A DNA stretch of 55,040 nt, taken from NCBI GenBank assembly GCA_016342715.1, contig JAEINW010000009.1, positions 1-55,040 on the forward strand, read 5' to 3'. The position numbers and the translations under genes are program-made. The first letter of the stretch is position 1. Every line of letters starts with the position of its first letter. This stretch comes from Salinivirgaceae bacterium (GTDB lineage Bacteria > Bacteroidota > Bacteroidia > Bacteroidales > SZUA-534). This document shows positions 1-55,040 of the stretch, one piece after another. Below the pieces are notes generated by a model that saw only the letters and a program-made list of their open reading frames with translations, ran no database searches and had not been told where the DNA came from.

Positions 1-136
1 TTAATTGTCTGAATGTATTAACCGACTTTTTAAAACCACCATTTCTAATTTGCCAATTTAGTTTGACATAGGGATAAGCATATAAATATTTTCGTTGAGG
101 ATAGGCTTTCGCACTAAGCTCTGAATAATTTTCCAT
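1..136 (-). CDS. possible start of a minus-strand gene running off the left edge
   Basis: On the minus strand an ATG at 136-134 opens 45 codons with no stop before the window edge. The translation begins MENYSELSAKAYPQRKYLYA and is rich in Tyr and basic residues. I do not recognise a family, and a run of this length can occur by chance. The start codon abuts a perfect 9-bp palindrome (136-155), which is odd for a translation start and may instead be a terminator for something outside the window. Treat it as a tentative partial gene. Confidence 0.25.
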   Translation of the reverse strand, partial: MENYSELSAKAYPQRKYLYAYPYVKLNWQIRNGGFKKSVNTFRQL

Positions 137-155
137 GCCGATTAACTAATCGGCA
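136..155. repeat. perfect palindrome (hairpin)
   Basis: TGCCGATTA (136-144) and TAATCGGCA (147-155) are perfect 9-bp arms around a 2-nt centre. Reading on the plus strand it is followed by AT-rich sequence with a T run near 168-177, so it could be a terminator or a protein-binding site. It directly touches the possible minus-strand start codon at 136. Confidence 0.45.
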
Positions 156-255
156 ATTTGAATGTTTTATTTTTTTAATTAATTGTTCAAAAAACATATG
201 TTTATATAACATGCAAAACCTTGAGTAAAATCATGCTATAAACTAGGTTCAGCTA

Positions 256-285
256 TTTGTCAGTAATTTTAAAACAATACTTTTG
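256..285 (+). promoter_or_regulatory. Bacteroidetes-type promoter for the barrel gene at 321
   Basis: TTTG at 256-259 (-33 box) and TACTTTTG at 278-285 (-7 box, consensus TAnnTTTG) are separated by 18 nt, matching the Bacteroidota primary sigma factor consensus. Transcription would start near 290, leaving a leader of about 30 nt before the ATG at 321. Confidence 0.6.
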
Positions 286-320
286 CAGCGATTTTAAATG
301 AGTTAAATTTTAAGGTTGTT

Positions 321-1061
321 ATGAAAGTATTTTGTGCTTCAATTTTAATGTTTTTTGGACTACTTTTTAATTCATTTGCAAATGAAACAGCTGTGCAAAA
401 AGAATCAAAAAAAGTATCTGTTTTTGTGAATGTTGATTTTATGAGTAGTCACGTTTGGAGAGGTGGGAAAAGTGGAGAATTACCATCATTTGAACCCTTG
501 ATTGAAGCGAGCTTTGGTAACATTACAGTAGGATCGTGGGCCGCTGCAACTTTTGATGGAAAATATAAAGAGCTTGATTTATATGTAAATTATAATATCA
601 ATGATTTTACAGTAGCTTTATTTGATTACTATTGTCCTCCAGAGAACTTGCATGAGGCTAAATTCACAAATCTTAATAAAGAGAATACTTTTCATTTGTA
701 CAGCATTGATTTATCGTACGAAGGCTCTGAAAAAATTCCTGTAAAATTTACAGCATCAACCATGCTTTATGGGATGGACTATAATTCTGAAACAGGCGAA
801 TATTATTATTCCACTTATTTAGAAGCACAATACAACAAAGGTTGGAAATCGAATACGGTTTCGGTAGTGCTTGGAATGACAACTCATGAAGGTATTTATG
901 CTAAAAAAACTGCTATCATGAATACAGAATTGATGTATAAAAGAACTTTTGAATTGAAAAGTTTTACGATTCCAGTTTTTGCTAAAGTTGTTTATAATCC
1001 TTACTCAAACAAATCCTATTTTATTGGGGGTTTGTCAATAAGCAGAGAATTCAAAATATAG
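321..1061 (+). CDS. outer-membrane beta-barrel protein, TorF/Gcw_chp-like porin
   Basis: The 246-residue protein starts with a signal peptide (about residues 1-20, ending SFANE) and continues as alternating polar/aromatic strands typical of a small outer-membrane barrel. The segment SHVWRGGKSGELPSFEP and the following strand pattern resemble the TorF-like putative porin family (Gcw_chp), in which a Wrg/RG motif near the N-terminus is common. This is family resemblance judged by eye; no substrate can be named. The C-terminus ends in an aromatic-rich last strand (SYFIGGLSISREFKI). A well-placed promoter lies at 256-285. The gene is monocistronic and faces the TonB receptor gene convergently across a small mobile-element-like repeat and a terminator. 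Confidence 0.6.
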   Translation: MKVFCASILMFFGLLFNSFANETAVQKESKKVSVFVNVDFMSSHVWRGGKSGELPSFEPLIEASFGNITVGSWAAATFDGKYKELDLYVNYNINDFTVALFDYYCPPENLHEAKFTNLNKENTFHLYSIDLSYEGSEKIPVKFTASTMLYGMDYNSETGEYYYSTYLEAQYNKGWKSNTVSVVLGMTTHEGIYAKKTAIMNTELMYKRTFELKSFTIPVFAKVVYNPYSNKSYFIGGLSISREFKI

Positions 1062-1096
1062 TAGTTTTGTAATTCATTTTACAAAATGTAGTTGTA

Positions 1097-1183
1097 GAGG
1101 GTGCCTAAAAAGTGAAAAACGTTATCAGTACACTTTCAAATTGTAAATTTTTTAAATAGGAGTAAACCTTTTTAGACAGCCTC
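1097..1183. mobile_element. MITE-like element with imperfect terminal inverted repeats, copy 1
   Basis: An 87-bp segment is bounded by GAGGGTGCCTAAAAAG (1097-1112) and CTTTTTAGACAGCCTC (1168-1183), which are inverted repeats matching at 14 of 16 positions. Its left 47 bp match the reverse complement of 13026-13072 at 39 of 47 positions, so it is a dispersed element. The ends resemble the terminal repeats of Bacteroidetes insertion sequences (an impression, not a search). No target duplication is obvious. There is no coding capacity. Confidence 0.55.
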
Positions 1184-1189
1184 TTTTTT

Positions 1190-1217
1190 TAAAAAAAAAC
1201 TGACGATTCGTCGGTTT
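1190..1217 (-). terminator. rho-independent terminator of the TonB receptor gene
   Basis: On the minus strand, arms at 1217-1208 and 1206-1197 (core GACGA/TCGTC) form a 10-bp stem with one wobble pair, followed by a run of about nine T. It lies 24 nt past the stop of the minus-strand receptor gene. The stretch can also stop transcripts coming from the plus-strand barrel gene. Confidence 0.6.
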
Positions 1218-1240
1218 TAATTCATTGCATATTTTTTATC

Positions 1241-3700
1241 TTAAAAATCTCCACCTTCATCCACGTCTCCACCATTGCCATCTCCGCGTTGGCCGCGCTT
1301 TGTATTGTAATTGTTTAGTTTGTATGAAACGGTAAGTGATATTATTGGAGTGTTTGGTGTAAATAAAGTGTATTCATATATTTCTGGAGTATCGGTTTCC
1401 ATTTCGTGTCGCCAACCACTAAAAATATCTCTAATTTGCAACGTGGTTGAAAGTTTTCGTTTCATGAAATCTTGTTTGTAAGCTATGCTTGTACTAAAAA
1501 ATCCTTTGTATGATCCTTGAGCAGTTATACGATCGCTTTGATAAAATAAATCTAATTGAAAACGAGTGTTCTGTGATGCTTTAAAAGTGTTGTTTGATCG
1601 CATGTTCCAGCTAAAACCTTCATTTTCTAAATCCTCTGTTGAACCGGTAATTCTGTAATCGTATAAATCGGCCATAAAGTTGGTGGTATACCATTTGAAC
1701 GGACTGTAATTGGCCATTAATTCAACTCCTAAGGCATATGCAGTACCTGAATTTTGATAAGTGTTTAATGAAATTGTTTTTTCATTATTGTAAGGTAGAA
1801 CAACACGTTCAATTTTGTTTTCTGTAATTCGATAGTATGATTCTACGCTGATAAAGTTCTTTTTAATCTTTTTTTGATAAGCTAGTTCAAATGAATTTAC
1901 ATATTCAGGTTTTAAGTCAGGGTTTCCTTGGCGAACTTTATAAGCATCCATATAAGTAATAAATGGCTCCAGATACCAGCCGCGTGGGCGTACAATTCTT
2001 CGTGAATAGCTCAACATGGTTTGTTGGTCGGCGGGTAATTTATATGAAAAATGCAAGGTTGGGAAAAGATCGGGGCGTTCAATTTTAAATGATTCATTTT
2101 TTTCAACTAGTTCCAATAAACGGTCAGTATATTCTATTCTTAATCCGCCTTGATATCCAAAATCGCCTAATTCGCCACCAAATGTTGAGTAGGCTGCATA
2201 TGTGTTACGTTTATATTTAGTAGTATTACTATAATTGCTCTGGTAAACATAAGCAGGTTGAACAAGAGAAGTGTCATAATCAAAAACTTCATTGTCATCT
2301 TTACTATTTGAGATGTTAATATGTGCTCCAGACTCCAATTTTGCTCCCCAGGCAAATGGCTGTGAATAATCTAGTTTAAATTGATATCCGTTACTTGGTC
2401 CTGATTCAGTTGTATTTTTTCCTTCAACTAAAAGTCCGGTTAAGTCATATTTGTAATTATTACTTTTTTCGTCACTATTTCTACCGTCAACGGTTGTTTG
2501 AAATTGAAGGTAATGATCGGTATTTTCATTAAAAGTGTGCTTGTAATCTAAAGTAGTTGAATAAAACATTCCACCACGCGATGATAAATCTTCAGTTTTA
2601 TTTTGTATTCTATCATCAGCACTTGGAGTTTTCCACTGTTCATAATCTTTATATGTGTTTCGTTCCGAATCTCTATTACCCACCCGAACATTTATTCCAA
2701 TATTGTCAGCCTTTGTAAATGACCAATCAGCTCCAGCTCTCAGTCCACCGCGGCTATGGTTTCTTTCAAAATCACCCATCGAAGCAATATGTACTACCGT
2801 GTCAGTGAAAAATCTATCACGATTATATTCCATGTTTCCTTCCATATTGTGTACATTATAATCACCGCCTAAGTAAAAGTGAAAATTTTCCTGTCTCATA
2901 TCTAAGGTAAAATCCCCTCCATATCTATCAAAACTGTTAAAACTTTTATTGGTCCCTGAATTAGCATTTATGATACCTGAAAAACCATTGAGTTTATTCT
3001 TTTTGGTAATAATGTTAATTATTCCTGCAGTTCCGTCGGGTTCGTATTTTGCCGATGGATTGGTAATAATTTCAATATTATCAATAGCTGTAGCTGGAAT
3101 TTGGCTTAAGGCATCACTCGGATCGAGAACAGTTGGTCTACCATCAATTAGTACTGTAAATTCTCCACTTCCTCTTAATGAAACATTTCCTTCGATATCA
3201 ACTTTAACTGAGGGTACATTTTCAAGAATATCAACAGCGGTGCCCGATTTTGCAGTAAGTTGTTGACTTACATTTACTACTTTTTTATCAATTTTATATT
3301 GTACGGCTGCTTGATCGGCAATAACAGCTACCTCTTCAATTTCAGTGTTATTTGGTAAAAGAATAATATTTCCTATTTCAAATTCTTTTGTTTTTTCTTC
3401 AATTATAATATTGGGGATGTCTTTGGTTTTATAGCCCATAAATGTAATGGTTAGGTAATAATTCCCTTGAGGATTACCTTTAAGTCTAAAAAATCCTTCA
3501 CTATCCGAAATTCCACCGGTAACTAATTCTTTGTTGTCTGATTTATAGAGAGCAATAGTAGCATATTCAATGGCACGGCTGTCATATCCATCGATAATAG
3601 TTCCAGTAATATCACCTCGTTTATTTGCATTTGTGTTTGCTTCAGACGCAAAGGTAGAGATGCTTATTATGGTAAAAAGGCCTAATAAAATATTTTTCAT
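1241..3700 (-). CDS. TonB-dependent receptor, outer-membrane beta-barrel family
   Basis: An outer-membrane active-transport or surface receptor. From the ATG at 3700 the protein is 819 residues: signal peptide (MKNILLGLFTIISISTFA), a CarboxypepD_reg-like beta-sandwich (about 28-110, DITGTIIDGYDSRAIEYATI), a TonB plug (about 130-240, with VLIDGRPTVLDP and AGIINIITKK) and a long 'outer membrane beta-barrel family' barrel (PF14905-like) to the end. The C-terminus is a Gly/Asp-rich tail (GDGNGGDVDEGGDF) rather than an aromatic-terminated strand, which is unusual. An in-frame ATG at 3718 gives six more residues, but 3700 begins the better signal peptide. No SusD partner is adjacent, so this is not a PUL pair; the substrate is unknown. 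Confidence 0.85.
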   Translation of the reverse strand: MKNILLGLFTIISISTFASEANTNANKRGDITGTIIDGYDSRAIEYATIALYKSDNKELVTGGISDSEGFFRLKGNPQGNYYLTITFMGYKTKDIPNIIIEEKTKEFEIGNIILLPNNTEIEEVAVIADQAAVQYKIDKKVVNVSQQLTAKSGTAVDILENVPSVKVDIEGNVSLRGSGEFTVLIDGRPTVLDPSDALSQIPATAIDNIEIITNPSAKYEPDGTAGIINIITKKNKLNGFSGIINANSGTNKSFNSFDRYGGDFTLDMRQENFHFYLGGDYNVHNMEGNMEYNRDRFFTDTVVHIASMGDFERNHSRGGLRAGADWSFTKADNIGINVRVGNRDSERNTYKDYEQWKTPSADDRIQNKTEDLSSRGGMFYSTTLDYKHTFNENTDHYLQFQTTVDGRNSDEKSNNYKYDLTGLLVEGKNTTESGPSNGYQFKLDYSQPFAWGAKLESGAHINISNSKDDNEVFDYDTSLVQPAYVYQSNYSNTTKYKRNTYAAYSTFGGELGDFGYQGGLRIEYTDRLLELVEKNESFKIERPDLFPTLHFSYKLPADQQTMLSYSRRIVRPRGWYLEPFITYMDAYKVRQGNPDLKPEYVNSFELAYQKKIKKNFISVESYYRITENKIERVVLPYNNEKTISLNTYQNSGTAYALGVELMANYSPFKWYTTNFMADLYDYRITGSTEDLENEGFSWNMRSNNTFKASQNTRFQLDLFYQSDRITAQGSYKGFFSTSIAYKQDFMKRKLSTTLQIRDIFSGWRHEMETDTPEIYEYTLFTPNTPIISLTVSYKLNNYNTKRGQRGDGNGGDVDEGGDF

Positions 3701-3893
3701 ATAATTTATTTGTATCATTTTTTATGGTTTGACGCTTATTGCATTAGATACTTGTGCTTGTTTAAAAAAAAAGATTTTAGTAGTAACCTAACATCTTTTA
3801 ATAAAGGTTGTTCATTTTTGATTCAGAATTAACCAGTGTTTAATAGTCGCTAAAATATTTAAATAGTAACATATTTACACTAAAAGTTGGGAA

Positions 3894-3924
3894 TAAAAAA
3901 AAGACCACTCAATTGAGTAGTCTT
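3894..3924 (-). terminator. rho-independent terminator of the T9SS cargo gene
   Basis: AAGACCACTCAA (3901-3912) and TTGAGTAGTCTT (3913-3924) pair with one mismatch. On the minus strand the stem is followed by a run of T (complement of 3894-3902). It sits 24 nt beyond the stop at 3948. Confidence 0.75.
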
Positions 3925-3947
3925 TTAACTATTTAAGCATTTTGCTT

Positions 3948-6900
3948 TTAGTGGAGAATAGAAATTTTATGATTTAAAATATTTCCATTGCTTATAATTT
4001 GAATAATGTAGGTTCCATTATTAATACCAGAGATGTCAAGAGTTCTATTGCCAAAAGAACGAGACTCATATTTAACTATTTCTCCTAGCAAATTAAATAT
4101 GGTGATTGTCGATTCATCTAATCCATTAATGTAAAGCTTTTTATTTGCAGGATTTGGATAAATGCTTATATTTTGCAACTCGCTTGAATATATAAACACA
4201 CCATTGTCAACTTTAACCACCCATTGTTTGGCAGTTAGCTCGTCTTCAGAAATAACCGTATAAATAACAGAGTCGTTAAAGTTGTTTGCAGTAACGCCGC
4301 TTACTTGATCTACATCATTAACTTTAATGGTAGCTCCATCAGAAATAATAAACGAAGAAATTAAATTTGTCATGTCAGTAATGGATGGAACATTAACATT
4401 AATATTACTTCCTTCAATTTGTCCTTGTACATCTTCAGTAAGTGTTTCGTTATTAGAAGCTTCAAAAACAAAGCTTGTAATTTCAGCTTCGGTATTTAAT
4501 TCGCCATTTATAACAAATAGTTTATAATCTTCAACTTCACCATAACTTGATGAACCACAGGGTTGAGGAGTGATGTTCCATGTTATCCGAACTCTCATAT
4601 ATACTTCCCCTTCAAATGCATCCATTGGAGGTGTTAAAGTTGCGGTGTATGGACCATGGCCGGGTGAACCAGAAATGGTTGCCAATTCATCTCCCGAGAA
4701 TGTTCTATCGTTATTCCAATCAACCCAAATTCCACATGCATCATTTGCGTAAGAATTACCATTTGTTACGGTAATTTCATAAGTAACACCTTTTTCTACA
4801 GTTGTTGATAGATGAGAAAAATCTGAATAACCTTCACATGCTGATGCATTGTCAATAGTTCCTATCTCAACTCGACTAATATATTCATCACATTCTTCAC
4901 TAACAGCTTCGCACAAACCAGATGAAAGAGAAACACTAACTTCCCATTCCTGAGTAGTGTTGTCTAAAGCTTTTACCAAGTAGATAACAGGATTTGTAAA
5001 ATCATTTGCTGTGGTATTGCTAACCTGTTCAAATCCATCAACGCTTGCTGAAGCACCCGGAGAAAGTGAAAATGATGCAACCAATTCAGTTAAATCGGCA
5101 CCAAATGGCATTCCAACATCTACGGTATGACTGTCTTTATCGATGATCGCATTTCTGGTTTCATTTGGAATGCTATAATAAGTAATATTCTTTTCAGGAA
5201 TTTGTTCTGTAACAATTACGGTCCAGTCCTTTGAAAGGGTATCACCACTTGTAATAGTATATAATACAGGATTTGTGAAATTATTTGATGTTACTCCACT
5301 TATTTGAGTTTCGCCATCAATTTTAGCAACAGAGCCTTCGGGCAATAAAAATGTTGCAATAAGGTTTGATGGATCGGTACCATATTCAAGAGTAACATAT
5401 ACTTCATTTAAATCGGCATCAAAACCTGTGTTTCCAAATTGATTTTCTAGCTTATATGATATAAAAGAAGTGACCGGTATTTGCAACTGAAAAGAAGTTA
5501 TTTGTGTAGCCCATTTGTTGCTTTGCTCCATAAATTCTTGGGTATACCAAAAAGTAGCATCATCACTTGGGTCAATACTCATCATGCTATAATCGCCCCA
5601 TCGGTTGCCTGAAGTTTGAGCATATTGTCCAGTTAGGGCTTCGGTTTCGGCAAAAGTCATTTCATTTAAAGGATCGCCACTAAGTCTTCCTGTATATCTT
5701 ATTGATGGATAAATGGTCGCACTTGAAACAGAATAGCCCAAAGCAATATTTCCAGCGCCATCCATGGAAACACTACCCATAAAGCGACTGTGCTCATCAG
5801 GAGCAAATGTACTTTGCTGGTAGATTTGCCAACCCGCTCCATCATTCATATTACGTAGTTCATACCAACGAATTCCTGCATGGTTTGTAGCATCCACATC
5901 AACGGTATGGTTTGCTACAATTGCCTGATAGTTTCCAAAATTTCGATAGTTTAAACTAAACATTATTGCTCCAGGAATCGCATCTAATTTTTGGGAAGTT
6001 CCTGGTTGCGCTATATCATCCCAATATGGCGTGAATTCGGAATCGAAAGGTTCAACCGGCAAGTTGTTTTTTAGGGTCATGGTTGAGTTAGCAGGAGTTG
6101 CCCAATCTACATTAAATTCCCACATCATAATTTTATCTTCGCCAGTTCCCCAACCATCATCGTTAAAATACATAAAGTAATTTGGAGTTCCTTCAGCAGG
6201 GAAGTTTCCCTGACTACAGGCTGGGAGTGCTGATTTAAAGCCACTGCCTGTCATGCCTGGAGTTTTAAAAGTTACCATTCGTGCACCTTCTGCACCCACC
6301 AACATTGAATCTCTTTCAAAAACAACAGCATCGTCGCCACTGCTATTTAGCGACATGTAATATCCATCGTTCCAGATTCCAAATTTTGGATAGTCAGGGA
6401 AAGAAGAAAACTCAAATGCATAACGATACCATGATCCTAAAGGATCCGAAGTTTCAGAAATTGCGATTAGTTCATAAAAAGGTGCAGTGTAAGGGCCATG
6501 TGGGTAGGCAAATTGTGTTGCAATCCAACGGTCGGCATTTTCATCGTACAAAACTATTGGGTCTCCATCGTTTGTTCCAGTCCAGTCTCCAACAAAACCT
6601 TCCCATAACATTTTATTATCGTAAGGTCCATATACTGAATTTCCTTCTTTATCAAAAATCTCAAACATTACATTTATCATTTGGAAATAATAGTTTTGAC
6701 CCACATCTCCATCGGTATCTGGCGGCGCAAAAATTGAACTATTATCTGTTAATCGCACTCCATCGATGTTAATAATAGGTTCGGCGCTATTATGTTTTGC
6801 TCTAGACTTTTGAACAATAGGGTCACCATTCTTAGGGAAAGCATTCTTTGCATTAAAATACTCACGGCGTTTAAAATTATTATGCATTTTGCCATTTCTA

Positions 6901-7088
6901 ATTTTTCTATGATTTCCATCGGGTAACATAGGGCTCACATCACGTAAGGGGACTGATTTGTCAAAGTATTTTGCACTAAATACTTTTGCTTTGGCTTCTT
7001 GCTTTTGGGCATGGCCGTTTGTTGATAACATAAGGCTTATTGTAAATACAAAAATAGCCTTAAGCATATTAGCGTAGTTTTTTTTCAC
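3948..7088 (-). CDS. large secreted protein with GEVED and DUF5018-like repeats and a T9SS type A sorting domain
   Basis: 1046 residues, exported through Sec (signal peptide about 1-27, ending NGHAQ) and then the type IX system. The N-terminal 540 residues look like a beta-rich, propeller-like domain (SLNSSGDDAVV, WIATQFAYP, WYTQEFMEQSNKW). Two DUF5018-like modules follow (ending in DWTVIV and EWEVSV), then a GEVED domain (about 755-850; CGIWVDWNNDRTFSGDE and CGSSSYGEVEDYKLFV), a third DUF5018-like module (ending QWVVKV) and a Por_Secre_tail/T9SS type A domain (SIYPNPANKKLYINGL to the end). The same DUF5018-like module and tail make up the small protein at 20267-20863. It is probably a surface-bound or released protein; no enzymatic motif was recognised. 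Confidence 0.8.
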   Translation of the reverse strand: MKKNYANMLKAIFVFTISLMLSTNGHAQKQEAKAKVFSAKYFDKSVPLRDVSPMLPDGNHRKIRNGKMHNNFKRREYFNAKNAFPKNGDPIVQKSRAKHNSAEPIINIDGVRLTDNSSIFAPPDTDGDVGQNYYFQMINVMFEIFDKEGNSVYGPYDNKMLWEGFVGDWTGTNDGDPIVLYDENADRWIATQFAYPHGPYTAPFYELIAISETSDPLGSWYRYAFEFSSFPDYPKFGIWNDGYYMSLNSSGDDAVVFERDSMLVGAEGARMVTFKTPGMTGSGFKSALPACSQGNFPAEGTPNYFMYFNDDGWGTGEDKIMMWEFNVDWATPANSTMTLKNNLPVEPFDSEFTPYWDDIAQPGTSQKLDAIPGAIMFSLNYRNFGNYQAIVANHTVDVDATNHAGIRWYELRNMNDGAGWQIYQQSTFAPDEHSRFMGSVSMDGAGNIALGYSVSSATIYPSIRYTGRLSGDPLNEMTFAETEALTGQYAQTSGNRWGDYSMMSIDPSDDATFWYTQEFMEQSNKWATQITSFQLQIPVTSFISYKLENQFGNTGFDADLNEVYVTLEYGTDPSNLIATFLLPEGSVAKIDGETQISGVTSNNFTNPVLYTITSGDTLSKDWTVIVTEQIPEKNITYYSIPNETRNAIIDKDSHTVDVGMPFGADLTELVASFSLSPGASASVDGFEQVSNTTANDFTNPVIYLVKALDNTTQEWEVSVSLSSGLCEAVSEECDEYISRVEIGTIDNASACEGYSDFSHLSTTVEKGVTYEITVTNGNSYANDACGIWVDWNNDRTFSGDELATISGSPGHGPYTATLTPPMDAFEGEVYMRVRITWNITPQPCGSSSYGEVEDYKLFVINGELNTEAEITSFVFEASNNETLTEDVQGQIEGSNINVNVPSITDMTNLISSFIISDGATIKVNDVDQVSGVTANNFNDSVIYTVISEDELTAKQWVVKVDNGVFIYSSELQNISIYPNPANKKLYINGLDESTITIFNLLGEIVKYESRSFGNRTLDISGINNGTYIIQIISNGNILNHKISILH

Positions 7089-7274
7089 AATTTTAGTGTT
7101 AAATGAATACTTATGTTCTTAGTTGTTGTTTATTAGTTTATGACAACAATAGTTTATAAAGGTTGCATTAAATGATATTTATTTTTCATTAATTTCTGCA
7201 TTTTGGGCTTTATTCCCCGCATTAGCCCTACTCCCGCATGATTGCATCGTGTGGTTGCTATGATAAAAGCTATT

Positions 7275-7847
7275 TCACTTCCTATAAAAATTCATTTCAT
7301 CAATGTATTTCCATGCACCTTCGGGAACAAAAAAGCGAAGGTCTTTGCCTTCTTTAATGGCAGTACGAATAAAACTCGATGATATTTCAATTTGTGGTGC
7401 ATCTAACAAGAGCACATTAGAGTGGGAGTGGAATTGGCCTTTTTTGCAATTGGGTCGGGGATAAACTAACAGTTTTCTTTTTTCAAGAAGCAATTCATAG
7501 TTTTTCCATTTGTGAAGCGACGATAGATTGTCTTCTCCAATTATTAAGGCAAATTCTTTTTCCGGAAACTTTTCGTCTAAATATGCTAGTGTATCTGTGG
7601 TGTAAGAGGGTTGTGGTAAACTAAATTCAATGTTTGAAGCTTTGAATTTTGGATAATCACGTAAGGCGCGGGTAACAATTTCTAAGCGATGGTAATCGGG
7701 CAATAAAGTGTTTTTTTGCTTTAAGGGATTTTGCGGACTCACAATAAACCAAAGTTCTTCAAGCTTGGCATATTCAACAAAATAATTGGCAATGGCTAAA
7801 TGGCCTATGTGAATGGGGTTAAACGAACCAAAATAGAGTCCAATCAT
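7275..7847 (-). CDS. nadD: nicotinate-nucleotide adenylyltransferase NadD
   Basis: Transfers AMP from ATP to nicotinate mononucleotide to make deamido-NAD in the cytoplasmic NAD pathway. The 190-residue length is normal. The nucleotidyltransferase motif GxFxPxHxGH is at residues 7-16 (GSFNPIHIGH) and the second signature appears as ISSSFIR (about 155-161). It is the last gene of the yicC-gmk-nadD operon, 74 nt after gmk, a gene order common in Bacteroidota. Confidence 0.95.
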   Translation of the reverse strand: MIGLYFGSFNPIHIGHLAIANYFVEYAKLEELWFIVSPQNPLKQKNTLLPDYHRLEIVTRALRDYPKFKASNIEFSLPQPSYTTDTLAYLDEKFPEKEFALIIGEDNLSSLHKWKNYELLLEKRKLLVYPRPNCKKGQFHSHSNVLLLDAPQIEISSSFIRTAIKEGKDLRFFVPEGAWKYIDEMNFYRK

Positions 7848-7921
7848 AGTTTTATTAACAATTAGTAAGTAATAATTGGCAATTTACAATAGGCAGTGCA
7901 TTGAAAAAAATGAAAGTGTAA

Positions 7922-8485
7922 TTATTTTAAAAATGCGGTTAAAAGTTCTTCTGCCTCATTTTTTGCTGCTTCCAAATTATCATTTAATAAGGTATGATCA
8001 AAATGTCGGGCGTAGGCAATTTCCTCTTCGGCTTTAGCTACTCTTTTTGCAATTTCCTCTTTTGAATCAGTAGCTCTTCCATTTAAACGCTGTTCCAATA
8101 TATCAATGGATGGTGGCATTACAAAAACGGCCAAGGCTTTATCGGCAAATTGTTTTTTAAGGTTTACTCCCCCCACAACATCCACATCAAATAATACATG
8201 ATTTCCTTTTTTCCAGATGCGTTCTACTTCACTTTTTAAAGTTCCATAAAAGCGACCTTCATACACTTCTTCCCATTCAACAAACTCGTTGTTTTTAATT
8301 TTTTGTTGAAAATCTTCGGTGGTCAAAAAATAATAGTCTTTCCCATGAACTTCTTGTCCACGGGGAGCTCTATTACAAGCCGAAATTGAAAACTCCAAAT
8401 TAAAGCCGGTATCTAATAAATGTCTGACAATGGTTGTTTTACCTGAGCCTGAAGGAGCCGAAAAAATAATCAATTTGCCTTCCAT
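7922..8485 (-). CDS. gmk: guanylate kinase
   Basis: Phosphorylates GMP to GDP with ATP. The P-loop lies at residues 10-18 (APSGSGKTT), followed by the GMP-binding region (SISACNRAPRGQEVHGKDYYF) and the lid segment with RLNGRATDS. The 187-residue length is typical. The start follows the yicC stop with only one base between them, implying translational coupling. Confidence 0.96.
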   Translation of the reverse strand: MEGKLIIFSAPSGSGKTTIVRHLLDTGFNLEFSISACNRAPRGQEVHGKDYYFLTTEDFQQKIKNNEFVEWEEVYEGRFYGTLKSEVERIWKKGNHVLFDVDVVGGVNLKKQFADKALAVFVMPPSIDILEQRLNGRATDSKEEIAKRVAKAEEEIAYARHFDHTLLNDNLEAAKNEAEELLTAFLK

Positions 8486-8486
8486 C

Positions 8487-9362
8487 TTACAATATGTTTA
8501 GCATTTGTTCTTTAATTTTTTCCAGCTCATCTTTCATTATAACTACAACCTTTTGCAAGTCAGAATCGTTTGCTTTTGAACCTAGGGTATTTATTTCGCG
8601 ACCAATTTCTTGCGATATAAAACCCAATTTTTTACCAACAGGTTCATCCATAGCCATAGTGGTTAAAAAGTATTCGCAATGATTTGCCAAACGAACTTTT
8701 TCTTCGGTAATATCTAACTTTTCTAGATAGAAAATTAGTTCCTGTTCAAATCTGTTTTGGTCGATATCATCTTTCTCCGAAAGCTCTTTTAAGTTGGCAC
8801 GTAAACGCTCCTTAACTTTCTCAATACGTTGTATTTCAAGCGGTTCAACTTGTTGCAATAAATCCTGAATGCTTTTTACCCTTTCGGTAATATCTTTCTC
8901 TAATGCAATGCCCTCATCGCTTCGGTAACTAATTAAGTCGTTTAAAGCGCTTTCAATACTCTGCATTACCACTTTCCATTCGTCTTCGTCCAACTCTTCG
9001 CGTTCGGTTTTTAAGGTGTCGGGCAAACGCATAATTATCGAAAGCATATCCGCTGGGTTGTTGATGCCTAGGTCGCTTGATATTTTAGTAAGCTGATTGT
9101 AATATGCTTTTACAATCTCCGTATTAACAATGGAATTATTTTCTGTACCGCTAACCTCAGCATACATGCTAAAATCAACTTTACCACGCACTAATTTTTT
9201 TGAAATCAAATTACGAACAGCAATTTCTTTTTCTCTATAAAAGCCAGGTATTCTGGAGTTTATATCCAATTGTTTGCTGTTTAAACTTTTTATTTCAATA
9301 GTTAGTTTCTTGTTTTCTAACTCGCAAGTGGCTTTACCAAAGCCGGTCATTGATATTAACAT
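8487..9362 (-). CDS. yicC: YicC/YloC family endoribonuclease
   Basis: 291 residues with the YicC N-terminal domain (MLISMTGFGKATCELENKK; IEIKSLNSKQLDI) and the C-terminal DUF1732 region (GREINTLGSKANDSDLQ). Members of this family act as RNA endonucleases; the cellular target here is unknown. It is the first gene of the operon with gmk and nadD. A TAnnTTTG box (9390-9383 on the minus strand) lies 21 nt upstream of the ATG. Confidence 0.9.
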   Translation of the reverse strand: MLISMTGFGKATCELENKKLTIEIKSLNSKQLDINSRIPGFYREKEIAVRNLISKKLVRGKVDFSMYAEVSGTENNSIVNTEIVKAYYNQLTKISSDLGINNPADMLSIIMRLPDTLKTEREELDEDEWKVVMQSIESALNDLISYRSDEGIALEKDITERVKSIQDLLQQVEPLEIQRIEKVKERLRANLKELSEKDDIDQNRFEQELIFYLEKLDITEEKVRLANHCEYFLTTMAMDEPVGKKLGFISQEIGREINTLGSKANDSDLQKVVVIMKDELEKIKEQMLNIL

Positions 9363-9382
9363 ATAGCATTTACTTTATTGGG

Positions 9383-9390
9383 CAAAAGTA
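9383..9390 (-). promoter_or_regulatory. candidate -7 box for the yicC-gmk-nadD operon
   Basis: CAAAAGTA on the plus strand reads TACTTTTG on the minus strand, a perfect TAnnTTTG box 21 nt from the yicC ATG. No TTTG at the usual -33 spacing was found, so the support is partial. Confidence 0.4.
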
Positions 9391-9436
9391 ACAAAAAAAT
9401 TTAAGGGTTTATTGGCATTGTCTTTCAATAGAAAAA

Positions 9437-9470
9437 TTGATTTCAAATGGCCTGAAATTTGTTATATTCG
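9437..9470 (+). promoter_or_regulatory. candidate promoter for the gene at 9501
   Basis: TTG at 9437-9439 and TATATTCG at 9463-9470 (one mismatch to TAnnTTTG) are separated by 23 nt. Transcription would start near 9476, about 25 nt before the ATG. Confidence 0.35.
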
Positions 9471-9500
9471 CCCCGTTAAACCAATTTAATAATTTTACTC

Positions 9501-10814
9501 ATGATGAAAAAATATTTAATTATTTCAGGATTTTTATTTCTTTCCATATGTAGTTATTCCCAAATTACAATGAGGGGTATTGTTGAAAAGAAATTTGGCG
9601 ATTATAATGAAGGCGATACAATTGCACTGTATGGATTCAAGCAACCTGAAGGTACTACAATTAGTAAATATCTTGTTTTTAGTTTGGGAGTGACCACTTT
9701 TGTTCCCGAAAAAAAAATTGTTGTACTACCTAATCAAGTTTCTTTTTGGGATAGTGTATGGTTTTATAATAAAGGTGCTGATATTACAAAAAATGGCTGG
9801 CAGGCAGATCGTAGAAAAACACTTTCTGATGATGCTTTTGAATATTTAAATCAAGCCATTTCAAATAACATGATTTATGAGGATGAGTTTTTGTATGATT
9901 ACTTTTACCAATTAATTCTGAAAATTCACCCAACACCGCTTATTAAGAATGAACCAGAGAATCTAAAATTATTGATAATAAAGTCGAAAGATCAGGAATA
10001 TTTTGCTTTCGATAATGGAACCATTGTACTAACAACAGGTTTAATTGCTAACTCAAATTCTGAAGATGAAATAGTAAGAATACTTGCAGAGTGCGTATCT
10101 CATGTAGTTTTTGAACATAACCTAAGCAATTTAAACATGATGCTTCGTACCGAACGAAATGCGGAAATATGGGGAGCTGTTGCTACCATTGCATCATCTG
10201 CTTTAATGGTAAATAGCAACATTCAACATGGAAGCTATTTTTCCTCAGGAGATGCTTTAATCGTTGGCTTAGGGTCGTATTTTATATCACATTCAATTAT
10301 GCAATCGGTGGGTGCCGATTATTCAAGTGAACAAATTATAAATGCACAAAGAACAGCAAATTACTATTTAAAAAATAGTAATTGGTCTTATCTTTCAAAA
10401 GAAGATTATATAAAGCGGGTGTCGGGAATAATTTCATACTCAGCAAAACAAGAATATCACTTAATGAACTATGCTTATGGTCTTGAATTGACTAACAAAT
10501 TATATGATTTGGGAGTTTGTACTGAAGCTGATTTGCTATTAAAAGCACGTTTTCACAGATCATTAGAAAATTCAAAAGAATCAAATGAATTTGCATTAAC
10601 CTTAATTGAAAATGCCTTTGAATTAGGATTATCGAATTTAATTGATTTGCATAAAGAAGCAGGTATGATTTATTTGCGATTGGATGATCCTGTGAAAGCT
10701 AAAGAATCATTTTTAAAATATCAGGAAGGTTTGGTTCAATTGGAAGAAAAAGGTGCTGATGTGGGTGATGAAATTGATAAAATAAATGAGGTGTTCTTCA
10801 AATATGGATTGTAA
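9501..10814 (+). CDS. secreted M48-like protein with degenerate zinc-protease motif
   Basis: 437 residues with a signal peptide (about 1-21, ending SICSYSQ). The middle part reads like the core of an M48 zinc metallopeptidase (DNGTIVLTTGLIANSNSEDEI, then LAECVSHVVFEH). The place of the HExxH motif is E197-C198-V-S-H201, so the first His and the catalytic Glu are gone. The later segment normally holding the third zinc ligand (SREqErEAD type) reads SSEQIINAQR, where that Glu appears replaced by Asn. The C-terminal 130 residues look helical and TPR-like. I infer a catalytically dead M48 relative acting as a scaffold or binding protein in the periplasm or envelope; the alignment is by eye. No operon partner is evident. 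Confidence 0.55.
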   Translation: MMKKYLIISGFLFLSICSYSQITMRGIVEKKFGDYNEGDTIALYGFKQPEGTTISKYLVFSLGVTTFVPEKKIVVLPNQVSFWDSVWFYNKGADITKNGWQADRRKTLSDDAFEYLNQAISNNMIYEDEFLYDYFYQLILKIHPTPLIKNEPENLKLLIIKSKDQEYFAFDNGTIVLTTGLIANSNSEDEIVRILAECVSHVVFEHNLSNLNMMLRTERNAEIWGAVATIASSALMVNSNIQHGSYFSSGDALIVGLGSYFISHSIMQSVGADYSSEQIINAQRTANYYLKNSNWSYLSKEDYIKRVSGIISYSAKQEYHLMNYAYGLELTNKLYDLGVCTEADLLLKARFHRSLENSKESNEFALTLIENAFELGLSNLIDLHKEAGMIYLRLDDPVKAKESFLKYQEGLVQLEEKGADVGDEIDKINEVFFKYGL

Positions 10815-10848
10815 ATAAAAGAGTAAATTCAGAAAAATGAATAAAAAG

Positions 10849-10877
10849 TTGGTTCATTTTTTAAACAAATAACTTTA
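10849..10877 (+). promoter_or_regulatory. candidate promoter for the alcohol dehydrogenase gene
   Basis: TTGG at 10849-10852 and TAACTTTA at 10870-10877 (one mismatch to TAnnTTTG) are separated by 17 nt. The expected start of transcription lies about 55 nt before the ATG at 10939. Confidence 0.4.
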
Positions 10878-10938
10878 TATGTAAACAAGATTTTATATTA
10901 AGTTGTTATTAAGGCTCAAATAAAAAAAACATAGAATA

Positions 10939-12099
10939 ATGAATAATTTTGATTTTTATAATCCGGTAAAAATTGCTTTTGGAAAAGGGAAAATTTCCGA
11001 AATAAATAAGTTGATACCCGCAAATGCAAAAATTTTAATGTTGTATGGCGGAGGAAGTATCAAGAAAAATGGTATCTATAAGCAAGCAGTGAATGCTCTA
11101 GAAAATCATGATTTCATTGAATTTTCGGGTATTGAACCAAACCCTCGTTACGAAACAGCAATGAAAGCTGTTGAACTTGTTAAAAAAGAGAAGATAGATT
11201 TCTTGTTAGCTGTTGGTGGGGGTTCAGTAATTGATGCAACTAAATTTATTGCTGCGGCAGCAAAATATGAAGGTGATGATCCTTGGGATATTTTAGCAAA
11301 TTATGCGAAAGTTACAGATGCATTACCCATTGGAACTATCCTAACGCTACCTGCAACAGGTTCTGAAATGAATGGAAATTCAGTGTTAACCAAAGCTGCA
11401 ACCAAAGAAAAACTGGCTTTTGGAAGCCCATTGGTATTGCCAAAATTTTCAATCCTCGATCCTGAAGTAACTTATTCATTACCAAAACGGCAATTAATAA
11501 ATGGAGTTATTGATGCCTATGTACATGTAATTGAGCAATATTTAACCTATCCGGTAAATTCACCTGTTCAGGATCGTTTTGCTGAAGGTATTCTTCTAAC
11601 TTTAATTGAAGAAGGAAAAAAAGCTTTGCAGAATGAACAAGCCGATTATGAAAACCGTGCAAATATTATGTGGGCTGCAACTATGGCTCTTAATGGTTTA
11701 ATTGGTGTTGGGGTAAAGACCGATTGGGCAACTCATACCATAGGACATGAATTTACTGCATTGCACGGTTTAGATCATGCAATAACATTGGCTATTGTTT
11801 TGCCTGGCTTGCTAACAAAACTTAAAGAAAAACGTTCGGAAAAATTATTGCAATATGCTAGCCGAGTTTGGGGTATATATGAAGGCTCTGACGAAGAAAA
11901 AATACAAAAAGCAATTGAAAAGACGGATGCTTTTTTTAGAGAACTAGGTGCAAAAACTTTACTTTCAGAACATGAGATTGGAAAAGAAACTATTCAAGAA
12001 ATTATTTCACGTTTTGAAAACCGCAAAATGGCAAAACTTGGAATGCAGCAAGATGTTTCTTTAGCTGATGTGCAAGAAATTTTAGAATCGAGAATGTAA
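10939..12099 (+). CDS. yqhD: iron-containing, YqhD-like NAD(P)H-dependent alcohol dehydrogenase
   Basis: Cytoplasmic aldehyde/alcohol oxidoreductase of the group III metal-dependent family, close in motif to YqhD and butanol dehydrogenases, which reduce a broad range of aldehydes with NADPH. The nucleotide-binding GGGSVIDATK is at 93-102. The four metal ligands are visible as D192 and H196 (IDAYVH), H266 (DWATH) and H280 (HGLDHA), with the same spacing as in YqhD. The 386-residue length is normal. The gene has its own promoter candidate and a terminator at 12123-12156, so it is probably monocistronic. The physiological substrate cannot be deduced. Confidence 0.9.
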   Translation: MNNFDFYNPVKIAFGKGKISEINKLIPANAKILMLYGGGSIKKNGIYKQAVNALENHDFIEFSGIEPNPRYETAMKAVELVKKEKIDFLLAVGGGSVIDATKFIAAAAKYEGDDPWDILANYAKVTDALPIGTILTLPATGSEMNGNSVLTKAATKEKLAFGSPLVLPKFSILDPEVTYSLPKRQLINGVIDAYVHVIEQYLTYPVNSPVQDRFAEGILLTLIEEGKKALQNEQADYENRANIMWAATMALNGLIGVGVKTDWATHTIGHEFTALHGLDHAITLAIVLPGLLTKLKEKRSEKLLQYASRVWGIYEGSDEEKIQKAIEKTDAFFRELGAKTLLSEHEIGKETIQEIISRFENRKMAKLGMQQDVSLADVQEILESRM

Positions 12100-12122
12100 T
12101 AATTACAGGCATATAAGTCGAG

Positions 12123-12156
12123 AGCGGTAGCATTAATTTGTTATCGCTTTTTTTTT
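12123..12156 (+). terminator. terminator after the alcohol dehydrogenase gene
   Basis: AGCGGTA (12123-12129) pairs with TATCGCT (12142-12148) at six of seven positions, and a run of T follows to about 12156. It lies 24 nt past the stop codon. Confidence 0.6.
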
Positions 12157-12283
12157 GGAATAGTATTTGATTAATGAGAATAGCTGCTGTCTATCAAAAA
12201 TTAGTTATTCATTTAATTTTTTTGTTATGAAATATCCATGCAATAAATATTACACCGACCGAAAATGTTTAACATGGATATTC

Positions 12284-12299
12284 CCCCGAATTATCGGGG
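12284..12299. repeat. small GC-rich palindrome (REP-like)
   Basis: CCCCGA (12284-12289) and TCGGGG (12294-12299) form a perfect 6-bp stem in otherwise AT-rich DNA, within the 236-bp gap before the next gene. It resembles the other CCCG-rich palindromes at 13112, 17062 and 21980. Confidence 0.4.
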
Positions 12300-12335
12300 C
12301 AGGCTATCTGACCAATAAAATAAAATTATAAACAG

Positions 12336-12914
12336 ATAAAAAAAACCTTCCTCATTTCTTTTGTTTTTATTTGCTTAACTCCAATTTTATTATGTTCTCA
12401 ATCACATCATCAGTTGGATGTTAATATTAATCTCCCTAAGAGATTAAAATATGGAGATAATTATTACATGCCAAATTACCAAGGCTTAAAGATGCTAATG
12501 CTTGATTTGCAATACAATGATCAGGAAGCCTATATTAATCTTTTGCCAGAATTCAGTCGCATTGAAAAATGGCGAAAGGCTGGGTTAATTATTGGAGGAA
12601 CTTCAATTGCCGCAGGTGGAATCATGAATGTTTTTGGTTTAAAAAAAGCAGTTAAAAGATTAGATTCAAATATTGAAGATTTGGCAACGAGTGGCACATT
12701 TCCATTGGAGGGTTTTGGATTAATTTTAGGAGGAGCAATAATTTCAGGTTTGGGTATCTATTTTACTTTTTCAGGATATTTATGGGAAAACGATTTTTAT
12801 CGATTTATTAATAAACACAATAGTTTGGATAGAGATGAAAAAATAATTTGGGAAATTGGATTGACATCTAATTCCTACAATGGAACTGGATTATCTGTTG
12901 GATGTAAGTTTTAG
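12336..12914 (+). CDS. hypothetical exported membrane protein, apparent ATA start
   Basis: The open frame has no ATG before residue 25 or so; its nearest conventional start is TTG at 12414. However the frame stays open upstream to 12324 and encodes a textbook signal peptide beginning at an ATA codon (12336): (M)KKTFLISFVFICLTPILL followed by CSQS. I therefore place the start at 12336, giving 192 residues. Two later hydrophobic segments (AGLIIGGTSIAAGGIMNVF and GFGLILGGAIISGLGIYFTF) suggest membrane insertion. I know no family for it. The ATA could be a rare start codon, a mutated ATG in a decaying gene, or a sequence error. An AAA-rich stretch precedes it, as in many Bacteroidota leaders. Confidence 0.45.
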   Translation: MKKTFLISFVFICLTPILLCSQSHHQLDVNINLPKRLKYGDNYYMPNYQGLKMLMLDLQYNDQEAYINLLPEFSRIEKWRKAGLIIGGTSIAAGGIMNVFGLKKAVKRLDSNIEDLATSGTFPLEGFGLILGGAIISGLGIYFTFSGYLWENDFYRFINKHNSLDRDEKIIWEIGLTSNSYNGTGLSVGCKF

Positions 12915-12925
12915 AAATAGAAAAA

Positions 12926-13072
12926 GAGGGTGTTTAAAAAACTATTTGTCTTTTGAGACATTCTTTTTTACATTTACTACATGCTTTTTGTAATATCTTC
13001 AGTTAGAGCATTTAAATAACTCTTTCAATTTGAAAGTGCGCAGATAAGGTTTTTCACTTTTTTGACAAGCTC
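12926..13072. mobile_element. MITE-like element, copy 2 (inverted relative to copy 1)
   Basis: A 147-bp segment begins GAGGGTGTTTAAAAAA (12926) and ends TTTTTTGACAAGCTC (to 13072); the ends are inverted repeats matching at about 12 of 16 positions. The right 47 bp, reverse complemented, match 1097-1143 at 39 of 47 positions, including a shared AAGTGAAAAAC and CACTTTCAAATTG. It carries no gene. It occupies much of the 413-bp gap 12915-13327; the rest of that gap holds the palindrome at 13112. Confidence 0.55.
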
Positions 13073-13107
13073 TTTTATTAACTTCTGTTGAGCTCCTTGC
13101 AGTCTAT

Positions 13108-13127
13108 TCCCCGCAGCTTGCTGCGAG
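13108..13127. repeat. dispersed palindrome, copy A
   Basis: CGCAGC (13112-13117) and GCTGCG (13120-13125) form a perfect stem around TT. The surrounding CCCGCAGCTTGCTGCGAG is repeated exactly at 17060-17077, so this is a dispersed REP-like element. Confidence 0.6.
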
Positions 13128-13327
13128 CTTATTCGTTTTAGTTGCAAAGTTCTAAATAGTACTTTATAGTGAACATCTTTTTACTTGCCCGTATCCCGTT
13201 GGGGCTTTATGAGTCAAGCAAAGAAAAGGGCAGCTTTGTATTGTTTCCTAAGAACAGCCCAAAAAATACAAGAACAATGGTTGCTATGGTTTGTTGTATT
13301 AAACATAAACCTGTAAAATTTACAATT

Positions 13328-13549
13328 ATGAAAAAAAACATGGGAGGATTTGATAGGATTCTACGAATTATTGTAGCCTTGTTAGTAGTAATAGCCTTTT
13401 ATATGGATATAGTTAGTGGCGTTTTTGGAATTGTTTTATTAGCTGTTGCTGCAATTTTTGTTTTAACAAGTTTTGTGAGTTTTTGCCCTCTTTACAAAAT
13501 TTTTGGAATCAGTTCTTGTCCGGTTAAAAAAGAAAAAAGTCAGGAATAA
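13328..13549 (+). CDS. small YgaP-like (DUF2892) membrane protein
   Basis: 73 residues from the ATG at 13328: KKNMGGFDRILRIIVALLVV at the start, then two transmembrane helices (about 13-31 and 35-53) and SFCPLYKIFGISSCPVKK. This matches the DUF2892 inner-membrane domain, in which an N-terminal N-x-G-x-x-D/E-R motif precedes two helices and a CPLY motif. The frame stays open upstream to 13169, but that part looks like non-coding sequence, so 13328 is chosen. The function is not known; some family members are fused to rhodanese domains. The stop codon lies inside a terminator hairpin. Confidence 0.8.
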   Translation: MKKNMGGFDRILRIIVALLVVIAFYMDIVSGVFGIVLLAVAAIFVLTSFVSFCPLYKIFGISSCPVKKEKSQE

Positions 13550-13606
13550 CAATTTCTGACTTTTCAATTTTATAGAAAGATATTCTAATAAAGAATATCT
13601 TTTTTC
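13535..13606 (+). terminator. two tandem hairpin terminators between convergent genes
   Basis: AAAAGTCAG (13535-13543) and CTGACTTTT (13556-13564) form a perfect 9-bp stem that includes the stop codon of the small membrane protein. A second perfect stem, AAAGATATTC (13576-13585) with GAATATCTTT (13593-13602), is followed by more T on the plus strand and overlaps the stop of the convergent minus-strand gene. Confidence 0.65.
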
Positions 13607-16197
13607 ATATTCACCTTTTTCTGTGTATGGTCATTGTCGTAATCAAATAATAAATCACCAGTTTCTTTATATAAACGAACGTAGTTTAAATTGTACCAAA
13701 TAATTGATTTACCAACCATAACACCCGATAAGATATCTATTTGAGCGTTCCCGCTATTGTACATTGAAAGCTTAAGTTTTGAATTGTTTACCACACGTAC
13801 GGCATCAAAATTTACATCTTTTCCATCATCAGTTCGTATGGTTACAATACCTTGTGAGTTTTTAATAAATTCAATTTTGCCAATGTTTTCGTAAACCGCT
13901 GGCGATTTTTTCTTGAAGGTAGGATTGTATTTATCCAACGCTTGCTGCGCTTGTATTCCGGGTAACGATGTTCCGCTGCTGTTAATTAATTTTAGCACCG
14001 AGAATAAACCAGCAATTCCTGGGTCGTAGTTTTCAGCAATCAATTTTTCGTTTTCTTTCCAAATGGCCTCAATTGGGTCAAAAGCAGTATAGCTTTCGTA
14101 TGATTTTTTTGAAACATCCATTCCTGCTGATGCAATTAGCGAGGCGCTAATAAATGCTTTTCCCACATCATCCACAGTAATTCCGTATTCTGTAAAATCT
14201 TCTGATTCTTCATAGGCACGTGTCCATAGCTTTTTGCCATTTTCGTCGAAATGAGCAACAAACATATTGTTTATGCTATCAAGTTGCTCAATTCCAGCTT
14301 GATTTACCCATTTTAGCGAACCATCTCTGGAGCATTTTGCTAAAAAAACGTCGCCATTGTTTTTTACTTTTAAGGTACGTTCGCCAACCCTAATATCTTT
14401 GTTAAACGATCCAGTAAAATAAAACGAATTGTCTTTTCCTAAAGTTATATTGTAAGCAATGTCATTTCCTTGACTACCTATTTTAAAGGCATATTCAATG
14501 TCGTTATCGGGTGTTATTTTTGCAACAAAAATATCGTTCGAGTTTTCTGCCGATTTTAATTCGTGACCAAAGAAGTTTACTTCACCTTTAAAATAGCCGC
14601 AGAAATATGCGTTCTCATCATCATCAAAAACCATATTCGTTCCATTTCCACCTTGGTATAAACCTTTTTTGTTGGCTATTCTCCAAATTTTGCGCGATCG
14701 GCTAATTAAATTTTCTGAGCTTTTTAATTCAACAACAATAGCATTTGCATCGGCAAATTGTGGCATGGTTTGACCAATGGGTGCATTCACAAAAGTTGGA
14801 TCGCAAACCACGTATTTAGCACCTTTGAAATTAATATAATCACCCACAACTTCTTCGTTAAATTTAACAGCAGTTGCCATATGTCCGGGGTAATTTAAGC
14901 CAATCACATCAAGTCCTAAAAGTTCTTTTGCTAAATATGAAAAAAGTACCGATCTATCTTCGCAATCGGAGTAGGGATAGTGAAATAATTCATCGGGGAA
15001 GAAGAATTTTTCTTGTCCAAATTGTTCCTGATCAGTTTTGTATTCAAAGGCAGTTTGTACAAAGCGCAATAGAAGCATTACAGCTTCAGATTCAGGCAAA
15101 TCTTTAATTAAGGGCAAAAGTCCGTCGGTAAGCGATTCTTTTGTTTGTTGAGTTATAGTTGCATCAAAATAAACTTCAATATCAGATAATGGATAGTCGT
15201 TGTAAAAGTTTATTGCATTTTGGTTGTATTTTACTTCAAAAGCATGTTCTATTCCATCAAATTCGAATTTTACTTCTTTGTTTTTTAGTAATTCTTTGGT
15301 GTTTATCGAATTATATAAATTCAAATCCATTACGATTCGAGCTTCTGGGAAATCTTTTTCATAGGTAAAAATATCGCTCTCATTTCCATTTACCAGATAA
15401 TACCTTAAATTATCGAAAGTGAAAAATGGCATTCCGTAAATATTATTCGACGAAGGTAACAATAGATATAATTTTGAACCTTTAAATGCAACGCGTGCTT
15501 TGTAATTCGATTTGGTTAATAAAAACCATTCTAAAAATGTTTGGGCATTTTCGTCACTTGTTATTTTATCGGCAGCATTTTTTACCAATAAATAATATCC
15601 CCAATCATTCAGGTTCATTTCGGTTTTGAAAGAATTTAACTGATCGATAATAGTCACATAATTGGTTTGACTCATTTTATCCCATTGTGCGCTAATTAAT
15701 TCTTCATTAATAGTCGAAGAAAGATTGGTCACAAAATTATTATCGTAGTTAATGTTCAAATCAGCGCCGTAAAAATTAAATGATGTTGAGGGCAGTGTAA
15801 TATCTTTTGGAGTGCTTTTTGCCATTACAGGTAGCCTAGGCGCTACCGCCATGGATTCTACTTTTTTAGCGACTTCAACATTTAATTGAGTAGGAGCTTT
15901 CTCACCATCAGCTTTAAATACAGGCTCATTATCAGGTTTAGGTTCCGGTTGGCGTTGTTCTGCTTCAAAAAGTTCATAATTGGTCCATTCTTTTTTTAAG
16001 AACTCTTTAAAGTCGTCGTCCATTTTTTTTATGGCTTCATCACGCTCTTTAACAAATTTTTCAAATCCTTTTTTATAATCCTCATTGAACTTGGCTTGTT
16101 CTGCTTGCTGTTGTTTTATCCATTCTTCTTTTGTTTGAGCAAAAGAAAAGCTTAGCACAAAGCAAGATAGCATTAGGGCAATTAATACTTTTTTCAT
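13585..16197 (-). CDS. exported transglutaminase-like protein with propeller-like C-terminal region
   Basis: 870 residues from the ATG at 16197 (an ATG 20 codons upstream is possible but precedes the signal peptide MKKVLIALMLSCFVLSFSFA). Residues 20-75 are highly charged and probably coiled coil. A transglutaminase-like cysteine-protease core is marked by C412 (YSDCEDRS), H439 (GHMATAV) and D466 (VVCDPT), the expected Cys-His-Asp order. After about residue 500 come SBBP-like beta-propeller blades (DIFVAKI, DVFLAK and similar). The paralogue at 33685 shares the coiled N-terminus and the triad but lacks the C-terminal part. Probably a periplasmic or surface peptidase or cross-linking enzyme; substrate unknown. 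Confidence 0.75.
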   Translation of the reverse strand: MKKVLIALMLSCFVLSFSFAQTKEEWIKQQQAEQAKFNEDYKKGFEKFVKERDEAIKKMDDDFKEFLKKEWTNYELFEAEQRQPEPKPDNEPVFKADGEKAPTQLNVEVAKKVESMAVAPRLPVMAKSTPKDITLPSTSFNFYGADLNINYDNNFVTNLSSTINEELISAQWDKMSQTNYVTIIDQLNSFKTEMNLNDWGYYLLVKNAADKITSDENAQTFLEWFLLTKSNYKARVAFKGSKLYLLLPSSNNIYGMPFFTFDNLRYYLVNGNESDIFTYEKDFPEARIVMDLNLYNSINTKELLKNKEVKFEFDGIEHAFEVKYNQNAINFYNDYPLSDIEVYFDATITQQTKESLTDGLLPLIKDLPESEAVMLLLRFVQTAFEYKTDQEQFGQEKFFFPDELFHYPYSDCEDRSVLFSYLAKELLGLDVIGLNYPGHMATAVKFNEEVVGDYINFKGAKYVVCDPTFVNAPIGQTMPQFADANAIVVELKSSENLISRSRKIWRIANKKGLYQGGNGTNMVFDDDENAYFCGYFKGEVNFFGHELKSAENSNDIFVAKITPDNDIEYAFKIGSQGNDIAYNITLGKDNSFYFTGSFNKDIRVGERTLKVKNNGDVFLAKCSRDGSLKWVNQAGIEQLDSINNMFVAHFDENGKKLWTRAYEESEDFTEYGITVDDVGKAFISASLIASAGMDVSKKSYESYTAFDPIEAIWKENEKLIAENYDPGIAGLFSVLKLINSSGTSLPGIQAQQALDKYNPTFKKKSPAVYENIGKIEFIKNSQGIVTIRTDDGKDVNFDAVRVVNNSKLKLSMYNSGNAQIDILSGVMVGKSIIWYNLNYVRLYKETGDLLFDYDNDHTQKKVNMKKDILY

Positions 16198-16398
16198 ATT
16201 ATAGGCTTTTTGTTCGTTTCTATGAGCTAGTTTATATTTTAAATTGGTAATATGCAATTTACTAAAAATAAATACTAGAACTAGATGTGATGAAAATAAA
16301 TTAGGTTGCTTCCTTTTTATATGACGAACTTCTGAGAAACAAAAATGCAGATAATCTAAAAAAAGACTATCTGCATTGTAATATTATTGAAAGATTAT

Positions 16399-16914
16399 TT
16401 ATTCATCTTCAGAAGTATCAAAATCTTCATTTTCTGATATTTCACTTATGGGTTTTAAGTTCTCAGGTATTTCTTGGTCTTTGTCATCACCAAAATATGT
16501 AAAAACATCCAATAATGGAGATTCCTGAACGCTTGGAATTTCAAAATCACTCATGGTATCAGACAAAGCTTTTTCGCAATTTTCATAAGCTTCTTTTACA
16601 TTGTTTGCTTGAACCAACATGTAAGTATTTGAACGTCGTTCAACCCCTTTTTCTTCGTCTAAACTTATAAAGGTAACCTTACATTTAAACCAACGATCGC
16701 CATCATCGTTTGGAATTAACTCAGAATAGTTTGCTATTTTTATGGTGCTAACCGTAAATTCACCACTAATGTAAGCCTCCAATTCTTTGTGAATTCTAGA
16801 CTCAGCATCGGTAAATGATACAGCGTCAATTAAGTAGGGTTCTGAAACCATTTTTTCACTGCCATCGGCAACTATTTTATCGTATTTTACTTTACATTCA
16901 AACCAGATTGTCAT
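16399..16914 (-). CDS. DUF4494 domain-containing protein
   Basis: 171 residues matching the DUF4494 family of Bacteroidota: WFECKVKYDKIVADGSEK, an internal repeat of the same strand pattern (WFKCKVTFISLDEEKG), and SNTYMLVQANNVKEAYE. Two similar halves (about 1-70 and 74-125) suggest an internal duplication. The C-terminus is acidic (SENEDFDTSEDE). No signal peptide, so cytoplasmic. Function unknown. A perfect -7 box lies 22 nt upstream. Confidence 0.85.
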   Translation of the reverse strand: MTIWFECKVKYDKIVADGSEKMVSEPYLIDAVSFTDAESRIHKELEAYISGEFTVSTIKIANYSELIPNDDGDRWFKCKVTFISLDEEKGVERRSNTYMLVQANNVKEAYENCEKALSDTMSDFEIPSVQESPLLDVFTYFGDDKDQEIPENLKPISEISENEDFDTSEDE

Positions 16915-16935
16915 AATTTTAATTTTTTAGATTGA

Positions 16936-16943
16936 CAAAGATA
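16936..16943 (-). promoter_or_regulatory. candidate -7 box for the DUF4494 gene
   Basis: CAAAGATA reads TATCTTTG on the minus strand, a perfect TAnnTTTG, 22 nt before the ATG at 16914. No matching -33 box was found at the usual distance. Confidence 0.4.
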
Positions 16944-17058
16944 ATTTCAAATTAGAAAGCTGAAAGTACTTTGATTAAATTGTGAATAACTTTTTTTGAA
17001 GTTTTGCTTACAAAGTTTACTTTTATAAAAGTTGAATCCTACAATGTGGGTTCATATT

Positions 17059-17077
17059 TCCCGCAGCTTGCTGCGAG
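17059..17077. repeat. dispersed palindrome, copy B
   Basis: CGCAGC (17062-17067) TT GCTGCG (17070-17075) with flanks identical to the copy at 13112 over 18 nt, followed by a run of A. It lies in the gap before the nitroreductase gene. Confidence 0.6.
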
Positions 17078-17146
17078 AAAAAAAAAAGTTCTACTATTTT
17101 GATACCTCGTCTGGCAACAAGGTAGTTCATTTATAAAATTTTTGTG

Positions 17147-17698
17147 ATGGCTGATTTTAACAAAATAATTTACACGCGTCGAAGCGTTCGTAAATTTAAA
17201 GACCAAAAAATTGAGTTGGAAAAGGTGGAGAAGCTTTTAAAAGCAGCTTTATTAGCGCCTTCGGGAAAAAGAATTTATCCTTGCGAGTTTATTGTAGTGG
17301 ATGATAAAGAAATATTAAACAAATTATCGCAGGCAAAAGCCCATGGAGCAAAACTTATTGAGGATGCCCCTTTGGCAATTGTAATTGTTGCAGATACAGC
17401 AACTTATGATGTTTGGGTTGAGGACGCATCTATTGCATCGACATATATTATGCTTGAAGCTGAAAATTTAAATTTGGGTTGCTGCTGGGTGCAAATGCAT
17501 TTGCGAGGAACTGAAGATGGAAAAACAGCAGCTGAAAATATGAAAGCGACCTTGAAACTTGAAAGTAAGCATGATATTCTTTCGGTATTGGCCATTGGCT
17601 ATAAGGATGAGGAAAAATCTGTATATACTGATGATGACTTGAATTATAGAAAGTTACACCGTAATTTTTTAAACAATACCCTTGAATTTGATTATTGA
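17147..17698 (+). CDS. nitroreductase family protein
   Basis: 183 residues. FMN-dependent nitroreductase fold: the phosphate-binding RRSVRKFK near the N-terminus (about 11-18), LLAPSGKRIYPCEF, and LGCCWVQMHLRG at the centre. Single-domain, short members use NAD(P)H to reduce nitro, quinone or flavin substrates; the natural substrate cannot be read here. A GTG one codon upstream (17144) is possible, but ATG at 17147 is preferred. The stop overlaps the start of the exonuclease gene (TTGA), so the two are translationally coupled. Confidence 0.9.
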   Translation: MADFNKIIYTRRSVRKFKDQKIELEKVEKLLKAALLAPSGKRIYPCEFIVVDDKEILNKLSQAKAHGAKLIEDAPLAIVIVADTATYDVWVEDASIASTYIMLEAENLNLGCCWVQMHLRGTEDGKTAAENMKATLKLESKHDILSVLAIGYKDEEKSVYTDDDLNYRKLHRNFLNNTLEFDY

Positions 17699-19074
17699 AA
17701 TACGCAATTATTGATATTGAGACAACTGGAGGTAATCCAAAAACTGAAAAGATTACAGAAATTGCAATTTACGTTCACGATGGTGAAAAAGTAATTGATG
17801 AATACTCCACCTTAGTAAATCCGGAAAAAGGAATTCCACCTTTTATTACCGGACTGACAGGAATTTCGAATGAAATGGTAGAAAATGCCCCCAAATTTTT
17901 TGAGGTTGCGAAAGAAATTGTTAACCGCACTGAAGATACAATATTTGTTGGCCACAATGCCAATTTCGATTATAGCTTTATAAAGCAGGAATTTAAATCG
18001 TTAGGGTATGATTATCAGAGGAAAACATTAGATACAGTTCGATTAAGTAGAAAATTAATTCCTGGTCATGCCTCATACAGTTTAGGAAAGCTATGTAACG
18101 ATTTGAATATTAATATAAGAGGCCGTCATAGAGCTGCGGGAGATGCATTAGCAACGGTAAAGTTATTTGAGATATTGTTGAGCAAACAAGAGGCATTTGC
18201 TGAGCTTGCCAATCCTGAGAAATTTAAGCTTTTAAAAGGTATCGATTCATCATTTCATAGAGAATTATTGGAAAAAATACCTGAGAAAACGGGCGTGTAC
18301 TATTTCTTTGATAATGAAAATAAGCTTATATATATTGGGAAAAGCACGAATATAAAAAAAAGAGTGGCTCAACATCTGAGGAATTCAGCTGCAAAAAAAG
18401 CCATAGAAATGCGTCAACGAATTTTTCAGGTTTCTTGTGAAATTACGGGTAGCGAATTGGTGGCTTTGCTTTGGGAATCGGAAGAGATAAAAAAACACAA
18501 ACCCATATATAATAAACAGCAAAGGCGCACATTGTTTAGTGTTGGCTTATATGCAAATTATGATATAAATGGATATGCAAATTTAAAGCTCGAAAAAATA
18601 TCAAAAAAACATGGAGAACCAGTAGCTACTTTTTCTAATATGCCAGAAGCTCAAAAATATTTTTACGCACAAATTGAAAAATATCTCTTATGTCAAAAAT
18701 TATGTGGTTTATACAAAACCGAAGGTGCGTGTTTTCATCATGGAGTATCGATGTGTAAAGGAGCATGTATTGGAAAGGAATCACATTTAGATTACAATAA
18801 ACGAGTTAAAGAATTAATTGCAAATTTTGAGTATCAGGTTTCTAATTTTTTGATCATTGATAAGGGAAGGAGCTTGCATGAAAATAGTGCAATATTGGTT
18901 GAAAATGGACAATACAGAGGTTTTGGCTATTTTGATAGTCGATTTGTTAAGAGCAAGCAAGATATGATTGATTCCATAAAATCATACAAAGATAATCGCG
19001 ACATTCAACAAATCATAAAGAGCTACGTAAGGCATGATAAATATCAAAAAATTATTTACATTGAGCAGCTTTAG
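17695..19074 (+). CDS. DnaQ-like 3'-5' exonuclease fused to GIY-YIG (UvrC-type) nuclease
   Basis: 459 residues starting at a TTG that overlaps the preceding stop (TTGA). Residues 1-165 are a DEDD exonuclease domain: D and E in AIIDIETTGG, NANFDYSFIKQEF, and HRAAGDALATVKL. Residues about 195-275 are a GIY-YIG nuclease as in UvrC/Cho (TGVYYFFDNENKLIYIGKST, then KKRVAQHL). The rest, with several Cys (CQKLCGLY, CFHHGVSMCKGACIG), is like the central region of Cho/UvrC relatives. The same fusion occurs in other bacteria, and Bacteroidota and Proteobacteria members are annotated as DNA polymerase III epsilon-like. Likely role: DNA repair or damage processing. Confidence 0.88.
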   Translation: MKYAIIDIETTGGNPKTEKITEIAIYVHDGEKVIDEYSTLVNPEKGIPPFITGLTGISNEMVENAPKFFEVAKEIVNRTEDTIFVGHNANFDYSFIKQEFKSLGYDYQRKTLDTVRLSRKLIPGHASYSLGKLCNDLNINIRGRHRAAGDALATVKLFEILLSKQEAFAELANPEKFKLLKGIDSSFHRELLEKIPEKTGVYYFFDNENKLIYIGKSTNIKKRVAQHLRNSAAKKAIEMRQRIFQVSCEITGSELVALLWESEEIKKHKPIYNKQQRRTLFSVGLYANYDINGYANLKLEKISKKHGEPVATFSNMPEAQKYFYAQIEKYLLCQKLCGLYKTEGACFHHGVSMCKGACIGKESHLDYNKRVKELIANFEYQVSNFLIIDKGRSLHENSAILVENGQYRGFGYFDSRFVKSKQDMIDSIKSYKDNRDIQQIIKSYVRHDKYQKIIYIEQL

Positions 19075-19166
19075 TCTTAGATTGTTAATAATTTAATTTC
19101 AACAAATTCAAAAAACTAGCGGACTTTTTATATATTTAATATAATTTAAGTAATAATAATTAAAAT

Positions 19167-19580
19167 ATGGAATACTCTGAATATTCTGGAAATGACTTAA
19201 GCTATGTAGATTTGCGAAATAAAGAAGCTTTGGTTGTAGAAGATTTAATGTCGAATTATCTTTTATTAGAAACTGTTTTAGAGGATTTAGGAACTCATAT
19301 AACCTGGGCTCAAAATGGAGTAGAGGCAGTTGATTTTATTAAGAAGAAAAAATTTGATGTTATTCTGATGGATTTGAAAATGCCTATTATGGATGGTTTC
19401 ACAGCTACAAAAAAAATAAAAGAAATGAATATCGATATCCCAATAATTGCTGTTACTGCCTATGTTTTTGATTCGGATAGAGAAAAAGCAATTGCAGCGG
19501 GTTGTACTGATTATATTTCAAAACCCATTGATAAAGATGAACTGATAGAAACTATTGGCAAAGCCTTAAATTTATTATAG
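19167..19580 (+). CDS. single-domain CheY-like response regulator
   Basis: 137 residues comprising one receiver domain. The acidic pair is E25-D26, the phosphoacceptor is D69 (LMDLKMP), the conserved Thr is T97 (AVTAY) and the Lys is K119 (SKPID). There is no output domain. The FDVILMDLKMPIMDG and YISKPIDKDEL motifs are typical of receivers that pair with hybrid kinases in phosphorelays. No kinase is adjacent; the TPR kinase at 24939 has its own regulator. Confidence 0.9.
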   Translation: MEYSEYSGNDLSYVDLRNKEALVVEDLMSNYLLLETVLEDLGTHITWAQNGVEAVDFIKKKKFDVILMDLKMPIMDGFTATKKIKEMNIDIPIIAVTAYVFDSDREKAIAAGCTDYISKPIDKDELIETIGKALNLL

Positions 19581-20061
19581 TTATTGGGGTCGTTAAAAAA
19601 AATAATGCAAAATTGTTTTTTTTCGAACTTTTCTTTGGGTAGCTAGGTTTCTATTTTGTGAGTTGATTAATTGTACATTAAAACAAAAATATAAAGTAGT
19701 ACTACGCAATAACAAAATTGCACAAAAACTTTTTTGGTAGCATTTTTTGTTCGCATATTATTATGCTTTATCAAGTATGTTCTAGTAGTATTAATAGTAA
19801 ATCTGATTTTCCCCCTCATTCCATAGAATTTGTTATATGGCAAGATGGTTATGCTGTTTTGTAAGTTATTACCCCAATTATACTGAGTTTATTATGGATT
19901 TTGGTCACGAATTATTCAAAGTTGTAATTGACCATAATTTACACTTAATTTCGATATTCAAACAAACGTTTGCAAGGTTGTAAGCGTCAATCAAACAGAA
20001 TAATAACCTTTAGTGTTTGCGTTGTTTGTAAAGTTTTCTTCAAAATTAAAATCCTTTTGGT
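19581..20061. other. long intergenic region with a symmetric CAAACGTTTG site
   Basis: No convincing gene was found. The 10-bp palindrome CAAACGTTTG occurs near 19965-19974 (in AAACAAACGTTTGCAAGG), with related TTTGCG/GCGTC words around 19980-20035. It could be a regulator-binding site upstream of the promoter at 20062-20090. The rest is AT-rich without clear structure. Confidence 0.3.
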
Positions 20062-20090
20062 TTTGTATGTTAACGGTATGTATACTTTTG
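20062..20090 (+). promoter_or_regulatory. strong Bacteroidetes promoter with a long leader
   Basis: TTTG (20062-20065) and TACTTTTG (20083-20090) are separated by 17 nt. The inferred start near 20096 leaves a leader of about 170 nt before the ATG at 20267, long enough for regulation at the RNA level. Confidence 0.55.
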
Positions 20091-20266
20091 CACCCCGTTT
20101 TAAGTAATGAAATGATATCTCAAATTTCACTTTAATTGATTCCATTATTAGAAATTTTGGAAGGCATGAATTCTTCATCAAAAATTCATGTTAGTGGCTT
20201 TGCTTTGTCATTATCAAAATAATTATTTAAAGCATTTGTATTTTATTAATTCTTAAATCATAATTT

Positions 20267-20863
20267 ATGAAAAAGACAATTACTATTATTGTTGCAATTT
20301 TTATTGCATTTGGGGCATTTGCCGGAACATTCGAAGTTAGTGGTACTTCTACCGACTTTACAAGTTTTACAATAACAAGTCAAGTTAGTTCTACTATTAA
20401 TGTTGAGGATCATACTATTCAAGTATGGATGGGTGATGAAACTGATTTCACATCGTTAGTTCCTTCATTTACAATTGAAGAAGGTGCTGAAGTATTTATT
20501 GGAGAAGTAGCTCAGGTAAGTGGAACTACAATCAATGATTATTCAGAGAACGTAACCTATACTGTTAAAAATGGTACTGAATCACAAGATTGGGTTGTGA
20601 AAGTTGGTACTGGAACTTCAGTTCTTTCAATTGAAGCGTCGTTAGAAATAAATGTATATCCTAACCCAACAGTTAACTATTTAACAATTGAAGGTGCTGA
20701 AAGTGCAACTGTTATTGTTTATAATTTATTAGGCAAAATTGTTATGACTGAAACAAATTTGCTTGATGGAAATTTAAATTTGAGTTCATTAACAAGAGGA
20801 AATTATCTTATTAGTGTTATAAAAGGAACGCAAAGAGTAACACGTAAGATTACTAAATTGTAG
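20267..20863 (+). CDS. small secreted protein: DUF5018-like module plus T9SS type A tail
   Basis: 198 residues. Signal peptide (about 1-20; TIIVAIFIAFGAFA), one DUF5018-like beta module (about 22-115; with EVAQVSGTTINDYSENVTYTV and QDWVVKVG), then a T9SS sorting domain (INVYPNPTVNYLTIEGAE onward, ending TRKITKL). It is almost exactly one repeat of the 1046-residue protein at 3948-7088 joined directly to a sorting tail, a minimal cargo. Own promoter at 20062-20090 and terminator at 20887-20913. Function unknown; likely surface-attached or released. Confidence 0.8.
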   Translation: MKKTITIIVAIFIAFGAFAGTFEVSGTSTDFTSFTITSQVSSTINVEDHTIQVWMGDETDFTSLVPSFTIEEGAEVFIGEVAQVSGTTINDYSENVTYTVKNGTESQDWVVKVGTGTSVLSIEASLEINVYPNPTVNYLTIEGAESATVIVYNLLGKIVMTETNLLDGNLNLSSLTRGNYLISVIKGTQRVTRKITKL

Positions 20864-20886
20864 TTTTAACTGTTATTAAAATATTT

Positions 20887-20913
20887 AAAGCAGCCTTAGG
20901 GCTGCTTTTTTTA
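20887..20913 (+). terminator. rho-independent terminator
   Basis: AGCAGCC and GGCTGCT pair around TTAG (20889-20906), followed by seven T. It lies about 25 nt after the stop of the small T9SS protein. Confidence 0.85.
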
Positions 20914-21102
20914 GTATATCGGGCATGTTTATTACCAGTAAGGATAAAACAAGGTTCGTATTCAAAAGGAAAACTTTAAAAATGAAAAATATTGAAAGAG
21001 GCTGAAGCAGTATTGGATTAAAGTTTTAAATAAAATCATTCAAATTTTGGAATCTTGAAATGGGTTGTAATAGTTTATTGTAACTTTAAACAAAAAAAAA
21101 CT

Positions 21103-21870
21103 ATGAATACAAATTTGGCTGTTTTAATTGATGGCGATAATATTCCTTCAAAGTATTTAAAGGAAATGTTGGAGGAAATTGCAAAGTATGGAAATCCTAC
21201 CATTAAGCGAATTTATGGCGATTGGACCAAACCGAACCTAAGCAAATGGAAAAATATTTTGCTTGAAAATGCCATAACACCCATTCAACAATATGGCTAT
21301 ACTACTGGGAAAAATGCGACTGATTCCGCTATGATTATTGATGCCATGGATATTTTGTATTCGGAAAAAGTAAATGGTTTTTGTTTGGTTTCAAGTGATA
21401 GCGATTTTACTCGTTTGGCTACCCGCTTGCGTGAGGCAGGCATGGTGGTTTATGGGATAGGAGAGAAGAAAACTCCCGATCCATTTATTGTGGCTTGTAA
21501 TAAGTTTATTTATCTGGAAATTTTACATAATTTATCGGAAAACGATGAAACAGAATTACCGGGAAATGAAAACCTAGTAACTGCTACCTATGATAAAATT
21601 ACCCCTAAGGTTATCCGATTAATTTCGGCAACTATTGCCGATTTAGCTGACGATGATGGTTGGGCTTTTTTAGGTGATGTGGGTGGTATGTTGCAAAAGA
21701 AACAGCCTAATTTTGATTCAAGAAACTACGGTTTCCAGAAATTAACACCCATGATTCAATCCATCGATAAATTTGAGATTGAACTTCGCGAAAGCGTACG
21801 TGGACGGTCGAAATTAATTTTTGTAAAGAACAAAGAGAAAAAACGCTTTATCAGAGGCAAGAAGAATTAA
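21103..21870 (+). CDS. NYN-domain (LabA/DUF88) putative RNase with OST-HTH/LOTUS C-terminus
   Basis: 255 residues from ATG 21103; an ATG-like start 48 nt upstream adds residues that look non-coding. The NYN (PIN-like) domain spans about 5-145 with the acidic residues of the active site in AVLIDGDNIP, DSAMIIDAMDI and VSSDSDFTRLATRL. The C-terminal 75 residues (WAFLGDVGGMLQKKQPNFDS, then FQKLTPMIQSIDKFEI) match the OST-HTH/LOTUS RNA-binding fold. The NYN plus LOTUS arrangement is known from bacterial proteins thought to act on RNA, possibly RNase-like. Cytoplasmic. Confidence 0.88.
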   Translation: MNTNLAVLIDGDNIPSKYLKEMLEEIAKYGNPTIKRIYGDWTKPNLSKWKNILLENAITPIQQYGYTTGKNATDSAMIIDAMDILYSEKVNGFCLVSSDSDFTRLATRLREAGMVVYGIGEKKTPDPFIVACNKFIYLEILHNLSENDETELPGNENLVTATYDKITPKVIRLISATIADLADDDGWAFLGDVGGMLQKKQPNFDSRNYGFQKLTPMIQSIDKFEIELRESVRGRSKLIFVKNKEKKRFIRGKKN

Positions 21871-21960
21871 CTAAATGGAGTGGTTCTAATTAGTTTATTA
21901 AATCAGTAAGACTGTAATTTCAGGAATGTTAGTGAACTGAAATTGCTTAGTTGAACTCTT

Positions 21961-22005
21961 GCCTACCGGCCAGGCAGGGATCCCGATCACAAAGTGTATC
22001 GGGAT
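21961..22005. repeat. cluster of two GC-rich palindromes (REP-like)
   Basis: GCCTACCGGCCAGGC (21961-21975) is a near-perfect palindrome. It is followed by ATCCCGAT (21980-21987) and ATCGGGAT (21998-22005), perfect 8-bp arms with a 10-nt loop that is itself nearly symmetric (CACAAAGTGT). They stand out in AT-rich DNA. Similar palindromes are dispersed in many Bacteroidota genomes. Confidence 0.55.
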
Positions 22006-22396
22006 ATTTGGGTCTTATTCCCCGCCCCTTGGTTAATGCCATTTACTTTAGAATATTTAATGTTTTATATATAAGATTTCATTGAATATCGAACAAAGAT
22101 TATTCGCTAACGCTCATGAGAGAAGTTAACGAATTTTGATTTCAGAATTAACAACTTCTTAAATCGTTAATCAATGTTCCTTGTTCTTAAATCTATTTTA
22201 TTTAATTCAATATCCAACAAAAAAAAGCTTAAATCACTGGCATTAGCCCCTTGGTGCCTTATAAAATAAGATTCCATTTGCGTTGGCCAAATTTCATAAT
22301 TGTATAGTTTTAATTGTTTTACAATCACAAATTATGAAGTTTTTTTAGAATTGGTTTATTAAAGTGTTTTAAAAACAATTTAGTTAATTTGTAGCT
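22006..22396. other. intergenic region, inverted repeat pieces only
   Basis: No gene was found. GGTTAATGCCA near 22032-22042 is a partial inverted match of TGGCATTAGCC near 22239-22249, so the stretch may be the remnant of a small element with CCCC-rich ends. TATTCCCCGC near 22015-22025 also occurs near 7210 and 13105. Confidence 0.3.
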
Positions 22397-22404
22397 TAAT
22401 TTTG
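22397..22404 (+). promoter_or_regulatory. candidate -7 box for aat
   Basis: TAATTTTG is a perfect TAnnTTTG, 12 nt before the aat ATG, so the mRNA leader would be very short. No matching -33 box was found. Confidence 0.3.
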
Positions 22405-22415
22405 AAAAAAAAATC

Positions 22416-23093
22416 ATGCCCATCTATAAATTACCTGATGAACCCTATTTCCCCGATCCGAATGAAGCAACAGAGGATGGCTTACTTGCTATTGGCGGGG
22501 ATTTAAGTCCACAGCGTTTGGTGGTTGCCTATGCCTCAGGTATTTTCCCATGGTTTAATGAACACGATCCAATCATGTGGTGGTCGCCCGACCCCAGAAT
22601 GGTTTTATTTCCGGAAAGGTTAAAAGTTTCAAAAAGCTTAAAACAGACCATAAGAAAAGAAAAGTTTGAATTACGAATTGATACAGCATTCACTGAAGTT
22701 ATATTAAATTGCAAAACGGTTTCCAGAAAAGACGAAGAAGGAACCTGGATTACCGATGAAATGATTGCTGCATATAAAAATTTGTATAAACTTGGTTTAG
22801 CTCATTCTTTTGAAACTTGGTTGGATAATGAGTTGGTGGGTGGTTTGTATGGAATATCTTTGGGAAATGCATTTTTTGGAGAATCGATGTTTTCTAAAGT
22901 TAGCGATGCTTCAAAAGTGGCTTTTTATTATTTATCACAATATTGCATAAAGCATAACTTTTCATTTATCGATTGTCAAATTACTAATCCTCATTTACAA
23001 AGTCTGGGTGCAGAAGAAATTCCAAGAGTTGCGTTTCTTGGTTTATTGGAAGATGCACTTAAAGAGAAAACAAAGCTAGGGCTGTGGGATTAA
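22416..23093 (+). CDS. aat: leucyl/phenylalanyl-tRNA-protein transferase
   Basis: 225 residues. Adds Leu or Phe from tRNA to N-terminal Lys or Arg, marking proteins for ClpS/ClpAP in the N-end rule pathway. The family motifs are clear: EDGLLAIGGDLSPQRLV, AYASGIFPWF, MWWSPDPRMVL, and GGLYGISLGNAFFGESMF. Cytoplasmic. The next gene is convergent with only three bases between the stops. Confidence 0.96.
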   Translation: MPIYKLPDEPYFPDPNEATEDGLLAIGGDLSPQRLVVAYASGIFPWFNEHDPIMWWSPDPRMVLFPERLKVSKSLKQTIRKEKFELRIDTAFTEVILNCKTVSRKDEEGTWITDEMIAAYKNLYKLGLAHSFETWLDNELVGGLYGISLGNAFFGESMFSKVSDASKVAFYYLSQYCIKHNFSFIDCQITNPHLQSLGAEEIPRVAFLGLLEDALKEKTKLGLWD

Positions 23094-23096
23094 TTA

Positions 23097-24458
23097 TTAT
23101 TTGCAAATAAATGTTGGGTAGTAATCTAATAATTCTCCAGTTAATACATCTATGAAAACATAAAAATCACAATAATCTTTATTAACATAATCATTCATTG
23201 CAATAGGTATCTTCCTGGTCACTCTAAATTCTTTGAAATTATCTTTTTCATGCCATTGAATTACTTTATCAAAATTCTCCAAAATTGCCTCCTCTGTAAT
23301 TACAAATTCTTCAATTTCAAATAATCCATAATATTCTAATACTTTACCGACTAAGCTTTCCCTAATTTCTTCAACTGGCACTAAATCAGTACTGGGAATA
23401 AAAATATCCTTAAAATGGTGCCCATCCACGTCTAAAACAGAATCTTCCACTATCATAGCTATTCTACTGTTTCGCACTTCAAGTCCTGAATAAATTTGAT
23501 TTTGGAAACCAATCTTCCAATACATATTAGAATACAGAAAGGCATAATCTAAATCTAAACAGATAGATGTAAAAACATTTGAAAACAATGAATTTTGAAC
23601 TAAAGTGTTACTTGCAATATTTAAAGCTTCTATTTCGCTTAAACTAGTATTACCATAAATATAATAATTATCACTATTAAAGAGTCCATATTCATCGATT
23701 GGGTATGGAGTTGCTAAGCTTAAAGCTGCCAATTCCAATGAATCTAATTTGCATAATCGCGAAGGGTAAGCATTATTTGCAGTATCAGGTATAAAATCAA
23801 AGAAAAGGATTGTATCCGTATTAATTAACACATTTTCGAGTGTATGCTGTTTCAATCCCAAAAAGGCAGTAATTTTTAGTAAATCGCCATCATTATATAT
23901 GAATTCGAAATTATCGGTAGCTGATTTTAAAACATTGGGTTGATTAATAAATTCACGCTGTTCAGTTAAATTGATAATTGGTTTTGAGTTGCTTTTTTGT
24001 TCAGAAACAATTTTTTGCGCATAATTAATATTTTCCGATTGGATATGAATTATATAACAACCTTGTCCTAGCCCGTCTAATTTGAATTTATATCCTCCAG
24101 TTTTAAGATAGTAATTTCTTGAAAGCACAGTCTTACCAAATATGTCAACAAGGGCAATGTTAACATAGTCATCTATAGGGTTATTGAAAATGAAATTTAC
24201 AAATTGATTCGTAGGATTTGGATAAATAGCTAAACCTGTAATGTTTCGATTATAATCTTCAATATTTGTTTCGGTTTTTAAAATTAAGGTGTCAATCCCC
24301 CCTATCATAATTTCTGCTTGATTATAAGAGGTATTTATTATTTGTACAGAATCGGGATTTTTAATAAGTTGTTGATCGAAAAAAGTTATAGAGTACTGGC
24401 TTTGTGAAAAAAGCTGAGTAAAAACTAAAACCAGCAATAATAGAATTGAAGTCTTCAT
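23097..24458 (-). CDS. exported protein with an N-terminally placed T9SS-like sorting domain
   Basis: 453 residues from ATG 24458 (ATG 24470 also possible). Signal peptide MKTSILLLLVLVFTQLF. A Por_Secre_tail-like domain lies at about 72-155 (AIYPNPTNQFVNFIFNNP, then CYIIHIQSENINYAQKIV) instead of at the C-terminus. About 295 residues follow that I do not recognise, ending in DVLTGELLDYYPTFICK. T9SS sorting domains normally must be C-terminal to be cleaved, so this one may be a structural domain or a fusion. The C-terminal stretch FYVFIDVLTGELLDY resembles the end of a PepSY or similar beta module, but this is weak. Confidence 0.55.
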   Translation of the reverse strand: MKTSILLLLVLVFTQLFSQSQYSITFFDQQLIKNPDSVQIINTSYNQAEIMIGGIDTLILKTETNIEDYNRNITGLAIYPNPTNQFVNFIFNNPIDDYVNIALVDIFGKTVLSRNYYLKTGGYKFKLDGLGQGCYIIHIQSENINYAQKIVSEQKSNSKPIINLTEQREFINQPNVLKSATDNFEFIYNDGDLLKITAFLGLKQHTLENVLINTDTILFFDFIPDTANNAYPSRLCKLDSLELAALSLATPYPIDEYGLFNSDNYYIYGNTSLSEIEALNIASNTLVQNSLFSNVFTSICLDLDYAFLYSNMYWKIGFQNQIYSGLEVRNSRIAMIVEDSVLDVDGHHFKDIFIPSTDLVPVEEIRESLVGKVLEYYGLFEIEEFVITEEAILENFDKVIQWHEKDNFKEFRVTRKIPIAMNDYVNKDYCDFYVFIDVLTGELLDYYPTFICK

Positions 24459-24470
24459 TAAATAATTCAT

Positions 24471-24938
24471 CGAATTGAAATATTATTTAATAACTAATTA
24501 ATGTATACGTGTAAATTTACAAATAAATATTGACTCAATAAAATTTCATAAATGAGTTTTATTAAATATTGAAAAGGCAGAACTGAAATGAATCACATAT
24601 TTGTTGTATTTCAACTACTGGTTTTTTGATGAAATTTCATTATGTTAAAAACATTACTTGATAAACGCATAAATAAATAGATAATTTTTAAAAATAGTAG
24701 CTTAATATATTTGGGTTGGACTATTTACATTAAAGTTAACAATTGCAATTCTCATTCACCATCTTTTTAAATAACACTAAATTTCAGAGTTAAGATACAA
24801 ACTTAATTATTGCTAGATATTAATAAATTTAGCGTTATGTGATATGCTTTTTAACTTTATAAAATAAAATAGTGTTTGCTTTTTTGGTAATAATAAAGTC
24901 TCCATCTTTGGCTTTAAACGATCTCATAAAAAATAATT
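24471..24938. other. divergent intergenic region before the TPR kinase
   Basis: 468 bp between divergent genes, very AT-rich, with no gene and no clear consensus promoter. A half-match to the regulator palindrome described at 27954 (ATTTGGGTT near 24709-24717) is present but is not a full site. TTTG at 24875-24878 and CATCTTTG at 24903-24910 form a poor promoter with a 24-nt spacer. Confidence 0.25.
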
Positions 24939-27278
24939 ATGATACTATTTTTTAAAAAAACAATACTATTTTCAATATTCTTTTCTTCTTTTCTTTTGGT
25001 AAATAGCCAAACAAAAATTGATTCGCTTTATAATGAATTGCAAAATGCCAAACATGATTCAATTAGAGGTAAGATATTTTCTAAAATAGGTTTTGAACAC
25101 CAAAAGTTAAAACCAGATTCAGCAATTTATTATTATAACGAAGCTGTTAAAATACTTGAAACTGGTTCGCAGCAAAAAGAACTTGTTGCTGCTCTTGTTA
25201 ATTTGGGTAAGAGTTATGGCAAGGTTGGTTATTTAGATAAATCACTTGAATTTACTGAAAGAGCTTTAGTAGAGGCCACAAAAATAAATGATTCAACATC
25301 AATCGCCAATAGTTTAAAAAATATTGGAATAATAAACTATTATCAAGGTGATTTTGTCGCAGCAATGTTTTATTACCATAAGTCTTTAGATATAAATAAG
25401 CTCATGAATGATAAAAATGGGATTGCCCAAAGTTTAAATAATATTGGTGTACTATACGATTTACAAGGAATTTATGATACTGCCATTGTTTTTTATGATG
25501 AAGCAATTGTACTTTTTTTAGAGAGTAATGATTCCACATCAGCTGCTTCTGTATATGTTAATTTAGGTAGCATTTTTAGCGAAAAAGGCAATTACAACAA
25601 AGCTTTTAATATGTACGAAAATGCAATTGCAATTTATGTTAAGTCTGGCAATGTGAATGAAGAGGCTATTTGTTACAGAGCCATAGCTATGCTTTACATT
25701 GCCAAATCATCTTATATAAAAGCTTTAGAAAATATTCAAAGAGCTACAGCAAAATATGAAAGTATAAATAGCTTGAAGGGTGTTGCATATTGTTACGGAA
25801 TCATTGGGGAGATTCAAGAAATTCAAGGATCATATAATGAAGCAATTAGTTATTACAAAAAAGCACTTGAAATAAATAAAGAGGTGGGCGATATTAATGA
25901 AATGGCTTATTCGTTTCGAAATATTGCTAACGGTTTTCAAGCGCTTGGAAATAACAATTTAGCGGTTCAAAATTTTGAGGAATCACTCAAATTATTTAAG
26001 CAAATCAACTTAAAAGTTGGTATGGCAAAATGTTATCTTGATTTAGGAGTTCTATTTCAAAGGCAAAACCTTATACAAAAAGCCCTTAAATATAAAATAA
26101 TGGCGCTAAATTTATTTAATGAGCTCGATAATAAAAAAGAAATAGCAATTGTCTCAGGAAGTTTATCAAGTTCATATATAGATATGTATAAGTTTGAAGG
26201 TGCTTTGGAATACCTTAATAAAGCTAAAAAACATGCACTTAAATCGTTAAGTATAGCTCGTGAATTTGAATTGCCTTCTGAAGAAATGGAAGCTTTAAAA
26301 TATTTGTCACTCATTTACGAAGAATCAAACAAAATGAGCAAAGCTCTTGAATGCTACAAATCTTACACAAGCATTAAGGATACATTATTTAATAAGGAAA
26401 AACAAAAAACCTTATCTGAACTTGAAATAAAATACCAAACCAAACAAAAGGAACACGAGATTTCAATATTAAACCAGAAAAATCTGGAAAACGAATTAAT
26501 TATTAATAAAGAAAAGCTTCAAAAAGCACGTAGCTTATCTTTATTAATACTTATCTCAATTTTGGCTCTTATTATAATCTTGTCATTGATTTATCGCTCA
26601 CAAAAAAGAAAAAGATTAGTTAAAGAAAAAGAAGAAAAATTAATTCAAGATGCTAAAATTGAAATAGAACAAATAACTAAAGATAAAAATGCTGAATTAA
26701 TAAAATCATTGGATAGGGAAATGAAAAATATTTCGCAAGAAATTCATGATGGAATCCTTAGTGATTTAACAGGTATTCAGTTTTTAATAAAAAATAAAGA
26801 AAAAAAATCGAAAGACCTAAAGATTAACAAGGCATCTGATTATTTAAAAAAGTCAATCGATAAATTGCGTAATATATCGCATCAGTTAAACACACCTGAA
26901 TTTGAATATAACACCCTTGAAATAGCTATTGAAAGCTATTTAGAGCAATATAAGTCAGGTGAATTAAACATCGATTTTAACTATAATTTAACTAACAATA
27001 TTGATGACTTAATGCAGGTAAGTATTTACCGAATTATTCAGGAAGGTGTTAAAAATATATTCAAACATTCAAATGGTTCAAATTGCGATGTTCTGCTTGA
27101 AGACAAAAAAGAATACGTTAGATTACTGATTAAGGACAACGGTATTTCGGATAAAATAAATAAGAACGGTTTGGGATTATCTAACATTGAAGAAAGAGTT
27201 AGAAGCATGAATGGAAGAATGCAAATTAATAATTCCAACGGATTTGAAATAAACATTGAATTGCCTTTGGTTGGGTAA
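24939..27278 (+). CDS. TPR sensor histidine kinase (HisKA_3 / LuxR-system type)
   Basis: 779 residues. Signal peptide (about 1-24), then roughly nine TPRs in the periplasm (about 35-480; with LNNIGVLYDLQGIYDTAIVF and AISYYKKALEINKEVGD), a coiled segment, one transmembrane helix (about 532-553) and a cytoplasmic kinase. The HisKA_3 phosphoacceptor is H603 (QEIHDGILSDLTG). The HATPase N box is near 698-712 (IQEGVKNIFKHSNG) and the G box is NGLGLSNIEERVRSMNG near 743. This is the NarX/DegS-like class common in Bacteroidota, sensing through TPRs. The cognate regulator follows 13 nt downstream. Confidence 0.92.
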   Translation: MILFFKKTILFSIFFSSFLLVNSQTKIDSLYNELQNAKHDSIRGKIFSKIGFEHQKLKPDSAIYYYNEAVKILETGSQQKELVAALVNLGKSYGKVGYLDKSLEFTERALVEATKINDSTSIANSLKNIGIINYYQGDFVAAMFYYHKSLDINKLMNDKNGIAQSLNNIGVLYDLQGIYDTAIVFYDEAIVLFLESNDSTSAASVYVNLGSIFSEKGNYNKAFNMYENAIAIYVKSGNVNEEAICYRAIAMLYIAKSSYIKALENIQRATAKYESINSLKGVAYCYGIIGEIQEIQGSYNEAISYYKKALEINKEVGDINEMAYSFRNIANGFQALGNNNLAVQNFEESLKLFKQINLKVGMAKCYLDLGVLFQRQNLIQKALKYKIMALNLFNELDNKKEIAIVSGSLSSSYIDMYKFEGALEYLNKAKKHALKSLSIAREFELPSEEMEALKYLSLIYEESNKMSKALECYKSYTSIKDTLFNKEKQKTLSELEIKYQTKQKEHEISILNQKNLENELIINKEKLQKARSLSLLILISILALIIILSLIYRSQKRKRLVKEKEEKLIQDAKIEIEQITKDKNAELIKSLDREMKNISQEIHDGILSDLTGIQFLIKNKEKKSKDLKINKASDYLKKSIDKLRNISHQLNTPEFEYNTLEIAIESYLEQYKSGELNIDFNYNLTNNIDDLMQVSIYRIIQEGVKNIFKHSNGSNCDVLLEDKKEYVRLLIKDNGISDKINKNGLGLSNIEERVRSMNGRMQINNSNGFEINIELPLVG

Positions 27279-27291
27279 AACATAATTGGCC

Positions 27292-27909
27292 ATGATTAAA
27301 AAAAAATACATTTACCTTATCGATGATCATGATATGATTTTGGCTGGTTTACAAACCATGCTTACAGGAGTTGTGAGTTTGCCAATACTAGCATTTACCT
27401 CACCAAAAGATGCTTTGCTTTCGCTAAAAAGCAAAGCTGGCGAACTTATTATACTTGATTTATCGATGGATGAAATGCATGGATATAAATTTATTGAAGA
27501 AAGTAGAAAAATAGGAAAAAATAAAATTATTGTATTCACAAGTCATGGTGAGGTATGGAACGTTGGCAAACTACTTAATTTTAATATTAATGGTATTGTA
27601 CACAAAAACGATTTGATGGATGAAATTGAATATGCTGTACATGAAGTGCTTGAAGGAAATAACTATTATAGCCCATTAATTGAGAATACAATAAAGCTTT
27701 TAAACAAGGAAAACATTAATCATCTTGCTACCCGAGAAACAGAAATTCTGACATTAAGTGCTGTAGGTTTTGTGGCAAAAGAAATAGCTACAAAACTTGA
27801 AATTAGTCCGAATACAGTATCTACTACTCACAAAAAGATCTGCTCAAAATTAGAGGCTTTAAATATTACTCATGCTGTTAAAATTGCTAAAGACAGAGGA
27901 TACATTTAA
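27292..27909 (+). CDS. NarL/FixJ-type response regulator
   Basis: 205 residues from ATG 27292 (a TTG at 27286 is in frame). Receiver domain about 1-125 with the acidic pair D12-D13 (YLIDDHD) and phosphoacceptor D56 (ILDLSMDEMHGY); LuxR-type HTH about 145-205 (LATRETEILTLSAVGFVAKE, SPNTVSTTHKKICSKL). It forms a two-component pair with the TPR kinase. Its HTH is closely similar to that of the next small protein, and the two probably bind the same palindrome (27954, 28286). Confidence 0.93.
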   Translation: MIKKKYIYLIDDHDMILAGLQTMLTGVVSLPILAFTSPKDALLSLKSKAGELIILDLSMDEMHGYKFIEESRKIGKNKIIVFTSHGEVWNVGKLLNFNINGIVHKNDLMDEIEYAVHEVLEGNNYYSPLIENTIKLLNKENINHLATRETEILTLSAVGFVAKEIATKLEISPNTVSTTHKKICSKLEALNITHAVKIAKDRGYI

Positions 27910-27953
27910 AAATACTTTAATATTTATTTCAGATAACAATTATTTTCAAAAAA

Positions 27954-27977
27954 GCAATACCCCAATTTGGGTATTGC
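27954..27977. promoter_or_regulatory. candidate operator, copy 1 (24-bp palindrome)
   Basis: GCAATACCC (27954-27962) and GGGTATTGC (27969-27977) are perfect 9-bp arms with the centre CAATTT. Twenty of the 24 positions match the second copy at 28286-28309. It lies just downstream of the response regulator gene and 50 nt before the solo HTH gene at 28028. NarL-type regulators bind such inverted repeats as dimers, which makes local regulation likely. Confidence 0.6.
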
Positions 27978-28027
27978 AGCAGCTTTATATTAGTGCAAAT
28001 TTTGAAGCTTTAAACAAAAGAGCTTTA

Positions 28028-28246
28028 ATGATTAAAAAAGAAACATCCACTTTACTTACTCAGCGTGAAAAACAAATACTCGAGCTAATAAGCAATGGCT
28101 ATGTTGCCAAACAAGCTGCTGAAAAACTGTGCTTAAGTACAAATACCATTGAAACTGTCAAGAAAAATATTTGCCAAAAGCTGAAAGCTAAAAATACCCC
28201 ACACGCTATAAAGATTGCTTTAAAATCGGGCGACCTGATTTTTTAA
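28028..28246 (+). CDS. solo LuxR-type HTH regulator
   Basis: 72 residues from ATG 28028: IKKETSTLLTQREKQILELI, VAKQAAEKLCLSTNTIETVK, ICQKLKAKNTPHAIKIALKSG. It is essentially a bare GerE/LuxR HTH of about 65 residues without a receiver. The frame remains open upstream to 27872, but that would overlap the previous gene and the operator palindrome, so the shorter form is chosen. It resembles the HTH of the response regulator and looks like a truncated duplicate that keeps the DNA-binding part. It may compete for or share the same operator. Confidence 0.75.
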   Translation: MIKKETSTLLTQREKQILELISNGYVAKQAAEKLCLSTNTIETVKKNICQKLKAKNTPHAIKIALKSGDLIF

Positions 28247-28285
28247 AAATCAGCCCTTCATCTATTAACATTATTTTCCAATTAA

Positions 28286-28309
28286 ACAATACACAAATTT
28301 GGGTATTTC
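28286..28309. promoter_or_regulatory. candidate operator, copy 2, before the surface-protein operon
   Basis: ACAATACACAAA (28286-28297) and TTTGGGTATTTC (28298-28309) pair at 9 of 12 positions, and 20 of 24 positions match the copy at 27954. A near-consensus -7 box (AATCTTTG, 28329-28336) follows, so the site would lie at about -35 to -58, an activator position. The next ATG is 28368. Confidence 0.6.
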
Positions 28310-28367
28310 AAAGGGAAAGTGAAATGCTAATCTTTGGATTATAATTAATGACATTAAAATTAGAAAT

Positions 28368-29048
28368 ATGAAAAAATTTACAATCATTCTATTGGCGTTA
28401 ACTTTAGGGATAGGTATTTGTACCGAAATGTCAGCACAAAAGTATAAAACCGTTGAAAAAAGTGGTCGACGTTATCATTGGTTAAAATGGACTGGAGGTA
28501 AAATATATAAAGCTGAGAAAAGAGCAGAACGAAATGAATCTTTGGACAAAGGTGAGGAAGTAGTATATTTTGTTGTAAAAGCTGAAGAACTTGCTTATTA
28601 CAAGAATGAATCAGGTGAGTATGGATATAAAGTAAATGACATGCAAGATGTTCTTGATTTTAATGTAAGTAAAACAATTGCAGGAATAATCTTATCAAAC
28701 TTTGAAAGCAGCATAGATAAAGGTACTAAAATAGGAGAGGGTGCGCGAAGAACAGAAATACATACAAGCATAGGTACATTAAAGAAAAAAGTAACAGTTA
28801 GTGGAATTTTACCTATAAAAGAGCACTGGGAAAAAGTGATATATAAAAATGATGATAAAAAAGAAACGAAAATAAAAATGGCTCGTGTTTATTCCATGAA
28901 TAAAAATGACTTAGAAGTTATCTTGCAAAAAGCCTCAAAACATGTAGGCTTAACGTCTGGGGAATCAAACGCAGTAAGCGAAAATTTGTTTGATAGTATG
29001 GAAGAAGGCAATCCTGAAGAAGAAACTAATGAAGAAATTAACTGGTAA
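28368..29048 (+). CDS. hypothetical exported protein, first gene of the surface operon
   Basis: 226 residues with a signal peptide (about 1-24, ending CTEMSAQ). The sequence is basic and charged (YKTVEKSGRRYHWLKWTGG), with a middle part that reads like a single beta/alpha domain and an acidic C-terminus (EEGNPEEETNEEINW). I do not recognise a family. The next gene starts 12 nt downstream, and the lipoprotein gene follows, so the three are probably cotranscribed from the promoter behind the operator at 28286. Confidence 0.6.
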   Translation: MKKFTIILLALTLGIGICTEMSAQKYKTVEKSGRRYHWLKWTGGKIYKAEKRAERNESLDKGEEVVYFVVKAEELAYYKNESGEYGYKVNDMQDVLDFNVSKTIAGIILSNFESSIDKGTKIGEGARRTEIHTSIGTLKKKVTVSGILPIKEHWEKVIYKNDDKKETKIKMARVYSMNKNDLEVILQKASKHVGLTSGESNAVSENLFDSMEEGNPEEETNEEINW

Positions 29049-29060
29049 TCACTTTTTGAT

Positions 29061-29867
29061 ATGAGATTAAAGAATTATACTATAAGTGCAATATTGTTAT
29101 TTATTGCGATTAGTAGTTTTGCCCAAATGCCTAATTGGGTAAAACGAGGTACTCCCAATTCAACTAGTGGTAAATATTACTATGCCATGGGGCAAGGTAA
29201 AACTTTAGAAGAAGCAGTATACACAACCGTTAAAAGCGGTGCTAAATTGCAGGGTTTTACTGCAATAACCGATCAAAGCCTTGAGCGGAGCCTAAAAATT
29301 CAGAACAATAAACGAACTACTAAGCACAATTCTTTAGGAACTGTAAGCTTTGAAGATAAAAAGGTTAATATTTTTATTGCAGAACAATATTTTGATTATT
29401 CCAACAATGTTTATCATGTTTTGATAGGTTTTAGCAAAAATGAAAATATTCAATCTCCACTTAAACCTTTAGCATGTAATACAAATGCAATATGGCGCTC
29501 GGCAATAGTACCTGGATGGGGGCAGTTTTATAAAAAACAATCTCTAAAAGGAGGAGTGATTATTGGTAGTTTCGCGGCGCTTGCAGGATCAAGCATCTAT
29601 TTTGAAAACAAACGAACATATAATAGCGACCGAATTCAAGAAACAACCAACATAACTATTGCCAAAGAGTATAAAAGCAGGGCAGATAATTATGCCACTT
29701 ATCGCAATGTATCAATAATAGGGGCTTTGGGTGTATATGTATTCAATATTATTGATGCTGCTGCATCTAAAGGAAACTTATATGCTGATAATAAATCCCG
29801 CAACTGGGAACTGTATGCCGATAATTTTAACAATCAAACAACGTTAGGTGTTTCAATAAAATTTTAA
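29061..29867 (+). CDS. exported protein with LPP20-like N-terminus and DUF5683-like C-terminus
   Basis: 268 residues. Signal peptide ends at about residue 21 (SSFAQ). The N-terminal part (MPNWVKRGTPNSTSGKYYYA, then GKTLEEAVYTTVKSGAKLQG) resembles LPP20/FlgT-type domains of envelope proteins. The C-terminal part (AIWRSAIVPGWGQFYKKQSL, two hydrophobic segments) resembles DUF5683, a membrane-associated domain of Bacteroidota. Both assignments are by pattern. The lipoprotein gene begins four bases after the stop. Confidence 0.6.
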   Translation: MRLKNYTISAILLFIAISSFAQMPNWVKRGTPNSTSGKYYYAMGQGKTLEEAVYTTVKSGAKLQGFTAITDQSLERSLKIQNNKRTTKHNSLGTVSFEDKKVNIFIAEQYFDYSNNVYHVLIGFSKNENIQSPLKPLACNTNAIWRSAIVPGWGQFYKKQSLKGGVIIGSFAALAGSSIYFENKRTYNSDRIQETTNITIAKEYKSRADNYATYRNVSIIGALGVYVFNIIDAAASKGNLYADNKSRNWELYADNFNNQTTLGVSIKF

Positions 29868-29871
29868 ACGA

Positions 29872-32800
29872 ATGATTAAACAAATAAAACCTTTTTTGCT
29901 AATTGTTAGCTTAATAACTAGCATCCTTTTTACTTTTATTACATGTCAGGAAGATGATCCTTTAATAGTAACTGGCAATATTGAAGGTGCTGTTAAAAAC
30001 AATGAAAGCAACGAATCATTATCTGATGTTAAAGTTACTTTACAAAGCACAGGTCAAACTACTTCTTCAGGCCAATCAATACTTACCGGAACCAGTGGAA
30101 ATTATACATATAAGGATATTGAAGCAGGAGCATATTCGCTAATATTTGAAAAAAATGGATTTGAAAGCAACAACATCAACTTAACTGTTATTGCAGGAAA
30201 ATCAGTTAGCGGAGATGTATCTTTAATACCTATACAACCAGAGCTTGAGATATCTGTAACAAGTCTTGATTTTGGCTCCAACGAGAATTCACTTCCAGTT
30301 GCAATTACTAATAATGGAAAGGGATCTTTAGAATGGTCAATAGCTGAAAGTGTTGAGTGGCTTTCTGTAAATCCAGTTTCAGGAAAAGTAACCACTGATG
30401 TTAATAATATTGTTATCACGGTTAACAGATCAGGCTTAGAACAGGGTAACTACCAGCAATCTATTTCAATAGTTTCAAATGGAGGTAATGCAACCATTAG
30501 TGTTATTATGAAAGTTGAAGGCGGAGCATTAGCTGTGTTTCCAAACGATATATCTATTGCTGCAGATGCATCTACGGCATCGTTCCAAATTACAAATTCA
30601 GGAACTGAAGCTATAACATATACAGTTTCATCAAACAATACATGGCTTAAAACAGATCAAACAACCGGCACAATCGACAATGAAATTGATTTAGTGAATA
30701 TAACTGTTGATAGGACCGGAATAGAATATGGTGTGCATAAGGGGATGATTTTAATAACATCAAGTGAAAATTCCGTAATTGTAAATGTTACCCTAACAGT
30801 TGCCGACCCAAATGTTCCTTTGTTAAGTTTATCAGCGTACAATATTAATTTTGGTTCTAATGAAACTGAAAAAATACTAATCCTGTCAAATGCAGGTGGT
30901 GCAAGTTTAAGCTGGAGTGTAATAAACAATATTCAATGGCTCAATTTGCCTCTTAACTCAGGTACGCTTGATCCTAACTCTGGTGAAGAATTACAGTTAA
31001 CCATTGATCGTTCTATTTTGGCACCTGGACATTACGAAGGACAATTGCAATTTTCCTCAAATGGCGGCAATACCCCTGTTGATGTTATTATGGATGTAGA
31101 AGCTACCCCTATTTTATCGTACAACCCGACGGAATTAAATTTTACGACCTCAAATGCATCACAAAGTTTTGAAATCTCAAATACGGGTAACGGCGAAATA
31201 AATTGGAATTTGGAAAAAAACAAAGATTGGATCTCTCTTTCGCCAACTTCTGGTAATAATCAAGGTACCGTAAATGTTACTATTGATTATTCGCAATTGG
31301 AATTCGGGGAGTACAGTGGGCAAATTACCATAAAAACTGACAATGCCGGAGACGGTATTGTTTATATTCATGCCAATAATCCGCAACCTAGTGCTCCAAC
31401 TGTTACAATAAGTGCAGCCACTAACATTACAACAAATGCTGCCGATATTACAGGCAATATAACCTCATTGGGTTCAAAAACAAAAAATAATAATGCTTCA
31501 AGAACCTATGCTAACAATTCATTATATTCAACTAATTCCAACAATTATTTCCCTACCCTAAAAGGATCAAAAAACGTAATCCAATATGGTCATTGTTGGT
31601 CAACATCACAAAATCCAACTGTTGACGACTTTAAAACAAATTTAGGATCAACTTCTGAACTAATTGACTTTCAAAGCTTATTATCTGATCTAACTCCAAA
31701 TACAACTTATTATGTACGTGCATATGCCATAAATGCTGAGGGAACTGCATATAGCTCGCAAATTAGTTTTAATACTGAGGAAGAATACGTAGCTGCACCC
31801 GAAGTTGAAACGGGTGAAATAAGCAATATTGAAACTACTACAGTTAGTATATCCGGGAATATTATTTCCGTTGGTTCATCAAATGTAATTCAACATGGAC
31901 ATTGCTGGTCTTTAACTCAAAACCCAACAACATCTAATTATAAATCAGCCCTAGGTTCAACTTCTGAAGTTGGTGTATTTTCAAGCTCAATAGCTAATTT
32001 AACTCCCAATACAACCTATTATTCACGTGCTTATGCTACTAATGAAGAAGGAACTTCTTATGGATCACAAATAAGTTTTACAAGCAATGAAGAGTATATA
32101 GCTCCACCTGAAGTTACAACTATGGAAACTCAAAATATTACTTCAAATGCTGCCGATATTACGGGGAATATAATTTCCATAGGATCGTCAAGTGTTATAA
32201 CTTACGGACATTGCTGGTCAACAAGTGCAAATCCAACCGTAAATAATGAGACAACAAATTTAGGGGTAAGTTCACAACCTACTGAATATATTAGTTTAAT
32301 AACTAATTTAACCCAAAATACCACCTACTATGTTCGGGCATATGCAATCAATAGCGAAGGTACAGCGTACAGTGAGCAGGTAAGCTTTAATACGGTTGAA
32401 CTATCAGTTGACATAACTGCACCTACCAACTCAACACAATGGACAGCAGGCGACACTGAAACTATTTTATGGGACGATAACTTTAGTGATTATGTTAATA
32501 TTGAGTTATATAAAAGTAATATTTTCCAAATATCTATTAGCTCATCAACAGTAAGCAACGGATCATTTGTTTGGAATATTCCTATGGATTTACAAGAAGG
32601 TAGCGATTATAAAATTAAAATAACAAGTACTGCAAATTCATCAGTTTCTGATTATAGCGATAATTTTTCGATTTTAGCCATGGATGAGTATGGTAATGGT
32701 GCCGACGGAGTATTTACTGGTGGAGAATTAAACCGCAATAGAGATTACTATTTTTCTGAAATTAATATGCAAAGTGGTGCTGTAATGAATTTTACCGGTG

Positions 32801-33570
32801 AAGGCAATGGAGGCATTTATGTACAAGGTAACTTTACACTGGCTACTGGAGCTACAATAAATATGCGCAAAGGCGAAAATTTAAATGCTGGAGATTTTAC
32901 TTTTAAAGGATACTCCCGCAGTCTAGGCGAAGGCAATGTGACTCCAGGTGCTGCAGGTACTGGTGGTAATGGAACAACAGGTAGTGGATACACAGGTGGT
33001 GCTGGTGGTAATGGAGGGTACGATAATAACGAAGGTAATAATGGAGGTGCCGGAGGAACAACACTCCAATGCACTGCCAGTGGAGGCTCTGGTGGTAATT
33101 TTCCATCAAATGATGGCAGTAATGGTTCACAGTGTACTTATGGAACCTACACCTGGGGCGGAGGCGGCGGAGGCGGTGCTGCCGGATCAAATGGATTAAG
33201 TGCTGAAAAAGTAGCTTTTGTGGTTGCCGGAAATGTATCGCTTCAAGGAATCATAAATGGGAAAGGTAGTGATGGAACAAATGGCGGTAATGGTGGTAAT
33301 GGAGCATATAGTAAAATGCGCGGTACCGGAGGCGGTGGCGGTGGCGGCGGTGGAGCCGGTGGCAATGGAGGTGCTGTTTACATTTTCACAAAAGGTAGTT
33401 TTACTAACAATGCTACAACAATTCTTAGTGGTGGCAGCGCTGGAGCCGGTGGTACGGGTGGAACAAAAGGAAGCGTAGCTACAAGCTATCCTGAAGGTGC
33501 CTATGGTTCTGATGGTTCGTCCGGTATCAATGGTAGCAATGGCATAATAGAACGCATTCAAACTAACTAA
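29872..33570 (+). CDS. giant lipoprotein: CarboxypepD_reg, BACON and FN3-like repeats, Gly-rich C-terminus
   Basis: 1232 residues. A type II signal peptide ends FTFITC with the lipidated C25; the following QEDD resembles the acidic export signal that sends lipoproteins to the cell surface in Bacteroidota. Then: CarboxypepD_reg-like domain (35-115), four BACON repeats (about 123-503; e.g. LEISVTSLDFGS, NKDWISLSPTSGN), three FN3-like repeats (504-846; each with GHCWS and AYA(I/T)N motifs), a Kre9-like Ser/Thr-rich module (846-930, TAPTNSTQWTAGDTETILWD), and a Gly/Asn-rich tail (from 1024, many GGNGG/GGAGG units) to the end. The first FN3-like repeat carries an insert absent from the other two. 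A surface adhesin or matrix protein is the best inference. Confidence 0.8.
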   Translation: MIKQIKPFLLIVSLITSILFTFITCQEDDPLIVTGNIEGAVKNNESNESLSDVKVTLQSTGQTTSSGQSILTGTSGNYTYKDIEAGAYSLIFEKNGFESNNINLTVIAGKSVSGDVSLIPIQPELEISVTSLDFGSNENSLPVAITNNGKGSLEWSIAESVEWLSVNPVSGKVTTDVNNIVITVNRSGLEQGNYQQSISIVSNGGNATISVIMKVEGGALAVFPNDISIAADASTASFQITNSGTEAITYTVSSNNTWLKTDQTTGTIDNEIDLVNITVDRTGIEYGVHKGMILITSSENSVIVNVTLTVADPNVPLLSLSAYNINFGSNETEKILILSNAGGASLSWSVINNIQWLNLPLNSGTLDPNSGEELQLTIDRSILAPGHYEGQLQFSSNGGNTPVDVIMDVEATPILSYNPTELNFTTSNASQSFEISNTGNGEINWNLEKNKDWISLSPTSGNNQGTVNVTIDYSQLEFGEYSGQITIKTDNAGDGIVYIHANNPQPSAPTVTISAATNITTNAADITGNITSLGSKTKNNNASRTYANNSLYSTNSNNYFPTLKGSKNVIQYGHCWSTSQNPTVDDFKTNLGSTSELIDFQSLLSDLTPNTTYYVRAYAINAEGTAYSSQISFNTEEEYVAAPEVETGEISNIETTTVSISGNIISVGSSNVIQHGHCWSLTQNPTTSNYKSALGSTSEVGVFSSSIANLTPNTTYYSRAYATNEEGTSYGSQISFTSNEEYIAPPEVTTMETQNITSNAADITGNIISIGSSSVITYGHCWSTSANPTVNNETTNLGVSSQPTEYISLITNLTQNTTYYVRAYAINSEGTAYSEQVSFNTVELSVDITAPTNSTQWTAGDTETILWDDNFSDYVNIELYKSNIFQISISSSTVSNGSFVWNIPMDLQEGSDYKIKITSTANSSVSDYSDNFSILAMDEYGNGADGVFTGGELNRNRDYYFSEINMQSGAVMNFTGEGNGGIYVQGNFTLATGATINMRKGENLNAGDFTFKGYSRSLGEGNVTPGAAGTGGNGTTGSGYTGGAGGNGGYDNNEGNNGGAGGTTLQCTASGGSGGNFPSNDGSNGSQCTYGTYTWGGGGGGGAAGSNGLSAEKVAFVVAGNVSLQGIINGKGSDGTNGGNGGNGAYSKMRGTGGGGGGGGGAGGNGGAVYIFTKGSFTNNATTILSGGSAGAGGTGGTKGSVATSYPEGAYGSDGSSGINGSNGIIERIQTN

Positions 33571-33610
33571 CAATAATTTTAGCATATCGCTAATTATAAC
33601 ACCAAAGTAA

Positions 33611-33660
33611 AACGCTGCGTGCTATTAATATATGCGCAGGGTTTGCTTTTAAATTTTTTT
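33611..33660 (+). terminator. terminator after the giant lipoprotein gene
   Basis: AACGCTGCG (33611-33619) pairs with CGCAGGGTT (33635-33643) at 8 of 9 positions, followed by a T-rich tract to 33660. It separates the lipoprotein operon from the transglutaminase-like gene at 33685. Confidence 0.6.
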
Positions 33661-33684
33661 AAATAAAATTCTTAAGCAATACTT

Positions 33685-35160
33685 GTGAAAAATATAATCT
33701 TCACCATACTTATATTTACAGTAATTGGCACTAATGGCCAATCGTTCGACGATTTTAAAAAGCAAACCGATGCTAAATTTACAAGCTTTAAAGATGCATC
33801 AAATGCAAAGTTTGAAGCTTTCAAAAAAGTGTCGTGGCAAAAGTTTGAAACCTTAAAACTTGAGCATTTTGCTTTTGAATCAAAACCATATGAAATTCCT
33901 GAAGCTCCTGTTCAAACCGATCCCATACCGCCCACACCTATATTTAATGAAGATATAGAACCCGTGGTGGTGCCCGATCCTTTGCCAAATAATGATATAA
34001 TATCCCGATTAGATCCTGAGTTTAAAAGCAACTTAATAAAAATTGCAGACTACTGCAATTACAAAGTCGAGGTCGATTATTTCGATGTTCCCATTCCATT
34101 TTATTATCATGAATTTAATTTTAAATTAGATTCAATAAATGGCATCCACTTTAACAAGGCTGTTAATCAGATTCAGAAATTTGATAAAGAAATTAATAAA
34201 ATAATTCTTTATCAACTTAAAAACTATGTTGCCCTTATGAAGCTAAATGACTGGGCTTTAATTCAGTTAGCATTTAAAACCGGACAAGCTGTTTTTAAAA
34301 ATGATAATAAAGCCAGAGTGTTTGCATGGGCAATGCTTAGTTTAATGAATTATGATTGCAAATTAGCTTTTACTCCCGAAGGGGTATTGGCAATTGTTGT
34401 ACAAGCAAATGCTGAATTGTGTTGGGAATATCGTCTAATCATAGACGAAAATGCTTACTTTTTTGCCACGCTTAGCAATGATGAATACCAATTAGTATTG
34501 GAACAATCAGTATATACCTACGATGAAAATCCGTTTAATGCAAGCGAGCCTTTTTCCATTCTTTTTGATAAGGCTCCAAGTATTAATACAAAACTAACTG
34601 AAAAAGCACGCAGCACCCGAACACATGAGTTCAATATGGCCTGTGATGTTAGTTATGTTAAAATGCTGGAAACTTTTCCAAAATTTTCACACGAAATATA
34701 TTACAGTATACCTCTCTCTGAAAAAACGCTGCAACATACACGCAAGCAAATAATGCCTTATATAAAAGGGAAAAGTGAATACGACGCCGTAAGCTTTATA
34801 CTAAATTTTGTTCAATTTGGTTTTCCTTACCAGTTCGACAAAATTCAGTTTGGAGTAGGTGATCGGCCACAGGCAGCAGAGGAACTTTTTTACTATCCGT
34901 ATAGCGATTGCGAAGACCACTCAGCGCTTTTTGCCCAATTGGTTAAAGAGTTTGTAGGAATTGAAGTGGCGGGCATTCTTTATAGAACTCATGCAACTAC
35001 TGCCGTTAAATTCTCTGGTCCTCAAAATTCAGGCGAACATTTACCTGCACCTTTTCAGGATTTTATTGTGTGCGATCCCACTTATATTGGTGCTGAAATA
35101 GGCTTAAGTATGCCTCAATTCAGAGGGGTTACTCCTGAAAAGATATGGAAGGTGAAATAA
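33685..35160 (+). CDS. exported transglutaminase-like protein (GTG start)
   Basis: 491 residues beginning at GTG 33685, which opens the signal peptide (M)KNIIFTILIFTVIG. Residues 20-70 are charged and coiled. The triad is C409 (YSDCEDHS), H436 (YRTHATTAV) and D464 (FIVCDPT), the same order as in the paralogue at 13585 (C412, H439, D466). It lacks that paralogue's propeller-like C-terminus and ends soon after the triad (LSMPQFRGVTPEKIWKVK). Probably a periplasmic or surface enzyme modifying or processing proteins, possibly the giant proteins encoded on either side; that link is inference. Confidence 0.75.
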   Translation: MKNIIFTILIFTVIGTNGQSFDDFKKQTDAKFTSFKDASNAKFEAFKKVSWQKFETLKLEHFAFESKPYEIPEAPVQTDPIPPTPIFNEDIEPVVVPDPLPNNDIISRLDPEFKSNLIKIADYCNYKVEVDYFDVPIPFYYHEFNFKLDSINGIHFNKAVNQIQKFDKEINKIILYQLKNYVALMKLNDWALIQLAFKTGQAVFKNDNKARVFAWAMLSLMNYDCKLAFTPEGVLAIVVQANAELCWEYRLIIDENAYFFATLSNDEYQLVLEQSVYTYDENPFNASEPFSILFDKAPSINTKLTEKARSTRTHEFNMACDVSYVKMLETFPKFSHEIYYSIPLSEKTLQHTRKQIMPYIKGKSEYDAVSFILNFVQFGFPYQFDKIQFGVGDRPQAAEELFYYPYSDCEDHSALFAQLVKEFVGIEVAGILYRTHATTAVKFSGPQNSGEHLPAPFQDFIVCDPTYIGAEIGLSMPQFRGVTPEKIWKVK

Positions 35161-35389
35161 GCTACATTTTTCTGTCAGTTATTTTATTAAAAGTTATATG
35201 AAAAGATTCTTGATATTAAGCATAATTATTTTCCAAGAAATCAATGAGTTGAGGAAGATTGAATAAAAAACTTCAAAAAATCACTGTATTTACGGGAACT
35301 TTTGAAGCATTTATTACGTAAATTCGAGGGATTCTAACAATAAGTAAGCACTATTTTATTTTCTCACAAAGTAGTATTAAATAAAAAAA

Positions 35390-38300
35390 ATGAGAACTAA
35401 TTATTCTCACATTAGTATTCTTATGGCAAAAAAGAACAGTTATTCAAAACTTTTTAAAATATCTCTTATTGGTATTTTACTATTGAGTGTTATTCCTAGT
35501 TTGTTTGGTAAAACTCCAACAGTTAATTTAATTTATCCTAATAGCGAAACATTTTCAGTTGGGCAAACCATAAATTTTCAATGGAGTTCAACCAATCAGA
35601 ACCACTATGGAATTTATTTATACAAGGGTGGAACCACTGAAAGTCATCAAATATCTCGGATTAATATAACCAATGGTAATAACGATTATGGTGTTCAGAG
35701 TTATTCTTGGACAATTACAGAAACGGTATTAGATGAACCTGGTGTAAATACCTACACCCTTAATGGTGATGATTACAAATTTAAAATTGTGATTTGGGAT
35801 ACCGATGATGCTGCAACTGCAACTCCGATTGGCGATTTCAGTTCTAGTTATATCACCATAAATCCAAAACCTATTGTTACCGATGTAAGTCCTTCAGATG
35901 CTATTCTAGGGGAATCTGAAACATTTACAATTTCAGGAACTAACCTAAACAACGATATGGTATATTATATTGACAATTTTGGTTCGGGAACTGTAGATGC
36001 GAGTAGTTACTCGACTTATAAAAAGTTTACCATAGCATCCAGTGATAATTGTGGAATAAAGTATGGTGAGATAAAAATGGAATCGGGTGGAGAAGTTTTA
36101 AAAGATTTTGAAGTAGCAGTTTACTTTCCCATTCCATCAAATTTTACAGCTACTGCTAATGGTACCTCTCAAATTGATTTAAGTTGGAGCAGCGTTTCAA
36201 ATGCCTATCAATACAAATTATATCGAGCAAATTCGTCAAATGGAATAAAAACAAATATTTACACAGGATCAAATAATTCATATAGCAATGTTTCATTAAG
36301 CGAGAATACAACTTACTATTATTGGGTGCAGGCCTGTCAAGCAGGGAATCAGAATTCTTGCTCAAGTCAATCAGCTTACGAAAGTGCCACAACGGGTCAA
36401 GCGGTAAGTAATCATGCGCCCGATAATCCTTCATTCCGACCTTTGCCTAGTGGTTTTCAGTACACGGTTAATGCTGCTTCAAGCATTCCAATTAAGAGCA
36501 GTTCCGATCAAGATGGCGACCAAACCAAAGTTCATATGTGGTGTGCAAATTCAGCGAATCCTCAAAATAATCAATATATCTCGTCGTACAGCACTTCTGT
36601 GCAAAATTACAATCTTCCAATAACTTTTACAGTTTCGGGTGATCAAACGGTATATATTCAATCTTTTGATATTAATGGAGCAAGCAGTGATATCATTCAT
36701 CATATTTATTCTATTCAAGAAGAAAATACCGATGAAAATCCATTAGTTGCTTCATTTATAAGTTTTCCAGATCAGGCTACTGAAAATCAGTCACTTGATT
36801 TTACAGTACAATCAGGAACCGATCCGAATAACGACCAGACGAAAGTAATGGTGTGGGCTAGTCATTCAAATTACACAGAAGCAAGTGCCTATGCAACTGC
36901 TTTTGCTAATGGCGGGCAACAATTCACCATTCCTTTAACTTTTTCTCAGGAAGGAACCGAAACGGTTTATTGCCAAACCATGGACGAAGATGGTAATGTG
37001 AGTTCGATTACAAGTCGTTCGATAAGTGTAATCAGTGGAACATCAGAAATAACCGAAGTTCAAATAGCTTACTTAACCTTAACAGCTGCAAATATTGTTG
37101 AAACTTCATCAAATATATTCTCACTAAGCGGAAATGTAATAGCCAACGACATTATTCAATTTACAGGAACTGTGGTTGCCGATTTAAATGATTTACGTAT
37201 TTCGGGAAATGGTAGGGTTTATTTATCGAACATACCAAATTTTAATACCGATGTTGACCTTTACAATGGTTCATTTGAATACGATATACCCAATAATTCC
37301 TCGGAATTAATAGCCGTTGGGCTAGATGAGGCAAATGAGCTATTAACCATGGCAAATCTGCCAGTTTATATCGATCGTATTTCACTTTTAAGCGATGGGA
37401 TAAATATTACAGGGAATGTAGAATTTCCTTATTTGTTGGGTTATGCAAGAGCCGAAGTTACGGAGCTTCAGATTACAAAATCGAAGGGTTTGGAACTGGT
37501 AGGCGAAATGGAAATTAATGAAATTCAGGCTTCAGGCTTTAAGCTTAAGGAAATGAAATTTGCCTTTAATACCATAACAGATGAGTTTTCGGGCAATGGA
37601 AAAATTGAAACAGCTTTATTTAAAGCAGGAGCAAATATTAGTATTTTAAGTACGGGTATCGATGAAATAGGTATGTTTCTTAGTTTAAGCAATCCTTATC
37701 CTCTAGGTACAACTGGATTGGCATTGTCAGGATTAACTGGAAATATTTCAAACATTCAGTCGCATCCAAATCCACCCATGATTATAACTTTTGGAACCAG
37801 TTTAACTGCAGTTGGAACGCCTCCTGAGGTTTTGGAATTAAAAGATGTTTCTCTGACTTATCAGTTTGGAACCAGTTTGAGTGGAAATGGAACCTTTAAA
37901 GTGTTAGGAAAAGAAACTGCAAGCGCTGGTTTTGAAGTTCGCGAAGGGCTTTTTAAAATTTATGCAGAAGTGAATTTTTATGATGTAATAAATGCAGCCA
38001 TCGAAGCTGGTATTGTTGCAAACGAGAATAACAGTGTGGATGTTTTTGCCAAATTTTCGGCTTCCATGCAATTGCCCGATGGCGAAGGATTCCCTTACAG
38101 CTGGATAGACCCGTTTGTTAGCCTGCCTTATACCTTTGCCAATTTTGAAAATATCTTGTATAATACGGAATTATCGGGAAAAGGGATGGTCGATATTTTT
38201 ATTTTTGATGCAGAATTCAGTTACCTATTAACTTATTCTAATGGAGTAATTCATAAGGAATTTGCAAAAAATTATAGCTTATTTACAGGCAAAGTGTTTA

Positions 38301-39793
38301 TTGGAAAAGAAAACAAAGCGCTAAAATTTGAAACTCCATCAAAGAGTTTGTCTGACTGGAATAGCCCTGAATACAATCGATTTGAGGGACAAAGCTTGAT
38401 CATTGACCCTAAGGATTATAGCGATTCAAAAAATGCCAAAGGTGAAATCATTCAGGATTTTATACTTTCAGGTAGCGTTGAAACACTGGTGGTTAGAGTA
38501 GAACTGGAATCAGGTGATCCAAAGCCAGAATATTCCATTACAACACCTTCGGGATTACTTGTTAATGCTGATAATATAAATGAGTTTGAAGATTATAGTT
38601 ATTCAGTAAATAATGACAATAATGGTGTTTACTATACAATCAACAATGCTGAAGCGGGAGCATGGATACTAACTTTAATTGACAATGGTAAAACGCAGTT
38701 TGCCGATATCTTTGGAACCGAAGATGAGCCCGGAATCATTATAAATGGCATTCAAAAAACAGGAAACGACGTAGCAGTTTCATGGGTGGATGATAATCCA
38801 AATTTTGATGGACAAATTTCATTGTATTACGATTATAACAACAGCGGAATTGATGGGTCATTAATAGTTTCGGGCCTAAGTGAAAACGACGAGACAGATT
38901 CCTTTACGTTTGATGTTACTGGTTTTAGCCCCGGCGAATATTATGTTTATGCCATAATGTTCGACGAAAATGGGGTTCCTGTAACTAGTTATAGCAATGA
39001 ACCTTTTGTAGTACAGGGTAATATATCAGCACCCACAAATTTGGTTTATTCCTTAAATACTCAGAACAATATTGAACTTGATTGGGAGCTGATAGCTGAT
39101 GGAAACGATTATGAATATATGTTGTATTACGAAAAGGAAGGTGAAGTTTCTTTTGGTTCACAAAATATTAATACTGGTAATAATAGTAGTTCATATACAT
39201 TTTCAACTTCAGATGAGGCCTATGCTTATCAGTTTATGGTAGTTGCTAAAAATGCAAATGGTGAATTAGGGCAGGCTTCTAATTGGATAGCCATAGATTT
39301 AGCCAGACATCAAACCATAGAATTGAATCAGGGCTGGAACTTAATCGGATTAAGCATTGAGCCTACCGATCCTTCAATTTCAAAAACTTTTGAGTCCTTA
39401 AGTGATAAATTACTTCAAATTAAGGATGAAACAAAATCGTATGATCCGAATTTGCCTGATTACCTGAATACATTGGAGAATGTTGAAAATGGAAAAGGTT
39501 ATTGGATAAAATTAAGTGAGGCTGGCCAATTAACAAGTAGAGGTAAGGGAATAGAATTGTTAGATTTTGAAATAGCCTTGCACGAAGGTTGGAATTTAAT
39601 AAGTTATCCCGCTCAATATTCAAAGGATATCGAACAAGCTTTAGTAAGTATTTCGGGAAAAATTGTTCAGGTTAAGAATGTTGAAAATTCTTACGATCCT
39701 TTATTGCCCGAGCATTTAAATACGCTCAAAGAATTAAAACCTGGTGAAGGTTATTGGATAAATGTTAATCAAGATTGTGTTTTAACCTTCTAA
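35390..39793 (+). CDS. giant exported multidomain protein with tandem C-terminal repeats
   Basis: 1467 residues (ATG 35423 gives a shorter signal peptide, MAKKNSYSKLFKISLIGILL). Visible modules in order: a Kre9-like Ser/Thr-rich domain (TVNLIYPNSETFSVGQTINF), an IPT/TIG-like segment (VTDVSPSDAILGESETFTIS), an FN3 domain (NFTATANGTSQIDLSWSSVS), two similar Ig-like repeats, and a long central beta-rich stretch with SGNGRVYLSN/GNGKIETALF motifs. There are two tandem C-terminal repeats of about 78 residues, each with a GWNLI motif and a GYWI motif (LNQGWNLIGLSI; LHEGWNLISYPA). No T9SS tail is seen, so export beyond the inner membrane is unclear. First gene of an operon; 12 nt to the next. Confidence 0.7.
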   Translation: MRTNYSHISILMAKKNSYSKLFKISLIGILLLSVIPSLFGKTPTVNLIYPNSETFSVGQTINFQWSSTNQNHYGIYLYKGGTTESHQISRINITNGNNDYGVQSYSWTITETVLDEPGVNTYTLNGDDYKFKIVIWDTDDAATATPIGDFSSSYITINPKPIVTDVSPSDAILGESETFTISGTNLNNDMVYYIDNFGSGTVDASSYSTYKKFTIASSDNCGIKYGEIKMESGGEVLKDFEVAVYFPIPSNFTATANGTSQIDLSWSSVSNAYQYKLYRANSSNGIKTNIYTGSNNSYSNVSLSENTTYYYWVQACQAGNQNSCSSQSAYESATTGQAVSNHAPDNPSFRPLPSGFQYTVNAASSIPIKSSSDQDGDQTKVHMWCANSANPQNNQYISSYSTSVQNYNLPITFTVSGDQTVYIQSFDINGASSDIIHHIYSIQEENTDENPLVASFISFPDQATENQSLDFTVQSGTDPNNDQTKVMVWASHSNYTEASAYATAFANGGQQFTIPLTFSQEGTETVYCQTMDEDGNVSSITSRSISVISGTSEITEVQIAYLTLTAANIVETSSNIFSLSGNVIANDIIQFTGTVVADLNDLRISGNGRVYLSNIPNFNTDVDLYNGSFEYDIPNNSSELIAVGLDEANELLTMANLPVYIDRISLLSDGINITGNVEFPYLLGYARAEVTELQITKSKGLELVGEMEINEIQASGFKLKEMKFAFNTITDEFSGNGKIETALFKAGANISILSTGIDEIGMFLSLSNPYPLGTTGLALSGLTGNISNIQSHPNPPMIITFGTSLTAVGTPPEVLELKDVSLTYQFGTSLSGNGTFKVLGKETASAGFEVREGLFKIYAEVNFYDVINAAIEAGIVANENNSVDVFAKFSASMQLPDGEGFPYSWIDPFVSLPYTFANFENILYNTELSGKGMVDIFIFDAEFSYLLTYSNGVIHKEFAKNYSLFTGKVFIGKENKALKFETPSKSLSDWNSPEYNRFEGQSLIIDPKDYSDSKNAKGEIIQDFILSGSVETLVVRVELESGDPKPEYSITTPSGLLVNADNINEFEDYSYSVNNDNNGVYYTINNAEAGAWILTLIDNGKTQFADIFGTEDEPGIIINGIQKTGNDVAVSWVDDNPNFDGQISLYYDYNNSGIDGSLIVSGLSENDETDSFTFDVTGFSPGEYYVYAIMFDENGVPVTSYSNEPFVVQGNISAPTNLVYSLNTQNNIELDWELIADGNDYEYMLYYEKEGEVSFGSQNINTGNNSSSYTFSTSDEAYAYQFMVVAKNANGELGQASNWIAIDLARHQTIELNQGWNLIGLSIEPTDPSISKTFESLSDKLLQIKDETKSYDPNLPDYLNTLENVENGKGYWIKLSEAGQLTSRGKGIELLDFEIALHEGWNLISYPAQYSKDIEQALVSISGKIVQVKNVENSYDPLLPEHLNTLKELKPGEGYWINVNQDCVLTF

Positions 39794-39805
39794 TTTTAAA
39801 GTCTT

Positions 39806-42800
39806 ATGAATTATAAATTATATATCAAATCAGTATTAGTAATTTTTGCAATTGTTTTTGCGCAAATAAAACTTCAGGCACAATGGGGAAAAATTGAAGC
39901 TGTTCAACCGTTTTCAAGTGTAAGCTCATTGCCTATTATGGATGTAACTCAAGATTTGCAAAACAATGTTTACGTTTTTAGTGGTAATGGTGGTGGTACT
40001 GTTAATTTAGCTAAAATAGGGCTTAATGATAATCTTATTTGGCAAACAAACACTTCTTATACTACCGATGCATCGAATTATGTTGATGTATATGCACGAC
40101 ATGTTGAGGTTTTGTCAGATAACAATGTTGTAATTGTAGGAAATTATAGACTAGTCAATGGTGGAAGTATTAGTTTTGGAAATAGCATTAGTATTTCAAC
40201 GGCGAAAGATCGTGGTGAAAATATTTTCATTGCGCTTTATAATGATCAGGGAGTAGCTCAATGGGCAAAACAAATTGATATAGGAAGTAGCAATGCAGGT
40301 GATTATGTACATGCATTTACCACCAATGTTGATAATAATATTTATGTTGCTGGTGGATGTTATGGCAGTGGTGATAATTACGAATATATTTATGGATTTG
40401 ATAAGTTCGGAGCAAGTGAAGGAAACATTACATGGGATGGCTCTGATCCAAGTTTTAATTATTCAAATATACCTACTGTAAATGATATTTATGTTGATGA
40501 TATTGAACGTGTTTTTATCACAGGCAGTATTGGTCAGGGGTCAACAGAATTTACCACTACAAATACTTTAACAGCAAGTGGGGGATCCGATATTATTGTG
40601 GCCAGTTTCAATTCCTTAAGTAAAACAAATTTGGCTTGGGTGAAAAAATACGGATCAAGTAATAGCAATATTGGTGATCAGTATTATGAAAAGGGATTAA
40701 AAATTGTTGGAGATAATCTGGGAAGCGTTTACGTTATTGGAAATTTCTCTAAAACAACTTCATTCGGAAGTATTACATTAAGCGCTCCTGATGCATCAAG
40801 TGTTACCAATATGGTTGATATGTTTGTTTTAAGACTTAGGAGTAATGGTGGTGAAGAAAAATGGGCTAAAAGAGCTGGCGGTGGAGCAAGAGATACTGGA
40901 GTTGGAATTCAAGTAGATGCTAATTCAAATGTTTATGCTTATGCCTATTTAAATAACTACTATGATGTTACCATTGACAATTATACACCAAGTTTTCCTG
41001 TTCAAGAACTTCCTGTTTATCTGAAGTATGATAAAGAGGGAAATATTGTTTGGTATAAAGAATTACCTGCAATAACGAGCGATTGGTATGGTAAAAATTT
41101 ATTAGATAGTAAAAATGGTTCAGTAGGTATTTGGAGAGATGGAGTAATTTATAATGTTACGGATAGCACAGCGCTTACTTTAAATTATCCTGCAGCTTTG
41201 CAAAGCAATGTTGAACTTTCTCCAAAATTAAAATGGACCAGCTCCTTAAGTAATGAAAAATATAGAGTTCGTTTGTTTGTCGCTGATAATTTAGAAACGG
41301 CTCTTGTTGACGAACTTATAGATACAACCTTTTATCAATTGGGTGAATTAGATCGTGAAAAGGAATATCTTTGGAGTATAAATAATGAATATAGCAATGT
41401 ATTAACTGATACTGGAAGATTTACCACCCGCGGATTATCTGTAATACTTGACAATTATGGTTTTTATAGCGATGCCAATGTAAGTCCAAATACCGAAAAT
41501 CCCTCTAACTATTTACATAAAGAATTACCAATCCGGTTTAAGATTTCAATAAATAATGAATTAACACAAAATTTAGCAACTACTACAGCTACGCTAAGTT
41601 GTAGCACTGCAGGAGTAACGGTTAATGATAATTCAGTAGGTTTTAATAACATCATTTCAGGTTCGTCAGGCTGGAGTGTCGATGAATTTGAAATTATTGC
41701 AGATGCCGCTGTAACAGCAGGTACTTTGCTCGAATTTGAAATATCAATACAGGATCAAATTATTTCAGGAGGCCCATGGGTAAGTACTATTTCTTTTCCA
41801 ATTGCTCCCTTTGAAAATGGTATTATAGTATTAGATGATGATGCAAATCCGGATAGTAATGGCGATAATGACGATATTCCAGAACCTGGGGAAACGCTAG
41901 AATTACTACCAACAATAAATAATATTTCTGCATTTTCATTCGCTAAAGTTGAGGGAAAACTTACATGTAATCAAGATTTTATCGATATCTGGAATGGAGT
42001 TAATGGCGGAAGTGGTTATGTTTACGATCATTGGAAATACAATATGTTATCGAATGTTCAAACAACCGTTGATGCCTTACAAATAAACATTCTACCAGCT
42101 TTTGATTTTGTTTTTGATTATCCAGAAAGTGCAGCCATGCAAGAATTAAACTTCTCGTTGGTTATTGAAGGACGCTATGAAGATAATGAAGGACCTTTAA
42201 TGAAATGGGCAACTCAATTTGTATATAACGAGGGGATTGAGGCACCACCAGAACTTGTGGAAACCACACCCAGCAATAATTCCATAGATATTTCTGTGGA
42301 TAGTAATTTTGAGCTTGTTTTTGATAGCGAAATTACTGCTGATTCAGGAAAATTTATTCATATTCATCAGGCTTCAAGTACAAATGTAATTTCTATTGCT
42401 GTGCAAACTGATCAGCTTACAGTGTCAAATGCAACAGTTACTATAAATCCGCTGAACGATTTAATGGGTGGAACAGCATATTATATCCTTGTGGATCAAG
42501 GAGCTTTTAAAGGAAATTCCGGATCTGCTTTTGCAGGAATTGATAGTCCAGAAATATGGAATTTTACCACTTTGCAGAACGATCCACCAGCTGCTCCACT
42601 GAATGTTAGTACAGAAGTAATTTCATCCAGTGAAATTAACATAAGTTGGGATGCAAGTGAATTGGCTGATAGCTACCAGATATTGTCTTGTGATGAGAAT
42701 ACGGTTTATGCATCGTTGATAAATGAAACCAATTTTACCGTAAGTGCTTTAGATGAGTCAACCTCTTATGATTTTGTGGTAAAAGCAGTTAATGTAGCTG

Positions 42801-44068
42801 GAGCTTCTGGAGTATCAGATTGTGTTGCCGCAACCACCCAGTGCGAACATCCATGGGGAGAGCCGGTGATTTATCCAAACAGTACAACAGCCTACGGAAT
42901 TGTAACTATCGAAGGAGAACAAGCTGATGCTAGCGATTTGGTGGCTGTTTTTGTAAATGATGAATGTAGAGGGATAAGTTCGGTTACCATAAATAATAAT
43001 ACGGCTTATGTTACCATAAATATTCAGGGTGAAACAGCTGAAGAAGTCCATTTCAAAATATGGGATGCAAGTACATGTGCAGCCTTAAATGTTGGTTTAA
43101 TGGTGCAATCAAATCCTGGGGGTAATTTAGGATATCCACCAAATTATTTATTAATAAATGCTTCGGATTGTGAGCCGATAAATGTAGATATTGATAAGCA
43201 AATTTGCCAAGGAAGTTCCTTTGAATTTGGAACTCAGGTTTTAACCGATGCTGGATCATATACCGAGATATTCACATCACAGAATGGTTGCGATAGTACG
43301 GTAAATTTAGATTTATTTATTGTTGAAATAGATACCACTTTTCTTACAGAAACCATTTGTGAATCGGAATCATTTATGGGAGCATCTGAATCTGGAATTT
43401 ATTGGTTTACTGAAACTTCTGCAATGGGTTGCGACAGTGTAATCCAAGTCGATTTAACAGTAAATGCTATTGATACTATTTCTGTTTCTCATTCTATTTG
43501 TGAGGGTGAAACTTATAATGGCGAATCAGAAGCGGGCGTATATTGGATATCAGAAACATCAATTTTAACAGGTTGTGATAGTATTATAGAACTAGAATTA
43601 TCAGTGAATGACCTGCCTTTTATTATGGCCGCTTGTAATAAAGATACTATTGATGCTGGCGAAGAGGTTATGGTGACTGTAGTTTATTCCGATTCATCAG
43701 ATTTCTTTACTTATTATCCAACCACCGACACCTTAATTGTCCACGGTGTAACTAGCCTTGATGGATGCTATAATTCCGATGCGGTTCAGATAATTGTGCG
43801 AGGAGGAACAAGTGTAGGACAGTTTGCGGCAAATGCTATCCTAATCTATCCAAACCCTGTATTTAATAAATTAACCATAGAAACAAATAGTGATTTTCAA
43901 GAGGCATTAATAAACATAAGCAATTCTGATGGAAAACGTATGTATAGTGGAAAACTAAAAAATGCTACAATTCAACATATCGATGTATCAAATTATAATT
44001 CGGGAGTTTATTTTATTCAACTAACCAGTGCAGAAAAGGTAGTTGTTCGAAAAATTATTGTGGAATAG
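39806..44068 (+). CDS. giant T9SS cargo protein with propeller blades, Big_5, FN3 and Cys-rich repeats
   Basis: 1420 residues. Signal peptide (to about 25, ending KLQAQ), SBBP-like propeller blades (to about 455; DIIVASFNSL, DMFVLRLRSNG), an Ig-like stretch, a Big_5/SbsA-type domain (about 819-920; ETTPSNNSIDISVDSNFELV), FN3 (about 925-1010) and a Cys-containing module (CEHPWGEPVIYP). Three Cys-rich repeats with xICEGETYN ... GCDSI follow (starting near 1129, 1182 and 1229). A T9SS type A tail closes the protein (ILIYPNPVFNKLTIETNSD to the end). The next gene, encoding a CAP protein, begins 22 nt downstream. Confidence 0.8.
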   Translation: MNYKLYIKSVLVIFAIVFAQIKLQAQWGKIEAVQPFSSVSSLPIMDVTQDLQNNVYVFSGNGGGTVNLAKIGLNDNLIWQTNTSYTTDASNYVDVYARHVEVLSDNNVVIVGNYRLVNGGSISFGNSISISTAKDRGENIFIALYNDQGVAQWAKQIDIGSSNAGDYVHAFTTNVDNNIYVAGGCYGSGDNYEYIYGFDKFGASEGNITWDGSDPSFNYSNIPTVNDIYVDDIERVFITGSIGQGSTEFTTTNTLTASGGSDIIVASFNSLSKTNLAWVKKYGSSNSNIGDQYYEKGLKIVGDNLGSVYVIGNFSKTTSFGSITLSAPDASSVTNMVDMFVLRLRSNGGEEKWAKRAGGGARDTGVGIQVDANSNVYAYAYLNNYYDVTIDNYTPSFPVQELPVYLKYDKEGNIVWYKELPAITSDWYGKNLLDSKNGSVGIWRDGVIYNVTDSTALTLNYPAALQSNVELSPKLKWTSSLSNEKYRVRLFVADNLETALVDELIDTTFYQLGELDREKEYLWSINNEYSNVLTDTGRFTTRGLSVILDNYGFYSDANVSPNTENPSNYLHKELPIRFKISINNELTQNLATTTATLSCSTAGVTVNDNSVGFNNIISGSSGWSVDEFEIIADAAVTAGTLLEFEISIQDQIISGGPWVSTISFPIAPFENGIIVLDDDANPDSNGDNDDIPEPGETLELLPTINNISAFSFAKVEGKLTCNQDFIDIWNGVNGGSGYVYDHWKYNMLSNVQTTVDALQINILPAFDFVFDYPESAAMQELNFSLVIEGRYEDNEGPLMKWATQFVYNEGIEAPPELVETTPSNNSIDISVDSNFELVFDSEITADSGKFIHIHQASSTNVISIAVQTDQLTVSNATVTINPLNDLMGGTAYYILVDQGAFKGNSGSAFAGIDSPEIWNFTTLQNDPPAAPLNVSTEVISSSEINISWDASELADSYQILSCDENTVYASLINETNFTVSALDESTSYDFVVKAVNVAGASGVSDCVAATTQCEHPWGEPVIYPNSTTAYGIVTIEGEQADASDLVAVFVNDECRGISSVTINNNTAYVTINIQGETAEEVHFKIWDASTCAALNVGLMVQSNPGGNLGYPPNYLLINASDCEPINVDIDKQICQGSSFEFGTQVLTDAGSYTEIFTSQNGCDSTVNLDLFIVEIDTTFLTETICESESFMGASESGIYWFTETSAMGCDSVIQVDLTVNAIDTISVSHSICEGETYNGESEAGVYWISETSILTGCDSIIELELSVNDLPFIMAACNKDTIDAGEEVMVTVVYSDSSDFFTYYPTTDTLIVHGVTSLDGCYNSDAVQIIVRGGTSVGQFAANAILIYPNPVFNKLTIETNSDFQEALINISNSDGKRMYSGKLKNATIQHIDVSNYNSGVYFIQLTSAEKVVVRKIIVE

Positions 44069-44090
44069 AAAATGTATTGATTTTTATAAG

Positions 44091-45053
44091 ATGACTTTAA
44101 AATACCTTTTGCTTGCTTCTATATTATTTATAGTACTATTTATAAATGATATAGAAGCTTCATATGTTTCTTTATATTCTTCGGATACCACAATAACCGT
44201 TAAAAACTGCATAAAAGAAACAACCATTAGCAATGGAAGTAAAACATCAACCCAAAAGGAGTTCTTAGATTGCTTTTGGGAAACAGGAACTGATACCATT
44301 ATTAGTATTGAAAATTGCCTTAAAACTACAAAGATCTCAAAATTGGGCTATGAACGAACAATAACAGAAAAATTACCCTGTTTTTGGGACGATGCAACAA
44401 TAACTGCGGACACCTTTTTATTACCAGGCCATAATGGTAAATGGAGACTCAATATTAATACCCGATATGAGAAAAATGGTGAAACAAAAACAGGATGGTC
44501 GTCAGATGGAATTTTTGAACAAGAGGCTTATCGAGCTGGTTTAGATACGGTAGCTAAAATTAAATATTCATCATCGCATCCTGTATTTAAACAATATGTG
44601 TATTACGAACAGTATAAGGATGAGGTTTTTTCAAAGCGGGACACAAGCATAGATATCGAGCTAATGCTTAAAAATGTGAATGAATTAAGAGCTGATGGAT
44701 GTAAGTGTGGTAGTAAAATTATGTATGGCACAACTCCCTTAAAGTGGAGCTCAAAACTTGAGCAAGTTGCTTTTTTATATGCAAAAGATATGTACGAAAG
44801 AGATTTTTATAGCCATACTTCTCCCGAAGGTGAAGGCCCTGGTGATCGTTTGGCTAAACAGAAAATAGAAGCAAGTTGTGGTGAAAACATAGCTCAAGGT
44901 CAAATGAATGGTGAAAAAGCCTTTCGAGCTTGGATAGAAAGTCCTGGGCACTGTGAAAATATGATGTTAAGCAGGTACACATATATTGGAGTTGCAAAAT
45001 ATATGGATAGATATTGTATGTTGTTAACTACTCAAATAAAAACAAAGCAATAG
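44091..45053 (+). CDS. exported CAP-domain (SCP/PR-1-like) protein
   Basis: 320 residues from ATG 44091 (upstream in-frame start is inside the previous gene). Signal peptide about 1-23. Residues 35-63 and 72-99 are two copies of a Cys-containing repeat (KNCIKETTIS ... LDCFWETGTDT; ENCLKTTKIS ... LPCFWDD). The CAP domain covers about 190-320: LKWSSKLEQVAFLYAKDMYE, FYSHTSPEGEGPGDRL, GENIAQG, AWIESPGHCENMM. The His and Glu of the CAP cavity are present. CAP proteins bind lipids or act in adhesion or proteolysis in various organisms; the role here is not known. Confidence 0.85.
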   Translation: MTLKYLLLASILFIVLFINDIEASYVSLYSSDTTITVKNCIKETTISNGSKTSTQKEFLDCFWETGTDTIISIENCLKTTKISKLGYERTITEKLPCFWDDATITADTFLLPGHNGKWRLNINTRYEKNGETKTGWSSDGIFEQEAYRAGLDTVAKIKYSSSHPVFKQYVYYEQYKDEVFSKRDTSIDIELMLKNVNELRADGCKCGSKIMYGTTPLKWSSKLEQVAFLYAKDMYERDFYSHTSPEGEGPGDRLAKQKIEASCGENIAQGQMNGEKAFRAWIESPGHCENMMLSRYTYIGVAKYMDRYCMLLTTQIKTKQ

Positions 45054-45715
45054 TGATATATATAGCTAAGCTCCTTGTATTAATTAGTACTGTTTTAAGT
45101 TTGAACACCATTCAAGCACAAAACAAACAAAGTGTAGTTGATACTTATGTCAAACAAGTTACTTCCGATAATTATGTCCGCTTACGGCATGGACCTTTTG
45201 AAACAAATTTTAATGCACAAGAAAATGCCATTGTATTCTTTGTGAGTGATGCAAATTCAGATTTGGATCAGAATTATGGAGTCCTTTATAACGCTGAGAT
45301 AGATGATTTTGAAAAATTTGGATTTAATACCATTGATTTAACTTATGGTCAAGGTGTGTTGGCTGTATTTTTCGAAAATTTGGATGGAGGCATCGATACG
45401 GAAATGATTGTAATTTATGAGAGTGCTTGCCGATCATTTTATGCTGATGGGGGTTATGCTGGTATTAAAATGGATTATCAAACCAGAGTATTTAAATATG
45501 AGCACAAAAATAAACAACAAGAAATAACAGAGTATAAAGTGCTGGGCGAATTGTTGACCGTAAATGGACCGCAAATTATGGGGACACAATTTGAAGAGAA
45601 ATTAATAGGTAGGAATCTGATATTTTCTTTTGAGAAAGCTTTGGGAGTTACAAATTCTGTGGCAAGAGTTAAAAAGAGAATTGAGTATTTAAGAACTGCA
45701 AGTCTATTAAAATAA
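45053..45715 (+). CDS. hypothetical exported protein, last gene of the operon
   Basis: About 220 residues from a GTG at 45053 overlapping the previous stop (TAGTG); an ATG at 45014 is also in frame and would overlap the CAP gene by 40 nt. The GTG form has a neat signal peptide (IYIAKLLVLISTVLSLN, ending QAQ). The rest is a single unrecognised domain with YVRLRHGPFETNFNAQENAI, FFVSDANSDLDQNYGVLYNA and EMIVIYESACRSFYADGG. The compact overlap makes cotranscription with the CAP gene likely. Confidence 0.6.
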   Translation: MIYIAKLLVLISTVLSLNTIQAQNKQSVVDTYVKQVTSDNYVRLRHGPFETNFNAQENAIVFFVSDANSDLDQNYGVLYNAEIDDFEKFGFNTIDLTYGQGVLAVFFENLDGGIDTEMIVIYESACRSFYADGGYAGIKMDYQTRVFKYEHKNKQQEITEYKVLGELLTVNGPQIMGTQFEEKLIGRNLIFSFEKALGVTNSVARVKKRIEYLRTASLLK

Positions 45716-46050
45716 ACCTTCAAAATACCTGCTTTTATAAACGAATTTCAAGAAAATCATGCATAGAATGAAACACGGGAACTTGTTTTTTTTATTTGTT
45801 ATTAGTTTGCTTTGCTAACAAATATTGAAGCTTGCCAGAAATAAACGCTCTCTCTCCCAAGTTTCCACATTTTTTACCAAATTCGGGTTTGTAATAAACA
45901 TTAAGAGCTTTATAAAAAAGAAAATTTAGTATTAAAAAATTTACAAACGCTATTGTTAGTATCCATATTTTTTCTACACATTAAATTTTAATGTTTATAC
46001 GTATGGTTAGGTTTTTGTGCTTTATTATCCGCTATCTTTCCGTGTGTTGG
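45716..46050. other. intergenic region between surface operon and restriction module
   Basis: AT-rich, no gene and no clear terminator found. It marks the boundary between plus-strand surface genes and the minus-strand restriction-like module, and ends in the structured element at 46051-46134. Confidence 0.3.
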
Positions 46051-46134
46051 GGCAGCCATACTCTTTGACAAGTTCTGGTTTATGCGTCAGCTTTTTGAGC
46101 GACTTGGCAATGTGTATGGGAACGAAGGGCTGTC
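46051..46134. repeat. long imperfect hairpin element next to the nuclease stop codon
   Basis: Nested complementary blocks are visible: GGCAGCC (46051-46057) with GGGCTGTC (46127-46134), ATAC (46058-46061) with GTAT (46114-46117), and TTGACAAGT (46065-46073) with ACTTGGCAA (46102-46110, 8 of 9). They enclose a loop of about 28 nt. GTTAGGT lies upstream near 46005. It is more GC-rich than its flanks and sits eight bases from the nuclease gene's stop, so it may be a terminator, a recombination site or a mobile remnant. Confidence 0.5.
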
Positions 46135-46141
46135 ATAGTTA

Positions 46142-46798
46142 CTAAACAAAACTGAACATAAGGTGATATAATTTTAAATCTTGTTTGTCATTTGTTAAAT
46201 GAGTTGAGCTGTAATGAAATTCAAAGTTGTCAATAAAATTTTCTTTTTGCAGAAAAGAAGTGGTAGCAATCTGCGTAAAATTATTCTTTAACAGGTAATT
46301 GATATCTTCAATATTGTTATGAATATCCAAAGAATCAATTACAAAGCCAAGCATGGCATTTATTTTATAATGAGATGAATATTTACCTGTAATAAATCTA
46401 TTAATTCCATTATTAATATATTCATAATTCAAGCCCGACGTTCCCCGACGTGCCTTTTGGTCTAAACGTTTACATTCAATAATATAATATTCGTCCTGAT
46501 TATAAAAAGTATTTGGAGAAAAAATTCGGATGTCAGTTCTTCCTGTGGAATTTGATTCTGGAACTTCAGGAAGTACAAAATAATTGAGGTTAAGTGATTT
46601 CTTAATTTCAGGATTATTTATGTAATTATTAACAATAATATCACGGATTCCATTTTCATTGTTTAGAGGAACTTCTTTCTCATCCTTTTTTAGCATAAAA
46701 TAACAAGAAGTAATTTTACAAAGAATAAGTTCAAATTCCTTATTGTACACTTCTCCATTATAAAGGAAATTTGATGCGTCTAACTCATTCTCCAGCAT
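46142..46798 (-). CDS. PD-(D/E)xK nuclease-like protein of the restriction module
   Basis: 218 residues from ATG 46798, which lies inside the end of the methyltransferase gene (14-nt overlap); the longer in-frame start at 46840 would overlap much more. A PD-(D/E)xK core is suggested by GRTDIRIFSPN (D) and YYIIECKRLD (E-x-K), with a following Q/R-rich helix region (QKARRGTSGLNYEYINNGIN). No signal peptide. Given the tight overlap, I infer this supplies the endonuclease activity for the adjacent methyltransferase; substrate specificity is unknown. Confidence 0.6.
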   Translation of the reverse strand: MLENELDASNFLYNGEVYNKEFELILCKITSCYFMLKKDEKEVPLNNENGIRDIIVNNYINNPEIKKSLNLNYFVLPEVPESNSTGRTDIRIFSPNTFYNQDEYYIIECKRLDQKARRGTSGLNYEYINNGINRFITGKYSSHYKINAMLGFVIDSLDIHNNIEDINYLLKNNFTQIATTSFLQKENFIDNFEFHYSSTHLTNDKQDLKLYHLMFSFV

Positions 46799-49700
46799 AC
46801 TTTCTCCTCCCTGTTTTAAGGATAGCATCCATGAATTCATCTACATCTTGATAACCTATAGCTGCATGCCAAAGTCGCTTCTCATTAGGTTTAAAAATAT
46901 AGAAATGGTCTTTTTCAAACCCGCGTAAATCTTTCTGCACAAACAATTTGTCGGTTATCTTTTGCGAAGAAAGTTTAATTGCCATTTTCAATAAATCTTC
47001 TTTGCTTTTATCTATCCAAACTACCGCATCTTGATTTTCAGATTTCGACACAACTTTAAAGAACATACCGACAATTTGTTTCGAATGCCAGATTTCAACA
47101 ATGAATTGATGAGTATCAGTACTTAGTGATTTTGAAAAACGTTTTAAAAATAATTCAGCATAATTCTCTAGTTCATTATCCTCAAATTCAAAAGATTTAA
47201 AATGTTCTATGCTAGCATTGTGCCCCATCTGAATAGGAATAACAACTTTATTAGCATAGTCAAGTAAAGACTTTTCCTTATCTGTGAAATTAAATGAATC
47301 TAATACCAAAATATCTAATTCGTCTTTTTGTTTCTGAATAACTCTATGTCTAGCACCTACAACACTCACGAAACAGTCAGCTTTTGCTTTATTAATTAAG
47401 TCTTCTAGTTCATAAACTTTATCACTAAGCTTTTTACTATCAATAAATGGTATTTCCCATTTCTCATCATGAACCTGTTCTCTTTCAATTCCAGCAGAAG
47501 AGAATGAATTTAATGCATAGTAGGAGAACAATGATGAATTTAATATCGACGACATTATTTTAAGGCGATAGATATTTTCTTCTTGATATGTTTTGATTGC
47601 AGTTAATGAGTCAGTAAAGACAACATCTTGTGAACACACAGCAGAAGTCATACGAAACTCATTTGAAAGCCCTTTCTTAAGCAATAACATCGGTGCAGAA
47701 AACAAATCTTTATTTCTTGGGCGATGGATTTTTATTTTAGACCAACAATCATTTAGCGATTGATTAACCCAATATGCCTGAATATTATTCTTATCTGTCT
47801 TTAGAAAAGGCTTTCCAACTAAATGAGTTGCATCATTCTCATCTTTTCCACCAATTGTAACTCCTTGACCTTTTAAATAGGAAGATTCATCGTTTGTTAC
47901 ATCTCCAATAGTTTTATAATCTTTTTTTAATCTGATTAACAGATTAAAATCTAAATATGAACCATAGACCAACGTTTTCAATAGCCAATCATGCTCTTTA
48001 AGCTTTTTTTGTTCAACTTTTTTATAATCACTACGTGATAGGCTAAAAACTTTGAACATTTTAAAGAACTTACTTGGCTTCAATGAAATATGTTCAATAA
48101 TATTGTTGTCAGTATTTTCTTTTAAGGCACTCTTAAAAAACAAAACGACAGCAGGGGCTATTGCTCCTGATTTATCAAATACATCATGTCTTACAGGAGC
48201 AAGTTCAAATATCTGGCGTAAGTTGAAATTATCAAGAAAGTAACCACGGAAATCTTTACCGTTAAGATTATATAGGACTTTACTTGTTGCGATAAGAGCA
48301 ACTTCTTTCTTTATTTCAAAATCACTTACGCGTAATAAAAATGCTTGAGCTATTTCATTGTTGCTGATGCTAGGAAGTTTTTGAAAACCTAATTCTTTTT
48401 CTCGTTTCTTTCTAATCTCAAGATAATTAATAAATTGTGCATCATCCCCTTTTCCTCTTTTCCAAGGTGGATTACCAATAATGTAATGAATATTTTGCGC
48501 CCTTAGAATTTTATTATATTCATGCCCTGTATTAAAAAAGTCTGCCTCAAAAAAGTTAGTATTTAATAATTTCGGAAACGTGAAAGTTTCTATGCTAGAA
48601 GGCTTTTGGTAATCCAATAGTGTTAGTTGAATAGAGAATATCGCAACCTGTATGGCTGACAAATTTTTATCTATTCCAAAAATATTATCAATTGCAAGTT
48701 GTCTTAATACCTCTTTGAATTCTTCCGAGTCCTCTTTTATATCTGGATTCAGACTAATATATCGTTCGATAATTTTCCTCAAAGTTTCTACCAAAAAAAT
48801 TCCTGAACCGCAAGCAGGGTCAAGAACTTTACAATTATATTCGTACTGATTATTTTCGTGATACTTTTTAACGGTCTCATTTAAAATATAATCAACCAAA
48901 AAAAGTGGAGTATAATAAGCTCCTTCTTTTTCCTGATTGCTTTCTCCAATAAAAGATTCATATACATTACTTATGAACTCAATTGGAATAATGGAGAAAT
49001 CGTAAAGTTTAAATAATGATTGCTGACCGTTACCTAAATCATCCTCATTCAATAAACTTATAATGGTATTCAGAGAATCTTGGTTTATATGCAGATATTC
49101 TGAGTCATCAAGCTTAAACATATCTCCATTAAATTTATTCTCTAAATACTTAAAGAATTTAATTGCATTATTTCTATTTGAGAGCAATGAACAAAAGTCA
49201 TTATTTGACCAATGTTTTTCACTATCAAATCCAATTTTAATATTCCTGTCAATTAGATACCTTACAAATATTACTTTCCCGATTATTGCATTGGCAACAT
49301 TTGGGAAAAGTTGATTTTTTGAAATCAATATATCCCTAGCCGCTTTAATATTCTTTAATAAATGATAGTCAACTCTACTTTCATATTTAAGCCAAGACTG
49401 ATATTTATCCCAGGTTTTACCAGAAACAATTTCAAAATAATTAAAATCATTTAAACAATCTTCTCCTGCAAATAATTCTAAAGAACTCTTTTCCTTTAAA
49501 TAACGGAATCCATTAAATATTTCAACGCTCTCATTATCAACAAAAATTATTATTGGAGATTCATTGAAATTCCATAATGCCTTATGAATTTTTTCTTTAT
49601 TCTTATGAGAATCATAAAAGAGAATCAGAGGTTTGTTATCAAATACAAAAAAGGCATCGGGTTTAAGTTTTTCTTTTAATAGCTTTTCTATCCTGCTGGA

Positions 49701-49799
49701 AAAATTGCATTCTTCTTGCCACCTCTCATTAGCAGTAATAAATAAACCATTCTCTTTGTTTATTTTTAATGTTTCAAATATATCAAAGAGGTTTCTCAT
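46785..49799 (-). CDS. Eco57I-type adenine-specific DNA methyltransferase/restriction protein
   Basis: 1004 residues. A class I SAM-dependent N6-adenine methyltransferase core: GAYYTP (293-298), motif I DPACGSG (327-333) and motif IV NPPW (443-446). A long C-terminal region (about 640-1000) probably serves target recognition. The N-terminal 110 residues resemble the nuclease-like part of type IIG enzymes (KPDAFFVFDNKPLILFYDSH, 46-65), but the ExK position reads D63-S-H65, so the nuclease may be dead. The gene overlaps the XRE gene by four bases (ATGA) at its start and the nuclease gene by 14 at its end. Confidence 0.85.
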   Translation of the reverse strand: MRNLFDIFETLKINKENGLFITANERWQEECNFSSRIEKLLKEKLKPDAFFVFDNKPLILFYDSHKNKEKIHKALWNFNESPIIIFVDNESVEIFNGFRYLKEKSSLELFAGEDCLNDFNYFEIVSGKTWDKYQSWLKYESRVDYHLLKNIKAARDILISKNQLFPNVANAIIGKVIFVRYLIDRNIKIGFDSEKHWSNNDFCSLLSNRNNAIKFFKYLENKFNGDMFKLDDSEYLHINQDSLNTIISLLNEDDLGNGQQSLFKLYDFSIIPIEFISNVYESFIGESNQEKEGAYYTPLFLVDYILNETVKKYHENNQYEYNCKVLDPACGSGIFLVETLRKIIERYISLNPDIKEDSEEFKEVLRQLAIDNIFGIDKNLSAIQVAIFSIQLTLLDYQKPSSIETFTFPKLLNTNFFEADFFNTGHEYNKILRAQNIHYIIGNPPWKRGKGDDAQFINYLEIRKKREKELGFQKLPSISNNEIAQAFLLRVSDFEIKKEVALIATSKVLYNLNGKDFRGYFLDNFNLRQIFELAPVRHDVFDKSGAIAPAVVLFFKSALKENTDNNIIEHISLKPSKFFKMFKVFSLSRSDYKKVEQKKLKEHDWLLKTLVYGSYLDFNLLIRLKKDYKTIGDVTNDESSYLKGQGVTIGGKDENDATHLVGKPFLKTDKNNIQAYWVNQSLNDCWSKIKIHRPRNKDLFSAPMLLLKKGLSNEFRMTSAVCSQDVVFTDSLTAIKTYQEENIYRLKIMSSILNSSLFSYYALNSFSSAGIEREQVHDEKWEIPFIDSKKLSDKVYELEDLINKAKADCFVSVVGARHRVIQKQKDELDILVLDSFNFTDKEKSLLDYANKVVIPIQMGHNASIEHFKSFEFEDNELENYAELFLKRFSKSLSTDTHQFIVEIWHSKQIVGMFFKVVSKSENQDAVVWIDKSKEDLLKMAIKLSSQKITDKLFVQKDLRGFEKDHFYIFKPNEKRLWHAAIGYQDVDEFMDAILKTGRRKYAGE

Positions 49800-50029
49800 T
49801 TTACTTCCTGAGTTTGGCTTGAATTTTTCTTTGAAATAATTAAATCACCAATCTCAATATTAAGGGCATTTGCAATTTCTCCTAACATATCTAATTTGGG
49901 TTGTACTTTATTTGTACACCATCGAGAAACTGTAGTTTCATCTCGTCCTACTTTATCCGCTAACCACTTATTTGATTTCTCTTTTTCAGCAAGAGCCACT
50001 TTTATTCTATTTTTAGTCGTTACACTCAT
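49796..50029 (-). CDS. XRE-family controller protein
   Basis: 77 residues: a helix-turn-helix domain (RIKVALAEKEKSNKWLADKV, DETTVSRWCTNKVQPKLDML) with a short basic tail. It is the first gene of the minus-strand module, overlapping the methyltransferase start by four bases. Its position and size fit a controller (C) protein that times restriction and modification. A promoter box lies about 40 nt upstream. Confidence 0.85.
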   Translation of the reverse strand: MSVTTKNRIKVALAEKEKSNKWLADKVGRDETTVSRWCTNKVQPKLDMLGEIANALNIEIGDLIISKKNSSQTQEVK

Positions 50030-50068
50030 ATTTATTAGAGTAAATTATCAAATAATTAGCATATCATG

Positions 50069-50099
50069 CAAATATATGAAAATCTTTTACTGTGCGAAA
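50069..50099 (-). promoter_or_regulatory. candidate promoter of the restriction module
   Basis: On the minus strand, TTTC (50099-50096) and TATATTTG (50076-50069, perfect TAnnTTTG) are 19 nt apart. The -33 box has one mismatch. Transcription would start near 50063, about 34 nt before the XRE ATG. A short CATAT...ATATG inverted repeat overlaps it and could bind the controller. Confidence 0.45.
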
Positions 50100-50480
50100 G
50101 GAAGAAGTAACTCTTTTATTAACAGAAGAAATAGCTTGTGGGTTTGAGTTAATAAATGTGTTGCTTGTGGGGCGGCTTTATCATGAAACATAACAAACAA
50201 TAAAATACTTTTTGTTTGTTTTATCTCTGGAATAAGTAAGCATAAAACAAAGGGTTTTTATTGCCATAAATATACCCGTTATTAGCGATTGTGCCAAAAA
50301 TTTTGTTAAGTAGTTTTTGAGACTTTGGTATAAGCAATCTGATTGCATAATTCCAGTCTGCCAATTGTATCAATGCTTTGTTTTGCCCTAAAGAGAAAAC
50401 CACATAAGGGTAGAGGAGAGATAAGTCAATAACTTTTTTTGCTAGCTACATTTTAAAAAATAGAGTTGATAAAACCTTTT
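50100..50480. other. intergenic region with a perfect 9-bp inverted repeat
   Basis: No convincing gene. AACAAACAA (50192-50200) and TTGTTTGTT (50212-50220) form a perfect stem with an 11-nt loop and a short T run after it. GTGTTG and GGGGCGGC near 50157-50176 are loosely similar to the GTGTTGGGGCAGCC at 46044-46057 on the other side of the restriction module. Confidence 0.35.
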
Positions 50481-50488
50481 TAATTTTG
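50481..50488 (+). promoter_or_regulatory. candidate -7 box for the gene at 50550
   Basis: TAATTTTG is a perfect TAnnTTTG, 61 nt before the ATG. No -33 box at the usual spacing. Confidence 0.3.
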
Positions 50489-50549
50489 TAAATTTATTTT
50501 CCGTGTAAACTATGTATAGTACTGAGTTAGTAACTTAAAAATATTATTT

Positions 50550-50912
50550 ATGGATAATATTGAAAATATAATATGGGATACCATAACAAAAAGTGCCAAA
50601 AAACGATTTGATTATTCTGCTTTTGAAAAGCAGCTTGATTCACCAGATGAAATTATAATTGATGGAATTGTATTTATCATAATAGATGAATTTGCCAAAG
50701 GCGAATCAAAAAAACATGTGGTAACAAAAGTACTTCAACGTGCATTATTGAAAGGGCTAAAATGGAATGAGTTTGATATTATCCGTTTTGTTAACAACAC
50801 AGAGCATCAATTTAAAGTTGAAATTTATACGGCAAATGTAGTATATCAAATGCTAAAAGATCATAAGGATATTAAAGAGGTTTTAACTACAGTAAATAAG
50901 ATGCTTAATTAA
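50550..50912 (+). CDS. hypothetical small cytoplasmic protein
   Basis: 120 residues, no signal peptide or membrane segment. Mixed charged helices and strands (DEIIIDGIVFIIIDEFAKGE, VLQRALLKGLKWNEFDIIRF, HKDIKEVLTTVNKMLN). I do not recognise a family. It stands alone between the restriction module and the hydrogenase-maturation operon, both of which run on the other strand. Confidence 0.6.
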   Translation: MDNIENIIWDTITKSAKKRFDYSAFEKQLDSPDEIIIDGIVFIIIDEFAKGESKKHVVTKVLQRALLKGLKWNEFDIIRFVNNTEHQFKVEIYTANVVYQMLKDHKDIKEVLTTVNKMLN

Positions 50913-50949
50913 TATGACCATTATAGTAGTTTAAAATCCTTTAAAGCAT

Positions 50950-52176
50950 TTACAAATAATCCAACGAATCACGATCAATTTTCACAAAAGGAGCTACTGC
51001 ACGTTCATAAATTCCATGCATATAGGCAATGGCCATACCATAGTTTGTAATTGGAATTCCTGCATCAACGGCTGGTTTTAGTCTGCTAATAACTTGTTTG
51101 CGGGTAATCATGCAGCCACCGCATTGTATGACCATCGCATAATCGGTAATTTCTCCGGGCACATCGTTTAAGCCTGAAACCACTTGATATTCAAGATTCT
51201 TTCCTGTGAAATTTGTGAGCCATCGTGGAATTTTTACCCTGCCAATATCATCACACGAGGTTTGATGAGCGCACGATTCAAGAATCAATATTTTATCGCC
51301 GTCTTTGAGTTTTGATAAATGCGGTGTGCCTTTTAAATAATTTTGAAAATCGCCTTTGTAACGAGCTAAAACCGTGCTAAAACTTGTTAATGGAATATGA
51401 TTGGGAATGGATGCTCCAGCCTTTAAAAACACTTGGCTATCGCAAATAACCAATGCGGGTTCAGGATTTAATCTTTTTAATAAGGTATCTACTTCTCGTT
51501 CTTTACAAACCACGGCAATGGCATCGTTATCCAGAATGTCGCGAATGGCTTGTACTTGGGGTAAAATTAATCGCCCTTCAGGTGCTTCTGCATCAATGGG
51601 CGTGATTAGTAAAACCAAATCGCCTTGGTTAATAATATCGCCAACTATGGTTTTTGAAAGATAAGCCGATTCGGGAATTTTCTTGCGAATGATGCTTACC
51701 AAATCGTCTCTTGAATAATTCTCAAGCGTACTGAAATTTATGGGTTCAACATCAAATTCTAATTTTAATTGTTCGGCTAAATCATAATCCAGTTTAGTTA
51801 TATCTGCTTTATTATGAATGGTAATAAATGGCACGTCGAATTTTTGCAACTCGCTTAGAATAAGTTTTTCGGGTGCTGCAAATTCATTATTGCTTATAAC
51901 CAGTAAGGCAAAATCGATGGTTTTTATGGCTGCCATGCTTTTATTAATGCGTAGTTTGCCTAAATCTCCTTGGTCATCAATTCCAGCGGTATCAATTATA
52001 ACCACAGGACCAATGCCCGGAATTTCCATGCTTTTCTTTACCGGGTCGGTAGTGGTTCCAGCCACATCAGAAACTATGGCCAAATCTTGTTCGGCTAAAA
52101 AATTAATTAATGAACTTTTTCCGTTGTTACGACGTCCAAAAATTCCTATGTGTGGTTTTGATTCTTTTCCTTTCAT
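50950..52176 (-). CDS. hydF: [FeFe]-hydrogenase maturation GTPase HydF
   Basis: 408 residues from ATG 52176, two bases after the upstream stop; an upstream ATG (52200) would overlap that gene. HydF is the scaffold on which the diiron subcluster of [FeFe]-hydrogenase is assembled before delivery to the apoenzyme. The GTPase domain has Walker A at 14-22 (GRRNNGKSS), a switch region GTTTDP and DTAG. The C-terminal cluster-binding part shows C302-x-H304 (SCAHQTSC) and C352-x-x-C355 (QCGGC). The residue before the CxxC, often His in HydF, is Gln here. The last gene of the operon with aspA, DUF2284, thioesterase and lipoprotein genes. Confidence 0.95.
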   Translation of the reverse strand: MKGKESKPHIGIFGRRNNGKSSLINFLAEQDLAIVSDVAGTTTDPVKKSMEIPGIGPVVIIDTAGIDDQGDLGKLRINKSMAAIKTIDFALLVISNNEFAAPEKLILSELQKFDVPFITIHNKADITKLDYDLAEQLKLEFDVEPINFSTLENYSRDDLVSIIRKKIPESAYLSKTIVGDIINQGDLVLLITPIDAEAPEGRLILPQVQAIRDILDNDAIAVVCKEREVDTLLKRLNPEPALVICDSQVFLKAGASIPNHIPLTSFSTVLARYKGDFQNYLKGTPHLSKLKDGDKILILESCAHQTSCDDIGRVKIPRWLTNFTGKNLEYQVVSGLNDVPGEITDYAMVIQCGGCMITRKQVISRLKPAVDAGIPITNYGMAIAYMHGIYERAVAPFVKIDRDSLDYL

Positions 52177-52177
52177 G

Positions 52178-52729
52178 TTATCTATTTTTATATAGATCAA
52201 TGGCCTTTAAATAATTTTGTGCTCCTTTTAAGCTAATGTCATTGGCAAAGCCTGATAAATCAGAATGATTTGCATCAATGAATATGTTTAGGGAATCTAA
52301 ATTAGCTGCCCAGATTGCAAAATCCTCATCAATAAATTTAGTGTTTTTAATTTTAGTAAGAATATTGTTTTCAAAATAATAGTTTTGTTTACACACTAAA
52401 TTTTTCCCCTGTAAAAATTGAATTCGTTGGCAATTTTTTGATAGAATAACACTTGCTGAATCTTTGCCAAGAGAAATAAATTCAATGAGTTCTACTTGTG
52501 GTAAAAATACCGAATCCCATTTAAAATTTTCATAGAATTTATCTTTCGAATCAGACACTAAATATTCCATTTCCCAATAAAGTAAACTATCTGAAATGTT
52601 AGCTGATATTAAATTAAAGTTACCTGTATTTAAGGCTCGTACATAGTTTTTTACCACATTTTCGGGATTGAACTTTGGAGTGGAACAGCCTATGGTTACT
52701 ATCGATAAAAGGAATACTATATTTTTCAT
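52178..52729 (-). CDS. small lipoprotein, NTF2-like
   Basis: 183 residues. The lipobox TIGC places the lipidated Cys at residue 15 (VTIGCSTPKF). The mature part begins NPENVVKNYVRALNTGNFNL, a pattern like NTF2/SnoaL or DUF4878 folds, which form small cone-shaped binding domains. It sits between the thioesterase and hydF genes with gaps of a few bases. Function unknown. Confidence 0.7.
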   Translation of the reverse strand: MKNIVFLLSIVTIGCSTPKFNPENVVKNYVRALNTGNFNLISANISDSLLYWEMEYLVSDSKDKFYENFKWDSVFLPQVELIEFISLGKDSASVILSKNCQRIQFLQGKNLVCKQNYYFENNILTKIKNTKFIDEDFAIWAANLDSLNIFIDANHSDLSGFANDISLKGAQNYLKAIDLYKNR

Positions 52730-52734
52730 GCTAA

Positions 52735-53133
52735 TTATTTGAGTATCGCTTCTTTGAATTCTTTGGAAACTTGTAATTTGCCATCAACAACAGTTACCGT
52801 TGTTATTATTGCTTTAATGCTTAATTTTTCGTCGGGCAAACGATAGATATCCTGATGGAATAAAAATTTAATACCTTCTTGTTCCACTTTTAATCGACTA
52901 ACAAATTCATCGCCGCTTTTTAGTGAAGTTTTGAATTGGATGTCGGCTCGGGCCACCACGGCAGTTATTCCTTGTGTATGCATTTCGGCAAAATTTAATC
53001 CTACAGATTTTAAATACTCATGCCTAGTGTGTTCCAGATAGTTCTGATAAACAGAGTTGTTAACAATTCCCTGTAAGTCGCATTCGTAGTCGCGGACTTT
53101 AAATTTTAGCTCGTATTTATAGTTTTTATTCAT
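52735..53133 (-). CDS. acyl-CoA thioesterase, 4HBT family
   Basis: 132 residues of the hotdog fold. The catalytic segment is RDYECDLQGIVNNSVYQNYL, where the Asp of the 4HBT/YbgC motif (D-x-x-G-x-V/I-x-x) is present, followed by EHTRHEYLKSVGL. Likely hydrolyses acyl-CoA or acyl-ACP esters in the cytoplasm. Five bases separate it from the lipoprotein gene. Its place in a hydrogenase maturation operon is not explained by a known role. Confidence 0.88.
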   Translation of the reverse strand: MNKNYKYELKFKVRDYECDLQGIVNNSVYQNYLEHTRHEYLKSVGLNFAEMHTQGITAVVARADIQFKTSLKSGDEFVSRLKVEQEGIKFLFHQDIYRLPDEKLSIKAIITTVTVVDGKLQVSKEFKEAILK

Positions 53134-53145
53134 TGTGTAAATATA

Positions 53146-53682
53146 TTATTCGATTAATAAGATCGCAATTTTATTCATTTCAGCAGGACTGTCTTTAAGC
53201 ACATTTATTTCAAATCCAGCGTTTCGAACCGTTTGATATACATCAACAGCAAAACTCTCAAGGCTGGGTCTCGAATTTACTTTGTCAATGCAATTGGCTC
53301 TATTGTTTGAGCACTCCTTACATTTAAAGCACCCTGCTTGATTCAATAAAAAAGTTTTATGAAAACCTTTAATGAAAACTTCTCTTTCAATTTTAAGTAG
53401 TTTTTCGTTCATTTCTTTTGACCAATCGGAGGGATACTTGTTTTTATCGGCAAACTTGGTAAGGCTAATGATCAATCCAGAGGAATACTCTTTAAAAAAC
53501 TTACTGCAATCATCTACCGATGGCGTATTTGGAGGACAAGTTCCCGATCCGTAATCGGGGCACCCAAAAGTACATTTCATTCGAACCCAATGAGCAACCA
53601 CAATATTTTTGGGGTCAATCCATGCAAATTTTGAAAAATCCTCAGCTGTTAAAAGAGACTCAATTTCTTCTTTATTTATCAT
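53146..53682 (-). CDS. DUF2284 predicted metal-binding protein
   Basis: 178 residues, cytoplasmic. Two Cys clusters fit the DUF2284 family: KCTFGCPDYGSGTCPPNTPS (about 35-54) and CFKCKECSNNRANCI (about 118-132). These probably bind an Fe-S cluster or metal. It follows aspA by 27 nt and precedes the thioesterase gene by 12 nt. The role in the operon is unknown; a metal or Fe-S protein would fit hydrogenase assembly. Confidence 0.88.
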   Translation of the reverse strand: MINKEEIESLLTAEDFSKFAWIDPKNIVVAHWVRMKCTFGCPDYGSGTCPPNTPSVDDCSKFFKEYSSGLIISLTKFADKNKYPSDWSKEMNEKLLKIEREVFIKGFHKTFLLNQAGCFKCKECSNNRANCIDKVNSRPSLESFAVDVYQTVRNAGFEINVLKDSPAEMNKIAILLIE

Positions 53683-53709
53683 TTGGGTATAGTTTTCAGA
53701 TTATGTTAC

Positions 53710-55040
53710 TTATAATATATCTTTTATAGTAAAACCCTTTTGTAGCAAAAATCCCGGTTCCATAAGTTTTTTGAGTTCAGAATTTTCTAGCAATTTTAGG
53801 CTTGCATTAGCTTCAAATATAGAACACTCGTTTTCTTTCATTTCTTTTGCCAATTCGGCTGCTTTATTGTAACCTATTATTGGACTCAAAGCCGTACAAA
53901 CCGAAGGGCTATTGTACAAATTATTATGAGCTATTTCAGTATTTACTACCAAACCATCTAAAAGGTTTTGGCCAATGGTAGAGCAGCTTCCTATTAGCAA
54001 TTTAATGCTTTCAATTAGAGCATGGCCAATGGTTGGAATGTAGGCGTTTAATTCCAGCATTCCTTGACTGCATAGGTTAGTTATTAGCGCATCATTAGCA
54101 TATATTTTATTAGAGGCTGAAATCACAAATTCAGGAATCACTGGATTGACCTTTCCCGGCATAATGCTGCTACCAGTCTGTCTTGCAGGAATTTGTATTT
54201 CTTTATTTTTTAGAAGATCGGAACTTAATAATCGCAAATCGTTAACCATTTTTTCCAAATTCACTGCATGCGATTTCAAAATAGCATGAACTTCAACAAA
54301 GGAATCGAGATTGCTGGTGCTTTCCGTTAAATTTTCGCTTTGAGTAATTGGTAAACCGGTAAGTTTTTTAAGCTCATTAACTACTTCAATAATATAATAG
54401 CGAGGAATGGCAATTCCAGAACCTGTGGCTCCACCACCTAAATTTACTGTTTTTATTCTTTCAAAAGCTTTTGAAACCCGCCACCAGTCGCGTGATAGGG
54501 CATCGTTATAAGCCCCAAACAATTGTCCATACGACGAAGGAACTGCTTGTTGCATTTGCGTATATCCGGTACGGATGGTAGATCTGTATTTCTTTTCGAG
54601 AGTTTCAACCTTCTCTCGCATGCTGTTTATGGCTTCTTCTAATTCATTCAGAAGAATCATTACTGTCAGCGTTAACGAGGTAGGAATAACATCGTTGGTT
54701 GACTGGTAAATGTTGGCCTGTTCAATAGGATCGATAATATGATATTCACCGGGTTTGTTTCCAAGATCGACAAGAGCTGCATTTGTAATGATTTCGTTCA
54801 CATTCATGTTAATGCTTGTTCCTGCACCTCCTTGAATAGCTGGAATAATGAAATCCTCAAAATATTCACCTTGTGAAAGCTTAATTGCTTGCTTAATTAA
54901 TTCTTCAAAAACTTCGTTTGAGGCTAGATTTAGTTTGCTCAGTTTTTCAGGATATTTTTTTTCTACCGCTTTTTTGAACGAAAGTGCAGTTAAATAACAA
55001 GCTTGTTTTACCAAACCAATGGCTTTGTACCATTCAAAAT
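53710..55040 (-). CDS. aspA: aspartate ammonia-lyase, N-terminus outside the window
   Basis: The visible 443 residues are open to the right edge (FEWYKAIGLVKQACYLTALS), so only a short N-terminal part is missing. Signature of the fumarase/aspartase superfamily: GSSIMPGKVNP; also QGGAGTSINMNVNEI and TGYTQMQQAVP. Catalyses L-aspartate to fumarate plus ammonia. A TTG codon at 55014 can mimic a start, but the frame continues upstream. Lyase genes of this kind occur beside hydE, hydF and hydG in several genomes, and the downstream hydF supports that here. Confidence 0.93.
   Translation of the reverse strand, partial: FEWYKAIGLVKQACYLTALSFKKAVEKKYPEKLSKLNLASNEVFEELIKQAIKLSQGEYFEDFIIPAIQGGAGTSINMNVNEIITNAALVDLGNKPGEYHIIDPIEQANIYQSTNDVIPTSLTLTVMILLNELEEAINSMREKVETLEKKYRSTIRTGYTQMQQAVPSSYGQLFGAYNDALSRDWWRVSKAFERIKTVNLGGGATGSGIAIPRYYIIEVVNELKKLTGLPITQSENLTESTSNLDSFVEVHAILKSHAVNLEKMVNDLRLLSSDLLKNKEIQIPARQTGSSIMPGKVNPVIPEFVISASNKIYANDALITNLCSQGMLELNAYIPTIGHALIESIKLLIGSCSTIGQNLLDGLVVNTEIAHNNLYNSPSVCTALSPIIGYNKAAELAKEMKENECSIFEANASLKLLENSELKKLMEPGFLLQKGFTIKDIL

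Follow-up and report, generated by a model that had tools for sequence, protein, structure and literature searches.

FimS of Porphyromonas gingivalis is a membrane kinase with eight TPR motifs in its periplasmic domain, as described in the accessible part of PMC11053733. According to the available portion of PMC1974823, FimR binds directly to the promoter of the surface-protein gene mfa1 and activates it. Of the systems that have been studied, FimS/FimR comes closest to the locus described here in both layout and logic. The operators of NarL have a 7-2-7 arrangement in which two inverted heptamers, each starting with TAC, are 2 bp apart (consensus TACYYMT). GerE acts without a receiver domain. 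In the accessible text of PMC9263151, the isolated GerE-family domain of DegU can dimerize and bind operators, and that of LiaR shows 100-fold weaker binding than intact LiaR. LuxR-type regulators are abundant in the Bacteroidota, where 186 of 295 genomes matched the stand-alone HTH protein described below (hereafter, the solo) at E 1e-7. Few operators of these regulators were found described in the literature; among the matches listed, there was nothing on the dyad reported here, on its link to LuxR-type regulators of the Bacteroidota, on the residue-base match, or on a solo paired with flanking operators.

The window is the whole 55,040-nucleotide stretch of DNA that was analyzed, from a Salinivirgaceae bacterium. 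On its genes alone, the locus at its center resembles FimS/FimR in that a TPR kinase and a LuxR-type regulator adjoin surface-protein genes. The features are as follows.

24939-27278, plus strand: TPR sensor histidine kinase, 779 aa (Pfam TPR_12, 8.8e-45; HATPase_c, 7.3e-8)
27292-27909, plus strand: NarL/FixJ-type response regulator with Lys at the K192-like position (Pfam Response_reg, 1e-15; GerE, 1.8e-11)
27956-27975, plus strand: putative operator dyad of P1, AATACCCCAATTTGGGTATT, inner part of the first palindrome (repeat, shuffle, and genome scans; spacing to the −7 box)
27997-28004, plus strand: P1 −7-like box, AAATTTTG, one mismatch to TANNTTTG
28028-28246, plus strand: solo, a stand-alone GerE/LuxR-type HTH protein, 72 aa, with Lys at the K192-like position (GerE, 1.1e-14 for the longer ORF)
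28288-28307, plus strand: putative operator dyad of P2, AATACACAAATTTGGGTATT, inner part of the second palindrome (repeat, shuffle, and genome scans)
28329-28336, plus strand: P2 −7-like box, AATCTTTG, one mismatch to TANNTTTG, with the same spacing as in P1
28368-29048, plus strand: 226-aa exported protein outside any Pfam family, with which the presumed target operon begins
29061-29867, plus strand: exported protein, DUF5683 (Pfam)
29872-33570, plus strand: probable lipoprotein, 1232 aa, with BACON domains (Pfam; lipobox by eye)
33685-45715, plus strand: further genes (fn3, Por_Secre_tail/Big_5, CAP), for which cotranscription with the operon is only possible

By eye, the kinase starts with a signal-like stretch at its N terminus and has one further membrane segment, and the receiver of the regulator has the acidic pocket, the Asp, and the Lys. 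The regulator consists of a receiver domain followed by a GerE HTH, both above the Pfam cutoff, as in the NarL/FixJ class, and it matches the structures of VraR and NarL (1A04, 7.5e-13). The solo is a GerE domain alone by Pfam and matches the structures of GerE (1FSE, 9.5e-6) and FixJ (3.5e-8). Its most likely start is the ATG at 28028, giving 72 aa, and orthologous solos elsewhere have 63-83 aa; an alternative ORF of 124 aa begins inside the regulator gene and crosses the first palindrome. The core of P1 lies 46 nt past the regulator stop and 52 nt ahead of the solo ATG, and that of P2 lies 41 nt past the solo stop and 60 nt ahead of the next ATG. Fimbrial Pfam families were absent among the genes downstream of the solo. 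Elsewhere in the window, a 1004-aa protein with Eco57I/MmeI-like N6-methylase domains is encoded at 46785-49799 (minus strand) and an NYN and LOTUS-domain protein at 21055-21870 (plus strand).

An earlier sequence-only reading had reported two palindromes flanking the solo gene, and these were confirmed at 27954-27977 and 28286-28309, with 20 of 24 positions identical. They form the cores of a 45-nt direct repeat that is 78% identical and has a spacing of 332 nt. In the inner 20-mers 9 of 10 positions pair in both copies; the left half-site of copy 2 is damaged (TACAC) and its outer pairs are lost. The geometry is TACCCCA-AT-TTGGGTA for P1 and TACACAA-AT-TTGGGTA for P2, with inverted heptamers separated by 2 bp. 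Against TACYYMT the spacing fits, and the P1 halves match at 6 of 7 positions and the P2 left half at fewer. By their sequence, both palindromes are putative NarL-style dyads of the TACC...GGTA type. Comparison with other loci supports the proposal that they are NarL-type operators.

One hundred dinucleotide shuffles of the window gave an expectation of 0.03 matches to the pattern, and four strand-matches at two places were observed. In the 5.54-Mb host genome, matches with 0-1 mismatch were found only at these two places, so that a scatter over random positions was not seen. A single further place, on one strand within a 224-aa ORF, matched with 2 mismatches; at 3 mismatches there were 20 further rows, compared with 15 matches in total for a reversed control pattern. 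The dyad combined with the −7 box again gave only these two sites at up to 3 mismatches. The sequence AATCGCTCAATTTGGGTATT, which is 3 mismatches off the pattern, occurs five times in the host genome (C18:57, C34:9410, C50:3214, C89:4742, and C149:5879) and is, for this reason, probably a separate repeated element. Exact matches to the palindrome were absent from viral contigs.

The primary promoter of the Bacteroidota has TAnnTTTG at −7 and TTTG near −33, as given in the accessible part of PMC7366714. Relative to it, the −7-like boxes of P1 and P2 are at the expected place, each lacking the first T, whereas the −33 region is taken by the end of the dyad. The spacing was determined with 35 loci that had been selected solely by an exact palindrome, providing 70 strand-orientations, with offsets counted from the first T of the terminal TT of the dyad. 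An exact TANNTTTG was found at +23 in 7 of the 70 orientations and at +22 in 1, and the remaining 51 offsets gave a total of 4. In the window, AAATTTTG and AATCTTTG sit exactly at the +23-type position; a fixed distance between dyad and −7 box, as at class II sites, is thus present both in the window and in the set of loci. The activator-like position that the sequence-only reading had assigned to the palindromes is consistent with this constant spacing to the Bacteroidota −7 box that follows them. PM2, a near-palindromic motif at −10 and −30 in the accessible part of PMC7366714, is a different element from the dyad.

Comparison also supports the two proposed targets, with the P1 dyad probably controlling the solo gene and the P2 dyad the exported-protein operon. 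Autoregulation of the kinase and regulator genes, which had also been proposed, was not supported. Between the kinase and the preceding gene there were 0 dyads of this kind at up to 2 mismatches, so that the solo gene is the only one to which the term autoregulated could apply.

Of 393 genomes surveyed in the order, 13 contain the dyad alone with at most 1 mismatch, the host among them (control, 3 places). For the composite of dyad and −7 box at up to 3 mismatches, 88 of the 393 had matches, compared with 2 places for the reversed control; a second form of the composite matched 71 of 395 genomes of the class (control, 3 places). Among 58 composite loci, excluding the window's own, the dyad lay no more than 500 nt past the end of a same-strand GerE gene in 8, a GerE gene was present elsewhere in 3 kb in 5, and none was present in 45; at the gene-adjacent loci the next downstream gene often looked exported by eye. 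A GerE gene lay within the fetched stretch at 7 of 35 palindrome-only loci and was absent at 28. Because these 28 loci, and 26 of 32 places with a TACG dyad (see below), had no such gene, the dyads also occur away from GerE genes. For 68 GerE genes found by protein similarity, a near-perfect 20-bp dyad with a −7 box was found downstream in 0-1 cases, which is the background level at other offsets, and the dyads are therefore not general to LuxR-type genes.

Several other arrangements were encountered in these searches. In three genomes of the order (G292, G358, and G360; loci L078, L083, L084, and L089-L091), most dyad matches are part of an apparent dispersed repeat (AGAAATACCCAAATTTGGGGATTGAAAAG...) near gene ends. 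Several similar sites, AATACTC...GAGTATT, each with a −7 box, are present in G605, and several TACGTAGAACTGCGTA-like sites with a −7 box are present in each of G656 and G758; these suggest larger regulons of other regulators. At L220 (G295:C206) a GerE gene is followed by a TACC dyad with a −7 box and then by a pair of related exported proteins that have many NNTS/VSQNG repeats and are curlin-like by eye. An 88-aa GerE-like ORF lies 206 nt ahead of a dyad at L122. The stand-alone GerE ORF at L092 (86 aa) was considered as a further module and rejected; it was taken for a fragment, with neither an adjacent regulator nor a dyad seen beside it.

The DNA-only palindrome scan returned a regulator, a stand-alone HTH gene, and a dyad together at 2 of 35 loci, both in other Bacteroidota. 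L126, from a Sphingobacteriaceae MAG, has the order TPR kinase, regulator, P1, 83-aa solo, and P2; L128, from a Bacteroidia MAG, has TPR kinase (by eye), regulator, 63-aa solo, P2, and exported protein. Protein searches with these two solos in 17 and 24 family genomes, respectively, provided five more loci (L236, L237, L247, L250, and L258), in whose selection the dyad played no part. Of these five, L236 and L237 are related to L126 and L247 to L128, and L250 and L258 share a genus, so that the eight loci with regulator and solo represent four lineages, three besides that of the window. A dyad lies between regulator and solo in all eight (weak, with 2 mismatches, in L246, L247, and L250) and after the solo with 0-1 mismatch in seven. 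A dyad with TTTG at +44 to +46 from its first base precedes the solo in 7/8 and follows it in 5/8, compared with a dyad in 5 and a dyad with TTTG in 0 of 68 control genes; the pattern used for these counts accepts either C or G as the fourth base, which was decided once L258 had been seen. On these comparisons, regulator, solo, and putative operator dyads are kept together in three other lineages. The regulator of L250 is split across two frames, and the kinases of L258 and L250 are apparently of a different sensor type by eye.

A match to the window regulator above 34% identity was absent among 59 other genomes. A contig pattern search for an ortholog of the locus gave 132 matching stretches, of which 0 were confirmed. 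Searched against 295 genomes of the order, the solo HTH matched many regulator HTHs (32-54% identity among the matches listed), and no copy of the locus was among the solo matches listed.

A same-strand protein gene immediately after the solo was not seen at four loci (L235, L236, L237, and L250). The solo is followed there by a C-rich box (AAACTAA[AT]CCTAT-like) and then by a hairpin and a T run, at ~1814-1880 in L235 (a shorter match), ~60-110 nt past the solo stop on the reverse strand in L236 and L237, and ~2142-2190 in L250. These stretches had no Rfam match and are possibly a small RNA or the end of the solo mRNA.

NarL contacts bases through K188, V189, and K192. Both dyads of L258 and of L250 read TACG...CGTA rather than TACC, and the recognition-helix residue that aligns with K192 of NarL is the one place that separates the TACG from the TACC loci, with Asn or Gln instead of Lys in regulator and solo alike. 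The regulator and solo of the window both have the K192-like Lys. The HTHs of all fetched loci were clustered at 75%, and we chose as limits of adjacency 400 nt for sites after, 250 nt for sites before, and 250 nt for divergent sites, tolerating 2 mismatches in the −7 box. Lys was found in 18 of 19 HTH clusters beside TACC dyads, 2 of the 18 being the window proteins, and in none of the 10 clusters next to TACG dyads (4 with Glu, 3 with Gln, 2 with Asn, and 1 with Ser); related loci are included, so these counts are not independent. The background was 11 of 52 readable clusters (of 56), drawn from proteins similar to the window regulator or solo, which themselves both have Lys. Fisher's test gave p values of 5.5e-7 for TACC vs TACG and 1.7e-8 for TACC vs background. 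Counted per locus, Lys was found at 14 of 15 TACC and 0 of 8 TACG loci (p 1.8e-5; 1.2e-4 once four TACC loci with far or divergent sites were dropped). The sole TACC exception is L224, with Asp in a doubtful ORF.

For GerE proteins beside further TACG dyads, we predicted in advance the absence of Lys, which held, and the presence of Gln or Asn, which failed in that the new cases have Glu or Ser. These cases came from a search of 395 genomes of the class that was noisy at 2 mismatches, with well-filled control columns. Of 32 places fetched (30 at 0-1 mismatch), 6 had an adjacent GerE gene and 26 had none; the residue is Glu in five of the six and Ser in one. A Lys facing the G opposite C, and a Glu facing C opposite G, would be chemically sensible. 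In L050 and L054, TACT...AGTA dyads lie a few nt from divergent GerE gene starts, and Gln is the key residue of both clusters there, which may add a third letter to the residue code. In the accessible text of PMC9263151, Lys residues of the DegU recognition helix touch bases in a model. The residue numbered K192 in RcsB is too distant for a direct bond in the part of PMC5829831 that was available; such numbering is not transferable between proteins.

We estimate a probability of about 0.75 that regulator and solo read both putative operators, which would then be class-II-type sites bound by a dimer of a NarL/FixJ-type HTH. The suggestion that the bare HTH protein reads the same sites is favored by the shared K192-like Lys and by the dyads that flank solos elsewhere. 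The TPR kinase would phosphorylate the regulator, the dimer of which would bind and activate P1, leading to the solo, and P2, leading to the exported-protein operon. If transcription starts ~5 nt beyond the −7 box, the dyad center would be ~43 nt upstream, and the bound dimer would overlap the weak −33 region and aid polymerase at the −7 box. Once produced from P1, the solo would bind the same sites without phosphorylation, and it may come under its own loop because P1 would drive the solo and the solo would read P1. Comparison supports the dyads, the fixed −7 spacing, the recurrent layout of regulator, solo, and dyads, and the residue-base match as parts of this scheme; from them we infer binding, activation, and the direction in which the solo acts. 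Counting against the scheme are the damaged left half-site of P2, the missing first T of both −7 boxes, the lack of an ortholog of the locus in the searches above, the dyads that lie away from GerE genes, the failed Gln/Asn part of the prediction, and the L224 exception.

The sign of the solo divides two readings. It may be positive, the response being prolonged or latched by an HTH dimer that needs no phosphorylation, much as GerE acts without a receiver domain, and we give this about even odds. The solo may instead be a competitor that occupies P1 and P2 without activating and so shortens the response by negative feedback. Sharing the key residue and the flanking sites with the regulator would suit a competitor, and the 100-fold weaker binding of the isolated LiaR domain in the accessible text of PMC9263151 fits a modulator that is active only when abundant. 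P1, at an activator-like position, would drive the gene of the solo itself, which speaks against a competitor, as does the activation by stand-alone GerE in Bacillus. We lean slightly to the positive latch, with competition nearly as likely. The sites could also serve another Lys-type GerE protein of the genome, the neighboring pair being incidental; Lys is present in 2 of 9 other readable GerE proteins among those matched by the solo (L040 and L042). This is improbable given that both genomic sites are at this locus, that the pairing recurs elsewhere, and that half-site and residue vary together locally.

The solo and the second palindrome might also be functionless leftovers of a tandem duplication in which the HTH end of the regulator gene and the promoter downstream were copied. 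The top match of the solo in its own genome is indeed the adjoining regulator (48%, E 8e-13; next, 36%, 3e-7), the two are sisters in a tree of 97 HTHs from a short alignment (SH-aLRT 90.8, not starred; the regulator branch is long), and the DNA register is kept at offset 331 (47%, compared with a mean of 29% and sd of 3%). However, at least five HTHs of other genomes outscore the regulator against the solo, the flank without coding sequence and palindrome is nonsignificant (reached by 506 of 5000 shuffles), and dyads and solos recur in three other lineages. The three solos as a single clade gave a p-AU of 0.18, which neither rejects nor establishes that grouping. With matches, tree, and register on one side and scores and flank on the other, the evidence is mixed, and we did not accept duplication as the whole story, which is unlikely; local duplication is a plausible origin of the solo on these sequence comparisons, and it is compatible with function. 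Least probable of all is that the palindromes are RNA hairpins acting as terminators or attenuators. In favor of hairpins, copy 1 has a folding energy of −14.5 kcal/mol (z −3.1) and heads the list of terminator-like sites as a minus-strand entry, and a T run follows the palindrome in one locus (L082/L117). Copy 2, in contrast, folds no better than shuffles on the plus strand (−2.1, z +0.43; minus strand −7.2, z −2.2), a plus-strand T run is absent after both copies, and terminator-like sites in 27200-46200 are at the chance level (11 vs 10.6). There was also no Rfam match, and RNA elements leave the −7 spacing and the residue-base match unexplained.

Returning to regulator and solo as joint readers of the operators, we consider it probable, though with less confidence than the shared reading itself, that the locus represents a recurrent module of the Bacteroidota joined to a one-residue code at K192. 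In such a module, a regulator and a separately encoded bare HTH would share two class II operators, one for the solo and one for the output, and a signal written by phosphorylation would be held or cut by the bare-domain reader. The code would be Lys for TACC and Glu, Gln, Asn, or Ser for TACG, keeping regulator, solo, and operators matched in evolution. If this is true, operators beside some LuxR-type genes will be predictable from one residue, tiny HTH-only proteins will have a role that can be tested, that of second readers at shared sites, and there will be a natural case of a regulator, a small partner, and two operators that shift specificity together.

The accessible parts of PMC11053733 and PMC1974823 describe FimS/FimR without a stand-alone HTH partner or paired operators, unlike the window. 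Signal and targets differ as well, and the likeness is one of layout and not of a comparison of regulator sequences. The solo resembles GerE (PDB 1FSE, E 9.5e-6), the 74-aa chain of which is likewise an HTH domain alone. GerE is not known to be paired with an adjacent response regulator that reads the same site. The dyads of the window resemble the 7-2-7 operators of NarL in having inverted TAC heptamers 2 bp apart, but the center and the position-7 bases differ, and in the window each dyad has a Bacteroidota −7 box at a constant spacing.
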